From positions 2,546,501-2,610,500 of the forward strand of contig NZ_WVRN01000001.1 of the NCBI RefSeq assembly GCF_013112245.1: DNA of 64,000 nt. The letters are read 5' to 3'. Below, piece by piece: positions 1-64,000 of the stretch. The position numbers and the translations under genes are program-made. Numbering within the stretch: the first letter of the stretch is position 1; each line of letters begins with the position of its first letter. Source of the DNA: Ruegeria sp. HKCCD4315 (GTDB lineage: Bacteria; Pseudomonadota; Alphaproteobacteria; Rhodobacterales; Rhodobacteraceae). Under the pieces are notes generated by a model. It had not been told where the DNA came from and searched no databases. It worked only from the letters and a program-made list of their open reading frames with translations.

Positions 1-515
1 CAAAGGCCCGCTTCAAAAAGGCTATTTCACAGGAAAAGAACGACCGTGGGCACATTACCCACCTTTCACCCCCTGCGCTGTCCGAGATTCAAGCCTTGTT
101 GTTCCGTCAAAAACAAGCAAAGACCGAGGCCAGAAAAAGTAAGAAATCGGGTAGGACCCCTTCTACATCCGCTACATCCGACCTCTTGTTCACGACCACG
201 GGACGCACTCCAATTTCCGGTTGGAGCAAAATGAAAGCACGTCTTGATGAGCTTCTTGGCGAAGACTTTGAGCCGTGGCGGCTTCACGATTTCAGGACTG
301 CATTCGCAACTCACATGGCCGAGCGTGGTGTATCGGAATCTGTGGTGGATCGAGTGCTGAACCACGCTGCGACTGGATCAAAGCCAAGCGCCGTTGCTCG
401 TATCTACAATCAGGCCGAATTGCTGGCAGAGCGCGCGGTAGCGCTGGATAAGTGGGCAGAGCTGGTAACTCGGGATAGTGCTGAAGTGATAGAAATTAGA
501 GGGACAGGACCATGA
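1..515 (+). CDS. Tyrosine recombinase (phage-type integrase), C-terminal part, 5' end outside the window
   Basis: Frame 3 is open from the left edge to the stop at 513-515, giving 170 visible residues. The first residues carry the usual lead-in to a tyrosine-recombinase catalytic domain (KNDRGHITHLS). Three catalytic positions are visible: HDFR (His95, Arg98 of the fragment), LNHA (His121) and the nucleophile Tyr135 in ARIYNQ. Arg-to-His spacing is 23 residues and His-to-Tyr 14, as in P4-like integrases. The first catalytic Arg must lie upstream of the window. The gene would cut and rejoin the element at its attachment site. Its stop overlaps the next start (ATGA). It sits at the end of the element far from tRNA-Thr(UGU), so either the element is only about 7 kb or more of it lies to the left. 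Confidence 0.93.
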   Translation, partial: KARFKKAISQEKNDRGHITHLSPPALSEIQALLFRQKQAKTEARKSKKSGRTPSTSATSDLLFTTTGRTPISGWSKMKARLDELLGEDFEPWRLHDFRTAFATHMAERGVSESVVDRVLNHAATGSKPSAVARIYNQAELLAERAVALDKWAELVTRDSAEVIEIRGTGP

Positions 516-1381
516 GCGAACCACTGCTCCCCCCCAGAGGTCTAGTGAAGGCCCTCATGCCCCCCGAGCGTTCAGCAAAATACTACGGATGGGTGCATCT
601 GCCGACGCCAAGAATACAGAAAATTGTTGACGAGCTTAACGAGCGTGGGATTGAGACAAAGATAACAGAAACTGAGCAATTCAAAGCCGTTGCTTGGCTG
701 CAAGGCCTAAGCCTCGACAATATGGTTCTGCTAAACACCGCAAGGTCGGAAGAATTGTTTTGCCGGATCGCCACAATTCAAATGCTCTTTGTTTCTGATG
801 GCGTACCCAGCGTCGGAGAATTGAGAAAGGCGCGGGAGGCATTGCTAGACGCGCTAGCGCATCAGAAACAAGTAGCTGTGAAAGTAAATGCAGTCCCTCG
901 AAGCGTTCGTAGGTTTGCGTACAAGATTCAGTTTGAAGACGCCATGGAGGGGGCGCTGTCAGCGATTACCGCCCGATTGGAGATTGTAGAGAGCGAGTTA
1001 GGCACCGTAGAGGCATTTATTGCGGCATTCTCGGGTAAAATAAATACCAGGGGCGCTCCGCCAAACTGGGTACACCACTACCTCGTTCGCGACGCCGCTG
1101 ATATTTTCCTGAGTGTTACGGGTTACAGGCCCGCGCGAAACCTTCCCGTTCGGAGCTTTGAAGGGTTTTTGACACGCTTTTGTAATGGAATTCCCGGCAT
1201 GGATAGTGAGAATTTTGGGCGATTGGCCGATATTGCCATTAAATCAAACGGCTACAAGGGTACGTTTTTTCCCTTCGGAAGTGAGGCCGAAAAGAACTTG
1301 TGGCTCTCTACAGGAAAGAGGGGGACAGAATATCAAAATTCTGGGCAATTCTGTAGGGACAGAAAGCCCGCACTTTCCTAA
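512..1381 (+). CDS. Hypothetical protein of the integrated element
   Basis: A 289-residue protein that I do not recognise. It starts with ATG overlapping the integrase stop (ATGA), so the two are translationally coupled. No signal peptide or membrane segment is visible. The middle (about residues 100-170) looks helical, with alternating charged and hydrophobic residues. The last 25 residues are low in hydrophobic core character and lie over a cluster of small inverted repeats in the DNA, so the C-terminus may be a late extension. Its place between integrase and the AlpA-type gene suggests a role in the element's recombination or maintenance, but this is inference from position only. Confidence 0.7.
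   Translation: MSEPLLPPRGLVKALMPPERSAKYYGWVHLPTPRIQKIVDELNERGIETKITETEQFKAVAWLQGLSLDNMVLLNTARSEELFCRIATIQMLFVSDGVPSVGELRKAREALLDALAHQKQVAVKVNAVPRSVRRFAYKIQFEDAMEGALSAITARLEIVESELGTVEAFIAAFSGKINTRGAPPNWVHHYLVRDAADIFLSVTGYRPARNLPVRSFEGFLTRFCNGIPGMDSENFGRLADIAIKSNGYKGTFFPFGSEAEKNLWLSTGKRGTEYQNSGQFCRDRKPALS
1326..1364. repeat. Cluster of overlapping short inverted repeats
   Basis: CAGAAT at 1326-1331 pairs with ATTCTG at 1338-1343 and again with ATTCTG at 1348-1353; TTCTGT at 1349-1354 pairs with ACAGAA at 1359-1364. The cluster covers the end of the preceding ORF, about 100 bases before the AlpA-type gene. It could be a terminator-like structure or a binding site for the AlpA-type protein or the integrase. 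The sequence alone does not decide. Confidence 0.35.
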
Positions 1382-1461
1382 TTTTTGTCATTATTTTATT
1401 TATTTATCAATGCTTTAGCGTTTCTTATCTTATCCTTGCAATCAGTCGCAAGGGGGCGAGA

Positions 1462-1662
1462 ATGAACGCAATTACAGGAGACCGCCTACTTTCGGTAAGG
1501 GATACCGCAGCAATTCTTGGCTGCAGCGTCGCTACCGTCTGGCGCAGGACCGCCGCAAGGAAAATCCCCCCGCCGGTTAAACTGGACGGGACTACACGTT
1601 GGTTCGAATCCGAAATCTATAATCTAGTTGAGAAGGCCAAGGCGCAACGCGCTGCCACATAA
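1462..1662 (+). CDS. AlpA-family helix-turn-helix regulator / excisionase
   Basis: A 66-residue protein with the layout of AlpA/MerR-like excisionases: residues 10-30 (LSVRDTAAILGCSVATVWRR) form the helix-turn-helix, followed by a wing-like segment (PPPVKLDGTTRWFESEI) and a basic helical tail. Members of this family act as activators of integrase expression or as directionality factors in P4-like elements. It is preceded by about 70 AT-rich bases that could hold its promoter. Location between integrase and replication gene supports the role. Confidence 0.85.
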   Translation: MNAITGDRLLSVRDTAAILGCSVATVWRRTAARKIPPPVKLDGTTRWFESEIYNLVEKAKAQRAAT

Positions 1663-1722
1663 ACGAAACCCGCACACCATAGGTCACCATGGGCTCGAGG
1701 CATTTCGTTTTTAGTCGGCTCA

Positions 1723-1884
1723 ATGACTAAGAGAAATGTAACGTGTTCTGACCTAAAGCGCAAGCTTGAGGAATTGAGCATGAATACCAAAACACGCGAA
1801 CTACTCGTAAGAAACGCATTGTGGGTTACCGCATGGCGTGACCTGTCGCCAGACACCGACAGACCTTGCGCGGGACGGGGGTAA
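1723..1884 (+). CDS. Possible small protein (53 aa) upstream of the prim-pol gene
   Basis: An open frame of 53 codons from ATG at 1723 to TAA at 1882-1884. The product starts MTKRNVTCSDLKRKLEEL and has a basic, helix-prone N-terminal half. It is in the same frame as the prim-pol gene that follows, separated from it by the single TAA. No strong ribosome binding site is visible before the ATG, and I know no homologue. It may be a real small element gene or the remains of a longer N-terminus of the next protein. Confidence 0.3.
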   Translation: MTKRNVTCSDLKRKLEELSMNTKTRELLVRNALWVTAWRDLSPDTDRPCAGRG

Positions 1885-1911
1885 GCAATAACGGCAATTG
1901 TTCGTAACCCC

Positions 1912-2970
1912 TTGCCTCAAATCCCAGTGAAAGAGATTGCCCGGCTTCACGGTGCCGGGTTCGATTTGTTGCCCCTGGGTGGAGGGTCCGATGCAAAGGC
2001 CCCTTTGTGCAGCCTTCAGGAGCAAAACAGATACCCACTCAAGCGTGTACTTGGCCCGATGTTCGGCAAAGGTAGTGCTTGCTATGGGGTTCGGTTGCCA
2101 GGTTTGGTCGTCATTGATTGTGACGAGAACAGCGCCGGACTGGTTGATGAGATGGAAGACCGCTTTGGGCCGTCGCCCGTCCAGGTTTCTACGCCACGCG
2201 GCATTCACCTTTACTACAGGGACAATGGTGGTCAGACACCCAACCTACGCGCACAGGGCTTCCCTGTAGACCTGAAACGAGGATCCAACAGCTATGTCGT
2301 CGGCCCCCATTCAACACGGCCTGACGGTGGCGTCTACAAGCCCGTCCAAGGCGTTTTGGGGGCCGACGACTTGCCCGCCATATCACTGCAACCAAGTGCG
2401 GCTGCAATCGGTACGGGTGCAATGGCAAAGGGTAACCGAAATCGGGAACTTAGCCTTACTGCCATCGGGATGGTGGAAGCAGTCGACACGCCCGACGAGC
2501 TATTCTGCAATCTCGTCTTCGTCCGCGACGACAAATGCGAAGATCCAGCATCCCTACCTGACAGTGAGCTTCGTAAGATTGCCGATTGGGCCTGGAACAA
2601 AAGGTTGGAGGGAAAGGTGTACCGCGACCGCGACAGTGAATTTCCCATCAACAGAACTGCTCTCGATAGGCTGTCAGCTTTTGACAATGCATTTGAGGCC
2701 ATTGGTCTCTTTGTAATCCTTCAATCCAACCACGGGCATATTCCCGGCCAGACGTTCCCGCTCGACCATGCTGCCATGACCAAATCGGGGCACACCAACC
2801 TTGGCCGCCGCCGCTTCAGTGCTGCCGTACAAACACTACGCTCTGCGGGCCTTTTGAGCATCGCAAAGGAATACTCCGCCGGCAATCATCCTCGGTCGTA
2901 CCAACTGACGCGCTCTCGCCCAAATGCGCCTAGCGTCCGTTCGCTTCTAGTGGCCAAGGAGGCGTCCTGA
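1912..2970 (+). CDS. Bifunctional DNA primase/polymerase (prim-pol) protein
   Basis: A 352-residue protein. The N-terminal ~165 residues match the prim-pol fold used for replication of plasmids and small integrated elements: GAGFDLLPLGGGSDAKAP, then the acidic motif VVIDCDEN, then STPRGIHLYY, then NSYVVGPHSTRPDGGVY. The rest looks like a helical linker and a winged-helix end (residues about 295-345, GRRRFSAAVQTLRSAGLL). There is no helicase domain in the chain. The reading frame opens after TAA 1882-1884; the first plausible starts are ATT 1897 and TTG 1912, with TTG chosen. It probably primes or starts replication of the element. Its C-terminal winged helix resembles two decayed fragments near 5.3 and 35.3 kb. 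Confidence 0.85.
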   Translation: MPQIPVKEIARLHGAGFDLLPLGGGSDAKAPLCSLQEQNRYPLKRVLGPMFGKGSACYGVRLPGLVVIDCDENSAGLVDEMEDRFGPSPVQVSTPRGIHLYYRDNGGQTPNLRAQGFPVDLKRGSNSYVVGPHSTRPDGGVYKPVQGVLGADDLPAISLQPSAAAIGTGAMAKGNRNRELSLTAIGMVEAVDTPDELFCNLVFVRDDKCEDPASLPDSELRKIADWAWNKRLEGKVYRDRDSEFPINRTALDRLSAFDNAFEAIGLFVILQSNHGHIPGQTFPLDHAAMTKSGHTNLGRRRFSAAVQTLRSAGLLSIAKEYSAGNHPRSYQLTRSRPNAPSVRSLLVAKEAS

Positions 2971-3002
2971 TGCGGGGGGGAGGGGTTTATCAATTACTTA
3001 TG

Positions 3003-3020
3003 TTGACCGCTTCCGGTCAA
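3003..3020. terminator. Hairpin after the prim-pol gene
   Basis: TTGACCG and CGGTCAA form a perfect 7-bp stem with a CTTC tetraloop, followed by AAAA and GGGG rather than a T run. It lies 33 bases after the prim-pol stop. It may be a weak terminator or a protein binding site in the leader of the DUF5681 gene. Confidence 0.35.
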
Positions 3021-3075
3021 AAAGGGGCTCTGCACCCATAAACCACCGACAACCAACCACAGCGAGACATGAGCA

Positions 3076-3519
3076 ATGACGGATGATGACCGTAACAACG
3101 GCACGACAACGGACGAACGCAACCCGGACGGTACTTTTGCACCCGGAAATTCGGGCAGGCCCAGAGGCGCACGGCACCGGGTCACACGGGCAGTTGAGGA
3201 TCTGCTGGAGGGCCAATCTGAGCAAATCACGCAGAAAGCGGTCGAGATGGCGCTCGAAGGCGACAGCACGGCCCTGCGTCTCTGTCTGGAGCGGATTGCC
3301 CCCACCAGAAAGGACGCACCGGTCAGTTTCGACCTTCCCCCCATTAAATCCGCTGCAGACGCCGCGAAGGCCGCTCAGGCGGTGCTACAGGCCGTTTCTC
3401 ACGGTGAGGTGACCCCATTGGAAGGGGCAACAGTCATGGGGCTGGTTGAGCAGTACAGACGGGTGCTGGAAACCACTGAACTGGAGCGCAGGATCACCGC
3501 ACTGGAGGCCGCTAAATGA
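3076..3519 (+). CDS. DUF5681-domain protein of phage/mobile-element origin
   Basis: A 147-residue protein whose residues 20-36 carry the signature FAPGNSGRPRGARHR, the hallmark of DUF5681 proteins found in phages, prophages and integrated elements. The remainder is acidic and helical (LLEGQSEQITQKAVEMALEG, repeated Ala-rich helices), ending in a probable coiled coil (ETTELERRITALEAAK). In phage genomes such proteins often lie close to terminase genes, so a DNA-binding or packaging-related role is possible, but no large terminase is present here. Its stop overlaps the next start (ATGA). Confidence 0.75.
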   Translation: MTDDDRNNGTTTDERNPDGTFAPGNSGRPRGARHRVTRAVEDLLEGQSEQITQKAVEMALEGDSTALRLCLERIAPTRKDAPVSFDLPPIKSAADAAKAAQAVLQAVSHGEVTPLEGATVMGLVEQYRRVLETTELERRITALEAAK

Positions 3520-3845
3520 GCATCAAACGAAGAGTGAAGAAGCTGGAAGCGAGTTCGCCAAACGCGCTCGAGCTTCCCATCGTGTTTTATCAAATCTACG
3601 GGATCAAGAAAGGTACTGAGGGAACAAGTCGAGTAGTCGAAAGAGAGCATGGCCCGGCAACAATTCCTGGCCTCAGTCTTGGCCGGATCTGCCCACATAA
3701 AAGTGAAAGCCAATGCGAATTCGAACGTCGGGTTTTTGCCATCAAGGCAGGTGGAAAGCACATTGAGGGCATGACCAAAGAAGAACGAGAGACGGCATTT
3801 GCCGCTGCGGACCGAGTAATGAGGGGCAGAAATAATGACGATTAA
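3516..3845 (+). CDS. Small element protein, first of two with a shared N-terminus
   Basis: A 109-residue protein starting MSIKRRVKKLEASS, overlapping the DUF5681 stop by four bases and overlapping the following gene by 11 bases. The first 12 residues are nearly the same as those of the next protein. The N-terminus is basic and predicted helical; the C-terminal half is charged (KEERETAFAAADRVMRGR). I do not recognise a family. The tight overlaps on both sides argue that it is translated as part of a DUF5681 operon. Confidence 0.6.
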   Translation: MSIKRRVKKLEASSPNALELPIVFYQIYGIKKGTEGTSRVVEREHGPATIPGLSLGRICPHKSESQCEFERRVFAIKAGGKHIEGMTKEERETAFAAADRVMRGRNNDD

Positions 3846-4239
3846 GAACCGGCTGAAGAAGCTTGAAACTGCAAGTTCAACTGACTGTCTTGTTTTGCCA
3901 CCGAAATTCGTTGCCTTTGAAGGTATGGATACGCAATGGGCGATTGTCCCCGGGCTTGACGGCGGGTTTCACAGGGAAGAAGGCGAAAACCTTGGCGAGT
4001 TCTGTCAAAGAGCGTTCAAGGCTTACGCGACTTCCAAGGGTTTAGAAAAATGCCGTTCCAACGAGCTGAGCGACGAGGACCTTCAATTCATAGTCGCGGC
4101 TGACTGCCCGGAATTGGCGCTCAAGCTTTGTTGTGGAAAGGAATTATCGAACGCTGACGTTAAGTCTATTGTCGGAAAGCAAGGGATCGATATGGGGTGC
4201 GACGCGCCGAACTCGTACCCCCTCTTTGAAAATCGTTAA
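3835..4239 (+). CDS. Small element protein, second of two with a shared N-terminus
   Basis: A 134-residue protein starting MTIKNRLKKLETASS, clearly sister to the preceding protein at its N-terminus but different afterwards. The middle is acidic (DEDLQFIVAADCPELALKLC) and contains six Cys overall. No catalytic motif is recognised. It starts inside the end of the previous gene, so the two are co-translated. The shared head suggests a common partner or localisation signal attached to different bodies. Confidence 0.6.
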   Translation: MTIKNRLKKLETASSTDCLVLPPKFVAFEGMDTQWAIVPGLDGGFHREEGENLGEFCQRAFKAYATSKGLEKCRSNELSDEDLQFIVAADCPELALKLCCGKELSNADVKSIVGKQGIDMGCDAPNSYPLFENR

Positions 4240-4350
4240 GCTGACTGTTTCAGAGGCTTTTCGTTTTCTCCGACGGGTAAGGACTTGAGGCATTCAACTG
4301 TCCGATGATACGTGTGAGCCAATTTCGCTGGTTTTAAGCAGGAAAAAAGC

Positions 4351-5112
4351 ATGCAGGACATTATTTGGACGGAAAGCAATCGGTGTCATGTAGGTGGAGT
4401 CGACTTTTTTGCGACCGTTAGGGCAAACGAATATCACTCAACGACTTCAAGCAACCAAGAGTTTCTTATTGTAAAAACTCGGGAAATGATTGAAGCGGAG
4501 CTTAAAATAACGGCGAGCTTAAACGTGCGGAATATTGTTGATATTGGCATCTGGCAAGGAGGTAGTGTCGCCCTGTTTGATTGCATCTTTCAACCCGAAA
4601 AGCTAGTAGCCATTGAGTACGCAACCCGCGATCTCCCAACGCTTGACGAATATATCGTGCAGCATGCGCGCGGCGACAATGTTCGTCTGTTCAACGGAGT
4701 TGACCAAGGGAATGCAGGACGGCTCAACGAAATTCTTGATACCGAGTTCGGAACTGAGAGGATTGATCTCGTAGTTGATGATGCGTCTCATCAATACGTG
4801 CAAACCACGTCCTCGTTTAATGTTCTCTTTCCTCGCTTGTCTGACGGCGGAGTTTTTGTAATCGAAGATTGGGGGTGGTCGACAAAGGACTACCACTACA
4901 ATTCAGATTATTTCGCCCACAAGCCTGGGCTTGCAAATCTGGTAATGCAATGCGTGATCGGTTGCACGTGCCGACCCGACATTATTCGCGAAGTCGTCGT
5001 AAACAAGGACTCTGTATTCATTATACGCGGTGAAACAGAACTGCATCACGGCGATTTCGACATCTCCAATATTGCACGCAACAAAGGGGAACAAATCCCT
5101 TTGGTCCTTTAG
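4351..5112 (+). CDS. Class I SAM-dependent methyltransferase-like protein (CmcI/TylF type), copy 1
   Basis: A 253-residue protein with a Rossmann methyltransferase layout. Residues 61-73 (NIVDIGIWQGGSV) are motif I for SAM; VAIEY (86-90) holds the acidic residue after strand 2; VVDDASHQYV (141-150) and VFVIEDWGW (168-176) match the later strands, as in macrocin O-methyltransferase and cephalosporin hydroxylase relatives. The start has AGGA in AGCAGGAAAAAAGC before ATG 4351. A second copy with about 60% identity by eye follows 0.5 kb downstream. Codon use is more AT-rich than the chromosomal genes, as expected for acquired cargo. Substrate unknown; small-molecule or glycan O-methylation are the usual jobs of the family. 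Confidence 0.8.
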   Translation: MQDIIWTESNRCHVGGVDFFATVRANEYHSTTSSNQEFLIVKTREMIEAELKITASLNVRNIVDIGIWQGGSVALFDCIFQPEKLVAIEYATRDLPTLDEYIVQHARGDNVRLFNGVDQGNAGRLNEILDTEFGTERIDLVVDDASHQYVQTTSSFNVLFPRLSDGGVFVIEDWGWSTKDYHYNSDYFAHKPGLANLVMQCVIGCTCRPDIIREVVVNKDSVFIIRGETELHHGDFDISNIARNKGEQIPLVL

Positions 5113-5232
5113 AGCTTTGGTTGGCAACGGTCAATTAACTAGGCATCTATTGCCGGACTGACTTCTGCACCTACCGGGTAGATTTAGGGTATTGAGCAAC
5201 TGAGGATTTCTGTTTGATCGAAGCCATTATGA

Positions 5233-5394
5233 CGCGAGAGTGGAAACCGAATTCAAAGCATCACTTCAAGGCGGATGATCTCGGGTCTGGTTTTGAAATA
5301 TTTGAAAGAGGCAGGATTGGTCATCCTTAAACGCTACGAAACCGCCCTGCCCCGCTCAAGCAAAGTTCTTCTGACAAGACCAGCCAAAATATAG
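5233..5394 (+). pseudogene. Remnant of a prim-pol-like winged-helix C-terminus
   Basis: Between the two methyltransferase genes an open frame without a good start runs from the stop at 5230-5232 to TAG 5392-5394. It encodes SRRMISGLVLKYLKEAGLV followed by a basic stretch with PRSSK and LLTRP. The pattern resembles the C-terminus of the prim-pol protein here (GRRRFSAAVQTLRSAGLL, then HPRSYQLTRSRP). Bases 5257-5380 also match 35296-35417 at roughly three quarters of positions. It is best read as a leftover of another element gene. The rest of the 503-base gap 5113-5615 holds nothing I can identify. Confidence 0.5.
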
Positions 5395-5615
5395 AGCCTG
5401 CGAGATGTCTCAATGCTCCCATCGTGCAAGTCGGACACCTGCTGCAACCTGACTATTAGTTCATTTGAGCGACTAGTTATTCACAGGAGATTAATCCCAC
5501 TCCGAAGGCTGCACTACACTATCTAAAGCACTCTATTTATTTGCAAAATAAGGAGACTTGCAAGAGTCCAGCATTCGCGCGTAGTAACGAGAAAGTCATC
5601 AAATAAGGGCATTGT

Positions 5616-6449
5616 GTGGTGAGCACGTTTAAAGAAACTACCTCAGCTGTATTGCGTTCTCTGTTAGGTGGGTCGTCAAAACAAAAAATCCAACCAATTG
5701 TTTGGACTTCGACGAACCGGTGTCGCGTTGGAGACGTCAAGTTTTTTGCTACTGTCAACAGCGACGAGTATCACTCGATCACTTCAAACGAAAACGAGCT
5801 GCTTATTGTAAAAAACCGAGAAATGATTGAAGCGGAGCTTGAGTGGACTTCGAAACTTGAAGTTCAAAACATCGTTGATATTGGAGTGTGGCAGGGGGGT
5901 AGCGTTGCTCTTCTCGATAGCGTGTTTCGGCCCAAGAAACTGTTAGCAATAGAGTATTCGACCCGAGAGTTGCCGCATCTTGATGCATATGTCGAAGAGC
6001 AATCTCGACAAGAAAATGTGCGAGTTTACAAAGGAGTGAACCAGGCTGACCTTAGCCGGTTTACTGAATTGCTGGATTTTGAGTTCGGAAACGAAAAAAT
6101 CGATCTCGCTATCGACGACGCCTCGCATCACTATCTAGAAACGTTGTTGTCATTCAATCTTGTTTTCCCGCGTATGTCTGAAGGCGGAGTATTTGTTATC
6201 GAAGACTGGCAATGGTCTACAATGGAGGAGTACTACGAGTCCGATTACTTCAAGGACAAAGAGGGATTGGCGAATTTGGTGCTTCAATGTGTCATTGCCT
6301 GTGCCTGCAGACCTGATGTTGTTCGAGAAGTCATCGTCAAGAACCATTCCGTATTGGTTGTGCGGGGCGAGGCAGAGCTCGAAAGAGGAACTTTTGATAT
6401 AACCGATATTGCGCGTAACAAGGGTGAGAATGTTCCTCTTGTTCTTTAA
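5616..6449 (+). CDS. Class I SAM-dependent methyltransferase-like protein (CmcI/TylF type), copy 2
   Basis: A 277-residue sister of the gene at 4351. It has about 24 extra N-terminal residues (MVSTFKETTSAVLRSLLGG...), then the same chain: NIVDIGVWQGGSV at 85-97 for SAM binding, an LAIEY strand, AIDDASHHYL, VFVIEDWQW, and the same C-terminal RNKGE-PLVL end. The start is GTG 5616 followed by a second GTG. All SAM-site residues are kept in both copies, so both are likely active, yet the pair has diverged to about 60% identity, pointing to old duplication or separate acquisition and to different substrates. Confidence 0.8.
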   Translation: MVSTFKETTSAVLRSLLGGSSKQKIQPIVWTSTNRCRVGDVKFFATVNSDEYHSITSNENELLIVKNREMIEAELEWTSKLEVQNIVDIGVWQGGSVALLDSVFRPKKLLAIEYSTRELPHLDAYVEEQSRQENVRVYKGVNQADLSRFTELLDFEFGNEKIDLAIDDASHHYLETLLSFNLVFPRMSEGGVFVIEDWQWSTMEEYYESDYFKDKEGLANLVLQCVIACACRPDVVREVIVKNHSVLVVRGEAELERGTFDITDIARNKGENVPLVL

Positions 6450-6777
6450 CTTCAAGTTGTGTTGCGGTTAACTGCTCTACCTTCAACAAAGTAGAAGCAT
6501 TGCCTACAGGCTATCAATGCACATGCTTGATTCCGATGAACGTGAACCAAAATGTGAAGTGTCGAAGTACCGAATTGCTTAAATTGGTCAATGGTAGGGA
6601 ACGCTATCTTGGGTTCTAATCCATTCGGCGTATGGCTTCGATCTCTTTCTCACCACGCGATTCGATTTCCGCGCCAAATGCAGAAATTCACGCACTTTGT
6701 CCCCTATTTGTCCCCCAGCGTGAAAAAGCGATACGAGACAAATGGTGTAACGTTAGTGTAAACCATTGATTTTTAAA
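6450..6777. other. Gene-free border of the element next to tRNA-Thr
   Basis: These 328 bases hold no credible gene on either strand. They separate the second methyltransferase gene from the 3' end of tRNA-Thr(UGU). This is where an attachment-site junction is expected if the element integrated into the tRNA gene. No second copy of the tRNA 3' end is visible within the window. Confidence 0.5.
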
Positions 6778-6853
6778 TGGTGCCCCCACACGGACTTGAA
6801 CCGCGGACCTACTGATTACAAATCAGTTGCTCTACCAGCTGAGCTATAGGGGC
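6778..6853 (-). tRNA. tRNA-Thr (anticodon UGU)
   Basis: On the minus strand the 76 bases fold as a tRNA: acceptor arms GCCCCTA / TGGGGGC, D arm with AGCTCAGCTGGTAGAGC, anticodon stem-loop with loop TTTGTAA (anticodon TGT), TTCAAGTC T-loop, and an encoded CCA. The 3' end faces the integrase-bearing element, the usual geometry for integration into a tRNA gene. Confidence 0.97.
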
Positions 6854-7034
6854 TTTGGCAGTCGATTACTTCCTCTGGCGGGGGACTGCAAGCCTCATTT
6901 TCAACTTGAACTAGGGTATTGTCCGTTTTCCTGAGAAAGTGCAAAAACCACACAGGCAAAAACACCGCATACGTCTGGTAAAGTAAAGGACATGTGCAAG
7001 GCTGGGCACATTGGCTGGGGGTACGGAAGACGAC

Positions 7035-7904
7035 ATGCGGGTAATCATTCATGCCGGTGCAGCCTTTGCCGATGAAGGCCACATTTTGTCGTCGCTTGTT
7101 GCAAACAGACAGATGTTGGCAGAGATGAAGACTGCTCCGATGGGCCCGCGCATGTCCCGTCATTTCGTCAAGATCATGTCGGATGCACTGATCCATGGGA
7201 CATCGATCGAAGAAACGCGGGACAGTCTGGCCCCTCTTTTTCCACAAGACGTCAACCTGGAGCGTGTAATTTTGTCGAGCGACAAGTTCTTTGGGCCCCG
7301 ACGGACTGCATTGCAACATGGTCAGATTTATCCTTTTGCGGGAAGGCGGGCAGCCTTTACCGAGACCCTTTTGGAAGGCGCGCAGCTTGAGCTGTTTATC
7401 GGCCTGGTGAACCCCGGACTTTTTATTCCCAAAACGCTGATGTCCATTCACGAAGACCACCGGCGAGATATTCTGGCCAGCACCGACCTCAGTTGCCTCA
7501 GTTGGCTCAGCATGATCGAAGACCTGCGCGAACTTGCGCCTCAGTTTAAACTGACCGTATGGGAAAACGAAAATCTACCTCTGATCTGGGGTGATATTGT
7601 CCGGGCTATGACAGGGCTGCCCAGCGAGACACCCCTTCCCGATGAGTACTCCTTTTTGACGTCGCTTTTGACCGATGCAGGGCAAAGACAAGTGCAGGAG
7701 ATCCTTGGGCAGCGCACACCCTTGGATTTGCAAGGCCAACGCGAAGAATTGGCGCAAGTCCTCGAGGATCAAGCGCGCCCCGAGCAGGTTGAGGAAGAGT
7801 TGGATTTGCCCGGGTGGAGCACGGATATATTTGACGCGTTTACAGAGCTTTATGCGCAGGACATGGCAGCCATCCGCACCATGTCAGATATTCGCGTGTT
7901 GTAA
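7035..7904 (+). CDS. Conserved-looking hypothetical protein
   Basis: A 289-residue protein beginning MRVIIHAGAAFADEG. The ATG at 7035 is preferred over the upstream TTG 7011 because GGAAG lies at a good distance before it. The start, a short hydrophobic strand followed by a polar loop, recalls P-loop-like or sulfotransferase-like hypothetical proteins seen in Rhodobacterales, but no Walker motif is intact and I do not assign a function. The protein is acidic with a Gln/Glu-rich segment near residues 230-260. It stands alone on the plus strand next to tRNA-Thr and is probably the first chromosomal gene beyond the element. Confidence 0.7.
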   Translation: MRVIIHAGAAFADEGHILSSLVANRQMLAEMKTAPMGPRMSRHFVKIMSDALIHGTSIEETRDSLAPLFPQDVNLERVILSSDKFFGPRRTALQHGQIYPFAGRRAAFTETLLEGAQLELFIGLVNPGLFIPKTLMSIHEDHRRDILASTDLSCLSWLSMIEDLRELAPQFKLTVWENENLPLIWGDIVRAMTGLPSETPLPDEYSFLTSLLTDAGQRQVQEILGQRTPLDLQGQREELAQVLEDQARPEQVEEELDLPGWSTDIFDAFTELYAQDMAAIRTMSDIRVL

Positions 7905-7948
7905 CCTTCGATCACCGTTTCAGTTAGCGCCCCAGATGCCAGCCTCTG

Positions 7949-7980
7949 ATCCGTCATAACTCCGAGTTATCCGTCATAAC
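7949..7980. promoter_or_regulatory. Two 12-bp direct repeats, 20-bp period, upstream of the lysine dehydrogenase gene
   Basis: ATCCGTCATAAC occurs at 7949-7960 and again, without mismatch, at 7969-7980. The 20-bp period equals two helical turns, so both copies face the same side of the DNA, a typical activator or repressor arrangement. The repeats lie about 100 bases before the start of the lysine dehydrogenase gene and are a candidate operator for the neighbouring LysR protein or an Lrp-type regulator. Confidence 0.5.
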
Positions 7981-8078
7981 GACAGAATACCTGTACGTTT
8001 CGTCACATTTCACCCTGCCACCCGAACAGCCTGCGAACCATCGTTAAGTGAGGCATAAATTGGGAGGCAAAGACAGTA

Positions 8079-9185
8079 ATGTCCTGGAATGTGTGTATCG
8101 TAGGCGCAGGCAAAATCGGGCAGATGATCGCGACCCTGCTGAAAGCATCGCCAAATTACACCGTGTCTGTCGCGGATCACGACCTGAAATCACTGGCCGA
8201 AGTTGCAAAGCTTGGTGTTCCCACCAAGCAGGTCGACGCCAGCGACACACATAGTTTGGCCGAAGGTCTGAACGGTTTTGATGCCGTCATTTCGGCAGCA
8301 CCCTTCTTTTTGACACCAAAGATTGCCGAGGCGGCCCAAAAAGCAGGCGCGCATTACTTTGATCTGACCGAGGATGTGGCCGCCACGAACGCTGTGCGCG
8401 CATTGGCCGAGGGCAGCCAGACCGCGTTCATGCCGCAATGCGGGTTGGCGCCGGGCTTTGTTGGTATCGCGGGCGCTTCCCTGGCCGCCGAATTTGACGA
8501 AATCGACAGCCTGCATATGCGGGTCGGTGCGCTGCCGCTCTATCCGACCAACGCGTTGAAATACAACCTGACCTGGTCAACTGACGGGCTGATCAACGAG
8601 TATTGTAACCCCTGCGATGCCATCGTGAACGGCCAACGGGTTAAAACCGCGCCGCTGGAAGACTATGAGGTTCTGGGACATGACGGCGTGGAATACGAAT
8701 GTTTCAATACTTCAGGCGGGCTGGGCACATTGCCCGAAACGCTGGAAGGTAAGGCGCGGTCGGTCTCGTATCGGTCGATCCGTTACCCGGGTCATTGTGA
8801 CATTCTGAAACTGCTGTTGCATGATCTGGGGCTGGAACGTCGCCGCGATCTGCTGAAAGAGATTTTCGAATCCGCCCTGCCCCGTACCGATCAGGACGTT
8901 GTTCTGGTCTACTGCACAGCCAAGGGCATGATCGACGGCGCGCTGCGTGAGAAATCATTGATCAACAAAAGCTTTGCCCGTGACATCAGCGGCCAGACCT
9001 GGAGCGCCATTCAGGTCACGACAGCCGCAGGCGTTCTGGGCGTTGTCGACCTGATGCGCACGGGTGCGCTGCCTTCGAAAGGCTTTGTCCGGCAAGAGCA
9101 GGTGAAGCTGCCCGACTTCCTGAACACTGAATTTGGCGCGCTCTATCGCGCTGGTGATGCAACCCCTCAAAACAAAGCGGCTTGA
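8079..9185 (+). CDS. Saccharopine dehydrogenase-family protein, probable lysine 6-dehydrogenase
   Basis: A 368-residue protein with an N-terminal NAD(P)-binding Rossmann fold (GAGKIG at 9-14) and the saccharopine dehydrogenase family core ([28 protein letters not shown]). The length fits lysine 6-dehydrogenase, which oxidises the epsilon-amino group of lysine to give 2-aminoadipate 6-semialdehyde (cyclising to piperideine-6-carboxylate) and NADH. Saccharopine dehydrogenase of the two-step lysine-ketoglutarate route is the alternative, but no lysine-ketoglutarate reductase gene is adjacent. GGGAGG precedes the ATG. It is followed after three bases by the semialdehyde dehydrogenase gene, so the two are one operon; this order strongly supports a lysine-degrading role. 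Confidence 0.85.
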
Positions 9186-9188
9186 GAC

Positions 9189-10700
9189 ATGAAAGACGTT
9201 GTAATGACAGCAGAAACCACACTTTCGAAACTGGACCTGACTGTGGCTGAATTGACCGACGGCACCTTGCAGGTGACGTCTCCGATCGATGGTCGTGTAT
9301 TGGCCGACGTACATGAGACGCCCGCCGCTGAGATGAACTCGATCATCGCCCGGTCGCAAGCTGCGTTCAAAGCCTGGCGCGTGGTGCCCGCACCGCAGCG
9401 GGGCGAGTTGATCCGGCTGCTGGGTGAAGAACTGCGCGCAGCCAAAGACGATCTTGGAGCACTTGTGAGCTGGGAGGCCGGCAAGATCACGTCCGAAGGT
9501 CTGGGCGAAGTGCAAGAGATGATCGATATTTGCGACTTTGCTGTTGGTTTGTCGCGGCAGCTTTACGGTCTGACCATCGCGTCCGAGCGTCCGGGCCACC
9601 GGATGATGGAAACCTGGCACCCTGCCGGGCCGGTCGGCGTCATCTCGGCCTTCAACTTCCCGGTTGCAGTCTGGTCGTGGAACGCAGCGCTGGCGATTGT
9701 CTGTGGTGATCCGGTGATCTGGAAACCGTCCGAGAAGACACCGCTGACTGCAATGGCGTGCCAGAAGATCTTTGAACGTGCTCTGACCCGTTTTGGCGAC
9801 GCACCTGACGGTCTGTTGCAGACCGTGATCGGCGGCGCGGCTTTGGGTGAGGCTCTGGTATCAAGCGAATATGTACCTGTGATTTCGGCAACCGGTTCGA
9901 CGCGTATGGGGCGCGCTGTGGCACCCATCGTGGCGGCGCGCTTTGGCAAGTGCATTCTGGAACTGGGTGGTAACAATGCGATGATCGTTGGCCCCTCGGC
10001 AGATCTGGAAATGGCCGTGCGTGCCATTGTGTTTTCGGCAGTTGGCACCGCGGGTCAGCGCTGCACAACCTTACGCCGCCTGATCGTTCACAACTCGATC
10101 AAGAACGAATTGGTGGCTCGCCTCAAGAAAGCTTATTCCGGCTTGCCCATCGGCGACCCGATGGCCGAAGGCACGCTGGTCGGGCCTTTGGTGGATGAAG
10201 CCTCGGGCGCAGCCATGACAGCGGCGCTGAAGGCGGCAGAGGGTGAAGGTGGCGAGGTGTTCGGCGGCAACCGCGTGACCGAAGGTGTCCCCGGCGGCGT
10301 CTATATGGAACCCGCGATCGTCGAGATGCCCGGGCAGTCCGATACTGTGAAGACCGAAACATTTGCGCCGATCCTTTACGTCCTGGGCTATGAGGATTTC
10401 AACGAGGCTATCGAGCTGCAAAACGATGTGCCACAGGGGCTGTCTTCTTGCGTGTTCACTCTGAATATGCGCGAGGCCGAGCAGTTCCTGACCGCGGCCG
10501 GATCCGATTGCGGCATCGCCAACGTCAATATCGGGCCATCAGGGGCCGAGATCGGCGGCGCGTTCGGCGGTGAAAAGGAAACTGGCGGTGGGCGTGAAAG
10601 CGGCTCGGACGCCTGGAAAGCCTATATGCGTCGGCAAACTAACACCGTGAACTACTCAGCGGAACTGCCGCTTGCGCAGGGTGTAAAGTTCGACATCTAG
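9189..10700 (+). CDS. 2-aminoadipate 6-semialdehyde dehydrogenase (ALDH7 family)
   Basis: A 503-residue NAD(P)-dependent aldehyde dehydrogenase. Catalytic Glu259 lies in ILELGGNN and nucleophile Cys292 in TAGQRCTT; the Rossmann segment (FNFPVAVWSWN, KPSEKTPLTA, ATGSTRMG) is intact. The ALDH7/antiquitin-like features (GGAFGGEKETGGGRESGSD near the end) fit oxidation of 2-aminoadipate semialdehyde / piperideine-6-carboxylate to 2-aminoadipate. It begins three bases after the dehydrogenase stop; ATG 9204 is an alternative start five codons in. A clear terminator follows. Confidence 0.88.
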   Translation: MKDVVMTAETTLSKLDLTVAELTDGTLQVTSPIDGRVLADVHETPAAEMNSIIARSQAAFKAWRVVPAPQRGELIRLLGEELRAAKDDLGALVSWEAGKITSEGLGEVQEMIDICDFAVGLSRQLYGLTIASERPGHRMMETWHPAGPVGVISAFNFPVAVWSWNAALAIVCGDPVIWKPSEKTPLTAMACQKIFERALTRFGDAPDGLLQTVIGGAALGEALVSSEYVPVISATGSTRMGRAVAPIVAARFGKCILELGGNNAMIVGPSADLEMAVRAIVFSAVGTAGQRCTTLRRLIVHNSIKNELVARLKKAYSGLPIGDPMAEGTLVGPLVDEASGAAMTAALKAAEGEGGEVFGGNRVTEGVPGGVYMEPAIVEMPGQSDTVKTETFAPILYVLGYEDFNEAIELQNDVPQGLSSCVFTLNMREAEQFLTAAGSDCGIANVNIGPSGAEIGGAFGGEKETGGGRESGSDAWKAYMRRQTNTVNYSAELPLAQGVKFDI

Positions 10701-10747
10701 GACCTGTGCAACTAACAAAACAGCAGCCTTAGAAATCAAAACAAGGT

Positions 10748-10785
10748 GGCCGCATCGGGAGGGCAAACCCGGTCCGGCCTTTTTT
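10748..10785 (+). terminator. Rho-independent terminator after the aldehyde dehydrogenase gene
   Basis: GGCCG (10748-10752) and CGGCC close a long imperfect hairpin whose upper part pairs TCGGG with CCCGG, followed directly by a run of six T. It ends the lysine dehydrogenase-aldehyde dehydrogenase unit just before the convergent LysR gene. Confidence 0.8.
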
Positions 10786-10796
10786 AATCCTCATAG

Positions 10797-11702
10797 CTAC
10801 CCGGCTGATCGCCGTTGCTTCGACTGTTTGATCAACCAGTCCGAAAAGAGCTGAACCGCTTCATTTTTCTGCCCTGTTGGAAAAGCGACGTAATACGCGC
10901 TGCCCGACATGTTCGCGATCTGACCAATCTCGACAAGCGTTCCCGAGGCCAACTCGGCCTCGATCAGATAAGTCGGCAGGATCGCAGCCCCCATCCCGGC
11001 CACGGCCCCCTCGATCAGCATCGAAAACTGATCAAAACGCATACCTGGGAACACGGCACGCGCATCCAACCCCAGACTCGCATGATAATCTGACCATTGC
11101 TGGGACCGAGACGTGAGATGCAACAGCGGAAGATCGAACACATCTTGTTTTTCCTCCAGCCCAGCGCTGCCCACCAGTGCAGGCGCAGCCGTGACGACCA
11201 GATGTTCCGGGAACAGCTTGCGCAGCGTGGCACCCGGCCAGTCTTCGTGACCAAAGTGAATGGCAACGTCCACGCGCCGTTCTTCCAAGCTAAATGGCGT
11301 CGTATAGGAATGCAGGTCCAGTACTATCTCGGGATGTGACGCTTTGAAATCGGCCAGGCGCGGCACCAGCCATCGCGACGCAAAGGTAGGCAGTACAGCC
11401 ATGGTCAGCAGCGTTGCACCATCGCCGGCTGCAATGGCGCGGTTGATCGTGCCGCTGAGACGTTCAAGATCTCCGGCCAGTTCCTCGCGCAACGCGCGTC
11501 CTGCCTTGGAAAGGCGCACCGCGCGCCCCACCCGCCGAAACAGCGTGACACCAATCGCCGCCTCCAACTCGCGCACCTGACGACTGACCGCGCCCTGCGT
11601 AACGCCCAGTTCCTCTGCCGCCATGGTATAGCTTTCATGACGCGCGGCGGCTTCAAAACTGCGCATCAGGGCAAGAGACGGAAGAGCGTTGATCCTGGGC
11701 AT
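10797..11702 (-). CDS. LysR-type transcriptional regulator (GcvA-like)
   Basis: A 301-residue LysR protein. The N-terminal winged HTH is typical (LPSLALMRSFEAAARH, then TQGAVSRQVRELEAAIG, then FRR...L), and the effector domain follows (FPGMRFDQFSMLIEGAVAGMG). The GcvA-like opening motif starts at MPRINALPSL, so ATG 11702 is preferred to the upstream starts at 11717 and 11711. It lies between the two lysine-catabolic units, divergent from the aminotransferase operon with about 100 bases between them, so it most likely controls that operon and perhaps the upstream pair. The effector is probably a lysine breakdown intermediate (inference). Confidence 0.88.
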   Translation of the reverse strand: MPRINALPSLALMRSFEAAARHESYTMAAEELGVTQGAVSRQVRELEAAIGVTLFRRVGRAVRLSKAGRALREELAGDLERLSGTINRAIAAGDGATLLTMAVLPTFASRWLVPRLADFKASHPEIVLDLHSYTTPFSLEERRVDVAIHFGHEDWPGATLRKLFPEHLVVTAAPALVGSAGLEEKQDVFDLPLLHLTSRSQQWSDYHASLGLDARAVFPGMRFDQFSMLIEGAVAGMGAAILPTYLIEAELASGTLVEIGQIANMSGSAYYVAFPTGQKNEAVQLFSDWLIKQSKQRRSAG

Positions 11703-11800
11703 AAAACTCATGAGCATTAGTCACAGAAAAGATACCCATTAAGGTATTTTTCTCAAGTAAATTTGACACTAGTTTCGTGCTGAATATCAAAGGAAATGCC

Positions 11801-12976
11801 ATGTTGTTCCAGCGTGCAGACCGGCTAAACGGGATCGAACTCTCCGAGATCGTACAGATTTCCGAGGCGGCTGCCCGTCTGCGAGCGGATGGTCGTGATA
11901 TTGTGGCACTGTCAACGGGTGAGCCGGATTTGCCCACGCCGCCATATGTGGTCGAGGCGGCCTACGCCGCAGCGCAAGACGGAAAGACAAAATACCCGCC
12001 GACAACGGGTATTCCCGACCTGCGTAGCGAGATCGCCCGGCAGGCAAGGGTCGAGATGGCACAGGTCATCGTGTCGACCGGTGCAAAACAGGTGATTGCT
12101 AACGCCATGCTGGCCAGCCTCAACCCCGGCGACGAGGTGATCATGCCCGCGCCCTATTGGACCAGCTATTCCGATATTGTTCGCATGGCGGGCGGAACGC
12201 CGATTGTCCTGCCCTGCCCGATGCAACAGGGTTTCAAGCTACTGCCTGAACAGCTTGAGGCCGCGATCACGCCCCGTACCCGCTGGCTGATGCTCAACAC
12301 ACCGTCGAACCCGTCCGGGGCCATCTATTCGCAAGATGAAATCGCCGCGCTGTCCGCCGTTTTGGCACGGCACCCGCAGATTTGGGTTCTGGCGGATGAA
12401 ATCTATCAGCACCTCAGCTTTGTCCCTTTCACCTCGGTAGCCGAAGCCGCACCAGAACTTACCGAACGTATGTTGGTCGTCAATGGCGTGGCCAAGGCTT
12501 GGTCCATGACTGGCTGGCGCATCGGGTGGGGGATCGGACCGGCCGAATTGATCAAGGCGATGGTGGCAGTGCAAGGTCAGGTGACCTCGGGCGCGTGTTC
12601 GATTTCGCAATGGGCCTCTTTGGCGGCCATCACCTGTGACCCAAGCTTACTGGAAGAACGCCGCGACCTGTTCGCCCAACGCCGTGATCTTGTGGTTGCC
12701 GGGCTGAACGCAGTTCCTGGATTGCGTTGTGACGCGCCAGACGGGGCCTTTTATGCCTTCCCCTCTTGCGCGGAATTGCTTGCAGATCGCGGCGGACCCT
12801 TCAAAAATGATGCGGACTTTTGCGGCTGGGCCTTGGAAGATGCCGGTGTCGCCCTTGTCCCCGGTCGTGCTTTTGGCTTGCCCGGACATTTCCGGCTGAG
12901 CTTCGCTTACGCCCAAGATACAATTGTAGCTGGTCTTGAACGCCTTAAATCAGCTGTAGAAAGGAAACTCTCATGA
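11801..12976 (+). CDS. Class I aminotransferase, probable 2-aminoadipate transaminase
   Basis: A 391-residue PLP-dependent fold-type I aminotransferase of the aspartate aminotransferase group. PLP-binding Lys232 sits in [11 protein letters not shown], Asp199 in LADEIY, Asn170 in TPSNPSG, and the substrate-carboxylate Arg in HFRLSF near the C-terminus. ATG 11801 is chosen because AAAGGA precedes it by six bases. The four-base overlap with the glutaryl-CoA dehydrogenase gene (ATGA) and the preceding lysine genes suggest it converts 2-aminoadipate to 2-oxoadipate. Aspartate or aromatic aminotransferase activity cannot be excluded. Confidence 0.85.
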
Positions 12977-14175
12977 AACCACAATCCCGCCCGCAGCTTG
13001 GCCCCTTCACCTGGGAAGACCCCTTCTTGCTGGAAGATCAATTGGCCGAAGACGAGCGCATGGTGCGCGACGCCGCGCGTGCTTATGCGCAGGATAAACT
13101 GTTGCCGCGCGTCACCGATGCCTTTGCCAAGGAAGAAACCGACCCCGGTATATTCCGCGAAATGGGTGAGATGGGGCTGCTGGGCACCACCATCCCCGAA
13201 GATTTCGGCGGCATCGGTTCCAGCTACGTGACCTATGGCCTTGTGGCGCGTGAAGTTGAGCGTGTCGACAGCGGTTACCGCTCGATGATGTCGGTTCAGT
13301 CCAGCCTGGTGATGTATCCGATCTATGCCTACGGCACCGACGAACAACGCCAGAAATACCTGCCGAAACTGGCCAGCGGCGAGTTCATTGGGTGTTTTGG
13401 CCTGACTGAACCCGACGCAGGTTCGGACCCTGGCGGGATGAAGACCGTCGCGAAAAAGACCGAAGGCGGGTATGTGCTGAACGGCTCGAAAATGTGGATC
13501 TCGAACGCGCCGATTGCGGATGTGTTTGTGGTCTGGGCCAAGTCCGAGGCACATGATGGCAAGATCAAAGGCTTTGTTCTGGACAAGGGCATGGCGGGAC
13601 TGTCTGCGCCCAAGATCGAAGGCAAACTGTCACTGCGAGCCTCGATCACCGGTGAGATTGTGATGAACAATGTCGAAGTCTCAGAAGATGCGTTGTTGCC
13701 TAATGTCGAGGGGCTCAAAGGGCCGTTCGGCTGTTTGAACCGCGCGCGGTATGGCATTGCCTGGGGCACTATGGGCGCAGCCGAAGCGTGCTGGTACGCC
13801 GCCCATCAATACGGGATGGATCGCAAGCAATTCGGGCGACCTTTGGCGCAGACCCAGCTGTTCCAGTTGAAACTTGCCAACATGCAAACCGAAATTGCGC
13901 TTGGCCTGCAGGCCGCCCTTCGCGTGGGTCGCCTGATGGACGAAGCCCGCGCCGCACCCGAAATGATCAGCCTGATCAAGCGCAACAATTGCGGCAAGGC
14001 GCTTGAGATCGCGCGCCACGCCCGTGACATGCATGGCGGCAACGGTATCAGTCAGGATTTTCACGTCATCCGGCACATGGTGAATCTGGAAACGGTGAAC
14101 ACCTATGAAGGAACCCACGACGTACACGCGTTGATTTTGGGGCGCGCGCAAACGGGCCTGCAAGCCTTCGCCTAA
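12973..14175 (+). CDS. gcdH: Glutaryl-CoA dehydrogenase
   Basis: A 400-residue acyl-CoA dehydrogenase of the glutaryl-CoA type. The catalytic base is Glu379 in [17 protein letters not shown], followed by the family-typical TGLQAF end. The substrate segment [19 protein letters not shown] contains the Arg that binds the distal carboxylate and is specific for this enzyme; FAD-binding [16 protein letters not shown] is present. It oxidises and decarboxylates glutaryl-CoA to crotonyl-CoA, passing electrons to ETF. It is translationally coupled to the aminotransferase gene and 11 bases from the E1 gene. Confidence 0.95.
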
Positions 14176-14186
14176 GGACATTCGAT

Positions 14187-16376
14187 ATGGATCGCGCAGC
14201 CATTGTGCACGAAAACTTCCTGCGTCGCGTGGCGGCGCAGGATTTCCCCGCAGGTAACGCCCCTGCTGGCCCTTTGACCCAGACCGAAGCCGTGGGGCTG
14301 TATCGTGCACAATGCCTCAGCCGAGCGCTGGATCGGCAAAGCCGCGCGATGCAGAAAGCCGGTCAGGGGTTTTACACGATCGGCTCTTCCGGGCACGAAG
14401 GCATGGCGGCTGTTGCCGCCGCCTTGCGTCCGACCGATCCGGCCTTTCTGCATTATCGCGATGCTGCCTTTCAGATCGCCCGCTCTGATCAGGTGCCGGG
14501 GCAAAGCCCAACCTGGGATATTCTGCTGTCCTTCGCCTCATCCTCTGAAGATCCGATCAGCGGCGGGCGGCACAAGGTACTGGGGTCCAAGGCGTTGAGC
14601 ATCCCTCCGCAGACCTCAACCATTGCCAGCCACCTGCCCAAAGCGGTGGGCGCGGCTTATGCTATTGGCGCGGCCCGCCGCCATCGCCCCGAACATGCTG
14701 ACATGCCGGATGATGCGATTGTCTATTGTTCCTTTGGCGATGCCTCGGCCAACCATTCAACCGCGCAAGGGGCATTCAACACTGCGCAATGGACGTCGTT
14801 CCAGTCGGTGCCGCTGCCTCTGCTGTTTTGCTGTGAAGACAATGGCATCGGTATTTCGACCAAGACGCCTCAGGGCTGGATCGCGGCAACCTTCCAGAAT
14901 CGGCCGGGACTGAAATACTTCAGTTGCAACGGGCTTGATCTGTTCGACACATTCCGCGTCGCGCAAGAGGCGGCCGACTATGTGCGCCGCCGTCGCAAAC
15001 CCGCCTTCCTTCATGTGCGCACTGTGCGTCTTTACGGTCATGCCGGGGCAGATATGCCAACAACCTATTTGCCGAAGTCAGAAGTTGAGGCAGAGGAGGC
15101 CAACGATCCCCTGCTGCATTCCGTCCGCCTGCTGGAACAATCCGGAGCGATGCAGTCCGAGGACGCCTTGCGCGTCTATACCGATACTTGCGCGCGCGTC
15201 GCCCGTGTCGCAGACAAAGCCGTCACCCGTCCGCGTCTGAAAACAGCAAGCGACGTTATGGCCAGCCTGATACCACCCGTACGCCCCTGTGCGCCGACCA
15301 ATGGCCCAAGCCCAGAACAAAGAGCCGAGGTGTTCGGCAGCGATCTCAAGGCGCAATCTGAACCTCAGATCATGTCGCGCCTGATCAACTGGACCCTGAC
15401 CGATCTGATGCTGGAACACGGCGAGGTCGTGATGATGGGAGAAGATGTCGGGCGCAAGGGCGGTGTCTATGGTGTGACGCAAAAACTGCAGGCACGTTTC
15501 GGCCCCGACCGGATGATCGACACTTTGCTGGACGAACAATCGATCCTGGGTCTGGCCATCGGTATGGCGCAAAATGGCTTTGTTCCGATGCCGGAAATCC
15601 AGTTTCTGGCCTATCTGCACAACGCCGAAGACCAATTGCGTGGCGAGGCGGCCACCCTGCCCTTCTTCTCGAACGGTCAATACACCAACCCGATGGTCGT
15701 GCGTATTGCCGGGCTGGGATACCAGAAAGGCTTTGGCGGGCATTTCCACAACGATAACTCAGTTGCCGTTTTGCGCGACATTCCGGGCCTGATTCTGGCC
15801 TGCCCGTCGAACGGCGCGGATGCCGCGCGGATGCTACGGGAATGTGTCCGTCTGGTGCGCGAAGAACAGCGGCTCGTTGTCTTCCTTGAGCCCATCGCGC
15901 TCTATCCGATGCGCGATCTGCATGAAACGGGCGATGGTGGGTGGATGCAAACCTATCCCGACCCTTCCGAGCGCATCGAGTTAGGGGAGGTCGGCGTAGA
16001 AGGTGGCGGGGACGATCTGGCCATCGTGACTTTTGGCAATGGCGTCTATCTCAGCCACCAAGCGCAAAAGGCGTTGCAGGCGGACGGTATCAACCCCCGG
16101 ATCGTTGACCTGAGGTGGCTGTCGCCCTTGCCAAAAGATGCGCTGACCCAAGCGGTCGCCGGGGCCAAACGTATTCTGATCGTTGACGAAACCCGCCATC
16201 ATGGCGGTGTGGCCGAGGCCCTGATGGCCCATTTCCACGAAACGGCAACTGTGCCACTGGCCCGCATCACGGCCGAAGACAGCTTCATCGCAACCGGCCC
16301 GGCCTATGCCGCCACAATGCCGTCCAAAGACAGCATCGAGGCCGCGGCGCGGCGCCTGATGGAGACCGAGGTATGA
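14187..16376 (+). CDS. Fused 2-oxoacid dehydrogenase E1 (alpha-beta), probable 2-oxoadipate dehydrogenase
   Basis: A 729-residue thiamine-diphosphate enzyme in which the E1 alpha half (about 1-350) and E1 beta half (about 385-729) are one chain. The alpha half has GFYTIGSSGHEG, the ThDP/Mg motif starting GDASAN (184-189) and EDNG (217-220). The beta half has VVMMGEDVGRKGGVYGVT, the ThDP-activating Glu in PEIQF, and VDLRWLSPLPKD. Fused branched-chain-type E1 proteins usually decarboxylate 2-oxoacids onto lipoyl E2. In this operon, between glutaryl-CoA dehydrogenase and an acyltransferase, the natural substrate is 2-oxoadipate. No E2 or E3 gene lies nearby, so these must come from elsewhere. 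Its stop overlaps the next start (ATGA). Confidence 0.85.
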   Translation: MDRAAIVHENFLRRVAAQDFPAGNAPAGPLTQTEAVGLYRAQCLSRALDRQSRAMQKAGQGFYTIGSSGHEGMAAVAAALRPTDPAFLHYRDAAFQIARSDQVPGQSPTWDILLSFASSSEDPISGGRHKVLGSKALSIPPQTSTIASHLPKAVGAAYAIGAARRHRPEHADMPDDAIVYCSFGDASANHSTAQGAFNTAQWTSFQSVPLPLLFCCEDNGIGISTKTPQGWIAATFQNRPGLKYFSCNGLDLFDTFRVAQEAADYVRRRRKPAFLHVRTVRLYGHAGADMPTTYLPKSEVEAEEANDPLLHSVRLLEQSGAMQSEDALRVYTDTCARVARVADKAVTRPRLKTASDVMASLIPPVRPCAPTNGPSPEQRAEVFGSDLKAQSEPQIMSRLINWTLTDLMLEHGEVVMMGEDVGRKGGVYGVTQKLQARFGPDRMIDTLLDEQSILGLAIGMAQNGFVPMPEIQFLAYLHNAEDQLRGEAATLPFFSNGQYTNPMVVRIAGLGYQKGFGGHFHNDNSVAVLRDIPGLILACPSNGADAARMLRECVRLVREEQRLVVFLEPIALYPMRDLHETGDGGWMQTYPDPSERIELGEVGVEGGGDDLAIVTFGNGVYLSHQAQKALQADGINPRIVDLRWLSPLPKDALTQAVAGAKRILIVDETRHHGGVAEALMAHFHETATVPLARITAEDSFIATGPAYAATMPSKDSIEAAARRLMETEV

Positions 16377-17410
16377 TCCAAGAAAAACAGACCGCCGTTG
16401 TCATCTGCCCTGGGAGGGGTACGTATAACAAACCCGAACTGGGAGTGCTGGGGCGGCAGTTTTCGGATAACGCGTTGCTGGCGCGGTTCGACCAGATGCG
16501 TAGCGCACAGGGGCAAGAAACCCTGACCGAGTTGGACGGTACGGCGCGATATTCTGTCGTGAAACATACCCGTGGCGACAACGCCTCGGCCCTGATCTAT
16601 GCCGCTACACTGGGCGATTTCCGTGCCATCAACCGCAACAAGATCGACGTGGTGGCGGTGACAGGGAATTCAATGGGCTGGTATTCGGCCCTGGCCTGCG
16701 CGGGTGCGCTGAGCGCCGAAGGTGGGTTCGAGGTCGTCAACACAATGGGCACGCTGATGCAGGGCAACATGATCGGCGGGCAACTGGTTTATCCATTCCT
16801 GAACGCGGATTGGCACCCAGATCCAGCCCGCAAGGCCAAGCTTTTGGCTCTGGTCGATCAGATCAACGGAACGGGCGCGATGCTGACTCTGTCAATTGAT
16901 CTGGGTGGAATGCTTGTGCTGGCCGGGGATGAGGCCGGGCTGGCCGCGTTCGAAAAAGCCGTACCGGTGGTACAGGACCGCTTCCCCCTGCGCCTTGCCA
17001 ATCACGCGGGCTTTCATTCACACCTTCAAGCCCCCGTGGCCGCACAGGGTCGCGCGCAGTTGGGCGCAGATCTTTTCCAACAGCCCAGTCTGCCAATGAT
17101 CGACGGTCGAGGCCAGATTTGGTGGCCGGAGGCTTGCGACACCAACGCTTTGTGGGAGTATACGCTGGGTCATCAGGTCACGGAGACCTACAACTTCACC
17201 CACGCAATAGCGCAGGCCGCACGTGAGTTCGCGCCTGACCTGTTTATTGTCACTGGTCCGGGCACCACGCTGGGCGGTGCCGTGGCACAATCCCTGATCC
17301 TCAGCAACTGGGACGGGCTGAGCGATAAGGCATCTTTCCAGAACAGGCAGCGCGAAGAACCACTGCTGGTTTCAATGGGTATGGATGATCAAAGGGCATT
17401 GGTCACTTAA
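16373..17410 (+). CDS. FabD-like acyltransferase of the lysine operon
   Basis: A 345-residue protein with the malonyl-CoA:ACP transacylase fold. The nucleophile motif is GNSMG with Ser100 where FabD has GHSLG, and the catalytic His is His215 in GFHSHL. The Arg that binds the malonyl carboxylate in FabD (in RG-LMQ) is replaced by Met125 (TMGTLMQ). The active dyad is therefore kept but malonyl selectivity probably is not. The ATGA overlap with the E1 gene ties it to the 2-oxoacid dehydrogenase step; a role in handling glutaryl or another acyl group is inferred. A plain fatty-acid-synthesis FabD is unlikely in this setting. Confidence 0.75.
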   Translation: MIQEKQTAVVICPGRGTYNKPELGVLGRQFSDNALLARFDQMRSAQGQETLTELDGTARYSVVKHTRGDNASALIYAATLGDFRAINRNKIDVVAVTGNSMGWYSALACAGALSAEGGFEVVNTMGTLMQGNMIGGQLVYPFLNADWHPDPARKAKLLALVDQINGTGAMLTLSIDLGGMLVLAGDEAGLAAFEKAVPVVQDRFPLRLANHAGFHSHLQAPVAAQGRAQLGADLFQQPSLPMIDGRGQIWWPEACDTNALWEYTLGHQVTETYNFTHAIAQAAREFAPDLFIVTGPGTTLGGAVAQSLILSNWDGLSDKASFQNRQREEPLLVSMGMDDQRALVT

Positions 17411-17458
17411 CCTGACGCCCGATCTCAAACGGGGCCAATAGCCGAGAGATTTCGCTGG

Positions 17459-18202
17459 TTAGAGGCTGACAAGTTTGTGCTGCCCGTCAGCGCCCAGGAA
17501 ACTTGTTTGACCAGACCCGAAAGCCGCTTGAAAAGCCTTGTCCGTCTTGGCCCATTCCAAAAGTGCTTTGGCTTCTTTCAACGCATCCGGCCCCGTTGGT
17601 GCAGCAGCAATCGCCGCGAGGATTTGCCGAAGTTTCGAGTTCTTGTCTGCGACGCTTGAACCAACCTCAAGTACAAGGCCAACGACCGATGGCGGGGTAT
17701 ACACATAGTCCGCATCGGATTGCGCCGCGATACGGGCCTGCAGGGCCGGAACGATGTCGACTGTGTCATGGACATAGGTCCAACTGGTAGACAGCCCCTC
17801 GATCATGGGGTTGTCGGTCCCGGCCAGCATTGTGATCGGTGTGGTTTTGTAGATCACGATTGGTTTTCCAGCCGCATAGGCAATAGAGGATTCAACAAGA
17901 CTGCCCCCGTCAGGCACACGCCCATCCATGTTAAAAACCAGACATGTGCACCGACCGATTAACTGATAAATATCCAGCGAATAAGTGACTTTGCGCACGA
18001 TCGAGAGCGCGATTTGTCCTTCCTGCGAAGAAATCTGGGGGTCAAGAAGCAGCGCCATTAACTTGCCCACTTCAAGCCCGTCACGCTGCGGTAAATAGGT
18101 TGTGAACCCCCCGGCCTCTAGCACGGCGGCAATGTTCTGCTGCTCCCAAAGATCCCCGACGCTGAACATCGGCCCCGAGCAATACACGATCTGTTCTGAC
18201 AT
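17459..18202 (-). CDS. Nucleoside 2-deoxyribosyltransferase-like protein with a helical C-terminal extension
   Basis: A 247-residue protein. Residues 6-120 match the nucleoside 2-deoxyribosyltransferase fold: VYCSGPMFS, then FNMDGRVPDGG (substrate Asp93), then SLVESSIAYAAGKPIV with Glu104 as the usual nucleophile. Family enzymes exchange or hydrolyse the N-glycosidic bond of deoxynucleosides. The C-terminal ~75 residues are an unrecognised helical segment, longer than in the plain enzyme. The gene follows the cyclase/AAA/TPR gene by 23 bases on the same strand, so both are likely one unit. Confidence 0.75.
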   Translation of the reverse strand: MSEQIVYCSGPMFSVGDLWEQQNIAAVLEAGGFTTYLPQRDGLEVGKLMALLLDPQISSQEGQIALSIVRKVTYSLDIYQLIGRCTCLVFNMDGRVPDGGSLVESSIAYAAGKPIVIYKTTPITMLAGTDNPMIEGLSTSWTYVHDTVDIVPALQARIAAQSDADYVYTPPSVVGLVLEVGSSVADKNSKLRQILAAIAAAPTGPDALKEAKALLEWAKTDKAFQAAFGSGQTSFLGADGQHKLVSL

Positions 18203-18225
18203 TTGAAAAGCTCCACAAATTGACT

Positions 18226-21200
18226 TCAGGAATTCACAGAAGCGAGGACACGGGATGCCTTTTGCGCATCCACAGTGTCAGTCCCAGGCTCAAGTGCTTT
18301 TAGGACAGTCGCCAATCGATTTCGGGTGGTCCGATCCTCGGACCCAAGCACATCGTCCAATGTCAACAACGCGCGCAATTCCAACGAGCGGGCGTGGTTG
18401 CCGCGTGCCAAGTCCACGGCTTCGGACACGCTTTCAACCGCTGCTGTGCGGTCGCCCATTGTTGCCTGAACCTCTCCCAACAATCGTTTTAGTTCAGCGT
18501 CCCAGAAATGCTGACCCAGCATCGCCGACATCTGGCTGCCCGTTTGCAACACACCCAACGCGATCTCGGGGTTGCCTTGATCTGCCTGCGCGCTGGCCAT
18601 AATGGAAAAACCCAAGCCCACAGCAGATTGGCTGCCGCTGCCCGACAGAATACCAAGCCCCGCTTCTATGTCTTGCAGACGTTTTGCAGGCTGATCGACT
18701 TTTTGACCCGCGCGCAGCAGTAGGCACAACCCTTGCCAAAACGGTATCCCAAGGTTGGCGCAGAACATCACTGTTTCGTCAGCAACCTCGTATGCGAGCT
18801 CCTCATCCCCGCGGTAATGGTGAATAAGCGCCAGATAAGACCGAGCTGCAGCAAGGCTCAGGGCGGATTCAAGCCCCTCGGCAAGAGCGACACCCTGGCG
18901 GGCCCGTCTCAGTCCGGTTTGCGCGTCCCCCAACCACCAATGCGACGCCGCTGCAGCCCCATAGGCCACAACGCCCTGATCGGTTCCAACGCCATACGTT
19001 ACGTTTGCAAAGTCATCAGGTTGATACAGCGAAACCGCTGTTTCGGCATGATCTAGCGCATCTTGCACATCGCCAATTTGGAACTTCGCATTCGCAAGCG
19101 ATGAATGCGCCCGAAGCATACCAATGCGATGGTTGGCAGGTTCTGACCACGACAATATCTGAAGTGCAAAATCGCAGGCTTTGGCGCAATCGCCTTTGCC
19201 AATCCAATATGCGGCCAGACCATTGAGCGCCGATGACCGCTCATCGTAATCCTTCAGCGTTTCCGCAATGCTCAAGGCGCGCTCCCAAACCGGGACGATT
19301 TCATCAGATCCAAATCCGCGCACACCCATCAATGCGTTGCCCAACAGTATCTGCAGCGACAGTTCTGAGTTGTGGCGCTCGGGCGTTTCCGAAGCACCCT
19401 CCAACGCTTCCAGCGCACGTCTGTACAGTGTCGCGGCATCCTCTACCGCAGCCTGCTTCGCGGCACTCCGCCCCGCTTTTTTGAACCATTCAGCGGCTGG
19501 CGTGAATTGTTCGGACGCCAGAAGGTGATAGGCGACGACAGACGGGTTCATGTCACCCTGCCCGCTGAATTGCGTCATCAACTGATCCGCCGTCGCTGCG
19601 TGAAGGGTCTTGCGTCTTTGCCGCAGCAACGTGCCATAAGCGCCGTCGCGTGTCAGAGCATGGCGGAAGAAGTAGCTGCCCGGTTGACCCGCATGACGCC
19701 GGATCAGATCAGCATCCAGCAAAACATCAATTGATGCATCCAAACCTTTGGCATCAAGTTCAGACACCGCCGCAAGCAGCGTCTGATCAAAAGCCTGCCC
19801 CAAAACCGCAGCAACTTGTGCAGTGCCTTTGGCGCTCTTGGGCAAGCGATCAAGCTGTTGCATGACAAGGCCGTCGAGCGACGTAGGAATGAGAGATTGG
19901 TGCCCGACCTCGTCACGCAGCGCTTGCCGCGTCAGTTCTTCCAGAAACAGCGGCACACCCTGCGCCCGCTCAATCAATTGCTGAATGTCTTCGGTGTTCA
20001 GACGCTGCGCAGCGTCAATCGAGCGAATAAGCTGGTGCGCCTCTGAATTTGCAAGTGTCGACAGCTCGATCACGCGACCAATCAGTTTTTTGTCGATACC
20101 GTCTTTGGCGTTCCGCGACGTGACAAGGCACAACAGCTTTGCCGGCGTTTCCCTCTGCAACATCAGATTTAGCAAGTCGATCGTTGTTGCATCGCTCCAA
20201 TGCAGATCCTCGCATACCAAAACAACGGGGCGTTGATTGGACAGAAATTCGATCCAGAGAACCAGTGTTTCCAGCGTCAGTTTGCGCAGGCTTTCAGGGC
20301 TTTCACTGGCCAAAACCGATAACTCTGGCACCCGGAGTCCCAAAAAATTGGCGATGACGGGAAACGCATTTTCCGGCCTTTCATCCCAAGCTGCCAACCC
20401 CTCGTTCAGTCGAAACGCAGCGTCTTCGGTATTCTGTGGGTCGGCTATTCCAAGGCTTTTCAACCCCAACTCGATGAACGGATGCAAAGCCGCGCCGGTT
20501 TGCAAAACATCACATCTCGCCTCTAGCCAGGTATGCGGCGTTTCGGACAGACCAGCCTGAAACGTGTCGATCAACGTGCTCTTGCCCACGCCCGGGTCAG
20601 CCACAAGGCTAACACTGGACCGTGTGCCGCTAAGCACAGCCTCGAATTCTGAGGTCAGCGTGGATAGCTCTTCCTCTCGTCCCACCAGCGTGCTGAGGGG
20701 CCGCGCCACTGATCGCTTCGCTGGCGTGGATTGGCGCAATTGATGAAGAACAACTTCATTCACAAGCCCCTTTAACCGGGCCGGGGGTTGCGGTCGGGAC
20801 GCGAATTTTCCTTTCAGAAGATGCAGTGCAGATTCGCTTGTAAAGATCGTTCCGGGCGATGCGGCTGATTGGATACGGGCAGCAACATTCACCGTTTCGC
20901 CTAATAGGATATCGCCCAAACCGTCGCTGCTTTGCCCCACGATCACAGGCCCGGCGTGGATACCCACGCGCGCTTGTAGTGGCGATTTAAGCCGGGGCTG
21001 GCCAACTTGACCCAATCCTTGCAGCATCTCAAAAGCCGCGCGCACGGCCCGTTCGGCATCGTTTTCCTGCGCCTGTGGATATCCAAAATAGACAAGAAGA
21101 CCATCGCCCAGATAATGGGCAATTTTTCCACCAAATTTCTCGAATGTCCGGCTTCCGAACTTTTGAAACGCCAGCATCAAGTCAGCGAAATCTTCGGAAT

Positions 21201-21315
21201 CCATCCTGGTGCTTAATTCGGTTGAGCCCACAACATCGACAAACGCAAGAACAAGGCGCCGACGCTCACCGCTAAGCCCAGAGTCGTTTTGAGTACCAGC
21301 GGAGGTCTTCGCCAT
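18226..21315 (-). CDS. Class III nucleotide cyclase - AAA ATPase - TPR protein
   Basis: A 1029-residue multidomain protein. Residues 20-155 form a class III cyclase domain with both metal Asp residues (FVDVVGSTEL, Asp27; YLGDGLLVYF, Asp71) and the transition-state Asn143/Arg147 pair (ETVNVAARIQ), so it looks active. An AAA_16-type ATPase follows, with Walker A ADPGVGKST (240-248) and Walker B VVLVCEDLHW (364-373). From about residue 600 to the end there are TPR-like helical repeats. ATG 21315 (MAKTSAG) is chosen because AGGTGAC precedes it; ATG 21333 is possible. Such proteins are thought to couple sensing by the ATPase/TPR part to cNMP production. Confidence 0.9.
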   Translation of the reverse strand: MAKTSAGTQNDSGLSGERRRLVLAFVDVVGSTELSTRMDSEDFADLMLAFQKFGSRTFEKFGGKIAHYLGDGLLVYFGYPQAQENDAERAVRAAFEMLQGLGQVGQPRLKSPLQARVGIHAGPVIVGQSSDGLGDILLGETVNVAARIQSAASPGTIFTSESALHLLKGKFASRPQPPARLKGLVNEVVLHQLRQSTPAKRSVARPLSTLVGREEELSTLTSEFEAVLSGTRSSVSLVADPGVGKSTLIDTFQAGLSETPHTWLEARCDVLQTGAALHPFIELGLKSLGIADPQNTEDAAFRLNEGLAAWDERPENAFPVIANFLGLRVPELSVLASESPESLRKLTLETLVLWIEFLSNQRPVVLVCEDLHWSDATTIDLLNLMLQRETPAKLLCLVTSRNAKDGIDKKLIGRVIELSTLANSEAHQLIRSIDAAQRLNTEDIQQLIERAQGVPLFLEELTRQALRDEVGHQSLIPTSLDGLVMQQLDRLPKSAKGTAQVAAVLGQAFDQTLLAAVSELDAKGLDASIDVLLDADLIRRHAGQPGSYFFRHALTRDGAYGTLLRQRRKTLHAATADQLMTQFSGQGDMNPSVVAYHLLASEQFTPAAEWFKKAGRSAAKQAAVEDAATLYRRALEALEGASETPERHNSELSLQILLGNALMGVRGFGSDEIVPVWERALSIAETLKDYDERSSALNGLAAYWIGKGDCAKACDFALQILSWSEPANHRIGMLRAHSSLANAKFQIGDVQDALDHAETAVSLYQPDDFANVTYGVGTDQGVVAYGAAAASHWWLGDAQTGLRRARQGVALAEGLESALSLAAARSYLALIHHYRGDEELAYEVADETVMFCANLGIPFWQGLCLLLRAGQKVDQPAKRLQDIEAGLGILSGSGSQSAVGLGFSIMASAQADQGNPEIALGVLQTGSQMSAMLGQHFWDAELKRLLGEVQATMGDRTAAVESVSEAVDLARGNHARSLELRALLTLDDVLGSEDRTTRNRLATVLKALEPGTDTVDAQKASRVLASVNS

Positions 21316-21495
21316 AAAGTCACCTGCGCGCAAAAATGAAAAAACATTCTGGTCAAAATCCAGCTATTGTTCAAACAAACACGCAAAGGTGTCGCGCGGT
21401 CAAGTTTTGTGATAAGTCAACGGAATAGTCAGACTTCGTGTCAAAACATCGATGCGACGCAATAAATCGTAGTTTAAACATGTTTTGGGTGGATT

Positions 21496-22917
21496 ATGGG
21501 CGACATCAGATATGTCTGTCTTTCAGATATGCATTTTGGGGCGGATAACAGCATTTTGACGCGCCTGAACGCGACGGACGGCAGTGTTGATCCGATGCAC
21601 CCCAGCGATGTTCTGATACACTTGGCGAACTGCCTGAGGCACCTCATAAACGACAATTCAGGTGATCGCCTGCCGACGCTCATTTTGAACGGGGATATTC
21701 TCGATCTGGCCTTCAGTATGGAAAACGTGGCTGCGATGGCCTTTCGCCACTTTCTTGAGTTGACCATGCCGGATGATCCCGCCGCCCGGCTTTTCGATTC
21801 CGAGATTGTGTTCATCCCCGGCAATCATGACCATCATCTTTGGGAAACCTGCCGAGAGCGACAATATGCGGATTGTCTGAGCTCAGCCGATTGGAGCACC
21901 CCCCTGCCCCGCCCACCGCACATCACTCCGATGCGCGAACCCGACGGTGTTCCCAGCTATTTTGTCAATGCAATCGCACACAGTCTTCCCTGGCTTGCAG
22001 ACGTCAAGATCAAAACCGTTTATCCCAATTACGCCATCACATCCGGTGACAAGCTTATTGTGGTCAGCCACGGGCACTTTATCGAAGAGGCATATCTGAT
22101 GGTCAGCGAGTTTGCGGACCTCCTCTACCCGAAAACAACACCGCCTGAGACAATGGAAGCCTGGGAAGCTCAGAACTTTGCCTGGATTGACTTTGTCTGG
22201 TCCGTTCTTGGCCGTTCCGGCCACATCGGTGTCGATGAGGAAAACGTTTACAACACTGAAAACAGCCCCAAGGCGATTGGATCACTGCTGGGCAGTGCGG
22301 CCCGAAATCTGGTTCTGAAAAAGGGCGGAGCGACCGGGAAAACACTTGCCAAGGGCGTCGGCGAAATGGTTGGCGCGTTGGTCGCTGACTATTTTGAACG
22401 CGGGCAGACTGACACGTTGCTCAGCGACGATGGCGCAGGCGTCAAGCGGTTCATGCAGGTTCCGGTTCAAGAACAAATCAGATCGGAATTTGGCGAGACA
22501 GCTCCGTCAAACGTGGCACTTGTTTTTGGGCACACTCACAAGCCTTTTGAAGCAATCATGCCGTTGGAGCATTTCTTTGCCCCAAGTTTCGCCGCCTACA
22601 ACAGCGGTGGATGGGTCGTGGACAGCCCTGAGGTCAAACCGCTCATCGGAGGCGCGATCGTGTTGATCGACGACGACGCCAACCTTGCCTCGCTGCGTAT
22701 GTATAACGAGTGTGATGACACCTCGGACTATCGCGTTTCGGTCCAAATCGCCGAGACGACGGACGACGCAGACAATCCGCTGTTTTCGCAACTGTCCAAA
22801 TCCATTGACCCCCAGAACTGGCCTTGGTCAGACTTTTCCAAAGCCGCCGCCGTTGCCGTCAAACAGCACAACACACGACTGGCCAGTTTTCTGAAAAACG
22901 CAGGTGATACCAGTTAG
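21496..22917 (+). CDS. Calcineurin-like metallophosphoesterase
   Basis: A 473-residue phosphoesterase with the full two-metal signature: SDMHFG (Asp11, His13), NGDILD (65-70), PGNHDHH (108-114), a VSHGHF motif and VFGHTHKP near residue 343. A long insertion lies between the last two motifs and a C-terminal tail of about 110 residues follows. It is divergent from the cyclase gene with about 180 bases between their starts. Substrate is unknown; cyclic nucleotides, nucleotides or UDP-sugars are used by relatives. Its position opposite a cyclase makes cNMP or nucleotide turnover attractive, by inference only. Confidence 0.85.
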   Translation: MGDIRYVCLSDMHFGADNSILTRLNATDGSVDPMHPSDVLIHLANCLRHLINDNSGDRLPTLILNGDILDLAFSMENVAAMAFRHFLELTMPDDPAARLFDSEIVFIPGNHDHHLWETCRERQYADCLSSADWSTPLPRPPHITPMREPDGVPSYFVNAIAHSLPWLADVKIKTVYPNYAITSGDKLIVVSHGHFIEEAYLMVSEFADLLYPKTTPPETMEAWEAQNFAWIDFVWSVLGRSGHIGVDEENVYNTENSPKAIGSLLGSAARNLVLKKGGATGKTLAKGVGEMVGALVADYFERGQTDTLLSDDGAGVKRFMQVPVQEQIRSEFGETAPSNVALVFGHTHKPFEAIMPLEHFFAPSFAAYNSGGWVVDSPEVKPLIGGAIVLIDDDANLASLRMYNECDDTSDYRVSVQIAETTDDADNPLFSQLSKSIDPQNWPWSDFSKAAAVAVKQHNTRLASFLKNAGDTS

Positions 22918-23009
22918 CGTCGGCGTGCAGTTGATTGTCGGAACGTCATGAGACTGCTCAGTCTGCGGAAAAGCACCTGCCGACAAGTTTTGCATAGCTG
23001 ATTGCAAAA

Positions 23010-23084
23010 TGGTGCCCGGGGGCGGAATCGAACCACCGACACGAGGATTTTCAATCCACTGCTCTACCCCTGAGCTACCCGGGC
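23010..23084 (-). tRNA. tRNA-Phe (anticodon GAA)
   Basis: Minus-strand 75-base cloverleaf: acceptor arms GCCCGGG / CCCGGGC, D arm GTAGCTCAGGGGTAGAGC, anticodon loop TTGAAAA (GAA), T-loop TTCGATTC, encoded CCA. It lies just downstream of the yacG gene. Confidence 0.97.
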
Positions 23085-23163
23085 ACGGGAACGACATTCG
23101 TCGTTGGGTGGAGGCGTTCTATGACTTGCCACCGGCAGTGTCCAGAGGCTTTTTTACATTTTT

Positions 23164-23346
23164 TCAGTGCGGTCGTTTCGGCATAAGGTCTTGGGCTTCA
23201 GCGTCTGCTTCAAGGTCGTCTTCGCGCTGCGAAGGGACTGCGTAAGAACCGTTCAGCCACTTGGCCAAATCAATGTCTGCGCAGCGTTTTGAGCAGAAAG
23301 GACGGAACTTCTGCACCGTGTCTTCTCCGCAGATCGGGCAGCTCAT
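23164..23346 (-). CDS. yacG: DNA gyrase inhibitor YacG
   Basis: A 60-residue zinc protein of the YacG family: CPIC (Cys3, Cys6) and FCSKRC (Cys18, Cys22) form the single zinc site, followed by the conserved RCADIDLAKWLNGSY segment and an acidic tail. In E. coli it binds GyrB and inhibits gyrase. The gene overlaps the RNase E/G gene by four bases (ATGA) and is the last of a four-gene unit. Confidence 0.92.
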   Translation of the reverse strand: MSCPICGEDTVQKFRPFCSKRCADIDLAKWLNGSYAVPSQREDDLEADAEAQDLMPKRPH

Positions 23347-24365
23347 TTCAGGATCTCCGCCAGCGGCAAACGGCTGCGTTTGCGTTGCAGTTCGAAATGT
23401 CCCAGCGGGGTCCAGCCTGCCAGAATCGTCTCGTCCGGATCCGACTTGAAAGCAGCGCGCAGAGCGGATTCGAAACCACGCCGGTCTTTTTTGGGCATCG
23501 GTGCCAGATCCAGGGTGATCTGCCCTGCCAATCCACGCACGCGCAAGGCGCGGGGCAACAGTTTGGCACAGGCAAAGTTGGCTTTGGTCCCAGCCGCCAA
23601 GGATGTGTCCGCGCCGGTATTCACATCCACTGCAACCAATGCGCGTGTAGGTTCGATATAAAGATATCCGCCACCCGGCAAAGGTTCGGAAACACCATGC
23701 GCAACATCTAACGCGTCCAGCACACCGTGAGTTTCGAAGCCTCCGGCCCGCGTGACAACCTCGGCCGGGTCTGTCCAGTCCCGCCAGGCCAGTATGTGAG
23801 GGCTGTCGCCTTCACTCAGAATCTCTGGTTCGGTGCCATCGTCATTCATCACCTGGTCCGCTTGCGCCAACATGGACGAGATGTCTTCGGCAATGTCATC
23901 CGCATCCGCACCCACGCAGCAGGAGCGAAGGATCAGGCCGTAACGGCTGTCACCCATCTGTTCATGTGCAATTTCCAGCAACTGGTCACGGACTTCTTCA
24001 TCCCTGATGCTGCGCGAAATGTTCAGGCCCGGCGCTTCGGGCGTGACAATGGCATAGCGGCTTTTAAACAGGATACGGTTGCTCACCGGAATGGCTTTGC
24101 CTGGTTCGGCATAACCACTCACCTGCACCAGAAGCATGGTGCCGGGGGCCAACCCTTTGACTTGTCGCAAGAAGGCAGGCCCATCCGGGGTTGTCAGAAA
24201 CATGCCCCCCTGCCCTTTGACCGGGCGGTCGGCACGGGCGCGATAGATCGTACCGGGCGTAGGCGCGTCCGCTGCAATCAGGAAGTCATCAAGCTTGCCG
24301 TCAACCATAAGGGCCGCGGCTTCGCGGTCCTCGATATGGTCCAGAACGATAGTGCGGCCCTTCAT
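23343..24365 (-). CDS. Ribonuclease E/G-family protein (short form)
   Basis: A 340-residue RNase E/G-like protein, much shorter than RNase G (~490 aa). It has an S1-like segment (about 35-110; [20 protein letters not shown]) and the catalytic-core motif VAVDVNTG with the metal-binding Asp, followed by a second acidic site (TLDLAPM). The Zn-link cysteines and the dimer domain of E. coli RNase E/G are not recognisable. Short forms of this type occur next to yacG and maf in Rhodobacterales. It overlaps both neighbours by four bases, so expression is coupled. Its RNA targets are unknown. Confidence 0.85.
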
Positions 24366-24940
24366 GATGCCTCGCGATATAATGGATAGCCGATACCCTG
24401 CAGCAGAGCGGCGGTTTCGGACAGGGGCAGACCGACAATGCCGGTGAACGAGCCCGAAATCCAGGGAATGAACGCGCCTGCGGGGCCTTGAATGGCATAG
24501 GCACCCGCTTTGCCCTGCCAGTCCCCTGTCGCCAGATATGCGTTGATTTCGACATCCGACAGGCGCTTGACCTTCACCTGCGAGACGACGTCACGCTGCA
24601 ATATTCGCTCCCCACGCCGTATCGCGACCGAGGTTATGACCCGGTGACGGCGACCGGACAACGCGTGCAGAAATTCGGCGGCTTGGCCTGCATCTTCGGG
24701 TTTACCCAGAATGCGACGCCCCAAAGCGACGGTGGTGTCTGCGCACAACGTGATGTCATCTCTATCCGCTTGTACCGCCTGCACTTTTTCGCGTGTGATA
24801 CGGCTGCAATAGGGAACCGGAAGCTCGCCTTTCAGCGGTGTTTCGTCGATGTCAGGGGGGCGGATGGCATCGGGCTGCACACCAAGCTGGGACAGCAGGT
24901 CCAGCCGTCTCGGGCTGCCCGATCCTAAAATAAACGCCAT
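24362..24940 (-). CDS. maf: Maf-like nucleoside triphosphate pyrophosphatase
   Basis: A 192-residue Maf protein. Conserved parts are [12 protein letters not shown] (SxSPRR substrate loop, residues 6-17), [16 protein letters not shown] (catalytic Asp), and [15 protein letters not shown] followed by [11 protein letters not shown]. It hydrolyses non-canonical or UTP/dTTP-type nucleotides to the monophosphate and pyrophosphate. The stop overlaps the next start; the infA stop is 11 bases upstream. Confidence 0.92.
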
Positions 24941-24951
24941 TGCGGCAGGCG

Positions 24952-25170
24952 TTACTTGAAACGGTAGTTGATCCGACCTTTGGTCAGATCGTACGGGGTC
25001 ATTTCGACCTGGACTTTGTCGCCGGCCAGAACGCGGATGCGGTTCTTGCGCATCTTACCTGCCGTATGTGCGATGATCTCATGGCCGTTTTCCAGCTCGA
25101 CCCGAAACGTCGCATTAGGCAGGAGTTCCTTCACGACACCGGGAAATTCGAGCGTATCTTCCTTGGCCAT
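24952..25170 (-). CDS. infA: Translation initiation factor IF-1
   Basis: A 72-residue OB-fold protein, the full length for IF-1, with the near-invariant [19 protein letters not shown] and [13 protein letters not shown] segments. ATG 25170 gives the standard start; an ATG at 25194 would add eight unlikely residues. It binds the ribosomal A site during initiation. It heads the infA-maf-RNase E/G-yacG unit. Confidence 0.97.
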
Positions 25171-25235
25171 GTTGTCTCCATCATTACGTTGCACCCGCAG
25201 AATCCGCGGGGATGTGCGCTTAAATGAGCCTATTT

Positions 25236-25254
25236 CGCCCTTATTTCAAGGGCG
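25236..25254 (-). terminator. Hairpin after the nitrilase-family gene
   Basis: CGCCCTT and AAGGGCG form a perfect 7-bp stem around ATTTC, 8 bases beyond the nitrilase stop in its direction of transcription. No strong T run follows, so termination is plausible but not certain. Confidence 0.4.
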
Positions 25255-25261
25255 GAATCAC

Positions 25262-26137
25262 CTAAAGGCTGGATATTGTGACCGATTCGACTCGGGGGGC
25301 TTGTTCCTGCCAATGAGTGCGGTTCAGCACATGGCCGTCCGCACGGACATGTGCAATTGCTTCCAATTCGACCTCGGCATAGGTCCAGCCGGGTTGGTTC
25401 AGCACGCCTTCGGCCAGCACCCCTGTGGCTGGAAAGCCCTTGTCCGGCGGGCCGAATATGCCGCCCGTACCAGTGTTTTTGTCCACGGTCTCGGACCATT
25501 CGTTATTTCCGACCAGCGAAGCCATCACTGTAACACATTGGTTTTCCAATGCTCTTGACATCGCTCCGATGCGGACACGCCAATAACCGGAAAGGGCTTC
25601 GGTGCAAGACGGAACAAGGATCAGATCCGCCTCGCTGAGGGCGCGGCCCAACAAAGGGAACTCGCTGTCATAACAGATGAGCACCCCGATCTTGCCCAGC
25701 GCGGTGTTGAACAGCTTCAGCGGACCACCGTGGGCAATGTCCCAATCTTCACGCTCGAACCGGGTCATGATCTGTTTGTCCTGATGGTCGCAAGCGCCAT
25801 CTGGCGCATAGAACGCGGCGCGGTTCACTGGACGACCGTGGCCATCCATAACCGGGGCGGAAGCGCCCAGAATGTATGTGTTGTATGTCTTCGCAAGGCG
25901 GCTGTGCAGGGTTTGCACATCCCCCATTCGGTCAGACACTGAATGGATCGAGCGTTCCAGATCGCCTGCCACCTCGACCCCATCGAGGGTCGAAAGCTCC
26001 ATGGCTCCGTATTCAGGGAAAACCAGAAGTTCAGCCCCCTGCCCTGCGGCTTCGGCGACCCAGCGGTCCAATTTGTCTTCATACTGTGCCCAACTGTCGA
26101 GCCAGCTGAGGTCGTAAGCGGCAGTGGCGATTTTCAT
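25262..26137 (-). CDS. Carbon-nitrogen hydrolase (nitrilase superfamily)
   Basis: A 291-residue nitrilase-superfamily hydrolase with the Glu-Lys-Cys triad visible: FPEYGAMEL, DKQIMTRFE and VLICYDSEFP. ATG 26137 (MKIATAAYDL) is chosen; the frame is open further upstream but that part lacks family character. Members hydrolyse amides or nitriles, for example omega-amides or N-carbamoyl compounds; the substrate here is not evident. It sits between infA and a zinc-linked gene pair and looks like an accessory insertion in the core block. Confidence 0.87.
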   Translation of the reverse strand: MKIATAAYDLSWLDSWAQYEDKLDRWVAEAAGQGAELLVFPEYGAMELSTLDGVEVAGDLERSIHSVSDRMGDVQTLHSRLAKTYNTYILGASAPVMDGHGRPVNRAAFYAPDGACDHQDKQIMTRFEREDWDIAHGGPLKLFNTALGKIGVLICYDSEFPLLGRALSEADLILVPSCTEALSGYWRVRIGAMSRALENQCVTVMASLVGNNEWSETVDKNTGTGGIFGPPDKGFPATGVLAEGVLNQPGWTYAEVELEAIAHVRADGHVLNRTHWQEQAPRVESVTISSL

Positions 26138-26314
26138 GATTTGGCATCTACTAAGACTCAGTTGCCGCGACACTAGAAGAGGACGGCGCGGCATGTACAG
26201 GGCATTTGTTTCCGCACCGTCCTTCTGGCCCGCACCCAAGCGCTGTGGAGGTTTTGCGAGACGCTGGTTCAGCAATCAAACGATAACCCATCAAAAACCG
26301 GCTTGTCATTAATA

Positions 26315-26331
26315 ATGTAATAACATTACAT
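26315..26331. promoter_or_regulatory. Palindromic operator, probable Zur box
   Basis: ATGTAAT-AAC-ATTACAT is a 7-3-7 inverted repeat 78 bases before the COG0523 start. Its AT-rich GTAAT...ATTAC layout resembles Zur sites of alphaproteobacteria, and both genes downstream belong to families that are often under Zur. An outer pair CCGGCT (26298-26303) and AGCCGG (26332-26337) flanks it off-centre. Confidence 0.6.
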
Positions 26332-26408
26332 AGCCGGCAATTTATAACGGGCGAAGGCAAACACCCGTCTGCCCCCGATTCGGGCTAAAAAACACAGGAG
26401 CGCACCCC

Positions 26409-27620
26409 ATGACTGAAACCCGACTTCCGGTCACTGTTCTGTCCGGCTTTCTGGGCGCGGGCAAAACAACCCTCTTGAACCGCGTACTGAACAATCGCGA
26501 TGGCCGACGGGTGGCCGTGATTGTCAACGACATGTCCGAAGTGAATATCGATGCCGATCTTGTTCGCGCCGATACCGAGCTTTCCCGCACAGACGAGACG
26601 TTGGTCGAAATGTCGAACGGCTGCATCTGCTGCACGCTTCGGGACGACTTGCTGGACGAGGTGCGCAGGCTGGCATCAGAAGGGCGGTTTGATTACCTGT
26701 TGATCGAATCCACCGGTATCTCCGAGCCACTGCCCGTTGCGGCAACTTTCGATTTCCGCGATGAGCTTGGCGAAAGCCTGTCTGATGTTTCACGTCTGGA
26801 CACGATGGTGACGGTTGTCGACGCAGTCAATCTGCTCAATGACTTCTCAAGCCATGATTTCCTGCGCGACCGGGGCGAGACCATGGGGGAAGAAGATGAA
26901 CGCACGTTGGTACACCTGCTGACCGATCAGATCGAATTTGCCGATGTGGTCATTTTGAACAAGGTTGCCGACGCCGGGCCGGACCGCGTGGATGCTGCGC
27001 GCAAGATCATCCGCAGTTTGAACGCGGATGCTAAGATTATTGAAACCAACCACTCAGATGTTGCCGCAGACGAAATTCTGGATACCGGGCTGTTCGACTT
27101 CGAAAAGGCGCATGAGCACCCAATGTGGGCTAAAGAGCTGTATGGATTTGCCGATCACGTGCCGGAAACCGAAGAATATGGCGTTACCAGTTATGTCTAC
27201 CGTGCGCGGCAGCCCTTTATCCCCGAAAAGATCCTTGAAATCTTGAACGGCGATCTGCCCGGTGTGATCCGGGCCAAGGGTCATTTCTGGATCGCCACGC
27301 GCCCGGACTGGGTGGCCGAGTTTTCACTGGCAGGCGCGTTGTCGTCCGTGCAGCCTCTGGGCACTTGGTGGGCAACAGTGCCCGAAGACCGCCGCCCTGA
27401 TCATGAAAGCGCACGCGCTTATATGCAGGCCCATTGGCAAGAACCCTGGGGCGATCGCCGACAAGAGATCGTATTCATCGGCAGCGGCATCGACTGGCCT
27501 AGACTGAAAGCCCGATTGGATACAGCACTGCTGCCCACTGTCGCTGCAAGCCGTCTTGAAGACCTGCCAAAGCTGCCAGACCCCTTCCCGATCTGGCGCC
27601 GTGCCGAGGCTGCGGCATGA
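26409..27620 (+). CDS. COG0523 (G3E) GTPase, probable zinc metallochaperone
   Basis: A 403-residue G3E-family GTPase: Walker A GFLGAGKT (13-20), the metal-binding CICC (Cys72, Cys74, Cys75), Walker B region LLIESTG, and NKVAD (184-188) for guanine recognition; a C-terminal CobW_C domain follows. COG0523 proteins of the ZigA/YciC type deliver zinc to client proteins in zinc shortage. The palindrome upstream and the DUF1826 gene downstream (ATGA overlap) both fit the zinc-responsive subgroup rather than cobalamin or nitrile hydratase subgroups. Confidence 0.88.
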
Positions 27621-28270
27621 GCATTGTTCAGAACATCGCCCAAGACGCGGCCATGGGGATCGAGATTTGCACCACGCCGGACAGTCTTTCAGCCATTCAT
27701 CAGCCCAGCTGCGCTGCAGCCATATGGAACAGACAACCGTTGCAAGGTTTTCAATCTTGGCTAAATGGGCTTGATCCCGAACAACTGCCCAAGACCCGCG
27801 TGATCCTGCGCCCCGAGTTGGTGCGCGAGGCTGTTTCTGAAGTATGCGACGCGCGCGGCACCCCACCGGGTGCAGAGCGCGCCCGGCTGGTGGACGACAT
27901 TGCAGCGCTGTCTGATATCTTTGCCGGTCTGATGAACGCGAAATGGCTGCGGCTGCGGTTGGACGTGATAACGACCAATGCATGCCGCAGGTTCCACATC
28001 GATGCCGTGACCGCGCGCCTTGTCTGCACCTATAAGGGAACGGGAACGCAATATGGGGTCTCGACAGGTGGCGCAGACCCATCGCGCGTTTTCACAACCC
28101 CAACCGGCGCACCAATTCTGTTACGTGGCACGCTCTGGCCCGCACAACCAGACTCCGGTTTTCTGCACCGCTCGCCTCCGATTGAAGGCACGGGCGAGAC
28201 GCGGTTGGTGCTTGTTCTGGATCCGGTCCTTGACCCTGAAAGTGAGTTTGACCCGATCTTAGGGCACTGA
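27617..28270 (+). CDS. DUF1826 protein linked to zinc homeostasis
   Basis: A 217-residue protein that fits DUF1826: the central [26 protein letters not shown] segment and the [13 protein letters not shown] motif are characteristic, with a His/Asp-containing HIDAV resembling a 2-oxoglutarate oxygenase-type metal site. Function is unknown. It overlaps the COG0523 gene by four bases. The same pairing is known from Zur-regulated loci of other proteobacteria, so a role in zinc limitation is likely. Confidence 0.8.
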
Positions 28271-28279
28271 AAACAAATG

Positions 28280-28300
28280 CCCGGGCATGCTCTGCCCGGG
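28280..28300 (+). terminator. Strong hairpin after the DUF1826 gene
   Basis: CCCGGGCA and TGCCCGGG form a perfect 8-bp GC-rich stem with loop TGCTC, 9 bases after the DUF1826 stop. No T run follows, so it may act as a Rho-dependent or mRNA-stabilising structure. Confidence 0.5.
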
Positions 28301-28382
28301 ACCTGCTCTAAGTCCTACACAGACGGGAACGTGAATTGGCATCTGCGGTCTGACGTGCTTGAATGTACGAAGGAGGCTGGTG

Positions 28383-28598
28383 ATGCAAAAACAGGAAGAA
28401 TTCGACAAGTTCTATTTCGCCAAGGTTGGGATGGGCGAGGCCTGCGGATGCGCCGAGCGTGTCATTGACGTCTATGAGTTCAACCGCAAAGGCGGTCAGC
28501 AATCCAAGAAAGCAGTGAAACAAGACAAGCGTAAACGCCTGTCGCTTCGGGCTTGGGCCGTGAAATACGGTTTCTTAAGCCGCAGGCGCGCACCGTAG
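28383..28598 (+). CDS. Small basic hypothetical protein
   Basis: A 71-residue protein with a strong ribosome binding site (AAGGAGG, eight bases before ATG 28383). It is rich in Lys/Arg in its second half (SKKAVKQDKRKRLSLRAW) and has a central GEACGCAERVIDVYEF segment with two Cys. The N-terminal 25 residues are charged. I do not recognise a family; the RBS quality and composition argue for a real gene. It is convergent with the GNAT gene at 28606. Confidence 0.6.
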   Translation: MQKQEEFDKFYFAKVGMGEACGCAERVIDVYEFNRKGGQQSKKAVKQDKRKRLSLRAWAVKYGFLSRRRAP

Positions 28599-28605
28599 AT
28601 GGTGT

Positions 28606-29199
28606 CTACAGATCCCTGATCCAGAACTGTAGCGGTTTGAGCGTCTCGCCGTCTTCTCCGATGTCTTTCCAGGAAAACTGTGCAATGACGCCGGGTAGAG
28701 GCGTGTAACCGCGCGCGCGCCAGAAGGTGTCGAGCGGGCGGTATTGTGCAGGTCTCATCGGGTGGTCGTCCGGGCGTTGCACTCCGCAGAATGCAGCTTT
28801 GGAGAACCCAAGACGGCGAGCATGGGCTTCACGTTCGTCAAAGAATTTGTGGCCGACACCTTGCCCACGATACTCCGGTAACAGTACCGACTCTGCGCAA
28901 TAGAAGATGTCGCCCAACTCAAGGCCTGTGCCTTCAAACGCTGCGGCGAAATCTTCGGCGTGATCCGTCAGGGGGGCACCGGTTGACGCGCCGATCAGGC
29001 GGTCGCCGTCGAAAGCACCCACCACGATGGCCTGATCGCTGTCCCGGTAGGACTGAAGGTATTTCCGCTCGTATTCGAGGTCGCCATCATAGAGATAAGG
29101 CCAGTCGTGAAAGACCTTGATCCGCAGACGGGCGACATCGTCCAGAGCAGCCTCAAGCGCCGCTCCGGTCAGGGGGCGGACTGCGCTGACCTCAGCCAT
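28606..29199 (-). CDS. GNAT-family N-acetyltransferase
   Basis: A 197-residue protein with GNAT motif A in VLLPEYRGQGVGHKFFDEREAHARRLGF (the RGQGVG acetyl-CoA loop) and a preceding strand GAFDGDRLIGASTG. It is predicted to acetylate a small molecule or protein amino group. It overlaps the next gene of the operon by eight bases. Confidence 0.82.
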   Translation of the reverse strand: MAEVSAVRPLTGAALEAALDDVARLRIKVFHDWPYLYDGDLEYERKYLQSYRDSDQAIVVGAFDGDRLIGASTGAPLTDHAEDFAAAFEGTGLELGDIFYCAESVLLPEYRGQGVGHKFFDEREAHARRLGFSKAAFCGVQRPDDHPMRPAQYRPLDTFWRARGYTPLPGVIAQFSWKDIGEDGETLKPLQFWIRDL

Positions 29200-29590
29200 T
29201 CGAGACCTGTTTGGTCCAGTCCGCCAGATTGTAGAAAGTTGTGACGCGGGTGATCTTTCCGTCTTTCAGATCAAAGAATGATCCGGCAGGCAGGCGATAG
29301 GTCTGGCCGTGCGCTTCGGGCAGGCCCTCGTCGGTTTGCAGATAGGTGCCGTTCACGGTGAATTCGGCCGCAGCGCGGGTGCCACCCTGGGCGTCGAATA
29401 CGACGATATCGGTCAGGTTCTCTTTGTAGCAGCGATTCATATGGGCGCAGAAGGCCGCAAACTTTTCCTTGCCCACACGGATTTGGCCCTCGTTCACATG
29501 ATGGGCCACGTCGTCGGACAAACAGGCCAACATGCCATCAACATCACCGGCGTTGAATGCCTCGAAATAGGTTTGAACGGTCTGGTTCAT
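29192..29590 (-). CDS. SnoaL/NTF2-like protein
   Basis: A 132-residue small alpha+beta barrel protein: the N-terminal YFEAFNAGDVDGMLACLSDDVAHHVNEG and the later RLPAGSFFDLKDGKITRVTTFYN segments are typical of SnoaL-like / ketosteroid-isomerase-like folds. No catalytic function can be given from sequence. It overlaps the GNAT gene and is three bases from the phosphatase gene, so it belongs to the same minus-strand transcript. Confidence 0.8.
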   Translation of the reverse strand: MNQTVQTYFEAFNAGDVDGMLACLSDDVAHHVNEGQIRVGKEKFAAFCAHMNRCYKENLTDIVVFDAQGGTRAAAEFTVNGTYLQTDEGLPEAHGQTYRLPAGSFFDLKDGKITRVTTFYNLADWTKQVSNG

Positions 29591-29593
29591 GGG

Positions 29594-30046
29594 TCACTCC
29601 GTTGGTTCGCCCCAGCGGTCCTTCAGATGCTTGATGATCTGATCGCGGGTCTGTCGGTAGTGGTGTAGCTTGGTTTCTCGCGTCTCACCCATCCCGGTAG
29701 GGTCCATTATTGGCCAATAATCGACATCCAGATGAAAAATCCGGGTCAGTTCCAGCGCTTTGCGCTGACTGGCTGGTGACAAGGCGACAATCAGATCGAA
29801 CGAACTGAGGTCGTCGCCCCACTCTTCCATCTCGTCGAAGGATCGGGTGCGGTGGCGGGACAACTCGACCCCGATTTCGTGGCATACAGAAATACAGAAA
29901 CCGTCAATATCAAGATCGTTATGAACTCCGGCAGACTGCACGTAAGTGCCGGTGCCGTAGAATTTCTTCATGATGCCCTCGGCCATCGGGGACCGAACCG
30001 AGTTGTGGTCGCAACAGAACAGGATCGACTGCGGCAGAGGCGTCAC
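29594..30046 (-). CDS. Low-molecular-weight phosphatase / arsenate reductase-fold protein
   Basis: A 150-residue protein with the P-loop FCCDHNSVRSPMAEG, a C-x5-R-S motif with His and Val where classical LMW phosphatases have Gly and Cys (C-x-G-N-x-C-R-S), approaching the HNSxRS form of arsenate reductases. The general acid is in WPIMDPTG. It probably dephosphorylates protein tyrosines or small phosphates. It lies three bases from the UPF0262 gene, the usual neighbour in this order. Confidence 0.85.
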   Translation of the reverse strand: MTPLPQSILFCCDHNSVRSPMAEGIMKKFYGTGTYVQSAGVHNDLDIDGFCISVCHEIGVELSRHRTRSFDEMEEWGDDLSSFDLIVALSPASQRKALELTRIFHLDVDYWPIMDPTGMGETRETKLHHYRQTRDQIIKHLKDRWGEPTE

Positions 30047-30049
30047 CCG

Positions 30050-30529
30050 TTAGCCTCCGAAATGCAAAACGCAGATAAGCGTGAAGAGGCGGCGGGCGGT
30101 GTCGGTGTCTACGTCGGCTTTGCCCTCTAACCTTTCCTGCAAGACGCGGCTGCCTTCGTTGTGGATGCCGCGCCGGGCCATGTCGATGGTTTCGATCTGG
30201 CTGGGGGGCAGCGATTTTACCGCGTCGAAATAGCTTTCGCAGATCTGGAAATAGTCTTTGACCACTTGCCGAAAGGGGCCGAGCGACAGATGAAATTCCG
30301 CCGCCTTCTGCTCTTCCTCTGTTGCAACGTCAAAAACCAACCGCTTGTCGCGGATCGACAATTGCAAGCGATAGGGTCCGTCGGGCACAACGCGGTCATC
30401 GCGTTTGGGCAGAGAGAAACTGTTCTCTTCCAGCAAATCATAGATGGCAACCTTGCGCTCCTGCTCGATCTCCGGCGTCGGCGGGGGCAGGTTTCGGTCA
30501 TCCAGTTCGATATGCGAGATGCGGGTCAT
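30050..30529 (-). CDS. UPF0262 family protein
   Basis: A 159-residue protein matching the UPF0262 family by its opening ISHIELDDRNLPPPTPEIEQERKVAIYDLLEEN, the DGPYRLQLSIRDKRLVFDV strand pair and the C-terminal RRGIHNEGSRVLQERLEGK segment. Function is unknown; it is found beside hisD and the LMW phosphatase gene in alphaproteobacteria. No signal peptide or transmembrane segment. Confidence 0.87.
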   Translation of the reverse strand: MTRISHIELDDRNLPPPTPEIEQERKVAIYDLLEENSFSLPKRDDRVVPDGPYRLQLSIRDKRLVFDVATEEEQKAAEFHLSLGPFRQVVKDYFQICESYFDAVKSLPPSQIETIDMARRGIHNEGSRVLQERLEGKADVDTDTARRLFTLICVLHFGG

Positions 30530-30627
30530 CTTTACAGCTACAATCCTTGTGTCAGCACAGACCTATAACAACGAAATTCGCGTAGCAACGCACAGAAACG
30601 CCATATGGGCCCGGTCTTTGCGTCAAT

Positions 30628-31929
30628 TCAACCATTCAAGCGGTTCAGCCGGGCCGTAACCGACAAGCCATGCGCCTCAAGGCTTTCTGAATGGGCCAGT
30701 TGTTCGGCGGCCGGTCCGATGGCGCGCAGCGCTTCGGGGGTCACCTGGCTAAGTGTGGTGCGTTTGAGAAAGTCCATCACGCTGAGACCCGATGAGAACC
30801 GAGCAGACCGGGCAGTCGGCAGCACGTGATTTGGGCCGCCGACATAGTCGCCGATGGCTTCGGGCGTGTATTGACCCAGAAAAATCGCCCCGGCGTGGAT
30901 GGTTTTTTCGCTCAACGTCACCGGATCTGCGACGCACAGTTCCAGATGTTCAGGCGCAATACGGTTCGACAGGGCCGCCGCCTCATCCAGATCACGCACA
31001 GTGATGACTGCACCAAAGTCGCGCCAACTGGCACCAGCGATAGCGCGACGTTGCAGAGTTTCGAGGCGTTTTTCGACCGCCTCAGCCACGCGTTGACCGA
31101 AAGTGGCATCATCGGTGATCAGGATGGATTGCGCGCTTTCGTCATGTTCGGCCTGGCTGAGCAAATCCAGCGCGATCCAGTCGGGTTCGTTATCCTTGTC
31201 GGCAATCACCAGAATTTCCGACGGTCCCGCAATCATGTCGATGCCGACCTTGCCAAAGACGCGCCGTTTGGCGACTGCGACAAAGGCATTGCCTGGGCCG
31301 GTGATTTTATCGACCGGCACGATGGTGTCGGTGCCATAGGCCAGCGCTGCAACGGCCTGCGCGCCGCCGATGCGATAGATCTCGTCCACGCCCGCCAATT
31401 GTGCGGCCAGCAAAACCAGTGGATTTACCTGCCCATCCGGCGTAGGCACCACAATGGCCAGCCGCTCCACGCCCGCCACTTTAGCCGGAATGGCGTTCAT
31501 CAACACCGACGACGGATAGGAGGCCAGTCCACCCGGCACGTACAGCCCTGCAGCAGAGACCGCAGACCAACGCCAACCCAACGTGGCTCCGGCTTCATCC
31601 GTCCAGCTGTAATCGGTGGGCATCTGCTTTTCGTGGTAAGATCGGATGCGGGCTGCGGCAAGTTCCAGCGCCGTACGATCTTCCGCCCCGACCTCAGCCA
31701 CCGCGTCTGAGATTTCTTGCGCGCTGAATGCCAGTGTTTCAGGTGTCAGCTCTAACCGGTCAAATTTAGCAGTCAACTCGATGACCGCCGCGTCACCGCG
31801 GTTGCGAACATCATCGATGATCTGAGCCACGACTGCGTCCACATCCGGGCTGTCTTCGCGCTTTGCTGACAGCAGCGTTTGGAAGGCACCCTCAAAATCG
31901 GGCGATGTGGTGTCGAGGAAAACGGGCAT
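30628..31929 (-). CDS. hisD: Histidinol dehydrogenase
   Basis: A 434-residue enzyme of full family length. Recognisable parts: VYVPGGLASYPSSVLM-type NAD segment, GPGNAFVAVAKRRVFG, DMIAGPSEILVIAD, and the zinc/base site LLSQAEHDESAQS. It oxidises L-histidinol to histidine in two NAD-dependent steps, the end of histidine biosynthesis. ATG 31929 (MPVFLDT) is the standard start; nine additional codons upstream are unlikely to be used. About 100 bases separate it from UPF0262. Confidence 0.95.
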   Translation of the reverse strand: MPVFLDTTSPDFEGAFQTLLSAKREDSPDVDAVVAQIIDDVRNRGDAAVIELTAKFDRLELTPETLAFSAQEISDAVAEVGAEDRTALELAAARIRSYHEKQMPTDYSWTDEAGATLGWRWSAVSAAGLYVPGGLASYPSSVLMNAIPAKVAGVERLAIVVPTPDGQVNPLVLLAAQLAGVDEIYRIGGAQAVAALAYGTDTIVPVDKITGPGNAFVAVAKRRVFGKVGIDMIAGPSEILVIADKDNEPDWIALDLLSQAEHDESAQSILITDDATFGQRVAEAVEKRLETLQRRAIAGASWRDFGAVITVRDLDEAAALSNRIAPEHLELCVADPVTLSEKTIHAGAIFLGQYTPEAIGDYVGGPNHVLPTARSARFSSGLSVMDFLKRTTLSQVTPEALRAIGPAAEQLAHSESLEAHGLSVTARLNRLNG

Positions 31930-31990
31930 GATCAGGCACTCCGGGCGTTGCGCCATGGGACATATCGCCCGCTGCGCGCGGCCTCAACCC

Positions 31991-32512
31991 TCAGTCGTCG
32001 GGGTGCAGCGATTTGCGCATGGCCAAGCAGGACAAATCCTGGCGGTCACTGCACCGTCCGGTATCTTCCCACCCATGGCGTAGATAAAACTCCCGTGCCG
32101 TCCGGGTCGCGTCAAGATGCGTTTCGGTGCAACCGCACGCAGCCAGTTGCTGTTCCAACTGACTGAGCAGAGCGGCCCCAACCCCGCTGCCCACATGACC
32201 CGGATCAACGTAAAGCAAAGTGATCTTCCCGGTCTCGAACAAACCTCCGACGGCAGCCACCTGCCCTTCATGCTCGGCCACCCAGATCTGCGACCCTGAT
32301 TTGAACCAACCCCGGATGGTTTCCGGATCCTTGTTTGTTGTCCATTTTTTCAGATGGTCAGGATCGTTATTGTGGTCGGCCACACAAAGCTGCGTGATCG
32401 ACCGGATCAGCACCTGGCTGATGTCGAACACGTCGAACACAGTGGCCGGACGCAGCGCGACGCCTCCTGACGGTTTGGAAAACGCCTGAGAGATACCGCG
32501 CTTGTTCTGCAT
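31991..32512 (-). CDS. GNAT-family N-acetyltransferase
   Basis: A 173-residue GNAT protein with YVDPGHVGSGVGAALLSQLE (acetyl-CoA loop) and the C-terminal AREFYLRHGWEDTG motif typical of YafP/ElaA-like acetyltransferases. Substrate unknown. Its ATG follows the DUF2948 stop with no gap, so it is read from the murA-DUF2948 transcript. Confidence 0.85.
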   Translation of the reverse strand: MQNKRGISQAFSKPSGGVALRPATVFDVFDISQVLIRSITQLCVADHNNDPDHLKKWTTNKDPETIRGWFKSGSQIWVAEHEGQVAAVGGLFETGKITLLYVDPGHVGSGVGAALLSQLEQQLAACGCTETHLDATRTAREFYLRHGWEDTGRCSDRQDLSCLAMRKSLHPDD

Positions 32513-32989
32513 CTATTCGGGGTGCTGCGGGGCCTGACCCGACGGGGCCTGATAGGGGCGGGTTACGTCCTTGAGGGTCACGTCGACGGCTTCGACCTTA
32601 AGACGGATCACACCGTCGCCCGCCAATGTCAGCAAGATTTGACCAGCGCCATCTTCACCCGCTTCGAAATCGACCGAGAGAAGGGACATGATCATGTCAG
32701 TATCCCTTCGATCAACGCCTTGGCTGGCCACGGAAAGTACCGAATCAAAGACCAGCACGGATTGCACCCGCTCGAACGGGCGATCACGGCGGGTGGCCGC
32801 GTCTTTGTCTTCCCAGCGAAAGCGGTTCAGCAACAGGCCAAAACGGCGCTGCGACGGCTGCCATTTCATCTCGGTCACCGGGAAAACCGCGTCCTGCGCC
32901 AGGGTCGAAATCACCTGAAGGTCGTCGCTGTCCTCAGCTCCCAGATTCAGCGGGGCCTCGCGCCCGTCTTCAAAACTTGCGTCTGTCAT
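32513..32989 (-). CDS. DUF2948 protein
   Basis: A 158-residue protein with the DUF2948 pattern: [57 protein letters not shown], and a final beta-rich half ending in [18 protein letters not shown]. No function is known. It overlaps the murA stop by four bases (ATGA), and the association with murA is usual in this order. Confidence 0.88.
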
Positions 32990-34254
32990 TGGCCTTTGAT
33001 CCGTTCGATTTTTGCACCCACGCCTTCCAGCTTGCGCACCACATGCTCATATCCGCGGTCCAGATGATAGACCCGGCTGACCGTTGTTTCACCTTCTGCC
33101 GCCAGCCCCGCCAGAATCAGCGAGACCGAGGCGCGCAGGTCCGTTGCCATAACAGGCGCACCTTTCAGGCTTTCAACACCGGTAACTGTGGCTGTGCCAC
33201 CATGCACCTCGATATTCGCGCCCATGCGCACCAGTTCGGGTGCGTGCATGAATCGGTTTTCGAAAATGCGTTCTTCCAGCACCGAAGTTCCTTCAGCAGT
33301 GCACATCAGCGCCATCATCTGCGCCTGAAGGTCCGTCGGGAAGCCCGGAAACGGCTCTGTCACCACATCCACGGCCTGAACGCGACCATTCTTGCGCGCC
33401 ACTTTCAGTCCCTTTTCGGTTTCCGCGACGCTGACTCCTGCTGCGTCCAGCTTCTCGGCAAAGGATTCGACCAGAGACATGCGCCCGCCCAGCAACTCAA
33501 CCTCACCGCCGCAAATCGCCGGTGCCAGCATATAGGTACCCAGTTCGATCCGGTCCGTAACGACCTGATGCGTGGCACCATGCAACCGGTCGACACCCTG
33601 GATTTCAATGGTCGAGGTCCCCTCGCCCGAAATCTGGGCCCCCATCTTGCGCAAGCATTCGACCAGATCCACGATCTCAGGTTCGCGCGCGGCATTCTTC
33701 AGAACAGTGGTTCCCTTGGCCAGCGTCGCAGCCATGACGATGTTTTCAGTTGCCCCAACCGAGGCAAAGCGCATCTCATGCACCGCGCCTTTCAACCCGC
33801 CCGGTACCTTGGCGTGCAGATACCCGTCTTTCAGTTCGATCTCTGCACCCAACGCCTCAAGCCCTTCGACATGCAGGTCCATAGGACGCGCCCCAATCGC
33901 GCACCCACCGGGCAGCGAGACAACCGCCTGACCAAAGCGCGCCAACAATGGGCCAAGCACCAGGTTCGACGCGCGCATCTTGCGCACGATGTCATAGTCA
34001 GCTGTCTGACTAGTCAGGCTGTGGCTCGACATTGCGATCACCTGCCCGTCCTGCAGTGAAGACACTTCGGCCCCCAGCGATTGCAGCAAGGCGGTCATGG
34101 TTTTGATGTCGCTCAGTCGCGGCGCATTGGTCAGCGTCAGCGGTTCTTCGCTTAGCAAAGTTGCGGGCATCAGCGTCAGGCACGCGTTCTTGGCCCCCGC
34201 GATCGGAATTTGCCCGTTCAGCGGGCCGTTGCCCGTTACAAGAATCGAATCCAT
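32986..34254 (-). CDS. murA: UDP-N-acetylglucosamine 1-carboxyvinyltransferase
   Basis: A 422-residue MurA. The active-site Cys is in [22 protein letters not shown] (the fosfomycin target), the substrate Lys/Asn pair in [13 protein letters not shown] near the N-terminus, and [14 protein letters not shown] is conserved. It adds enolpyruvate from PEP to UDP-GlcNAc, the first committed step of peptidoglycan synthesis. It is preceded six bases upstream by a small conserved gene. Confidence 0.97.
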
Positions 34255-34260
34255 CTGCTC

Positions 34261-34416
34261 TTATCCCTCGTCCTTATCGGCTTTGTCCCCCGAGGCCGCT
34301 CGCGCCTTGGCCTGCGCCTTGCGCCGCGCCATATTCGCCTTAAGCGCCGCCTTCAAACGCTCTTCCCGCGCTTCCCCGGATTTGCCTTGTTTTTTGGGTG
34401 AATTTTTATCTGTCAT
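34261..34416 (-). CDS. Small basic protein (51 aa) upstream of murA
   Basis: A 51-codon frame from ATG 34416 to TAA 34261-34263. The product is very charged and Ala/Lys-rich (MTDKNSPKKQGKSGEAREER, then ARRKAQAKARAA). The codon use and position six bases before murA on the same strand argue for a real gene. Small Lys/Arg/Ala-rich proteins of this kind stand before murA in several Rhodobacterales as I recall. A nucleic-acid-binding or structural role is possible; none is known. Confidence 0.7.
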   Translation of the reverse strand: MTDKNSPKKQGKSGEAREERLKAALKANMARRKAQAKARAASGDKADKDEG

Positions 34417-34499
34417 GATCTTTCTCTACAGGAGGCGAAAAAAACCGTCCAGACACCCTTGCGCCGCGTTTCGTTTGAGTCTAATCACCCGCCCACAGC

Positions 34500-34574
<75 letters not shown>

Positions 34575-35045
34575 TAAAATCAAAGACTTAGAGGATAGTC
34601 GACCTGGCCCCACAGGGGAATGGCGACCACATGGCGACCATCGCGCAGGTTTCCTCAGCCGATGGCTACGTTGCGCCGATTGGCCTGAGCATTCGATAAC
34701 AGGCTGCACCCACCTGACGAACCCGCCCCCTGCCTACCCCCTCAGTAAGCCGTGCGCGTGCCAGTGAGGCTCGCCGATTTTGCGGGGCATGATTTTCAAA
34801 GGACCATCCTCTCTGAAGTAAGGCTCTAGCTGTTCTTTGAGGGCCGTCGAATTAGGGGCTCGGGACAAATGCCCGCTTCAGCCCGACAGGGGGCGTTCAC
34901 TCAAGACGGAACTACGTCCGAGGTGCGGACGAAGCAGACATTCATTCGGAACTAAAGCGATGGGCATGACCCACCAAACTCTGCAATTTGTTGACCTTTA
35001 GCATACCGTTTTGCCACAAAGGAGCAATGCGATGTTCGCGGAGGT

Positions 35046-35249
35046 CTAGAATGTCGAGACTTGGTCGGCCGACAGCGAATAAGCAATCTCCAATTGCGAA
35101 CTTCCGTCAATGAATGGAACCTCGACAAGCGTACTCTCTACGCTTAATCGGCCAACTACGGTGACTACTTCAAATGGTCCGCGCGTCTTAACGCCATTTT
35201 CGCTGCTGACTACTATCATTTGGTTGGGGGGCGGCGAGGGCGTGTGCAC
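35046..35249 (-). pseudogene. Possible gene remnant, C-terminal part of an unknown protein
   Basis: A 67-codon frame whose second half (PFEVVTVVGRLSVEST, then AYSLSADQVSTF) looks like the beta-strand tail of a periplasmic protein of the DUF3299 kind. It has no signal peptide or credible ribosome binding site of its own. The surroundings have no other part of such a gene, so a remnant is more likely than a working small protein. Confidence 0.25.
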
Positions 35250-35295
35250 ACAGGCACCCGCGTAACTGACCTATTTGCCGGCAATACGGATATAC

Positions 35296-35417
35296 AGCAT
35301 CACCGAAAGGCGGATGATCTCTAGATTGGTTTTAAGAGTTTGAAAGTTGCAGGTCTAGTCATGAGCGAAAGCAAGCAACACTGCTGCTCCGCCCAAGCAA
35401 AGTTCTTCTGACAAGAC
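35296..35417 (+). repeat. Degenerate copy of the fragment at 5257-5380
   Basis: Aligns along its length with 5257-5380, including the runs AAGGCGGATGATCTC, a GGTTTTAA/GGTTTTGAA step, and AAGCAAAGTTCTTCTGACA at the right end. It carries stops and a shift relative to the other copy (ITERRMISRLVLRV then stop), so it cannot encode the protein now. It is probably the end of a prim-pol or similar element gene. Confidence 0.55.
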
Positions 35418-35508
35418 GTTTGAAAGAACTGTGTTTTGTAGCGCCGGATCGCTATTCAGCTCCCCGCCCGCCCAGAACTGATCTCTTCAGATGATCGCCA
35501 GCAGAATC

Positions 35509-36486
35509 TTAGTAAAGACCCGCGACCTTTGCCCTCAGTTTTATCAGTGATGCAACAGTGTCGATTGTGGGTGTTGCGATCCCGGTCAGTTGCCCCAATT
35601 CCTGTACTGAAGTGACCAAGGCATCAATTTCCATAGGTCGGTTCAGCTCCAAATCCTGCCACATTGAGGTCTTGTGTGCTCCGACAGCCGCTCCTCCGTC
35701 AATGCGCTTTTCGACATCAATCGGGAACCTAACCCCCAGTTTTTCACCGATTTCCTGAGCCTCTAGCATCATTCCACGTGCCACGGAGCGTGAACCTTCA
35801 TCAGTACACAAGACATCAAGTGTTGAGTGGGTAAGTGCGGAAATCGGGTTGAACGACAAGTTGCCCCATAGCTTCAGCCAAATTTCGTCCCGTATTCTCG
35901 GTCTTACGGGCGCGCGCAACCCGGCGGTGGACAATGCAGCCGAAAGGTTGGAGGCACGGTCTGATTTAGTGCCATCGGGCTCACCCAAAGAAAAACGATT
36001 GCCTTCGACATGCTTGATTGATCCCGGAGCAATGACTTCCGCGGCCGGATAAACAACACACCCAAGCACACGATCCGGTCCGAAACCGTTCCATTGCGCG
36101 TCTCCCGGGTCTACAGATGACAATCTCGTCCCCTCGAAGGGACCGCCCAGCTTGTGGAAAAACCACCAGGGTACACCGTTCACTCCGCTCACTATTGTCG
36201 TTTCATCCCCAATCAGTGGCTGGATCGAGTCCACAACTGCTGGAACGGAATGCGCTTTCAGTGTGATAAAGACATAGTCTTGGGGGCCGAGATCGGCGGC
36301 ATTGTCCGAGGCGCGTATTGGCACGTTGATTGGTTCCTGCCCATCCTCTTGGAGAGTCAGCCCTTTTTCTTGCATTGCAACCAGATGTGGGCCACGTGCA
36401 ACGACACTGACGTCGACGTCAGTCTGCGCGAGCTTCGCGGCAACGTAACCTCCGATAGCTCCGGCACCAAAGATGCAAACTTTCAT
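35509..36486 (-). CDS. 2-dehydropantoate 2-reductase-family (PanE/ApbA) oxidoreductase
   Basis: A 325-residue NAD(P)H-dependent reductase with the N-terminal KVCIFGAGAIGGYVAAKL Rossmann motif, and the ApbA C-terminal domain with RDEIWLKLWGNLSFNPISALT, where the Lys and Asn are the usual catalytic residues. ATG 36486 is chosen because it gives the standard start; the frame is open upstream. In catabolic clusters PanE-like proteins often reduce 2-oxo acids other than ketopantoate. It is four bases after the acyl-CoA ligase stop and so in the same operon. Pantothenate biosynthesis is the less likely role here. Confidence 0.85.
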   Translation of the reverse strand: MKVCIFGAGAIGGYVAAKLAQTDVDVSVVARGPHLVAMQEKGLTLQEDGQEPINVPIRASDNAADLGPQDYVFITLKAHSVPAVVDSIQPLIGDETTIVSGVNGVPWWFFHKLGGPFEGTRLSSVDPGDAQWNGFGPDRVLGCVVYPAAEVIAPGSIKHVEGNRFSLGEPDGTKSDRASNLSAALSTAGLRAPVRPRIRDEIWLKLWGNLSFNPISALTHSTLDVLCTDEGSRSVARGMMLEAQEIGEKLGVRFPIDVEKRIDGGAAVGAHKTSMWQDLELNRPMEIDALVTSVQELGQLTGIATPTIDTVASLIKLRAKVAGLY

Positions 36487-36490
36487 GTGT

Positions 36491-38026
36491 CTAAGCCTTT
36501 GCCAGTCCCAATTTAGCGGCCAGCCCAATCCTTTGTATCTTACCAGTCGCACCTTTTGGTATCTCTTCGAGAATAACCACTGAAGTCGGCACCTTGAATT
36601 TTGCGAGCCGTGCGCCAACAAAATCCCGGACGTCCTGACCTGCAATCGTCGCTCCTTCTGAGAGCACCACCGCCGCCGCTATATCTTCGCCCAGTTTCTC
36701 GTGGGGAACGGCAAAACAAACTGCCTGAGCAACATCCGGATGGCTTAGAAGCACGGCGTCAACTTCAAGTGGACTGATTTTTTCTCCACCGCGATTGATA
36801 AGCTCCTTAAGGCGTCCAGTCAGTCGCAGATAATCCTCTTCGTCGAACGACCCTTGATCACCGGTGCGAAACCAGAGTTTTCCATCCGCTTCAAAGAAAT
36901 TGTCTGCATTTACCTGCGGGTTGCTCTCATACCCAGGGGTCACGTTCGGACCGCTGATAACGATTTCTCCGACATCCCGCGAAGCGATCAATACATTTTC
37001 CGTTTCGTCTGCAATTCTGACTTCAGGGCCCGCTGCTACTCCGACGTATCCGGGCTTTTGCTTTTGTGGAGGAAGCGGGTTGCAACACATTTGATGCGTG
37101 GCCTCAGTCATACCGTAGGCCTCGATGACAGGCGCATTGAATGTCGCCACCAACTCTTCCATGACCGGCGCGGGCAACGACGCGGAAGACGACCGCAAGA
37201 AACGCAAGCGCGATTGCTCAATGACTGATTGGTTTCGGGCGGCTCGGGCGAGAATAGCTTGGTGCATTGTCGGAACCGCCGTGTACCATGTCGGATCAAC
37301 CTCAGCGACCTGTGAAAAAAAGCTAAGAGCGTTAAACCCAGAGGCGCAGCTAATTTGCGATCCGGCGCCTAAAGAAGCCGCGACTGCTGCGATCAGTCCA
37401 TGGATATGGAACAGCGGCATGATGCTTAGACAACGATCATCGATTGTCAGCTTCAAAGACGAAGCCACGTTCCGTGCCGACGAGTAGATATTGGCCTGCG
37501 TCAAAGGAACGATCTTGGGGCGCGACGTTGTTCCTGATGTATGGAGTATCAGGGCGACGTCATCTTCACCCGGCGCTGATGTATCAGCCACTCCAATTGG
37601 GTCACAGGCCAAAACGGAAAACTGTCCAGCTGGACGAGAACTATCGCTAGAAATCCGCAAGACGGCCACACCCAATTCAGTCGCCGCTTGCACGGCTGGG
37701 CCACATTCGTTTTCGCTTACTACAAGAGCCTTGGCTTTCAAGTCTCTGAGATAGAACACATATTCTTCGGCAGTATAAGAAGGGTTTAAAGGCGCCGTCG
37801 TCGCCACTTGGGCGACGGATATGAATGCCGTCGCCATCTCTGGTCCGTTAGGCAACACAATTGCCACCCTGTCGCCGCGCCCAATTCCGATCTGATGCAG
37901 ATCCTCTTTGACCTTCGCGCAATGCTCGCGCAAACCAAGGTAGCTCAACCAAGGCTGGCCAGGGGCGCCAATGGCATTTGCCGTGTCTGCATGGTGTGCA
38001 ATCAATTCAGCGACTAAATGGGGCAT
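36491..38026 (-). CDS. AMP-forming acyl-CoA synthetase, Pcs60/AAE3-like (oxalyl-CoA synthetase type)
   Basis: A 511-residue ANL-family ligase. P-loop LHTSGTTSRPKIVPLTQANI is the form (TSRPK) seen in oxalyl-CoA synthetases of the AAE3/Pcs60 type; further motifs are EAYGMTEATHQM, LWFRTGDQGSFDEEDYLRLTGR and the catalytic Lys in PKGATGKIQR. It would activate a small carboxylate, perhaps oxalate, with CoA and ATP. Downstream genes are the PanE-like reductase; upstream is an FAH-family hydrolase. The first codon is ATG 38026. Confidence 0.83.
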   Translation of the reverse strand: MPHLVAELIAHHADTANAIGAPGQPWLSYLGLREHCAKVKEDLHQIGIGRGDRVAIVLPNGPEMATAFISVAQVATTAPLNPSYTAEEYVFYLRDLKAKALVVSENECGPAVQAATELGVAVLRISSDSSRPAGQFSVLACDPIGVADTSAPGEDDVALILHTSGTTSRPKIVPLTQANIYSSARNVASSLKLTIDDRCLSIMPLFHIHGLIAAVAASLGAGSQISCASGFNALSFFSQVAEVDPTWYTAVPTMHQAILARAARNQSVIEQSRLRFLRSSSASLPAPVMEELVATFNAPVIEAYGMTEATHQMCCNPLPPQKQKPGYVGVAAGPEVRIADETENVLIASRDVGEIVISGPNVTPGYESNPQVNADNFFEADGKLWFRTGDQGSFDEEDYLRLTGRLKELINRGGEKISPLEVDAVLLSHPDVAQAVCFAVPHEKLGEDIAAAVVLSEGATIAGQDVRDFVGARLAKFKVPTSVVILEEIPKGATGKIQRIGLAAKLGLAKA

Positions 38027-38086
38027 CTGTTGTCCGTTTACACAAGCATCGGTTTCTTTCGCAATGCTAGGTCGTCGCAGCAGGTT

Positions 38087-38770
38087 CTAAGTCACGCGTA
38101 CTTTCAGGCTGCCCAGCTTGTCGACGGCCAAGACCATAACATCCCCTCGGTTAACGGGACCAACACCAGAAGGTGTCCCTGAAAGGATAACGTCCCCGGC
38201 CGCAAGCTCGAAGTAGTCGCTCAGATACGAGATCATCTCGGGGACTTTCCAAATCATCTGGTTCAAGTCGCCTTCTTGCCGAACTTCACCATTCACCGTC
38301 AGAGTAATCGGACCTCTGTCGAGATGCCCGACCTCTGATGCCTTGTGAATTGGTCCGCATGGCGCCGAGCGCTCAAACGCTTTCCCAATTTCCCACGGGC
38401 GGCCCATCTTTTTCATCTGCCCTTGCAGGTCGCGACGGGTCATATCAAGCGAAAGGCCGTACCCAAAGACATGATCCAATGCATCGTCCACCGAGATATT
38501 CGTGCCGCCGGACTTGAGCGCAACAAGCATTTCTGCTTCGTGGTGCACGTCGGAACTGTGCGGAGGGTACGGGAATTCCCCTGAAGGGTCCAAATTGTTT
38601 GGGTTCTTTTGAAAGAAAAATGGAGGTTCCCGGTTCGGGTCATGGCCCATTTCAATTGCATGCGCCGCGTAGTTTCGCCCAATGCAGTAGACACGCCGGA
38701 CCGGGAACGTGCCGCCCCCCGATACGGGTATGACATGCACCTGCGGCGCGGGAATTACATGATCGGACAT
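38087..38770 (-). CDS. Fumarylacetoacetate hydrolase (FAH) family protein
   Basis: A 227-residue FAH-fold protein. The family motifs are IGRNYAAHAIEMG, FFFQKNPNNLDP, HHEAEMLVAL (metal Glu), LSLDMTRRDLQ and AGDVILSGTPSGVGPV. The short length and FQKP-like motif fit fumarylpyruvate hydrolase or acylpyruvase rather than fumarylacetoacetase itself. It would cleave a C-C bond in a 2,4-dioxo acid. First of three FAH genes in the catabolic region. A GntR gene lies about 190 bases upstream on the same strand. Confidence 0.85.
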   Translation of the reverse strand: MSDHVIPAPQVHVIPVSGGGTFPVRRVYCIGRNYAAHAIEMGHDPNREPPFFFQKNPNNLDPSGEFPYPPHSSDVHHEAEMLVALKSGGTNISVDDALDHVFGYGLSLDMTRRDLQGQMKKMGRPWEIGKAFERSAPCGPIHKASEVGHLDRGPITLTVNGEVRQEGDLNQMIWKVPEMISYLSDYFELAAGDVILSGTPSGVGPVNRGDVMVLAVDKLGSLKVRVT

Positions 38771-38964
38771 CGCTTTCCTCCTGAACGCTTGACTACCAAA
38801 GATCGGATTTCCGAACGGTCAGATACCTTCCGATCGATGCCACGCCACATTCAAACGGACGCGGCGGCTTACCAAGTCATCGCCAAAATTCAGGCTGTTT
38901 TGCAAGACCAACGGCTACAATCTGCCCCGACCATTTCCCGAATTGGTTGGGCGCCAGCGCTACT

Positions 38965-39645
38965 TCAGCTGTCGGACTGGATGCTCGTAGGCAGCACCCG
39001 CGAATAAACCGATTTCAGGTGATCCACCATGGCACTGGCCGCAAGCTCACAGTCGCCCTTTGCTATGGCAGACACGATCACATCATGTTCGCTAAAGCTG
39101 GAATAGTTTTCTGCGGGCTTTAAAGTTTCGCGTGGCTGCCCCCAAACAATCGATCTTCGAACCGAATTCAAAGTCTCAAAGAAGTATAAAAAGAGCTGGT
39201 TACGAGTGGAGCGGGCTATAGCGTAATGCAAATTATTGTCCCAAGCTTCGTACGTGCGCCAATCCTCTGCGGTACGACATTTGTCCGCGCATAGCCTCAT
39301 TTGCTCACGATCGGAACGTGTGGAATGGAGCGCTGCGAGGCGGCTAAGCTGCGGCTCGATAGTAAATCTAACAGATACAACCTGCTCAGGTTTAATTTGG
39401 TTGCCCAAATAAGTTACATCGGTGAGGTTGAGAACCGGCCTGGAACCAACAAATGTTCCCCGCCCCACATGTCGCCAGATCAGCCCCTGGGCCTCCAGCT
39501 CTGCCAACGCTCTTCGCAACTGATTGCGAGTGGTCCCAAGTTTTGAACACAGCTCACGTTCAGGTGGGAGCCTGTCGTTATGCCTGTATCCGGCATTGTT
39601 AATCAGGTCGCGTACACGGTGCGCGAGTTCGGTTGGTGCACTCAT
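38965..39645 (-). CDS. GntR-family (FCD) transcriptional regulator
   Basis: A 226-residue regulator with an N-terminal winged HTH (LPPERELCSKLGTTRNQLRRALAELEAQGLI) and a C-terminal all-helical FCD domain with its metal-site region (DNNLHYAIARSTRN). ATG 39645 (MSAPTEL) is chosen because GGTGGAG precedes it. It is divergent from the FAH-ABC-transporter operon (start 39787) and heads the minus-strand FAH/ligase/reductase unit, so it is likely the regulator of both. Confidence 0.88.
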   Translation of the reverse strand: MSAPTELAHRVRDLINNAGYRHNDRLPPERELCSKLGTTRNQLRRALAELEAQGLIWRHVGRGTFVGSRPVLNLTDVTYLGNQIKPEQVVSVRFTIEPQLSRLAALHSTRSDREQMRLCADKCRTAEDWRTYEAWDNNLHYAIARSTRNQLFLYFFETLNSVRRSIVWGQPRETLKPAENYSSFSEHDVIVSAIAKGDCELAASAMVDHLKSVYSRVLPTSIQSDS

Positions 39646-39786
39646 ATCTCCACCCAATTTGGCGATTGGTTGATTGATTGAAACGCCAAGTCGGAAAAAA
39701 CTCAAGGGCAAGAGGAAAGCAAGAAACGAGTCGCCGGACAGGATCCGTGACCACGTCTTGACACAAGCACGAGGGAGGAGTGCCGA

Positions 39787-40701
39787 GTGCGGTTAGCAAC
39801 TGTTTCCGTAGAGGGCCACGCCGTTTGCGTGGCAATACTAAACGATGGCGGCAAGTTGGACGTTTTGCGCGCAGCGCAAGTGCTTGGCGAAGCGCTGAAC
39901 GCAGGTTCAATGCAGCATCTGATCGCAGGCGGAAAAGAAACGCTCGGCGTTTTGAAAACCCTCGTTTCATCGGCCGAAACGGGTAATCTAAACGACGCAC
40001 TGGTCCCGGATGACGCGCCGTTTTTGGCACCAATTCCTTCCCCGCGTAAGAACGTTTTCTGTGTCGGGCGCAATTATGCTGAACACATCGCCGAGGGCGA
40101 ACGTGCCCAAAACCAAAAAATTGGCGTAACAGAGCATCCGGTCTTCTTCACAAAACCGCCGACATCGATTGTGGCGCCAGAGGCAGACATTCTGATATTC
40201 CCCTCGGTCTCACATGCCATTGACTATGAAGTTGAACTGGCAGTTGTGATTGGAAAACCGGGGCGAAACATAGCCAAGGCTGACGCATACGACCATGTAT
40301 ACGGCTATACGATCCTCAATGACATCACCGCACGCGACATTCAACGCCGACATGGTGGGCAGTATTTCAAAGGCAAAGGTTTAGATGGGTCTTGCCCATT
40401 GGGCCCCTTCATAGTGACCGCTGATACAATCAGTGATCCGCACGCTCTATCAATCGGATTAACAGTCAACGGCGAACAGCGCCAAAACGGATCGACGTCG
40501 GACATGATTTTCGACATTCCAACGCTGATCGCATCCCTTTCAGAAGGTATGACCCTGGAACCTGGCGACGTAATCGCGACCGGCACACCGTCTGGTGTCG
40601 GATACGCCATGGACCCACCACAGTTCCTGAAAGACGGGGACACTGTGGTTTGTGAAATTTCAGAAATCGGCACGCTCAGGAATACCGTGCGCGTCGTTTA
40701 A
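39787..40701 (+). CDS. FAH family hydrolase (2-oxo-hydratase/hydrolase type)
   Basis: A 304-residue protein with a short N-terminal domain and the FAH domain: CVGRNYAEHIAEG, FFTKPPTSIV, IDYEVELAVVIGKPGRNI (metal Glu), NDITARDIQRRHG, and GDVIATGTPSGVGYA. This form is close to 2-keto-4-pentenoate hydratase / 2-oxohept-3-ene-dioate hydratase and ureidoglycolate-lyase-annotated proteins. Start is GTG 39787 with GGGAGGAG just before. It is followed by an ABC transporter, so it probably acts on the imported compound or its product. Confidence 0.85.
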   Translation: MRLATVSVEGHAVCVAILNDGGKLDVLRAAQVLGEALNAGSMQHLIAGGKETLGVLKTLVSSAETGNLNDALVPDDAPFLAPIPSPRKNVFCVGRNYAEHIAEGERAQNQKIGVTEHPVFFTKPPTSIVAPEADILIFPSVSHAIDYEVELAVVIGKPGRNIAKADAYDHVYGYTILNDITARDIQRRHGGQYFKGKGLDGSCPLGPFIVTADTISDPHALSIGLTVNGEQRQNGSTSDMIFDIPTLIASLSEGMTLEPGDVIATGTPSGVGYAMDPPQFLKDGDTVVCEISEIGTLRNTVRVV

Positions 40702-40759
40702 GTGGCTCCTGCATAGCTGAATCTGCGGGTTGCCAACCATGCAAGGGAGGAAGACTAAA

Positions 40760-41788
40760 ATGATGAACAGAAGGACTTTCACAGCGTCCTTGCTTTCGGC
40801 GGTTCCGGTAGCAGGAGCACTAGGAACACAGGGCTTTGCGCAGGACTTGCGTAAAATTACCTTCGTGCAGCCAAGCCCTTCGGCAATCAATTCATTTCCG
40901 GTTTTTGTCGCCATCGGCGAAGGTTATTTCGCTGATGAAGGGTTGGATGTGACCGTCGAGGCAATCAACGGCTCAGGAGCCGTGCTTCAAGCATTGTCCG
41001 CCGGACAGGCTCACTTCGGTCGCCCCGGTCCTGGCCCCTTAATTGCCGCACGGTCGCGGGATGTAGATGCCGTACACATCTACAACGTTGCGGCACGCAG
41101 CAACTTTGGCATAGCCGTGCCAGAAGACTCTGACATCCAAAGTGTTGAAGAGCTTCGAGGTAAAGTTATCGGAACAGGTACGGCCGATGGCGCAGAAGTC
41201 GGCTTTGCACGTAACGTGATGACCGGAGCAGGCATGAAAGAGGGTGAAGACTTTACCTTCCTTACCGTCGGCGACGGTGGCCCGGCGACCGCGGCTTTCC
41301 TAAACGGCGAAATCGACGCTTACTCTGCCTCGACGGCTGACACGGCAATTCTGAACCAGCGCGGAATGGCGGTGCGTGACATCACGCCTGCGGAGTTCGG
41401 GCGTTTCTTCGGTAACGGCATCGCCACAATGGCTGACACAATCGCCAACGACCGTGAATTGGTCGAAGCTTGGAGCCGCGCGTTCGCACGTGGTCATGCA
41501 TTTGCACTGGATGATGCCAACCGTGAAGCTGTTTTGAAGCATTTGGCGGATGGCAACCCGCAGGAAGGCGAGGACAAGGAGTTCCAGTCAGCACTGTTCG
41601 ATGCCGTACGCTCGAAAACTATTGCGGCGGATCCGAGCAATGGCCTGGGATGGTACCCCGCCGAAGTTTGGCAGGAATGGCAAGACGCACTTGTTGCAGG
41701 GGGCGAAATCCCAGGGCCGCTGGATGACCTGAGCGCTGCTTGGACCAACGAGTTTGCTGCCATCGGCAACGCGGCTGTCAGCAAATGA
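40760..41788 (+). CDS. ABC transporter substrate-binding protein, NitT/TauT (NMT1/SsuA) type
   Basis: A 342-residue exported binding protein. The N-terminus MMNRRTFTASLLSAVP with a hydrophobic stretch and AQ-D cleavage looks like a Tat signal (RRTF). The mature part has the NMT1 pattern: PVFVAIGEGYFADEGLDV, INGSGAVLQALSAGQAHFG and ELRGKVIGTGTADGAE. Such proteins bind sulfonates, nitrate, thiamine precursors or small carboxylates. GGGAGG precedes ATG 40760. It overlaps the ATPase gene by four bases. Confidence 0.88.
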   Translation: MMNRRTFTASLLSAVPVAGALGTQGFAQDLRKITFVQPSPSAINSFPVFVAIGEGYFADEGLDVTVEAINGSGAVLQALSAGQAHFGRPGPGPLIAARSRDVDAVHIYNVAARSNFGIAVPEDSDIQSVEELRGKVIGTGTADGAEVGFARNVMTGAGMKEGEDFTFLTVGDGGPATAAFLNGEIDAYSASTADTAILNQRGMAVRDITPAEFGRFFGNGIATMADTIANDRELVEAWSRAFARGHAFALDDANREAVLKHLADGNPQEGEDKEFQSALFDAVRSKTIAADPSNGLGWYPAEVWQEWQDALVAGGEIPGPLDDLSAAWTNEFAAIGNAAVSK

Positions 41789-42594
41789 ACGCTGTAGTCA
41801 CACATGAGTTTTCCGGCGCGCCTTTGGGCACGCCGGTCTATGAGTTGACCCATGTAAGCAAGACTTATGCACGCAATCTTGTTGTCGCTCTCGAGGACAT
41901 CAATCTGACGCTTCGGAAAGGAAGCTTCACATCTGTCATCGGGTCCAGCGGGTGCGGCAAGTCAACGCTACTAAAGATCATGGCGGGTCTGATCCCGCCC
42001 ACCAAAGGGCGTGTAATCCTTCAGGGGCAACCAGTCACTGGGACCCGCCGGGACATCGGTATGATGTTTCAGCAAGCGACGCTTTTCCCCTGGAAAACAG
42101 CGGTGGAAAACATCGTCTTGCCAATTGAGATCCGCGATGGAAAAGCGGCGGCCAAGCAAGCTATGGCCAAGGCCCACGAGCTTTTAGACATCGTTGGTTT
42201 GCAAGGATTCGAAAACGTATATCCGAACGAGTTGTCGGGCGGCATGGCGCAGCGCGCTTCGATATGCCGTATGCTGATCACTGAACCAGCCGTACTTTTG
42301 ATGGACGAACCCTTCAGCGCCCTCGATGAATTGTCGCGCGACATGATGAATATGGAGTTGCAGCGGATTTGCCGGGAACAGGATGCGACTGCTTTTCTTG
42401 TGACGCACTCCATTCAGGAAGCTGTTATCTTGTCTGACGAAATCGTCGTCTTGAAGCCGCGCCCAGGCAGGATTGCTGAAATCGTTGAAGTCGACCTGCC
42501 ACGCCCACGAACACTCGATATGATGACGACACCCAAATTCGGCGCTATCGTAGACTACATTCGCAGCCTCCTGGATAAGGGAGAAGAAATGTGA
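41785..42594 (+). CDS. ABC transporter ATP-binding protein, NitT/TauT type
   Basis: A 269-residue ATPase: Walker A IGSSGCGKSTLLK, Q-loop MMFQQATLFPWK, signature LSGGMAQRASICR, Walker B AVLLMDEPFSALD and H-loop VTHSIQEAV. The family-specific sequences match SsuB/TauB-like ATPases. ATG 41785 overlaps the binding-protein stop; the frame extends further upstream but out of family context. It powers the importer with the flanking genes. Confidence 0.93.
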   Translation: MNAVVTHEFSGAPLGTPVYELTHVSKTYARNLVVALEDINLTLRKGSFTSVIGSSGCGKSTLLKIMAGLIPPTKGRVILQGQPVTGTRRDIGMMFQQATLFPWKTAVENIVLPIEIRDGKAAAKQAMAKAHELLDIVGLQGFENVYPNELSGGMAQRASICRMLITEPAVLLMDEPFSALDELSRDMMNMELQRICREQDATAFLVTHSIQEAVILSDEIVVLKPRPGRIAEIVEVDLPRPRTLDMMTTPKFGAIVDYIRSLLDKGEEM

Positions 42595-43463
42595 GCGAAG
42601 TTCAGAACTACTCACCTTCCGTAAAAGAAGCTGACTCCTCAGAAGACACTGTATGGGAGCAGAAAGTTCACTTTATCGACTCGGTCCCTCGCTGGCTGGC
42701 GATGACCTTTGTTTTCGTGGTCTTCGTTGGTACCTGGCAAATTGTGACTAGCCTCAAGCTGGTCTCTCCGATCATTCTGCCGACGCCAATGGAAACCCTC
42801 AAAGATATGATCTTCGTAGGGCAAAACCTTATGACCGGCGGGTATATGCTTGGGGCGCTGTGGATCACCATAAAGGAAGTCATCTATGGCTTTGCGCTGG
42901 CAATCGCGATCGGGTTTTCGCTGGGCGTTCTGGTTGGCGAAACGGCCTTTGGGGAGAAGGCAGTAATGCCTTACTTGGTGTCAATCGATACGATGCCAAA
43001 AGTCGCGTTCGCTCCTCTCTTCGTAGCTTGGTTGGGCTTTGGCATTGAATCCAAGGTGGCACTTGCCGCCTTTATCGCAACATTTCCGATTGTCGTTGGT
43101 ACCGCGGCCGGACTTCACGCCGCCGACGAAAACGCGCGCATGTTGTTCAAGACGATGGGCGCCAGCCGGATGCAGACTTTGATCAAGATGAAGCTGCCAA
43201 CCGGTCTGCCGCAGATATTCACCGGCCTTAAGATCGGAGCAGTCGGGGTTATGGCGGGCGCGATTACAGGAGAGTTCCTGGGCGGCGGGAAGGGATTTGG
43301 TGAGCTGATCCGTGTGGCAGCCTCGCAGCTCAATACTCCGCGCGTTTTCTCGTTGATCCTGTATCTCAGCCTCGTCGGCCTGGCCGTTTTTGCAACAGTG
43401 GTTTGGACCCAGCGCAAACTAGTGTTCTGGCATAAAGAGCAGGTTGGCAGAGATGACTTCTGA
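42591..43463 (+). CDS. ABC transporter permease, NitT/TauT type
   Basis: A 290-residue membrane protein with about six transmembrane segments (for example LAMTFVFVVFVGTWQIV and the run after EVIYGFALAIAIG) and the coupling-helix motif ENARMLFKTMGASRMQTLIKMKLPTGLPQIFTG (EAA loop). Start is GTG 42591 overlapping the ATPase stop (GTGA). It forms the channel of the importer with the preceding two genes. Its stop lies inside the next gene. Confidence 0.92.
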   Translation: MSEVQNYSPSVKEADSSEDTVWEQKVHFIDSVPRWLAMTFVFVVFVGTWQIVTSLKLVSPIILPTPMETLKDMIFVGQNLMTGGYMLGALWITIKEVIYGFALAIAIGFSLGVLVGETAFGEKAVMPYLVSIDTMPKVAFAPLFVAWLGFGIESKVALAAFIATFPIVVGTAAGLHAADENARMLFKTMGASRMQTLIKMKLPTGLPQIFTGLKIGAVGVMAGAITGEFLGGGKGFGELIRVAASQLNTPRVFSLILYLSLVGLAVFATVVWTQRKLVFWHKEQVGRDDF

Positions 43464-44529
43464 GCCTTTGAAAATAAACTGCCAGACCTTACGTGAGTTT
43501 GTGGCGAGCGCGCTCGAAACTCGAGGTGTGCCAAAAGCGGATGCGGATCAGGTGGCCTCGACGATGGTTGAGGCCGACATATTCGGATATTCCACCCACG
43601 GGGTCTTTCGCCTGCGCCAGTACCTTGCCCGATTGGCCGGAGGCGGGTGCAACGCCACGCCAAACGTTGCCGTCATACATCAGACAGTCGCAACCGCGTT
43701 GATTGACGGCGATGACGGCCTTGGGCATTTGGCTATGACGGTGGCGCGAGATCTTGCAATAGAAAAGGCGAAAGAGGTCGGCATCGGATGGGTTGGTGTT
43801 CGGCGCGGCAATCATGCAGGACCGCTGGCACTTTATGTGCGCCCGCAAGCCGAGGCTGGGTTGCTTGGCATGGCCGCGGCGGTGGGCAGTGCAAACCACG
43901 TACCGCCCTATGGCGGAAGCGACTTGCTTCTTGGCACCAATCCCATCGCATTCTCTGCCCCTGCCGATGGCCCGGACCCGTTTGTGTTTGATATGGCGAC
44001 GACCGTTGCCGCGATGGGTAAGATCAAAACCCTGTTGCAGCAAGGCGAACTTATGCCCGAAGGTTGGATGGTTGGGCGTGATGGCAATCCGTTAACGGAC
44101 CCTGCCCGCAAATCAGAAGGGTTTCTTTTGCCGATCGGAGGTCCGAAGGGTTTCGGCCTTTCCGTGGCTATCGGGCTGATGGCCGGGGTGCTGAATGGCG
44201 CAGCATTCGGCTCTGACGTGGTCAATTTCACCTCGGACACTACTTCATCCACAAACACCGGCCAGTTCGTTATGGCGATCAATCCGGCAGCCTTTGGGAT
44301 GGGCAATGACTTTGCTTCTAACGCAGCCCGCGTCTTCTCTGAAATGCGCGCATCCGCCCCCCTGCCCGGTCATGACCCGGTACGCCTGCCCGGAGACGGA
44401 AAAACGGCTGCAGCTGAGGCCCGTCGCAAAGACGGTGTAAGCCTCAACCCCGCTCTTTGCCGAGACCTCAACAATCTCGCCCTGGACTGTGGACTGACTC
44501 CCCCGTTTCCTGATGTTAACACTGACTAG
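43453..44529 (+). CDS. Ldh-family (malate/lactate/ureidoglycolate) dehydrogenase
   Basis: A 358-residue NAD(P)-dependent oxidoreductase of the Ldh_2 type: STHGVFRLRQYLARL, VRRGNHAGPLALYV, the long GTNPIAFSAPADGPDPFVFDMATT segment and GGPKGFGLSVAIGLMAG. This fold uses small 2-hydroxy acids such as malate, sulfolactate, ureidoglycolate or diketogulonate. ATG 43453 overlaps the permease end by 11 bases, so it is co-expressed with the importer; TTG 43444 is an alternative. It likely oxidises or reduces the imported compound. Confidence 0.85.
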   Translation: MTSEPLKINCQTLREFVASALETRGVPKADADQVASTMVEADIFGYSTHGVFRLRQYLARLAGGGCNATPNVAVIHQTVATALIDGDDGLGHLAMTVARDLAIEKAKEVGIGWVGVRRGNHAGPLALYVRPQAEAGLLGMAAAVGSANHVPPYGGSDLLLGTNPIAFSAPADGPDPFVFDMATTVAAMGKIKTLLQQGELMPEGWMVGRDGNPLTDPARKSEGFLLPIGGPKGFGLSVAIGLMAGVLNGAAFGSDVVNFTSDTTSSTNTGQFVMAINPAAFGMGNDFASNAARVFSEMRASAPLPGHDPVRLPGDGKTAAAEARRKDGVSLNPALCRDLNNLALDCGLTPPFPDVNTD

Positions 44530-44571
44530 CGGCATATCTGAGGGAAGCCGGACCGCACTATTGACCAGGGT

Positions 44572-45252
44572 TTAGCGAGGCGTCACTTCTGGCTTCAGCG
44601 CTTTTACAAGCGCCGAAAGTTTGTTCATCATGTGAAGTTTCATTGCCTTACCAAGCCCATCTGCATCTCGGGCCTTGAGCAACTCCATCATGGTTTCATG
44701 TTCGTCAATTGCCTGTGCCCAACGCTCGTCCGACAAGTTGGCCAAAAAACGTGCACGGCGGACCCGCGCGGCCAAAAGCTTGTGGTGGTTTTCCAGTATG
44801 TCGTTTCGCGCGCCCTTTATAAGTGCCTGATGGATGTCTTGATTGGCTTTAAAGTACGCCTGTCGATCACGCACTTCGTACGCGCTCAGCATATCCTTGT
44901 GGCTACTTTCAATCCGTTGAATTTCCGCAACGTCCATTTGCTGACACGCTAGTTCCCCCGCCAGTTGCTCAAGCGCTGCGAGCACTGGAAACGTGTTTTC
45001 CAATTCTTCCCTCGTAACACTCGCGACACGGGCACCCCGGTTGGCTTGAAGCACCACAAAGCCTTCGGATGCTAGAACCTTTAGGGCCTCTCGCAATGGT
45101 GTCCGGGAAACACCCAATGAGTCGCAAAGCTGTTTCTCGGGCACTTTCTCACCCGGCTTCAAAACGTCTTCGACGACAAGATTGCGCAAGCGTTCGACCA
45201 ACTCTTCATGTAGGGTCGGGCGATTAATGCTATCCATCAGGTTCATATCCAC
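44572..45252 (-). CDS. GntR-family (FCD) transcriptional regulator
   Basis: A 226-residue regulator: HTH in KQLCDSLGVSRTPLREALKVLASEG and an FCD domain with helical segments and the metal-site DIHQALIKGARND. It is three bases after the GlcD-GlcF fusion stop and on the same strand, so the two are one operon. It probably controls this operon and the divergent aminotransferase gene through the region near 48.2 kb. Confidence 0.88.
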   Translation of the reverse strand: MDMNLMDSINRPTLHEELVERLRNLVVEDVLKPGEKVPEKQLCDSLGVSRTPLREALKVLASEGFVVLQANRGARVASVTREELENTFPVLAALEQLAGELACQQMDVAEIQRIESSHKDMLSAYEVRDRQAYFKANQDIHQALIKGARNDILENHHKLLAARVRRARFLANLSDERWAQAIDEHETMMELLKARDADGLGKAMKLHMMNKLSALVKALKPEVTPR

Positions 45253-45255
45253 ATC

Positions 45256-48132
45256 CTAATATTCAAGGACCATATCCAGCAGGCGCGCGACGTGCATCGC
45301 TTGGCGCTGCGTACCTTCGGCGATTTGGTGGCGGCATGATGTTCCATCCGCAACAACAATTGCATCCGTAGGCGCCGCCTCTAAAGCTGGAAACAGGTCG
45401 AGCTCTGCCATCTTGATCGAGACATCAATAGTACCGGGCGCGTATCCAAACGCCCCGGCCATACCACAACAACTGCTTTCGATCATGTGAACCTGTGATG
45501 CGGGAATACGCTTAAGTAAGTTGAGCATCGGTGTAACGGCATCGTGTGCTTTCTGGTGGCAATGACCATGCACATAAATGGGGCGATCTACCGATTTTAG
45601 AGGCAGATCCGGCTGTTTGGCCAGAAACTCCTCAAAGGTATGAGAGGCTTTGGATAGCAACTCCGCATCCCGCCCCGGACAAAGAGCCAAATATTCGTCC
45701 CGGAATGTGAGGATAGAAGAAGGTTCGAGACCGACTACCGGTATGCCCTGTGCAGCTGCTTCTCGCGTCGCGTCAATCACACGCTGTGCCTCGTGACGCG
45801 CCTCTTCCACGCAACCCTCAGCCAAAAGAGTGCGCCCGCAATCCAGCGGCCTTCCTGTTTGGTCATCTCTTGCTATGGCAACCCGAAGCCCTAGCGCACG
45901 CAGAACCCGGACAGCGGCGCGCAGATTGTCTGGCTCGAAATATCGGTTGAACACATCAGCAAACAGAAGCACCTGCGGATCTATGTCTTGGGCCTCGACA
46001 TCCCGGAACGGGTCGGAGGACCACACTGGCAGGTCACGTCGCGCCGAAATTCCAGTTGGTTTCTCCAACAGCGTACGCAAGGGCCCAATTTTGTTCCGAG
46101 CATTCAATAACCACGCGACTTTTGCAGCTTTTGGCGCATATCTCGGCAGATAAGCTATTAACTTATCAGCCAATGTCAGCCCGTCTTTTTTGCGCTTTGC
46201 TGAAAGTACTTCGATCTTCATGCGGGCCATATCGACGCCAGTCGGGCATTCACGCGCACAAGCCTTGCAAGACACGCAGTATTCCATCGTGTCCTGCATT
46301 GCGTCTGAAGTTAAACCACCCGGCAACTGCCCGCTGATGGCAAAACGCAACGTGTTTGCTCGCCCACGTGTGGCATCACGCTCGTTTCTCGTCGCACGGA
46401 AGGAAGGACACATTACTCCGCCCTTGAGCTTGCGACACGCACCGTTGTTGTTGCACATCTCGACGGCACCCTGAAATCCTCCTCCGGCACCCAGCCAAGC
46501 GGACCAATCCAGCGCCGTTTCGAATTCAGGAACTGAGTAGTCCGGGCTGTAGCGAAATAGGAGGCGATCATCCATGGCAGGCGCGTGCACGATTTTGCCG
46601 GGGTTCATTAGCCCGGCAGGGTCAAACCGGGCCTTAACCTGTTCAAACGCGGAAACGATACGAGGGCCGAACATCTTTTCATGAAACTCTGATCGCACGA
46701 TCCCATCACCGTGTTCGCCTGAATGAGACCCTTTGTATCTCTTGACTAAATCAAAGGTCTCTTCGGCAATCGCCCTCATTGTCCGAACGTCTTTGTCCTG
46801 CCGCATGTTCAGGACAGGACGAACATGGAGACACCCGACTGAGGCATGCGCGTACCATGTCCCTTTTGTGCCGTGCCGGGTAAAAATTTCGGTCAGGCCA
46901 GCGGTATAATCGGCGAGATCAGGCAACGGGACGGCGCAATCTTCCACAAAAGAGATCGGTTTGCCGGCCTCCTTCATCGACATCATAACGTTCAACCCGG
47001 ATTTTCGGTATTCGGCGATCGAGTTTTGCAGTTTGGTATCAGTAACTGATACAACCCCGCCCCAACGGTTTTCAGTCCCGCTGAAATCAAACCCGAGATC
47101 TCCCATCAGTTGCGATAGCTCGACCAGCTTTGCAGCATTGGCGTCAGCGCTACCCTCAGCAAATTCCACTAACAACAACGCTTCAGGGCTGCCTTCTACA
47201 AACGCCTCAATCGTACTGCGGAACAATGGGATATCTCCCCCCAATGCAATCATGGTGTCGTCGATCAATTCCACCGCCTGCGGCTTGAGCGTCACGAGGT
47301 GCTGTGTTGCCTCCATCGCAGCACGGAACGTCGGGAAATGACACACGCCGACAACTTTCTCGCCCGGCAAGTGAGCAAGGTTCAGTTCCAATTCAGCGAA
47401 ATAGGCCAGAGTGCCTTCTGACCCCACCAGCAAATGAGACATGTTGACGTCGTTGCCGACAAGCGCATCGATGTTATACCCGCCCACACGACGCTGGAGA
47501 TTGGGAAACCGGGCGTCAATTTCCGCAGCCTCGCGACGCCCCAGAGCACGCATGTCCCCAACAAGATCGGCATAATCGCCAGATGCCGTCGTATCGGCGC
47601 TGAACCGTGCTTCCGTACCATCGCTGAGGATTGCACTTATTGCACGGACGTTATCGCGCATGATCCCGTAGCGCAGGGATTTTCCACCAGAAGAGTTGTT
47701 GGCGGCCATTCCTCCAAGCGTGCAACGCGACGCGGTCGAGGGGTCTACGGGAAACCATAAGCCATATTGCTTTAGTGACTGGTTCAACTGATCCAGAACA
47801 ACGCCGGGCTGAACACGCGCGACACGGTTCTCAACGTCCACGTCAAGAACACGATTCAAGTGCTTGGTGTTGTCTAAGACAACGCTTTGATTGACCGTTT
47901 GCCCACATTGCGATGTGCCGCCGCCGCGCGGAAGAACGGAGCATCCTTCGTCGCGCGCTACAGACATCACGGCCTGCACGTCCTCTTTGTTTCGGGGAAT
48001 GACCACGGCGTCCGGCGTCATCTGATAGATCGAAGCGTCAGTCGAGTATCGTGCGCGTGATGCCGGGTCAGCCATCACCTCGCCTTGGACGTCAGACATC
48101 AGTCGGCGATGCAACGATCCATTCTCAAGCAT
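45256..48132 (-). CDS. GlcD-GlcF-type fusion: FAD-linked and Fe-S 2-hydroxyacid oxidase
   Basis: A 958-residue protein combining two usual subunits. Residues about 1-520 are an FAD-binding oxidase of the GlcD/D-lactate dehydrogenase kind (CSVLPRGGGTSQCGQTVNQS, DPSTASRCTLGGMAANNSSGG, and GEHGDG near the end of the domain). The C-terminal half has a Fe-S ferredoxin-like motif YCVSCKACARECPTGVD and two CCG-type domains (GHCHQKAH, ESSCCGMAGAFGY). Such proteins oxidise D-2-hydroxy acids, possibly glycolate, D-lactate or D-2-hydroxyglutarate, to quinone. ATG 48132 is preferred over TTG 48162. It would yield glyoxylate for the divergent aminotransferase. Confidence 0.88.
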   Translation of the reverse strand: MLENGSLHRRLMSDVQGEVMADPASRARYSTDASIYQMTPDAVVIPRNKEDVQAVMSVARDEGCSVLPRGGGTSQCGQTVNQSVVLDNTKHLNRVLDVDVENRVARVQPGVVLDQLNQSLKQYGLWFPVDPSTASRCTLGGMAANNSSGGKSLRYGIMRDNVRAISAILSDGTEARFSADTTASGDYADLVGDMRALGRREAAEIDARFPNLQRRVGGYNIDALVGNDVNMSHLLVGSEGTLAYFAELELNLAHLPGEKVVGVCHFPTFRAAMEATQHLVTLKPQAVELIDDTMIALGGDIPLFRSTIEAFVEGSPEALLLVEFAEGSADANAAKLVELSQLMGDLGFDFSGTENRWGGVVSVTDTKLQNSIAEYRKSGLNVMMSMKEAGKPISFVEDCAVPLPDLADYTAGLTEIFTRHGTKGTWYAHASVGCLHVRPVLNMRQDKDVRTMRAIAEETFDLVKRYKGSHSGEHGDGIVRSEFHEKMFGPRIVSAFEQVKARFDPAGLMNPGKIVHAPAMDDRLLFRYSPDYSVPEFETALDWSAWLGAGGGFQGAVEMCNNNGACRKLKGGVMCPSFRATRNERDATRGRANTLRFAISGQLPGGLTSDAMQDTMEYCVSCKACARECPTGVDMARMKIEVLSAKRKKDGLTLADKLIAYLPRYAPKAAKVAWLLNARNKIGPLRTLLEKPTGISARRDLPVWSSDPFRDVEAQDIDPQVLLFADVFNRYFEPDNLRAAVRVLRALGLRVAIARDDQTGRPLDCGRTLLAEGCVEEARHEAQRVIDATREAAAQGIPVVGLEPSSILTFRDEYLALCPGRDAELLSKASHTFEEFLAKQPDLPLKSVDRPIYVHGHCHQKAHDAVTPMLNLLKRIPASQVHMIESSCCGMAGAFGYAPGTIDVSIKMAELDLFPALEAAPTDAIVVADGTSCRHQIAEGTQRQAMHVARLLDMVLEY

Positions 48133-48191
48133 CGGGTTCGCCTTCCCTTCCCAACTAGCCAATTAGAAGCTTCACTTCACCGTTGACTGAA

Positions 48192-48206
48192 TAATGAATT
48201 CATAAT
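48192..48206. promoter_or_regulatory. Palindrome between the divergent oxidase and aminotransferase genes
   Basis: TAATGAATTCATAAT contains the 10-bp palindrome ATGAATTCAT (48194-48203), AT-rich and placed between the oxidase start (48132) and the aminotransferase start (48267). It is a candidate operator for the GntR protein encoded in the same operon. Confidence 0.4.
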
Positions 48207-48266
48207 TAACTTTTGCCAATAGGTAATTGCGCCACTGTTTCGGCGCCAGCGGAAGGATCAGTTCAG

Positions 48267-49430
48267 ATGCGCCAGGCGGGCAGACATTTTTTGCAAATCC
48301 CAGGGCCAAGTGCCGTGCCGGAACGCATCCTGAAGGCCATAAGCATGCAGACCATCGATCACCGGGGGCTAGATTTTGCAGAAGTAGGCCACAAAGCCCT
48401 CGCTGGGATGAAAACAATTTTCAAGACAGAACAAAACGTCTTTATCTACCCTTCATCCGGTACAGGCGCGTGGGAAGCTGCGCTTGTGAACACAGTGTCG
48501 CCGGGCGGAAATGTTCTCATGTACGAAACAGGACATTTCGCATTCATGTGGTGCAACTTGGCTGAAAAAATTGGGTTACAGCCAGAGTTGATTGAAGGGG
48601 ATTGGCGTGGCGGTGCGGACCCCAATCAGATAGAAGACCGCTTGCGCGCGGACAGTCAGCACGAGATCAAGGCGGTATGCGTCGTCCACAATGAAACTTC
48701 TACCGGGTCAGTCTCGCCTATTGAGGAAGTGCGCAGGGCAATAGACACGGCGAAACACCCTGCCCTTCTTTTGGTTGATTCAATCTCTGGCCTTGCATCG
48801 ATCGATCTTAGGTTCGACGAATGGGGCGTAGATGTCTGTGTCTCCGGTTCGCAAAAAGGGATGATGCTACCGCCGGGTCTCAGCTTCAACGCTGTGAGCG
48901 ATCGTGCTCTGGAACATTCAAAATCCGTGACCATGCCACGCAGCTATTGGAATTGGCAGGATATGGTCGAGCCGAACCAGAAAGGGTTCTTCCCTTATAC
49001 CCCTGGCACCAATCTTATCTATGGATTGAATGAGGCCATCGATATGTTGCACGAGGAGGGGCTGGAGAACGTATTCGCTCGTCATGCCCGCCACGGAGCC
49101 GCGACTCGAGCTGCCGTGCAAGCATGGGGGCTTGAGGTATTGTGTGCCCGCCAAGGTCAGGAGTCAGGCGTACTGACCGCTGTCAAAGTGCCTGAGGGAC
49201 ATTCTGCTGATGCCTTTCGTGCGACGGCGCTGGAGCACTATGATATCTCACTCGGAAATGGTCTATCCAAAGTAGCCGACAAGGTATTCCGAATAGGTCA
49301 CTTGGGCGATTTCAACGACCTGATGTTGATGGGCACACTCTCAGGCGTAGAAATGGGACTCGCCAAAAGCGGCGTGCCGCACACTACAGGCGGTACTCAG
49401 GCTGCATTGGAGTATCTCAAGGCCGCGTAA
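48267..49430 (+). CDS. Serine-/alanine-glyoxylate aminotransferase family protein
   Basis: A 387-residue PLP-dependent class V aminotransferase: LQIPGPSAVPERIL at the start, YPSSGTGAWEAAL, the PLP Lys in SGSQKGMMLPPGL, and YPTPGTNLIY-like FFPYTPGTNLIYGL. It matches serine-glyoxylate aminotransferase of methylotroph/phototroph type. ATG 48267 is preceded by GGAAGGATC. It removes glyoxylate by transamination, consistent with the oxidase next door. Its end overlaps the convergent peroxidase gene by 14 bases. Confidence 0.88.
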   Translation: MRQAGRHFLQIPGPSAVPERILKAISMQTIDHRGLDFAEVGHKALAGMKTIFKTEQNVFIYPSSGTGAWEAALVNTVSPGGNVLMYETGHFAFMWCNLAEKIGLQPELIEGDWRGGADPNQIEDRLRADSQHEIKAVCVVHNETSTGSVSPIEEVRRAIDTAKHPALLLVDSISGLASIDLRFDEWGVDVCVSGSQKGMMLPPGLSFNAVSDRALEHSKSVTMPRSYWNWQDMVEPNQKGFFPYTPGTNLIYGLNEAIDMLHEEGLENVFARHARHGAATRAAVQAWGLEVLCARQGQESGVLTAVKVPEGHSADAFRATALEHYDISLGNGLSKVADKVFRIGHLGDFNDLMLMGTLSGVEMGLAKSGVPHTTGGTQAALEYLKAA

Positions 49431-50547
49431 CGCCGGACAGAGTCTCCAAAAACTTAACCAGGTCTGCAATCTCCTGCTCGGATAAATTCAGTTCAGAGAG
49501 TATGGCTTCGCCATCGGCGTGAAGCCTTTCTATATCAATTTCGTTATAGTGTCGGACCACGGCGTCCAGATCATCCAGGCTGCCGTCATGCATGTAGGGG
49601 GCGGTTTCGGCCACACCTCGAAGGCTGGGAGTACGAAAGGTTCCAAAATCGGAATGGCTCCTGCGTACATTTCGGACCGCCCACGCGCCTTGCTTTTCCG
49701 GATCGTCAGTCCAGTCTCCGTCCAATGTGTAAGGGCTGGAGAGCAAAAAGTTCAGCCCTCCGAACCGGCCATCGTCGACTTCGGTTTCACTCAGAAAATA
49801 TGGCACGCCCGCGTCGTGGAATTCGTTGTTGGAAAATCTCGGGCCATTATGGCAGAACGCGCAATTCCCGCGCCCTAAAAACAGCTGAAGACCTCGCTGG
49901 GCTGCTTCGGGATAGTACGCAGCCGCTGGAAAATCTCGACGCTCTAAGGCATCGCGAAAATCGTCAAACTGCGTCCGTTCGGTAACCAAGTTCTCCAAGT
50001 AAGCCGAAAGAGCTTTTGCTGTATTCACAAGAACAAGCTCTGGGTCTTGATCTTGCATGACGCCATAAATAGCTTCAAAGTCATCAAGGTAGGCACTCTC
50101 GGAGATGGCTGTCTTTAGGCTTGCTTTGGTATGCGCCATCTCTTCAGCTTCGATGATCGGATGCAGACTGGCCGCCCAAAGACTGTCGCTCTTGCCTACC
50201 CATCCGTACCAGCGGAGACCAGCCAGGTTTCGCAGTGATGGTGAGTTCCTGTCCAACAGAACGCGCCCATTCGCCCGCGCCTCCTGCGTGGTAAATGCCT
50301 GTTCAGGATCATGACAACTTGCACAAGCAAATGCGCCGTCGACCGACAGCACGGGATCATTGAACAAGGCTCTTCCCAGCGCAATCGCTCGGGGATCGTT
50401 TGAAACCCTGTTGCTTGGATCAGGTTGGAATGATGGTGGCCACGGCCCAAAGGACAGCGTTTGTTGGATTTCGTCTTCTGACAATAGGACTTCTGCACGC
50501 ACCGAACTCGTCAGTAAGACTAGCGCAGCTGTCACCCACAACTTCAT
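49417..50547 (-). CDS. Di-heme cytochrome c peroxidase-like protein (MauG/CCP family)
   Basis: A 376-residue exported protein with a signal peptide (MKLWVTAALVLLTSSVRA) and two heme c motifs, CASCH (75-79) and CAFCH (229-233). The family segments TPSLRGVAETAPYMHDGSLDDLDAVV are present, including the distal-heme Met/Tyr region. Members reduce peroxide or, like MauG, oxidise protein side chains to make cofactors. It is last in a ten-gene operon with a periplasmic YtkA-like protein and an exported amidohydrolase, so it may process a periplasmic partner. Confidence 0.87.
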   Translation of the reverse strand: MKLWVTAALVLLTSSVRAEVLLSEDEIQQTLSFGPWPPSFQPDPSNRVSNDPRAIALGRALFNDPVLSVDGAFACASCHDPEQAFTTQEARANGRVLLDRNSPSLRNLAGLRWYGWVGKSDSLWAASLHPIIEAEEMAHTKASLKTAISESAYLDDFEAIYGVMQDQDPELVLVNTAKALSAYLENLVTERTQFDDFRDALERRDFPAAAYYPEAAQRGLQLFLGRGNCAFCHNGPRFSNNEFHDAGVPYFLSETEVDDGRFGGLNFLLSSPYTLDGDWTDDPEKQGAWAVRNVRRSHSDFGTFRTPSLRGVAETAPYMHDGSLDDLDAVVRHYNEIDIERLHADGEAILSELNLSEQEIADLVKFLETLSGVTRP

Positions 50548-50921
50548 TTCAGCGCAATGTCAAAGGTGTAGGATACCGATTGCCCGTTGTATTCGACGTC
50601 CACTTGAAGCTCCCACATTCCCGGCATGTGAAACAGCATATCATCAACACGGAACACACCGTCGCCTTTTGCAGTGACGACTGGAAGGTAGTTCATCCCG
50701 TGTTGGTGAGCAGGCATGATTGCATCGACGCGCATATCACTCACGGCAATTTCGCTGCACACAGTGAGGAGTATTGAAAACGGTTGAGCCAACGGAATTT
50801 CGTTGACAGTCACATGCACAGCAGGCGCGTTCTGAATTTCCGAACCCATCCGTTGCCCGGTCGCCTCACAAGCGACGGCAGCGCCGGAAGATACCAGAAA
50901 CCAGACGAGCCAGCGGATCAT
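50544..50921 (-). CDS. Exported YtkA/FixH-like small protein
   Basis: A 125-residue protein with a signal peptide (MIRWLVWFLVSSGAAVA) and an Ig-like YtkA/FixH domain: DMRVDAIMPAHQHGMNY, then DGVFRVDDMLFHMPGMWELQVDV. The His/Met-rich motifs resemble copper- or heme-associated periplasmic proteins. ATG 50921 overlaps the amidohydrolase stop by four bases, and its own stop overlaps the peroxidase start; the three genes are translationally coupled. Function unknown; metal handling for the neighbouring heme peroxidase is plausible. Confidence 0.75.
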   Translation of the reverse strand: MIRWLVWFLVSSGAAVACEATGQRMGSEIQNAPAVHVTVNEIPLAQPFSILLTVCSEIAVSDMRVDAIMPAHQHGMNYLPVVTAKGDGVFRVDDMLFHMPGMWELQVDVEYNGQSVSYTFDIALK

Positions 50922-51733
50922 TTTGTCGCCAGCAATCGTTCTGCGTTGGCATAGGCAATGTTGTCCGCTATCTGGTCTGGAAGCAAATCCAGCCAAGCGC
51001 GCGAAAAATCTGCATGCGGGCCAACGTAATACCAGCGCTCCGGCGCAAATGTATCGGTACCGACCATAAACCGATCAGGATGCGCTTCGAACGCAGCTTG
51101 CCAATCCGGATCGACACGACCCCGCGAGACCATGTCGGAACGGAACGCCAGATCGGCCCAAAGCCGGGGATACGCATTTAAAGCGTCGACAACCTTTCCC
51201 GGATCGTCAAAGCCAGAATGTGCCCACAATACCCGAGCCTCCGGCCAGGTTTCGAAGATCAGGTCAACCGCGTCGCGATCACCGTGATGGTGCAGAATTA
51301 AGTTCCGTTCCTTCGCCAGTGCGATCATACGCTGGATAACCGGCGTTTTGATATCGTCCCCATAGGCGTGAAACTCGCCGATGGCTTCGTAGGCGTTCTT
51401 CGACAGATTTGCTTCCAGATAATCGATTACTGTTTCGTCGTGCATCCAGGTGTTGATCTCACCGCGACGACGATAGGGACGAAGTGCCGGAACAACGATG
51501 TCCGGCGCTGCAGCCAAAAGCAGTTGCGTTCCGCTATCGTCCGAGCTGGAAACCAGGGCTTTCCGCACGCCTGCATCCCGCAGGATTTTGGCCACTTGTT
51601 CGGGCGGAACCAGTTTCACGGCATCATGGCTGTAGTGAATATGTGCATCGAAAATCGGTCGCTCATCGGCGATGGCCACTCCGCTGACTAGCGCTGCACA
51701 TACAATGAATATGTATTTTAGCACTTCAAGCAT
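50918..51733 (-). CDS. Exported amidohydrolase-family protein
   Basis: A 271-residue TIM-barrel hydrolase with signal peptide (LKYIFIVCAALVSGVAIA). Metal ligands are visible: FDAHIHYSH (HxH), HHHGDRDAV, LWAHSGFD and VGTDTFAP (Asp). It is a COG2159-like amidohydrolase; related enzymes are decarboxylases (ACMSD type) or lactonases. A secreted form is uncommon. It lies 12 bases after the intradiol dioxygenase gene. Confidence 0.82.
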   Translation of the reverse strand: MLEVLKYIFIVCAALVSGVAIADERPIFDAHIHYSHDAVKLVPPEQVAKILRDAGVRKALVSSSDDSGTQLLLAAAPDIVVPALRPYRRRGEINTWMHDETVIDYLEANLSKNAYEAIGEFHAYGDDIKTPVIQRMIALAKERNLILHHHGDRDAVDLIFETWPEARVLWAHSGFDDPGKVVDALNAYPRLWADLAFRSDMVSRGRVDPDWQAAFEAHPDRFMVGTDTFAPERWYYVGPHADFSRAWLDLLPDQIADNIAYANAERLLATK

Positions 51734-51745
51734 CCTCCATAGCGT

Positions 51746-52612
51746 TCAGTCCCGAGCAAGCGTGACGTCGAAATTCACGTGCAGGTAAGGTTCAGTGATC
51801 CTACCAGAAAGTGCCATGTCATCGGGAAATTCCGAAGCTGGTCGTTCAACATACGTCATCACCAGATCGTCTCGAACACCAAAGACCGTATCCTGATCCA
51901 GATAGGGATCGTCGTCCGGAAAAATCTCGGTCACGAGTGAGCGATAGCCGGGGGCTTTGACGATAAAGTGCAGGTGTGAGGGCCTCCACGGATGGCGACC
52001 ACAAGCACGCAGAATATCGCCAACTGGCCCGTCAGACGGCACAGTGTATTCAACTGGCTTTACTGTGGTGAACGCGTATCTGCCATCGTCACCAACTGTC
52101 ATCAACCCGTGGAAAGAGTAGGTGTCCTGTTCTTCATCCTGACTGGCGTAGAGGCCGTTGGGTGCCGTTTGCCAGATGTCGAGTTCTGCTCCTGCAATTG
52201 GATTGCCCGCTGTGTCTCGAATGATGCCTTCAGCAAGCAGAACCGGCCCGCCGTAGTGTCGTTTCATATCCCCACCCATGGGCAGCGGAGGTGCGCCGGA
52301 TACATGAAACGGGCCCAACACCGACGAACTTGTTGCGTCTGGACTTGAATGCAGCATGTCCACCAAAGAAGACAGGCCCAGGACGTCCGACGCCAGCACA
52401 AACTCGTGCCGGTCCTCGGTTTCCACAGCGGCACAGCCCTCGAGAAACGCAATCCCAGCGCGCCATTCGTCATGCGTCAGGTTGGTTTCGCGCGCGAAGT
52501 CATGAAGGTGTTTGACAAGTGACCCCATGATTTCGCGCATCCGCGGACCGGTGTCCTTGGACAGGTATCCCATGAAAACGTTGGTGATATTATCTTTGGT
52601 GACAGAGCGCAT
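51746..52612 (-). CDS. Intradiol ring-cleavage dioxygenase (catechol/hydroxyquinol 1,2-dioxygenase type)
   Basis: A 288-residue non-heme Fe(III) dioxygenase. The four iron ligands are all visible: Tyr155 (NGLYASQ), Tyr189 (VEYTVPSDGP), His213 and His215 (RPSHLHF). The N-terminal helical dimer domain and VLGPFHVSGAPPLPMG match the hydroxyquinol/chlorocatechol branch. It opens catechol-type rings between the hydroxyls, giving muconate or maleylacetate. Clustered with a TRAP transporter and FAH hydrolase, it points to aromatic catabolism. Confidence 0.92.
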   Translation of the reverse strand: MRSVTKDNITNVFMGYLSKDTGPRMREIMGSLVKHLHDFARETNLTHDEWRAGIAFLEGCAAVETEDRHEFVLASDVLGLSSLVDMLHSSPDATSSSVLGPFHVSGAPPLPMGGDMKRHYGGPVLLAEGIIRDTAGNPIAGAELDIWQTAPNGLYASQDEEQDTYSFHGLMTVGDDGRYAFTTVKPVEYTVPSDGPVGDILRACGRHPWRPSHLHFIVKAPGYRSLVTEIFPDDDPYLDQDTVFGVRDDLVMTYVERPASEFPDDMALSGRITEPYLHVNFDVTLARD

Positions 52613-52622
52613 CTGTGCCTCC

Positions 52623-53927
52623 TTAAATCAGGGCAAGGCTGAGGATCGGGAACTCGATCAGAATAAACAGAACGATCAGCATCACGAACGCAAAGGGAAG
52701 TGCGCCCATGAACACATCCTTGAGCGATATTCGGTCATCGTTGATCGTCGATTTGATGACGAAGCAAGATATGCCCAAAGGCGGGGTCAAAAGCCCGATT
52801 TCGGCGCCGACCACAGTGATAATGCCAAACCAAATCAACGACATGTCCAGGGCTTCGGCCATGGGCAGGAACAGCGGGACGACGATCAGAATAATGGACG
52901 CTGTATCGAGCAAAGTTCCCAGAAAAAGCATCAAGAGAACGTAGAGCAGCATGATCGACCAGAAGGACGCCGAATTCCCAGCGAGCAATTCCTGCAACTG
53001 GTTGGGTAGCCCGGCGAGTCCCAGCATGCGGCTGTAGATTGACGCTGCTGTGATCAGGAACAGGATCGCCGCTGTGATATGGCCGGTCTCCAGCAACGCA
53101 TCCCAGAAGGCTCTGGGCGTCATGGATTTGCGCGCAACGGCGATAACCAGCGCGACCAGAGCCCCGGCTGCCCCTGCCTCGACAGCAGTTAGCCACCCTG
53201 TGTAAATGCCGCCGAGCACCACGGTGATGATGAACAATGTCGGCAGGGTTTTAGATGCGATCTCGCGCCCTGACATCCACTCGGTGTCTTCGACGACGCG
53301 GCCTCCAACGAAAGATGGTGTGAAACGCCCCATGACCCAGATCGCGCCGACATATGCGATTGCCAGCATAATCCCAGGAATAACCCCAGCCAGAAACATA
53401 TCTCCTACGGACTGTTCCGCGACGAAGGAATAGATAATCAGCATCGCAGAAGGCGGGATAATCATGCCCAAAACCGAGGACCCGGCCACTACGCCAACAG
53501 CAAAGCGGGGGTTGTAGGCCTGCGCAATCATTTGCGGGACCGAGACTTTGGTGAACACGGATGCGGATGCAATTGAAGACCCAGTTACGGCAGCAAAAAC
53601 GGCATTGGCCCCAACGGTTGCCATTCCAATTCCGCCTTTGACCTTGCGAAACCGCATGGTCATGACTTCGTAAATGTCCTTGCCCAACCCAGCCTTTGAA
53701 ACGATGAGTCCCATGAAGGTAAACAAGGGAATGGTCGCAAAGCTGTATTCCATCGCACTGTCGCCGACCGCCACTTTCAGCAGGTTGAGCGCAAGCGTGA
53801 AGTTGTCCCGCATCAGCCAGATCGACACGAACGAGACCACGCCCAGAGCAATCGGGATGTAGACGCCCGCGTAAATCAGAAAGACGATAGCAACGACCGA
53901 GATCAGGCCAATCTCAATCGGCGTCAT
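52623..53927 (-). CDS. TRAP transporter large permease (DctM type)
   Basis: A 434-residue membrane protein with about twelve hydrophobic segments and the DctM features (LLDTASIILIVVPLFLPMAEALD; GIITVVGAEIGLLTPPLGISCFVI). It imports a carboxylate-type substrate with the membrane partner encoded four bases upstream in overlap and the binding protein. The substrate is likely an aromatic or dicarboxylic acid. Confidence 0.92.
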   Translation of the reverse strand: MTPIEIGLISVVAIVFLIYAGVYIPIALGVVSFVSIWLMRDNFTLALNLLKVAVGDSAMEYSFATIPLFTFMGLIVSKAGLGKDIYEVMTMRFRKVKGGIGMATVGANAVFAAVTGSSIASASVFTKVSVPQMIAQAYNPRFAVGVVAGSSVLGMIIPPSAMLIIYSFVAEQSVGDMFLAGVIPGIMLAIAYVGAIWVMGRFTPSFVGGRVVEDTEWMSGREIASKTLPTLFIITVVLGGIYTGWLTAVEAGAAGALVALVIAVARKSMTPRAFWDALLETGHITAAILFLITAASIYSRMLGLAGLPNQLQELLAGNSASFWSIMLLYVLLMLFLGTLLDTASIILIVVPLFLPMAEALDMSLIWFGIITVVGAEIGLLTPPLGISCFVIKSTINDDRISLKDVFMGALPFAFVMLIVLFILIEFPILSLALI

Positions 53928-54475
53928 TCTGCGGCCTCGTCATGTTCAGGTGTGCGAATAAGTTGCGGGCGGTCCTGCGCCGTGACGACCTTGAGCAGGA
54001 AAATCACGCAGGCAAGCGCAGTACCGCACGCGATGACCAGTTTGACCAGCCACCATGGCAGTGTGAAAAGACCCGGAACTCCGAAATAGTCTTGCGTCTC
54101 CCACATATGAAGAAATTCAGGGAAGGTCACATAAGCGATCAAGGCCATGAAGATCGCCGAGATGGCGTTAATAATGCGTCTGAGGTTGGCTGTCAGACCG
54201 GGGCGGCGGTGGTGTATCAGGTTCAGGAACCCGTCCGAACGTGTCAGCCGGTCCACCCTGACCACGTCGGGCAATTGCAGAAAAACAATCATCACGACCG
54301 AAAACTGCACCATTTCGTAAGTGCCTCGAAGCGGAGCCGAAAACAGCCCGCGCGCAACGACGTCGACATTGAGAATGACCACCAACGCTAGGACGACGAA
54401 CGTGCCCAGGGCGTTGGCAGTTATTGCAAGCGAATTGGCGACCCGCGAAAGGACGGCAACTGCGGTCTTCAGCAT
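53924..54475 (-). CDS. TRAP transporter small permease (DctQ type)
   Basis: A 183-residue protein with four transmembrane segments (e.g. LGTFVVLALVVILNVDVVARGLF) as in DctQ. It overlaps the large permease gene by four bases and follows the binding protein gene by 30 bases, giving the usual P-Q-M order. It joins the large permease to form the carrier. Confidence 0.9.
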   Translation of the reverse strand: MLKTAVAVLSRVANSLAITANALGTFVVLALVVILNVDVVARGLFSAPLRGTYEMVQFSVVMIVFLQLPDVVRVDRLTRSDGFLNLIHHRRPGLTANLRRIINAISAIFMALIAYVTFPEFLHMWETQDYFGVPGLFTLPWWLVKLVIACGTALACVIFLLKVVTAQDRPQLIRTPEHDEAAE

Positions 54476-54505
54476 GTCTGGCCCCTTTCTCGGGTCGCCG
54501 AACGA

Positions 54506-55579
54506 TTATTCGGCCGTCCAGTCCCGCACACCAGTGAAACCGGCATCCTGAAGCTTGCCGAGATAAGCGGCCAGCATATCTGTGCCCTGCTCGCCGTTCT
54601 CATTCAGCGTTTCAGCCCATTCCTGCGCAACATTGGGCATCGCATTTGCCCACGCAGCGCGGTCTTCGTCTGAGATTTCAATGATCGATCCGCCAGCTTC
54701 TACAAATGCATCTCGTGACGCAGCGGCTCGATCCATTGCAATACCTGCCACGTGGTCACGGTAGTCGATAGCCACGGCCTGGAGTACGTCTTTGACCTCG
54801 TCTGGCAGATTTGCCCAGTAATCGGCGTTAACTGTAACTGTTTTTGTATTCACCGCGCCAAGGTCTGCCTTCAACATGTAAGGGGCCACTTCTACGATCT
54901 TGAACGTCTTGGAAGCTTCCGGCCAAATCATCACGCAATCGACAAGGCCGGTTTGAACCATGTTGTAGAAATCAGTGAGGCCTCCGCGTACGCCCGCCGC
55001 GTCCTTGATCCCCTCGAGATAGCGTAAATTCAGGCCGGCACCCGCGATCTTGCGTCCTTCAAGATCTGCAACTTTCTCAACCGGCTCTGAGCAGAACATC
55101 TGATATGTGTCGAGCACAACGCCCGTCGCCAGATAAACCTGATTTTGCGCAGCAAACTCATTCTGCATAGCCGGATATTCTCGCGCGATCTCGTCAACCG
55201 CCTTGGCCACTGCGCGGGCATCCGACGCAACGAATGGTGTCGAGCCCGAAATACCCTGACTGGGAAGTTTTGAAGAATGGAAGATCGTTGTGACAATCCC
55301 AATATCGCCAAGGCCAAGTTGGACACCTTCCAAAACACCCTTCGGCTTGACGATCGAACCGCCGTAGTTCTCTTGCCAGTTCATCTTGTAGTTGCCGGAC
55401 TCAGCCAGCCGCTTGTCCACTTCCGGAATAAAGAAGTTGGTGAATTCCTTCACCCACAGGGCCCGATCTGGGTACCCATCAATCACAACGGCTGAAATGG
55501 TCTCTTCCGCCTTAACAGGCATCGCCATGACGCTTGCCGCAGCAGCCGCAACAAGGCTGCGTTTGGTCCAGTTTTTCAT
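54506..55579 (-). CDS. TRAP transporter substrate-binding protein (DctP type)
   Basis: A 357-residue periplasmic binding protein with a Sec signal peptide (KRSLVAAAAASVMAMPVKA). DctP-type features: VLEGVQLGLGDIG, DLEGRKIAGAGLNLRYLEGI, a GLVDCVMIWPEAS segment, and NADYWANLPDEVKDVLQ. The specificity Arg cannot be identified by eye. With the next two genes it forms the high-affinity, sodium-driven importer. Confidence 0.92.
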   Translation of the reverse strand: MKNWTKRSLVAAAAASVMAMPVKAEETISAVVIDGYPDRALWVKEFTNFFIPEVDKRLAESGNYKMNWQENYGGSIVKPKGVLEGVQLGLGDIGIVTTIFHSSKLPSQGISGSTPFVASDARAVAKAVDEIAREYPAMQNEFAAQNQVYLATGVVLDTYQMFCSEPVEKVADLEGRKIAGAGLNLRYLEGIKDAAGVRGGLTDFYNMVQTGLVDCVMIWPEASKTFKIVEVAPYMLKADLGAVNTKTVTVNADYWANLPDEVKDVLQAVAIDYRDHVAGIAMDRAAASRDAFVEAGGSIIEISDEDRAAWANAMPNVAQEWAETLNENGEQGTDMLAAYLGKLQDAGFTGVRDWTAE

Positions 55580-55613
55580 TTCTCTCCTCCCAGAAAGTCG
55601 GGTCTTTTGACTT

Positions 55614-56075
55614 TTAGCTATTTGTTTTGACCCAGTTGACGGTCAGGTCAGTGCCTGCCGCTTCGAACAGTTTTGCAATGGCGCAATATTTGGCCGTTTC
55701 CTCACCCACGCGTGTCAACTCCTCCTGACTGGCGGGTGTTTCACAATTCACGGTGAGTTCAATTTCCGGAAACGGAAAATCAATCTCCTCTTCCATTAGA
55801 ACACCACGCCGATCCAACCTGCATTTCGCGTCAATTGTCACTGTGCCAAGATCAATTCCCAAGCGATGCGCGTTCTTGTGCCCGATGACGTTTGTACAGG
55901 CGATCAGGGCTGCCATTGCGGTTTCGGTCGGAGACGGACCAAGATTTGTCCCGCCGCGTTCGACGGGTTCATCGACAACAACATCAAGATCGCGAATAGG
56001 TATTTCAGTCCGCGCATGAGTCGGGCACTGAGCTGTTGTACGGTAAGTGACGACAGGTTTCACTTTCATGGCCAC
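55614..56075 (-). CDS. OsmC family protein
   Basis: A 153-residue OsmC/Ohr-fold protein with LGPSPTETAMAALIACTNVIGHKNAHRLG (first Cys of the fold) and TVNCETPAS (second Cys area). GTG 56075 is well placed behind GAGGAGG; ATG 56069 is two codons later. OsmC proteins reduce organic peroxides or act as thiol-dependent enzymes; some in catabolic operons have other roles. Between the nitroreductase and binding-protein genes in the operon. Confidence 0.82.
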   Translation of the reverse strand: MAMKVKPVVTYRTTAQCPTHARTEIPIRDLDVVVDEPVERGGTNLGPSPTETAMAALIACTNVIGHKNAHRLGIDLGTVTIDAKCRLDRRGVLMEEEIDFPFPEIELTVNCETPASQEELTRVGEETAKYCAIAKLFEAAGTDLTVNWVKTNS

Positions 56076-56087
56076 AGCATCACCTCC

Positions 56088-56753
56088 TCAAGCATAAGAG
56101 CACACCTTTTCGAATGGAAAGCGCGGCAGCTTGTGAAACAATCCGGTTTCATCTGCGTAACCCAGGTTGCACAAAAAGTTGGACTTGAGCGTCGTACCCG
56201 CAAAGAACTCTTCGTCGACGACCTTGTTCGAAAATCCTGACATGGCGCCGACGTCCAACCCGACAGCGCGGGCCGCAATCATGAAATAAGCGCCCTGAAG
56301 CGTGCCATTACGAAACGCCGTGTCGGCCACGTAATCGGGATTGTTTTCGAACAATGGCCGACGATCTTCGTGCGGGAAGAGAAAAGGCAATTCCTTCCAG
56401 AAGTCCATGTCATAGGCAATTATCGCCGTGACCGGCGCATCCATCATTTTTGGCACGTTCTTCGGCTTTAGCGACTTTGCAAGTAGCTCTTTTCCTTCGG
56501 GGCTTTTCACAAAAACGAAGCGCGCGGGCAACGTATTCATGCTGGTCGCGCCGTTGATCGTGATGTCGTAAATCTCTTCAAGCAGATCGTCAGAAACTGG
56601 CTGGTCGGTCCACGCATAGTGGGACCTAGACTCGCGCAGGATCAAGGCAATTGCATCGTCCGACAAACGCGGAATGCGCTCGCGCAGATCACGATGATCT
56701 TGCTGTGCCTTGGCGCGAAGTGCCTCCAGCTCTGCCCCGGTTGGCGCGCTCAT
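56088..56753 (-). CDS. Nitroreductase-family protein, RutE/malonic semialdehyde reductase-like
   Basis: A 221-residue FMN-dependent nitroreductase. The N-terminal SHYAWTDQPVSDDLLEEIYDITINGATSMNTLPARFVFV and AARAVGLDVGAMSGFSNKVVDEEFF match the RutE/HadB subfamily, which reduces malonic semialdehyde to 3-hydroxypropionate or other activated carbonyls. It overlaps the FAH gene by four bases. In this setting it may act on a ring-cleavage or malonate-semialdehyde product. Confidence 0.82.
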   Translation of the reverse strand: MSAPTGAELEALRAKAQQDHRDLRERIPRLSDDAIALILRESRSHYAWTDQPVSDDLLEEIYDITINGATSMNTLPARFVFVKSPEGKELLAKSLKPKNVPKMMDAPVTAIIAYDMDFWKELPFLFPHEDRRPLFENNPDYVADTAFRNGTLQGAYFMIAARAVGLDVGAMSGFSNKVVDEEFFAGTTLKSNFLCNLGYADETGLFHKLPRFPFEKVCSYA

Positions 56754-57634
56754 GCTGCGGCCACCTTCGATTTTGCTTCTTTTTCGTCGACAATCGGGCT
56801 GGCGCAGACGCCGATGCCCTCAATCTCGATTTCGACGGTTTCGCCCGGCTTCAACCATCTAGGGTTTGGCTTCTTAGCGTGCCCAACACCCGGCGGTGTA
56901 CCCAGCGCAATAAGATCTCCGGGCTCCAGAGTAGTGTACTCGGAAATCGTCGCAATGACCTGACGAACGCCCCAAATCATGTTGGCAGTGTTCGAGCTTT
57001 GAAGGATTTCGTCGCCCACACGGCTTTCGATTTTAAGGCCGGACGCCCCTTCAGGCAGCTCGTCTGGTGTCACGGTAAACGGACCGACCGCACCAGTGTC
57101 ATCAAAGTTCTTTCCCGGCGTCCATTGGTGCGTCTTGCGCTGGTAGTTTCTTACAGACCCGTCGTTGAACACGGTATAGCCGAACACATGATCCAATGCG
57201 TTCTTTTCCGAAATATGGCGACCGCCCTTTCCGACGATCAGCATCAGCTCTGCCTCGTAATCCAGTTGTTCCGAGCAGGACGGGCGCACCATCGGCTGAC
57301 CGGCGGCCATGATCGAGTTTTTCCCGCGCATGAACAGAGCAGGATACTTTGGGATGTCATACCCTCCCTCTTTGATGTGGTCCGTATAATTCAATCCCAT
57401 GCAAATGATCGTGCCGGGCGATGCTACGGGCAGCGCTGGTGTAACAGAGGAGACAGGAACGCTTTCTGAAGCGACGATTTTTTCAGAAAGCGAATCGACC
57501 AGTCCAGGCGTGCAGATCAGCCCCATCAGATCGGGACCAACGGCAGGGTCCAAAGACGTTAGATTCACTGCGTTTTCTCCGTCTACGGCAAAAACCGCTG
57601 TGCCTTCCGAAGTCTCACCCACCAAGTATTTCAT
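56750..57634 (-). CDS. FAH family hydrolase, first gene of the ten-gene operon
   Basis: A 294-residue protein with an N-terminal domain and the FAH core: CMGLNYTDHIKEGG, FMRGKNSIMAAG, LDYEAELMLIVGKGGRHI (metal Glu), FNDGSVRNYQRK and GDLIALGTPPGVGHAK. It belongs to the 2-oxo-hydratase/isomerase-type FAH proteins. ATG 57634 (MKYLVGE) is chosen; the long frame upstream of it overlaps the divergent regulatory region and lacks family character. It is the third FAH gene in 22 kb and heads the operon. Confidence 0.87.
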   Translation of the reverse strand: MKYLVGETSEGTAVFAVDGENAVNLTSLDPAVGPDLMGLICTPGLVDSLSEKIVASESVPVSSVTPALPVASPGTIICMGLNYTDHIKEGGYDIPKYPALFMRGKNSIMAAGQPMVRPSCSEQLDYEAELMLIVGKGGRHISEKNALDHVFGYTVFNDGSVRNYQRKTHQWTPGKNFDDTGAVGPFTVTPDELPEGASGLKIESRVGDEILQSSNTANMIWGVRQVIATISEYTTLEPGDLIALGTPPGVGHAKKPNPRWLKPGETVEIEIEGIGVCASPIVDEKEAKSKVAAA

Positions 57635-57692
57635 TCTCACCATCCATGTCAGTTCGCTTGATTTTTGCCGACTATTTTGCCATATGTCAAAT

Positions 57693-57704
57693 AATATCGA
57701 TATT
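57693..57704. promoter_or_regulatory. Palindrome in the divergent FAH/YciI promoter region
   Basis: AATATCGATATT is a perfect 12-bp palindrome in an AT-rich stretch between the FAH start (57634) and the YciI start (57718), within the 83-base divergent promoter region. It lies 14 bases before the YciI ATG, fitting an operator or a promoter -10 region. The GntR protein encoded at 58147 is the obvious candidate to bind it. Confidence 0.45.
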
Positions 57705-57717
57705 TTGGAGAGCGCCG

Positions 57718-58104
57718 ATGGTTGCCTGGTCAGACTATAAATCAGAAGCAAAAAGCCGTGGCGCTCTTGCTTTGGAACTTTACGTTGCACACAGCACCCC
57801 GGCCAAAGCCCCGGAAGATGTAAAGGCTTCGCTTCCAGATCACTTGGCATATCAGGCGCAACTTGAACGTTCGGGGAAGCTCGCTTTTGCCGGACCAATG
57901 TCGGATGAAACAGGAGAGCATATGCAAGGTATGGGTCTGATCATCTACCGCGCTGACAGTCTTGAAGTCGCCCGAAAACTGGCCGAGGAGGACCCAATGC
58001 ACAAAAGCGGGGCACGCAGCTTTGTTCTGCGCAGATGGATGATAAACGAAGGCTCGCTGAACCTTTCAGTTGGCCTGTCAACTGGAATGAGTGCACTTAG
58101 CTAA
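57718..58104 (+). CDS. YciI-like protein
   Basis: A 128-residue YciI-family protein: ALELYVAHSTPAKAPEDVKASLPDHLAYQAQLERSGKLAFAGPM is the ferredoxin-like fold with the family's His/Asp pair (PDHL), then AEEDPMHKSGARSFVLRRWMIN. YciI relatives include muconolactone isomerase-like and dehydrochlorinating enzymes of aromatic pathways. ATG 57718 is preceded by TTTGGAGAG. It is divergent from the FAH gene and precedes the GntR gene. Confidence 0.78.
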   Translation: MVAWSDYKSEAKSRGALALELYVAHSTPAKAPEDVKASLPDHLAYQAQLERSGKLAFAGPMSDETGEHMQGMGLIIYRADSLEVARKLAEEDPMHKSGARSFVLRRWMINEGSLNLSVGLSTGMSALS

Positions 58105-58146
58105 AAGCACTCCAGAGATTTTGCCGCGAAAAAGGAACCGTCAGAT

Positions 58147-58812
58147 ATGGACGCCATGCTTGATACAGAGGTCAAGGAGACTTCAGCCACCCATGGTGCG
58201 TATCGAAGGCTGCGCAAAATGATCCTGACCGGCGAGCTGCCTCCTGGACAAAAGCTCAAGATTGAACAACTTCGCGGGCTGCTGGAAACCGGCGCCAGCC
58301 CTGTTCGCGAAGCACTAAGCCTTTTGACATCGGACATGTTGGTCGAGCGGATCGACCAACGCGGGTTTCGGGCTGCGCCGGTCAGCAAGTGTAACTTCGA
58401 AGAAATCCTTCTGCTGCGCTGCAACCTTGAGGAAACTGCGCTGCGTGCCTCGATCGCAAACGCGGATGCCGCCTGGGAGGACAGGCTTGTTTTGCGTCAC
58501 CATCATATGAAAAAGGCCAGCCAAAATGGGGCGCGCGATTTCGAAGACGCTCACAAGGCGTTTCATATGGCATTGCTGGACAATTCGAAACTGCCGTTGC
58601 TGCTGCGGTATTGCTCGCAACTTTACGATCTTAACATTCGCTACCGTTATTTGGCGGCCGGAGGTTCAAGCTACAAAAAGCGGGACATAGCCGCCGAGCA
58701 TCAGCAGATCCTGGACGCCGCATTAAATCACGACGTAGACAGCGCAACCCGGCACCTGATTGATCACTATCGTCGGACAGGCGAATACCTCAGCAGCCAG
58801 ATGGAGCCCTGA
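58147..58812 (+). CDS. matR: GntR-family (FCD) regulator of the malonate genes
   Basis: A 221-residue GntR/FCD protein: HTH in LRGLLETGASPVREALSLLTSDMLVER and FCD helices with the metal site (EDAHKAFHMALLDNSK). It directly precedes the malonyl-CoA decarboxylase and synthetase genes, as MatR does in rhizobial mat operons, so the symbol is by context. The decarboxylase ATG begins two bases after its stop. Confidence 0.85.
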   Translation: MDAMLDTEVKETSATHGAYRRLRKMILTGELPPGQKLKIEQLRGLLETGASPVREALSLLTSDMLVERIDQRGFRAAPVSKCNFEEILLLRCNLEETALRASIANADAAWEDRLVLRHHHMKKASQNGARDFEDAHKAFHMALLDNSKLPLLLRYCSQLYDLNIRYRYLAAGGSSYKKRDIAAEHQQILDAALNHDVDSATRHLIDHYRRTGEYLSSQMEP

Positions 58813-58813
58813 A

Positions 58814-60112
58814 ATGCAGCGGAATTGGTTTCTGGGTGACCTATTAAACCAATTGCTGGACCGTCCTGGCAAAAGGCGCGGCAGGGATGACAAACGATCC
58901 ATTGTAGAACTTTGTGAGGCGCTATTGTCCGCAGAAGGTGAAGTTTCCGGTTTCACGCTCGCGTCTACGATCCTTGATCGCTATCAAACCCTGGGTGATC
59001 CGGAGAAACTAAACTTTTTTGCCTATTTGAATGACCATCTAGAGCTGGACGCGGATCAGCTTTTCGAATTAGCGCGCCTCTACGCCAGTGATCGAAGTGT
59101 CGACCTTTATCAAAGGCTAAACGAGGTGGCAGAGCCACGGCGTCAAGAATTGCTGCGACGCTTGAACCAACCTACTGGTGCGACGCAAGAAATTGTGGCC
59201 ATGCGTGTTGACCTGCTGCGCTTTCTCGAAACCAATCCAGAATTTAAGCGAACAGATATCGATTTCGTTCATTTGTTACGCAGTTGGTTCAACCGAGGTT
59301 TTCTTGTCCTCAAGCAAATCAGCTGGGACACTCCTGCTCGCGTTCTGGACAAAATCGTTGCGTATGAGGCGGTGCACCAAATCAACGATCTGGATGATTT
59401 GCGGCGCAGACTCTATCCGCCTGATCGTCGTTGTTTTGCATTCTTCCATCCATCGATGCCAGACGAGCCACTGATATTTGTTGAGGTCGCTCTGACCGCT
59501 GAAATCCCGAATGCGATAGACACACTACTTTCTGAAGATCGAGAACCAATCGAAGCCGAGCAAGCGAAAGTCGCGGCGTTCTACTCTATCTCGAATTGCC
59601 AAAAAGGTTTAACCGGTATCAGCTTTGGCAATCTGTTGATCAAACAGGTTGTAACTGAGCTGTCGCGAGAGCTTCAGCAGCTTAACACCTTTGTAACCTT
59701 GTCGCCTATACCGGGGCTCAAGCGTTGGCTGACCGGGAAAACCGAAAACTCGGAATACGGCCATGCAGCTCAGGCCATGCTGGCAGACAAAGCCACGCCA
59801 CAAGTCGTACGCGGGATGGCTGCGCGATACTTGATGTTTGCCAAGCGCGAAGACGGGATGCCGCTAGATCCTGTGGCCCGCTTTCACCTCGGAAACGGTG
59901 CCGAGTTGCACGAGTTGCACGCAGAAGCCGATTTGTCACCGAACGGACGATCACAATCCGGCGGTGCGATGGTGAACTACCTGTACGATTTAAACAAAAC
60001 AGAACGTCATCACGAAGAGTTCGCGACACATGCGACGATCGAAGCCTCGCGTTCTGTTCGCGCGGCCTCAACCGCTGCGCTTGCGACCAAGCCAAGGGAA
60101 AATACCGCGTGA
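58814..60112 (+). CDS. matA: Malonyl-CoA decarboxylase
   Basis: A 432-residue malonyl-CoA decarboxylase. The N-terminal helical domain is followed by a GNAT-like catalytic domain; the C-terminal RFHLGNGAELHELHAEADLS and GRSQSGGAMVNYLYDL carry the active His and Ser. It converts malonyl-CoA to acetyl-CoA and CO2. ATG 58814 is chosen, two bases after the GntR stop. It overlaps the synthetase start (GTGA). In rhizobial mat operons this gene is matA. Confidence 0.92.
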   Translation: MQRNWFLGDLLNQLLDRPGKRRGRDDKRSIVELCEALLSAEGEVSGFTLASTILDRYQTLGDPEKLNFFAYLNDHLELDADQLFELARLYASDRSVDLYQRLNEVAEPRRQELLRRLNQPTGATQEIVAMRVDLLRFLETNPEFKRTDIDFVHLLRSWFNRGFLVLKQISWDTPARVLDKIVAYEAVHQINDLDDLRRRLYPPDRRCFAFFHPSMPDEPLIFVEVALTAEIPNAIDTLLSEDREPIEAEQAKVAAFYSISNCQKGLTGISFGNLLIKQVVTELSRELQQLNTFVTLSPIPGLKRWLTGKTENSEYGHAAQAMLADKATPQVVRGMAARYLMFAKREDGMPLDPVARFHLGNGAELHELHAEADLSPNGRSQSGGAMVNYLYDLNKTERHHEEFATHATIEASRSVRAASTAALATKPRENTA

Positions 60113-61632
60113 CCAACACTCTATACGACAGCCTGTTTGCCCAGCATGAGGGCAACGAGGCTCCGTTCCTGCAACTCGATGATGGCCGGGTAGTATCTTA
60201 TGACGCGTTCCATAGGCGTGCCGCGCAGATCGCGCACGTGTTGAAAAAAAGCGGAGTTTCACCCGGTGATCGCATCGTAGTACAGGCTCCTAAACTGGCC
60301 GATACGATTGCGCTCTACGCTGCTTCAGTTCAGGCAGGTGCTGTCTACATGCCGCTCAACACTGCTTATACGTTGGCAGAGTTGGACTACTTCATCTCTG
60401 ACGCACAACCTGCATTGATCGTCTGTGACACCAAAGACAAAGCAGAACTCGAACAATTGGCAGCCCGTTGCGGCGCTAACCTGCTGACCCTTGGCGGCGA
60501 AGATTCAAGTTTAAGCCACGCGGCGGACGAACAGCCCTGTGTTTTCGAAACTTTGGATCGCGGGGCAGAGGATCTCGCGGCGCTTCTCTATACATCAGGC
60601 ACCACGGGCCGGTCGAAGGGCGCGATGCTCAGCCATCGGAACCTGCTGTCGAATGCTCAAACGCTTGTTGATTTGTGGGGCATCACGAACGTTGACCGCT
60701 TAGTTCACGCGTTGCCGATTTTTCACACGCATGGGTTATTCGTGGCGATGAACACATCGCTTCTCGCCGGGGCCAAGGTTCGGTTAATGGAAAGATTCGA
60801 TGTTGGTGTGATCTTGGATGAATTGCCTCGCTCGACCCTTCTGATGGGCGTCCCCACTTTTTATACCAGATTGCTGGCGGACGAAGGTTTCACCAATGAG
60901 GTCACGGGGAACATGCGTCTGTTCATTTCCGGCTCAGCTCCGCTGCTGGCGGAAACCCATGTGGCGTTCGAAGCGCGGACCGGCCACCGCATCCTTGAGC
61001 GCTACGGTATGACCGAGACGAACATGAACACCTCTAATCCGTATAGTGGTGAGCGCCGCGCGGGAACGGTTGGCATGGCGCTACCCGGCACCGAGGTGAT
61101 CGTGACCAACCCTGAAACCGGGGAATCGCTGCCCCAGGGCGAGGTGGGAATGATCGAAGTGCGCGGACCCAATGTTTTTAAAGGCTATTGGCGGATGCCC
61201 GAAAAAACCGCCGAGGAGCTTCGAGAGAATGAGTTTTTCATCACCGGAGATCTGGGCCGGTACAGTGAAGAAGGCTACCTGTCGATTGTCGGTCGGTCAA
61301 AAGACCTGATCATTACTGGTGGTTACAACGTGTATCCCAAAGAAATCGAAGACATCTTGAACGACTTCAATGGCGTTTTGGAATCAGCAGTTTTTGGAGT
61401 TCCCGATAGCGATTTCGGCGAGGCGATTATCGCCGTTCTGGTTGCCGACCCCGGTGCACAACTTGACATGAAGAAGTTGGCCGAGACGGTCAAAGACAAG
61501 CTTTCACGCTTTAAACATCCCCGCAGCTACGAAATCGTCTCGGGCCTGCCTCGAAATACAATGGGAAAGGTTCAAAAGAACGTGCTGCGCGATCAGTATT
61601 CTCAAAAGGAACTGCAAGTGGGTGTGTTGTAG
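60109..61632 (+). CDS. matB: Malonyl-CoA synthetase
   Basis: A 507-residue AMP-forming ligase closely like rhizobial MatB (SGAVYLPLNTAYTLAELDYF becomes AGAVYMPLNTAYTLAELDYF). P-loop YTSGTTGRSKGAMLSH, ERYGMTETNMNTSNPY, TGDLGRYSEEGYLSIVGRSKD and a final RNTMGKVQKN (catalytic Lys) are present. It activates malonate with CoA and ATP. Start is GTG 60109, overlapping the decarboxylase stop; the open frame upstream lies inside that gene and is not used. Confidence 0.93.
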   Translation: MTNTLYDSLFAQHEGNEAPFLQLDDGRVVSYDAFHRRAAQIAHVLKKSGVSPGDRIVVQAPKLADTIALYAASVQAGAVYMPLNTAYTLAELDYFISDAQPALIVCDTKDKAELEQLAARCGANLLTLGGEDSSLSHAADEQPCVFETLDRGAEDLAALLYTSGTTGRSKGAMLSHRNLLSNAQTLVDLWGITNVDRLVHALPIFHTHGLFVAMNTSLLAGAKVRLMERFDVGVILDELPRSTLLMGVPTFYTRLLADEGFTNEVTGNMRLFISGSAPLLAETHVAFEARTGHRILERYGMTETNMNTSNPYSGERRAGTVGMALPGTEVIVTNPETGESLPQGEVGMIEVRGPNVFKGYWRMPEKTAEELRENEFFITGDLGRYSEEGYLSIVGRSKDLIITGGYNVYPKEIEDILNDFNGVLESAVFGVPDSDFGEAIIAVLVADPGAQLDMKKLAETVKDKLSRFKHPRSYEIVSGLPRNTMGKVQKNVLRDQYSQKELQVGVL

Positions 61633-61704
61633 CAGACCCGCCGGAAACTCCAAAGCATCCAATAACCTCAACTTAAGAACTGCCAATTCATCAGGAGAGT
61701 CACA

Positions 61705-62592
61705 ATGACCCGCATGACGGCAAAAGACTTCGACCAAGAGCTTCTAGATCTTTACGACTTTTACGCGCACGGAAAAATCACTAAACGCCAGTTTCTGGAT
61801 CGCGCTGGTAAGTTTACAGTCGGCGGCCTATCGGCGGTCGCGCTGCTGAACATGCTCAGCCCAAATTATGCATTGGCCGAGCAGGTGTCATTCAACGATC
61901 CCGACATCCATGCAGACTACATCACCTACCCCTCGCCAAATGGCACCGGTGACGTGCGGGGCTACCTTGTCCGGCCCGCAGGCGAAGAGAAACCTCTGCC
62001 AGCTGTGCTGGTCATTCACGAAAACCGTGGCCTTAATCCCTATATCGAAGATGTAGCGCGCAGATTGGCGAAAGCCGGCTTCATGGCTCTGGCTCCGGAC
62101 GGCCTAACGTCCGTGGGCGGGTACCCAGGCAACGACGCAGATGGGCGCGAGTTGCAAAAGACAGTGGACCGGGTCGAGTTGATGAACGACTTCTTCAATG
62201 GATTTGAATACCTTTTGAACCGAGGTGACAGCACCGGAAAGGTCGGCGCAGTGGGTTTCTGCTATGGCGGCGGCGTAGTCAGTGCTATTGCTGTTGCCTA
62301 TCCGGAACTGGCCGCTGGCGTGCCGTTCTATGGTCGCCAGCCAGCATCTGAAGATGTAGCCAAAATTCAGGCACCGCTGCTGATTCAGATGGGAGAGCTT
62401 GACGAGCGCATCAACGCAGGCTGGCCAGATTTTGAGGCCGCTCTACGATCAAACGAAAAAGTTTATGAGGCATATATTTATGAAAACGCCAACCACGGTT
62501 TTCATAACGACAGTACGCCACGCTATGATGAGGAAATGGCAAACCTAGCCTGGGACCGCACAATTGAGTGGTTCAACACCTATCTGAAGTAA
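61705..62592 (+). CDS. Dienelactone hydrolase family protein with N-terminal export-like segment
   Basis: A 295-residue alpha/beta hydrolase with the Cys-Asp-His triad of dienelactone hydrolases: Cys186 in GFCYGGG, Asp in DERIN and His in NHGFHND. Residues 25-58 (KRQFLDRAGKFTVGGLSAVALL) resemble a Tat/hydrophobic signal, with a single Arg in place of the twin Arg, so export is uncertain. It hydrolyses dienelactone-like products of ring cleavage, linking it to the dioxygenase. It is about 70 bases after matB. Confidence 0.8.
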   Translation: MTRMTAKDFDQELLDLYDFYAHGKITKRQFLDRAGKFTVGGLSAVALLNMLSPNYALAEQVSFNDPDIHADYITYPSPNGTGDVRGYLVRPAGEEKPLPAVLVIHENRGLNPYIEDVARRLAKAGFMALAPDGLTSVGGYPGNDADGRELQKTVDRVELMNDFFNGFEYLLNRGDSTGKVGAVGFCYGGGVVSAIAVAYPELAAGVPFYGRQPASEDVAKIQAPLLIQMGELDERINAGWPDFEAALRSNEKVYEAYIYENANHGFHNDSTPRYDEEMANLAWDRTIEWFNTYLK

Positions 62593-62732
62593 TTGGTGTA
62601 ATCTACTAAGTCAGTTATGCGGACGAAGCAACAAGTCGTTCAGTCGAACGCTAAGTGTTTCTTCGAGTCGATCGCAGACCTAAAACTTGAAATAACGCGA
62701 GCCTCTATCTTGCTGAAGTCGCTTTAATGTAC

Positions 62733-63479
62733 TCATTGGAAGGTTTGGTGGATATTTGAGGCTGTTTCAAGCAGAGCTTGTTCGATGGTGTCGCGTTGTC
62801 TTGGAAACCGGGTCGACGGTACTGGAACTGAGATCGCGTGCAAATCCCCGACCCAATCGAAAAATGAAAACCCGATTGCGGACACACCAACTGAGTGTTC
62901 GTCTAAGTCATAGGCCAACCCCTGTTTGCGGACCGCGTCTATTTCAGAAAGAAACTCATCCAAACTTCTTTGAATACCATTTCGATCCCACTCATTTTGA
63001 ACCAGTTTGATTACTTCCTGGTTGGAAAGTCTGGCCAGACAGGCCTTGCCGTTTGCTGTGGTGGTCAAGGGAAAGACTTCGCCAACTTGCGAAACAGTCG
63101 TCAAACGGTATACGCCCGGGACCTGATCTAAGAAGACCATGCCGATGCCGCGCATGACTGCGAGGTCTGTGGTTTCCCCAGTCTTTTGGGTCAGTTCCGT
63201 CAAAAGCAACCGGCAGTGTTCGACGATGCTATACTGCGCAGCGCCCGCGAGAGCGCTTAATTCAGGACCGAGCCTCAAACCACCCCCATTTGCATCTGCG
63301 ATGACAAGTTTTTCTTCCGCAAGTGCACTTGTGATTCTCTGTACCGTAGAGCGGGGCAGGTCAACCCGCTCGGCTATTTTTCCCAAACTCATGCCGGATT
63401 GGCTTTCTTTTAGAACGCGCAAAATAGAGGCCGCTCTGGAAATGACCTGAATGCCACCTTTATTTTCTTTTTCAGACAT
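62733..63479 (-). CDS. IclR-family transcriptional regulator
   Basis: A 248-residue IclR protein: N-terminal wHTH (GKIAERVDLPRSTVQRITSALAEEKLV) and the effector domain (DLAVMRGIGMVFLDQVPG, FPLTTTANGKACLARL, SVGVSAIGFSFFDWVGD). It is divergent from the cyclase gene at 63695 with a 215-base region holding inverted and direct repeats. It likely controls that gene, perhaps in response to an aromatic acid. Confidence 0.9.
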   Translation of the reverse strand: MSEKENKGGIQVISRAASILRVLKESQSGMSLGKIAERVDLPRSTVQRITSALAEEKLVIADANGGGLRLGPELSALAGAAQYSIVEHCRLLLTELTQKTGETTDLAVMRGIGMVFLDQVPGVYRLTTVSQVGEVFPLTTTANGKACLARLSNQEVIKLVQNEWDRNGIQRSLDEFLSEIDAVRKQGLAYDLDEHSVGVSAIGFSFFDWVGDLHAISVPVPSTRFPRQRDTIEQALLETASNIHQTFQ

Positions 63480-63546
63480 TTATCCTACCTCGTTCTGTCT
63501 TGGCATCGTAGCTCCGAATGCCTGGCGGTTTCTAGTGTTGTATCAC

Positions 63547-63600
63547 AATGCGGTGCAAGTCAACCGTATAGTGAGTTTTTGGTTGACCATAATGCGGTGC
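63547..63600. promoter_or_regulatory. Probable IclR operator: inverted repeat inside direct repeats
   Basis: AATGCGGTGC occurs at 63547-63556 and 63591-63600. Between them GTCAACC (63559-63565) and GGTTGAC (63581-63587) form a perfect inverted repeat with a 15-base spacer. The cluster sits between the divergent IclR and cyclase starts, the expected place for a two-dimer IclR binding site. Confidence 0.6.
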
Positions 63601-63694
63601 GTATGCATCATCATACGGGACAGGTGGGGAGGCCACCCAGACAATTGAAATGCGAACGCCGCCGCATTGCCGGCGAACAGAGGAGATATGCCCA

Positions 63695-64000
63695 ATGGTC
63701 GAAATTCGCGGCATTGAGTTTCAGGCAAACACCGACAATGACATGGGGATTGAGTTTTTCAACCTTAGCCACAGATACGGGTTTCAGTGCCCCAACTGGC
63801 CCTATTTCAAAGACGTCCAGATCGACCGAAAGCACTACATGGTCAAGTCCGGCGTGTTGTCTCAGACGATTACCACGACGATGCACGTAACCACTCATAT
63901 TGATGCACCAGCGCACGTCGTTCAGGGAACGCCGTTCATCGACGAGGTTCCGCTCCCCCATTTTTTCGGCTCTGGCCTGGTGGTTTCCGTGCCCAAAAAG
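63695..64000 (+). CDS. Cyclase-family (kynurenine formamidase-like) protein, 3' end outside the window
   Basis: 102 codons run from ATG 63695 (AGGAG nine bases upstream) to the right edge. The visible part, with THIDAPAHVVQGTPF, matches the metal-binding HxGTHxDxPxH-type motif of the cyclase/kynurenine formamidase family, here with Thr in place of Gly (MHVTTHIDAPAH). Relatives hydrolyse N-formylkynurenine, isatin or other amide rings. The rest of the protein is not in the window. Another ATG at 63688 is in a different frame. Confidence 0.85.
   Translation, partial: MVEIRGIEFQANTDNDMGIEFFNLSHRYGFQCPNWPYFKDVQIDRKHYMVKSGVLSQTITTTMHVTTHIDAPAHVVQGTPFIDEVPLPHFFGSGLVVSVPKK

Follow-up and report, generated by a model that had tools for sequence, protein, structure and literature searches.

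Three neighbouring genes, A, B and C, in the window (the whole 64,000-nucleotide stretch of Ruegeria sp. HKCCD4315 DNA that was analysed) are tentatively read as an accessory signalling cassette composed of a sensor-cyclase (B), an output enzyme (A) and a limiter (C), with a rough probability of 0.42. We favour this reading because the 3 of 148 related genomes with A are also the ones with C and A-B-C is contiguous in 4 of 4 genomes with full-length A, because the closest cyclases form one clade (100/100), with active sites intact and the genes under purifying selection, and because A and B are spaced by 23 bases and NDT-like effectors (NDT, nucleoside deoxyribosyltransferase) are reported in the accessible parts of the retron literature. 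It also rests on six of six distant loci in which a cyclase/AAA protein accompanies C and a GMC-type protein stands in A's place.

In the proposed mechanism, B would sense a condition through its AAA/TPR part, and its cyclase, once triggered, would make a cyclic nucleotide. A, an NDT-fold glycosidase, would be switched on by this signal or by B itself and would cleave a nucleoside, nucleotide or NAD-like substrate, leading to a growth stop or a changed nucleotide pool. C may limit or reset the response by hydrolysing the product of B or by removing what A makes. The signalling from B to A, the role of C as off-switch and a purpose in stress or phage response are inferred; the domains and intact active sites of the three proteins were read from the sequence or from predicted structure. 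The block covers about 5.5 kb, with A and B running leftwards and C divergent from B, and the features of the locus are the following.

17459..18202, minus strand: gene A, NDT-fold protein with a C-terminal helical extension, 247 aa (PF05014, predicted structure)
18226..21333, minus strand: gene B, class III nucleotide cyclase, AAA_16 NTPase and TPR protein (PF00211, PF13191, PF13424)
21334..21495, no strand: B/C intergenic region, presumed site of both promoters (from the sequence; promoters inferred)
21496..22917, plus strand: gene C, calcineurin-like metallophosphoesterase, 473 aa, with a large helical insert (PF00149)
23010..23084, minus strand: tRNA-Phe (gaa), hotspot anchor, context outside the cassette (ARAGORN, Rfam)
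23343-24365: RNase E/G gene beside tRNA-Phe

The three open reading frames lie where the first-pass annotation had placed them, and the 23-base spacing it gave for A and B was confirmed between the B stop (18226) and the A start (18202). B is 1035 aa long from the TTG at 21333 and 1029 aa from the ATG at 21315; the ATG is probably the start, since the database record (P0243) is 1029 aa. The gap between B and C is 162 bp, or 180 bp with the B start at 21315. A promoter scan of this gap gave 3 against a mean of 2.7 in shuffles, which is no clear excess, and a terminator scan gave no clear excess over shuffled sequence. The dN/dS values against two same-genus genomes were 0.024 for A, 0.066-0.072 for B and 0.067-0.069 for C. 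Purifying selection acts on all three genes, and these low values indicate that A, B and C are more than chance open reading frames.

A matched PF05014 (Nuc_deoxyrib_tr) at 33.3 bits against a curated cut-off of 28.8; this was the only Pfam domain over its cut-off, and no cyclic-nucleotide-binding domain was found in A by Pfam. In the predicted model (pLDDT 88), the NDT fold was matched over residues 1-161/165 only. The part beyond it has four predicted helices (172-185, 190-199, 204-220 and 222-228) and two predicted strands (232-236 and 242-246), in agreement with the extra helical domain that had been described for this protein. Residues E104, N131 and M133 were conserved in 31 of 31 aligned rows, and the NPM (Asn-x-Met) of A aligned with the solved NDT 7o62. 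We take E104 to be the NDT catalytic Glu and N131 and M133 to belong to the Asn-x-Met motif. Glu98 of an NDT is called the nucleophile in the title of a reference in PMC3710099. As judged from the sequence and the predicted model, A is an NDT-fold protein with an intact predicted active site. Plasmid matches of A (7 records, 28-37% identity) were discarded as short NDT-like matches only; the one whose neighbourhood was read sits among 7-deazaguanine (queuosine-type) genes. Viral contigs yielded no confirmed relative of A, and its more distant relatives include some named Thermoleophilaceae.

In B, PF00211 (Guanylate_cyc), PF13191 (AAA_16) and PF13424 (TPR_12) all scored over the curated Pfam cut-offs, confirming the cyclase, AAA and TPR make-up proposed earlier. 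Both metal Asp residues and the Asn/Arg of VNVAAR are present in the cyclase, and the usual adenine-selecting Lys position is H in the window and H, N or Q, rarely K, in the B clade; these roles are presumed from the cyclase motif. The description of the cyclase as apparently active holds for the metal Asp and the Asn/Arg, with the qualification that the adenine-selecting Lys is replaced by H. As this position varies within the clade, cAMP cannot be named as the product. Assigning a nucleotide substrate from the cyclase motifs was rejected, the base-selecting position varying even among same-genome paralogues. The motifs DPGVGKST and VLVCEDLHWSD are readable in B and are presumably Walker-type motifs. 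Between close relatives, the TPR region is 94-95% identical and the AAA region 78-81%, so the TPR part is the most conserved region of B, unlike an arms-race sensor.

Counting B, the 4.74 Mb genome encodes six large cyclase proteins whose similarity goes beyond the cyclase domain, and three of the five others can be aligned with B over almost its full length. Among 45 cyclases placed in a tree, the 17 most similar to B formed one clade with 100/100 support; several of these, though not all, are linked to A or C. To our knowledge, the roles of class III cyclases fused to AAA/TPR sensors are mostly unassigned.

C contained PF00149 (Metallophos) at 29.8 bits against a cut-off of 21.5, and Pfam found no other domain over cut-off and no cyclic-nucleotide-binding domain. 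The DxH, GD, GNHD, H and GHxH motifs, which we take to be metal-ligand motifs, were all found. D67, N110, H111, D112, H192, H346 and H348 were conserved in 28 of 28 rows, and D11 and H13 in the 27 of 27 rows having a letter there (one gap). With PF00149 over its cut-off, all metal ligands kept and the gene on the plus strand, the assignment of C as a divergent two-metal phosphoesterase stands. Foldseek gave SMPDL3B and LpxH as the best structural matches; ranked by Z, they were LpxH, PolD DP1 and Mre11. None of the structural matches listed by name was a cyclic-nucleotide phosphodiesterase. C and LpxH-type phosphoesterases differ in that they share 13% identity and C has a helical insert of about 130 residues; no lipid A gene was noticed in the loci read. 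The NCBIfam model NF053862 ("anti-phage phosphoesterase") was rejected for C at 21.3 bits against a cut-off of 420. One viral contig carries a distant relative of C adjoining phage packaging genes, and no relative of C was confirmed in phage records.

A was found in 3 of 148 related genomes and C in exactly those three. Among 394 family genomes, full-length A was present in two, the window's genome and G337, a member of another genus, and A-B-C was contiguous in all four genomes with full-length A. The order A-B-C with C divergent is kept in G025, G029 and G337. G025 and G029 have the left flank of the window too; in G337, the flanks (an ABC transporter and glyoxalase/E1 genes) are unrelated to the window, and A, B and C are 63%, 45% and 60% identical to their counterparts there. 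The block is also present in L004 and L005 (Ruegeria), on contigs equal in length to the A contigs of G029 and G025, respectively.

Linkage on database contigs was read from equal contig sizes in the homologue lists, which held the best 120 of 182 (A), 2814 (B) and 1731 (C) proteins. Within the best 120 rows per list, A, B and C coincided on at least four contigs (6832, 7995, 119872, which is G337, and 375168), A and B on at least three (4594, 4996 and 7070), A and C on contig 198189, and B and C on contigs 18332, 18453 and 164698. All seven A/B coincidences fell within the first 17 rows of both lists, with none among the remaining listed rows, and the protein identity of the block extended down to 42-60%. 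Seventeen close A clusters were defined in rows P0001-P0019 (at least 92% of the query, at least 58% identity), three of which were on contigs under 2 kb. Nine of the 14 that remain had a B or C partner (the window read directly, eight through equal contig size); the other five (contigs 3439, 3523, 13243, 29742 and 4309) had none, which may be due to clustering or short contigs.

Wider scans returned the window's own genome only, both for the C profile at E<=1e-40 in 299 phylum genomes and for the A profile at E<=1e-30 in 385 class genomes; the A profile at E<=1e-20 returned G337 itself only among 101 relatives of G337. Scoring was limited to the top 4 to 7 candidates of each genome in the family and class scans of A and in the phylum and family scans of C. 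Weak partial A matches (G154, G281 and G488) and the C match of G444 at a contig end were left out of the block counts. A-B-C is a real, sporadically distributed block that is inherited together across genera. The first-pass annotation had proposed conservation of the three genes as a check, and rare co-occurrence elsewhere as evidence against a module; co-occurrence in 3 of 148 genomes, recurrence in G337 and at least four database contigs show that A, B and C do recur together.

A second version of the locus contains C without A. The C profile was found in 9 of 394 family genomes, namely the window's, G337, one at a contig end and six distant ones of the same family (L038-L043). All six distant loci encode C and a cyclase/AAA protein, with a GMC-type protein replacing A, and C lies directly upstream of the gene for this large protein. 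The cyclase/AAA proteins matched B at phmmer E values of 1.6e-38 to 1.1e-45 and had cyclase and AAA_16 domains over the Pfam cut-offs in 6 of 6; none of their TPR matches was over the Pfam cut-offs. The large protein has 1338-1458 aa in five loci, and in L041 the open reading frame starts inside C, so its length is unsure. GMC oxidoreductase domains were over cut-off in all six large proteins, and an alpha/beta-hydrolase match was over cut-off in two (L042 and L043) and weaker in the other four. On a Variovorax megaplasmid, C and a GMC-type protein are accompanied by a neighbour with Trans_reg_C (a DNA-binding domain) in place of the cyclase, whose AAA and TPR matches are sub-threshold.

In the tree of 45, the six GMC-linked cyclases formed a separate clade (100/100) with long branches to the B clade, so the pairing of cyclase and C is either old or arose twice. 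Genes B and C are divergent in 6 of the 10 loci read, two GMC-type loci included. The two versions suggest a core of cyclase and phosphoesterase with an exchangeable third enzyme, A or the GMC-type protein. The position of C beside a GMC oxidoreductase/hydrolase-like protein fits lipid or steroid metabolism equally with signalling.

On its right side, the block borders a tRNA-Phe gene, 92 bp from the end of C in the window; the left flank consists of metabolic genes. In every one of the 11 loci fetched, the tRNA-Phe gene adjoins the same RNase E/G gene, and the DNA on the cassette side varies; G029 has about 16 kb with an integrase between C and the RNase E/G gene. Among hotspot proteins picked by eye from the loci, a selection and not a full census, integrases were confirmed in L057, L058, L059 and L066, type I restriction-modification in L058, DNA methyltransferases in L059 and L061, and Vsr in L061. 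In L064, some of the genes beside tRNA-Phe are ones found at 28-34 kb of the window, so rearrangement explains part of the hotspot variation at that locus. The tRNA-Phe site is a hotspot, occupied in some relatives by defence genes.

A search of the window for another exact copy of the tRNA 3' end (16 or more bases) found none, so integration of the block by a tRNA-Phe recombinase was rejected for this genome and its membership in the hotspot is by location only. No integrase was noticed with A-B-C itself. The block is on a different contig from the RNase E/G gene in G025 and from tRNA-Phe in G337. Rfam at the gathering threshold found the tRNA alone within 16000-24500.

The block was compared with known systems. 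In the accessible part of PMC11224242, Pycsar consists of a class III pyrimidine cyclase, PycC, and a PycTM or PycTIR receptor. The block and Pycsar share a class III cyclase whose gene neighbours that of a putative toxic enzyme, with a presumed nucleotide signal. Unlike Pycsar, B has AAA and TPR parts, the third gene is a phosphoesterase, and A has neither a TIR nor a cyclic-nucleotide-binding domain by Pfam, which recognised no adjacent receptor-effector. The PADLOC PycC profiles matched B at 5.6e-14 and also matched 5 of 5 same-genome paralogues (best E 3.3e-13 to 1.1e-20), about equally or better, so that the match is uninformative as evidence for Pycsar.

With regard to NDT-like enzymes, a 2024 report by Carabias reportedly has a title on NAD-hydrolysing filaments. 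NDT-like effectors occur in retrons, and the available parts of PMC8989520 and PMC12887533 propose or show an NDT-fold enzyme as the effector of retrons Eco1, Eco9 and Sen2, which is the likeness to A. According to the same partial sources, the retron effectors have a predicted DNA-binding C-terminus, whereas A has no DNA-binding domain in Pfam. Of the six window proteins scanned from the block and its surroundings, none had a reverse transcriptase domain, and Rfam at the gathering threshold found no retron msr-msd RNA in 16000-24500. NDTs fused to an Abi domain are described in the portion of PMC3710099 available to us. The statement in the first-pass annotation that deoxyribosyltransferase-like domains are published as defence effectors is supported by what is accessible of these three papers.

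The cyclase-AAA-TPR part of B aligns along the TOMM system kinase/cyclase family TIGR03903 with 441.6 bits; unlike that family, B is below the curated cut-off of 705.75 and has no kinase domain. NTP-dependent conflict systems, which we take to have been described by Kaur et al. 2020, are a further comparison. In the accessible text of PMC7159879, cNMP cyclases, DRHyd domains and calcineurin-type phosphodiesterases are interchangeable parts of conflict systems, and the same three domain kinds serve as messenger generators, effectors and signal-cleaving enzymes. The block differs in that Pfam shows neither a vWA nor a MoxR component in any of its three proteins, and that text, as far as available, has no account of this three-gene combination. 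In a literature search mostly of papers outside subscription, we found none joining NDT, adenylate cyclase and tetratricopeptide, none linking Pycsar and deoxyribosyltransferase, none joining GMC oxidoreductase, adenylate cyclase and metallophosphoesterase, and none in which three of metallophosphoesterase, adenylate cyclase, antiphage and nucleoside deoxyribosyltransferase came together.

Several observations weigh against a signalling cassette. Pfam detects no cyclic-nucleotide-binding domain in either A or C, so the link that would carry the signal from B to A is missing; the best matches of C include LpxH and, among those listed by name, no cyclic-nucleotide phosphodiesterase; the TPR part of B has diverged less than the AAA part, where an arms-race sensor would show the opposite; and the ordinary transporter and metabolic flanks in G337, the five partnerless A clusters and the wider phylum, class and G337-relative scans that returned a single genome each point the same way. 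A metabolic or regulatory cassette with no conflict involved, its genes linked through serving one accessory pathway, is a possible although doubtful account. B would then be an ATP-fuelled reporter of a metabolite, A would act in deoxynucleoside salvage and C would dephosphorylate an intermediate. The complete NDT active site of A, with an Asn-x-Met common to the solved NDT, agrees with this account, as do the LpxH-like C, the metabolic-type GMC enzyme of the related loci, the Variovorax AAA/TPR-like neighbour that has Trans_reg_C instead of a cyclase, the slow-evolving TPR part, and the metabolic flanks in G337 and to the left of the window's block. However, a 1,000-aa cyclase/AAA/TPR partner is more than a salvage enzyme requires, the sporadic spread (3 of 148; 2 strong of 394) is unlike that of a core pathway gene, and the block abuts a hotspot with restriction-modification systems in some relatives.

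It is unlikely that B and C alone are the functional pair, either as maker and breaker of a cNMP or as a sensor with C as a toxic effector, while A and the GMC-type protein are passengers or substrate-specific outputs. The association of cyclase/AAA proteins with C is wider than that with A (all six distant loci and contigs 18332, 18453 and 164698), the divergent arrangement in 6 of 10 loci would suit such a pair, and so would the phage contig with a C relative beside packaging genes. Against this, the cyclases fall into separate clades with a long stem, so that the pairing may have two origins; contig 18332 could owe its match in size to chance; and the Ruegeria with contig 164698 may have its A concealed in cluster P0001.

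That three unrelated genes were merely kept together in one clade by descent is very improbable and already largely refuted by co-occurrence: the three same-genus genomes with a common left flank alone show no functional link, but G337 and metagenome contigs carry the block again, at cyclase identities of 42-63%, and a large cyclase within 10 kb of C, estimated at about 2-3% per locus by chance because there are six large cyclases in 4.74 Mb, was found in 10 of 10 loci read, three of which come from close relatives and are not independent.

In summary, the accessory signalling cassette, with B as sensor-cyclase, A as output enzyme and C as limiter, remains our preferred reading. On arguments from location and domains, the block may plausibly be an antiviral defence unit. 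The wider proposal of an undescribed immune family, in which a cyclase/AAA and LpxH-fold core would work with an NDT or GMC effector, C would end the signal and phage relatives of C would be counter-defence, seems to us rather improbable. The idea of a nucleotide-signalling conflict module, put forward in the first-pass annotation, is thus upheld in part: the conserved block, the pair with a swapped third enzyme, the tRNA-Phe hotspot and the published NDT effectors agree with it, and the absence of a cyclic-nucleotide-binding domain by Pfam, the unspecific PycC match, the LpxH-like C and the slow-evolving TPR part do not.

If the reading is true, AAA/TPR-fused class III cyclases would gain a set of partners, with a glycosidase as output and a phosphoesterase dedicated to the system. 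From the GMC version it would follow that the third component can be exchanged, as it can in other defence families. The block is small and self-contained, and the cyclase product, the effector substrate and the phage phenotype would be directly testable in a laboratory strain.

The junction between the tRNA-Phe gene and the adjoining RNase E/G gene (window 22918-24365) is a variable insertion site at the level of the genus, as seen in the tRNA-Phe loci of relatives (L057-L067). The cargo at this junction differs by genome and comprises integrases, type I restriction-modification, DNA methyltransferases, and Vsr. In the G029 locus (L066), an insert separates the calcineurin-like phosphoesterase C from tRNA-Phe and encodes a 972-aa TPR protein (10873-13791), the TCAD9 match of which was weak (25.5 bits vs. 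a cut-off of 40); a gene for a ParA-like ATPase lies nearby.

A tRNA gene, tRNA-Thr, is found at the left edge of the window, together with the following features:

1912-2970, Prim-Pol primase gene
4001-6853, stretch of low GC content holding both Methyltransf_24 genes
4351-5112, first Methyltransf_24 gene
5616-6449, second Methyltransf_24 gene

The combination of the primase gene, the low-GC stretch with its two Methyltransf_24 genes, and tRNA-Thr suggests another mobile element at this edge.

Among relatives of the NDT-fold protein A, the 421-aa protein P0020 was judged by eye to be made up of two consecutive NDT-like units; the PDxGxxxE motif has Lys in place of its Glu in unit 1 and retains the Glu in unit 2.

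C-type phosphoesterases form a conserved pair with a GMC-oxidoreductase giant (about 1,250-1,460 aa, counting clear ORFs) in six same-family loci (L038-L043) and on a Variovorax megaplasmid (L025, 9893-18167). The pair is accompanied by a cyclase/AAA protein in all six family loci, and its partner in Variovorax is a Trans_reg_C/AAA/TPR-like protein. A viral contig (L026) also encodes, at 740-2194, a protein distantly related to C (30% identity), directly followed by the terminase, portal, and major head genes of that contig; this viral protein may be a counter-defence or packaging-linked phosphoesterase.
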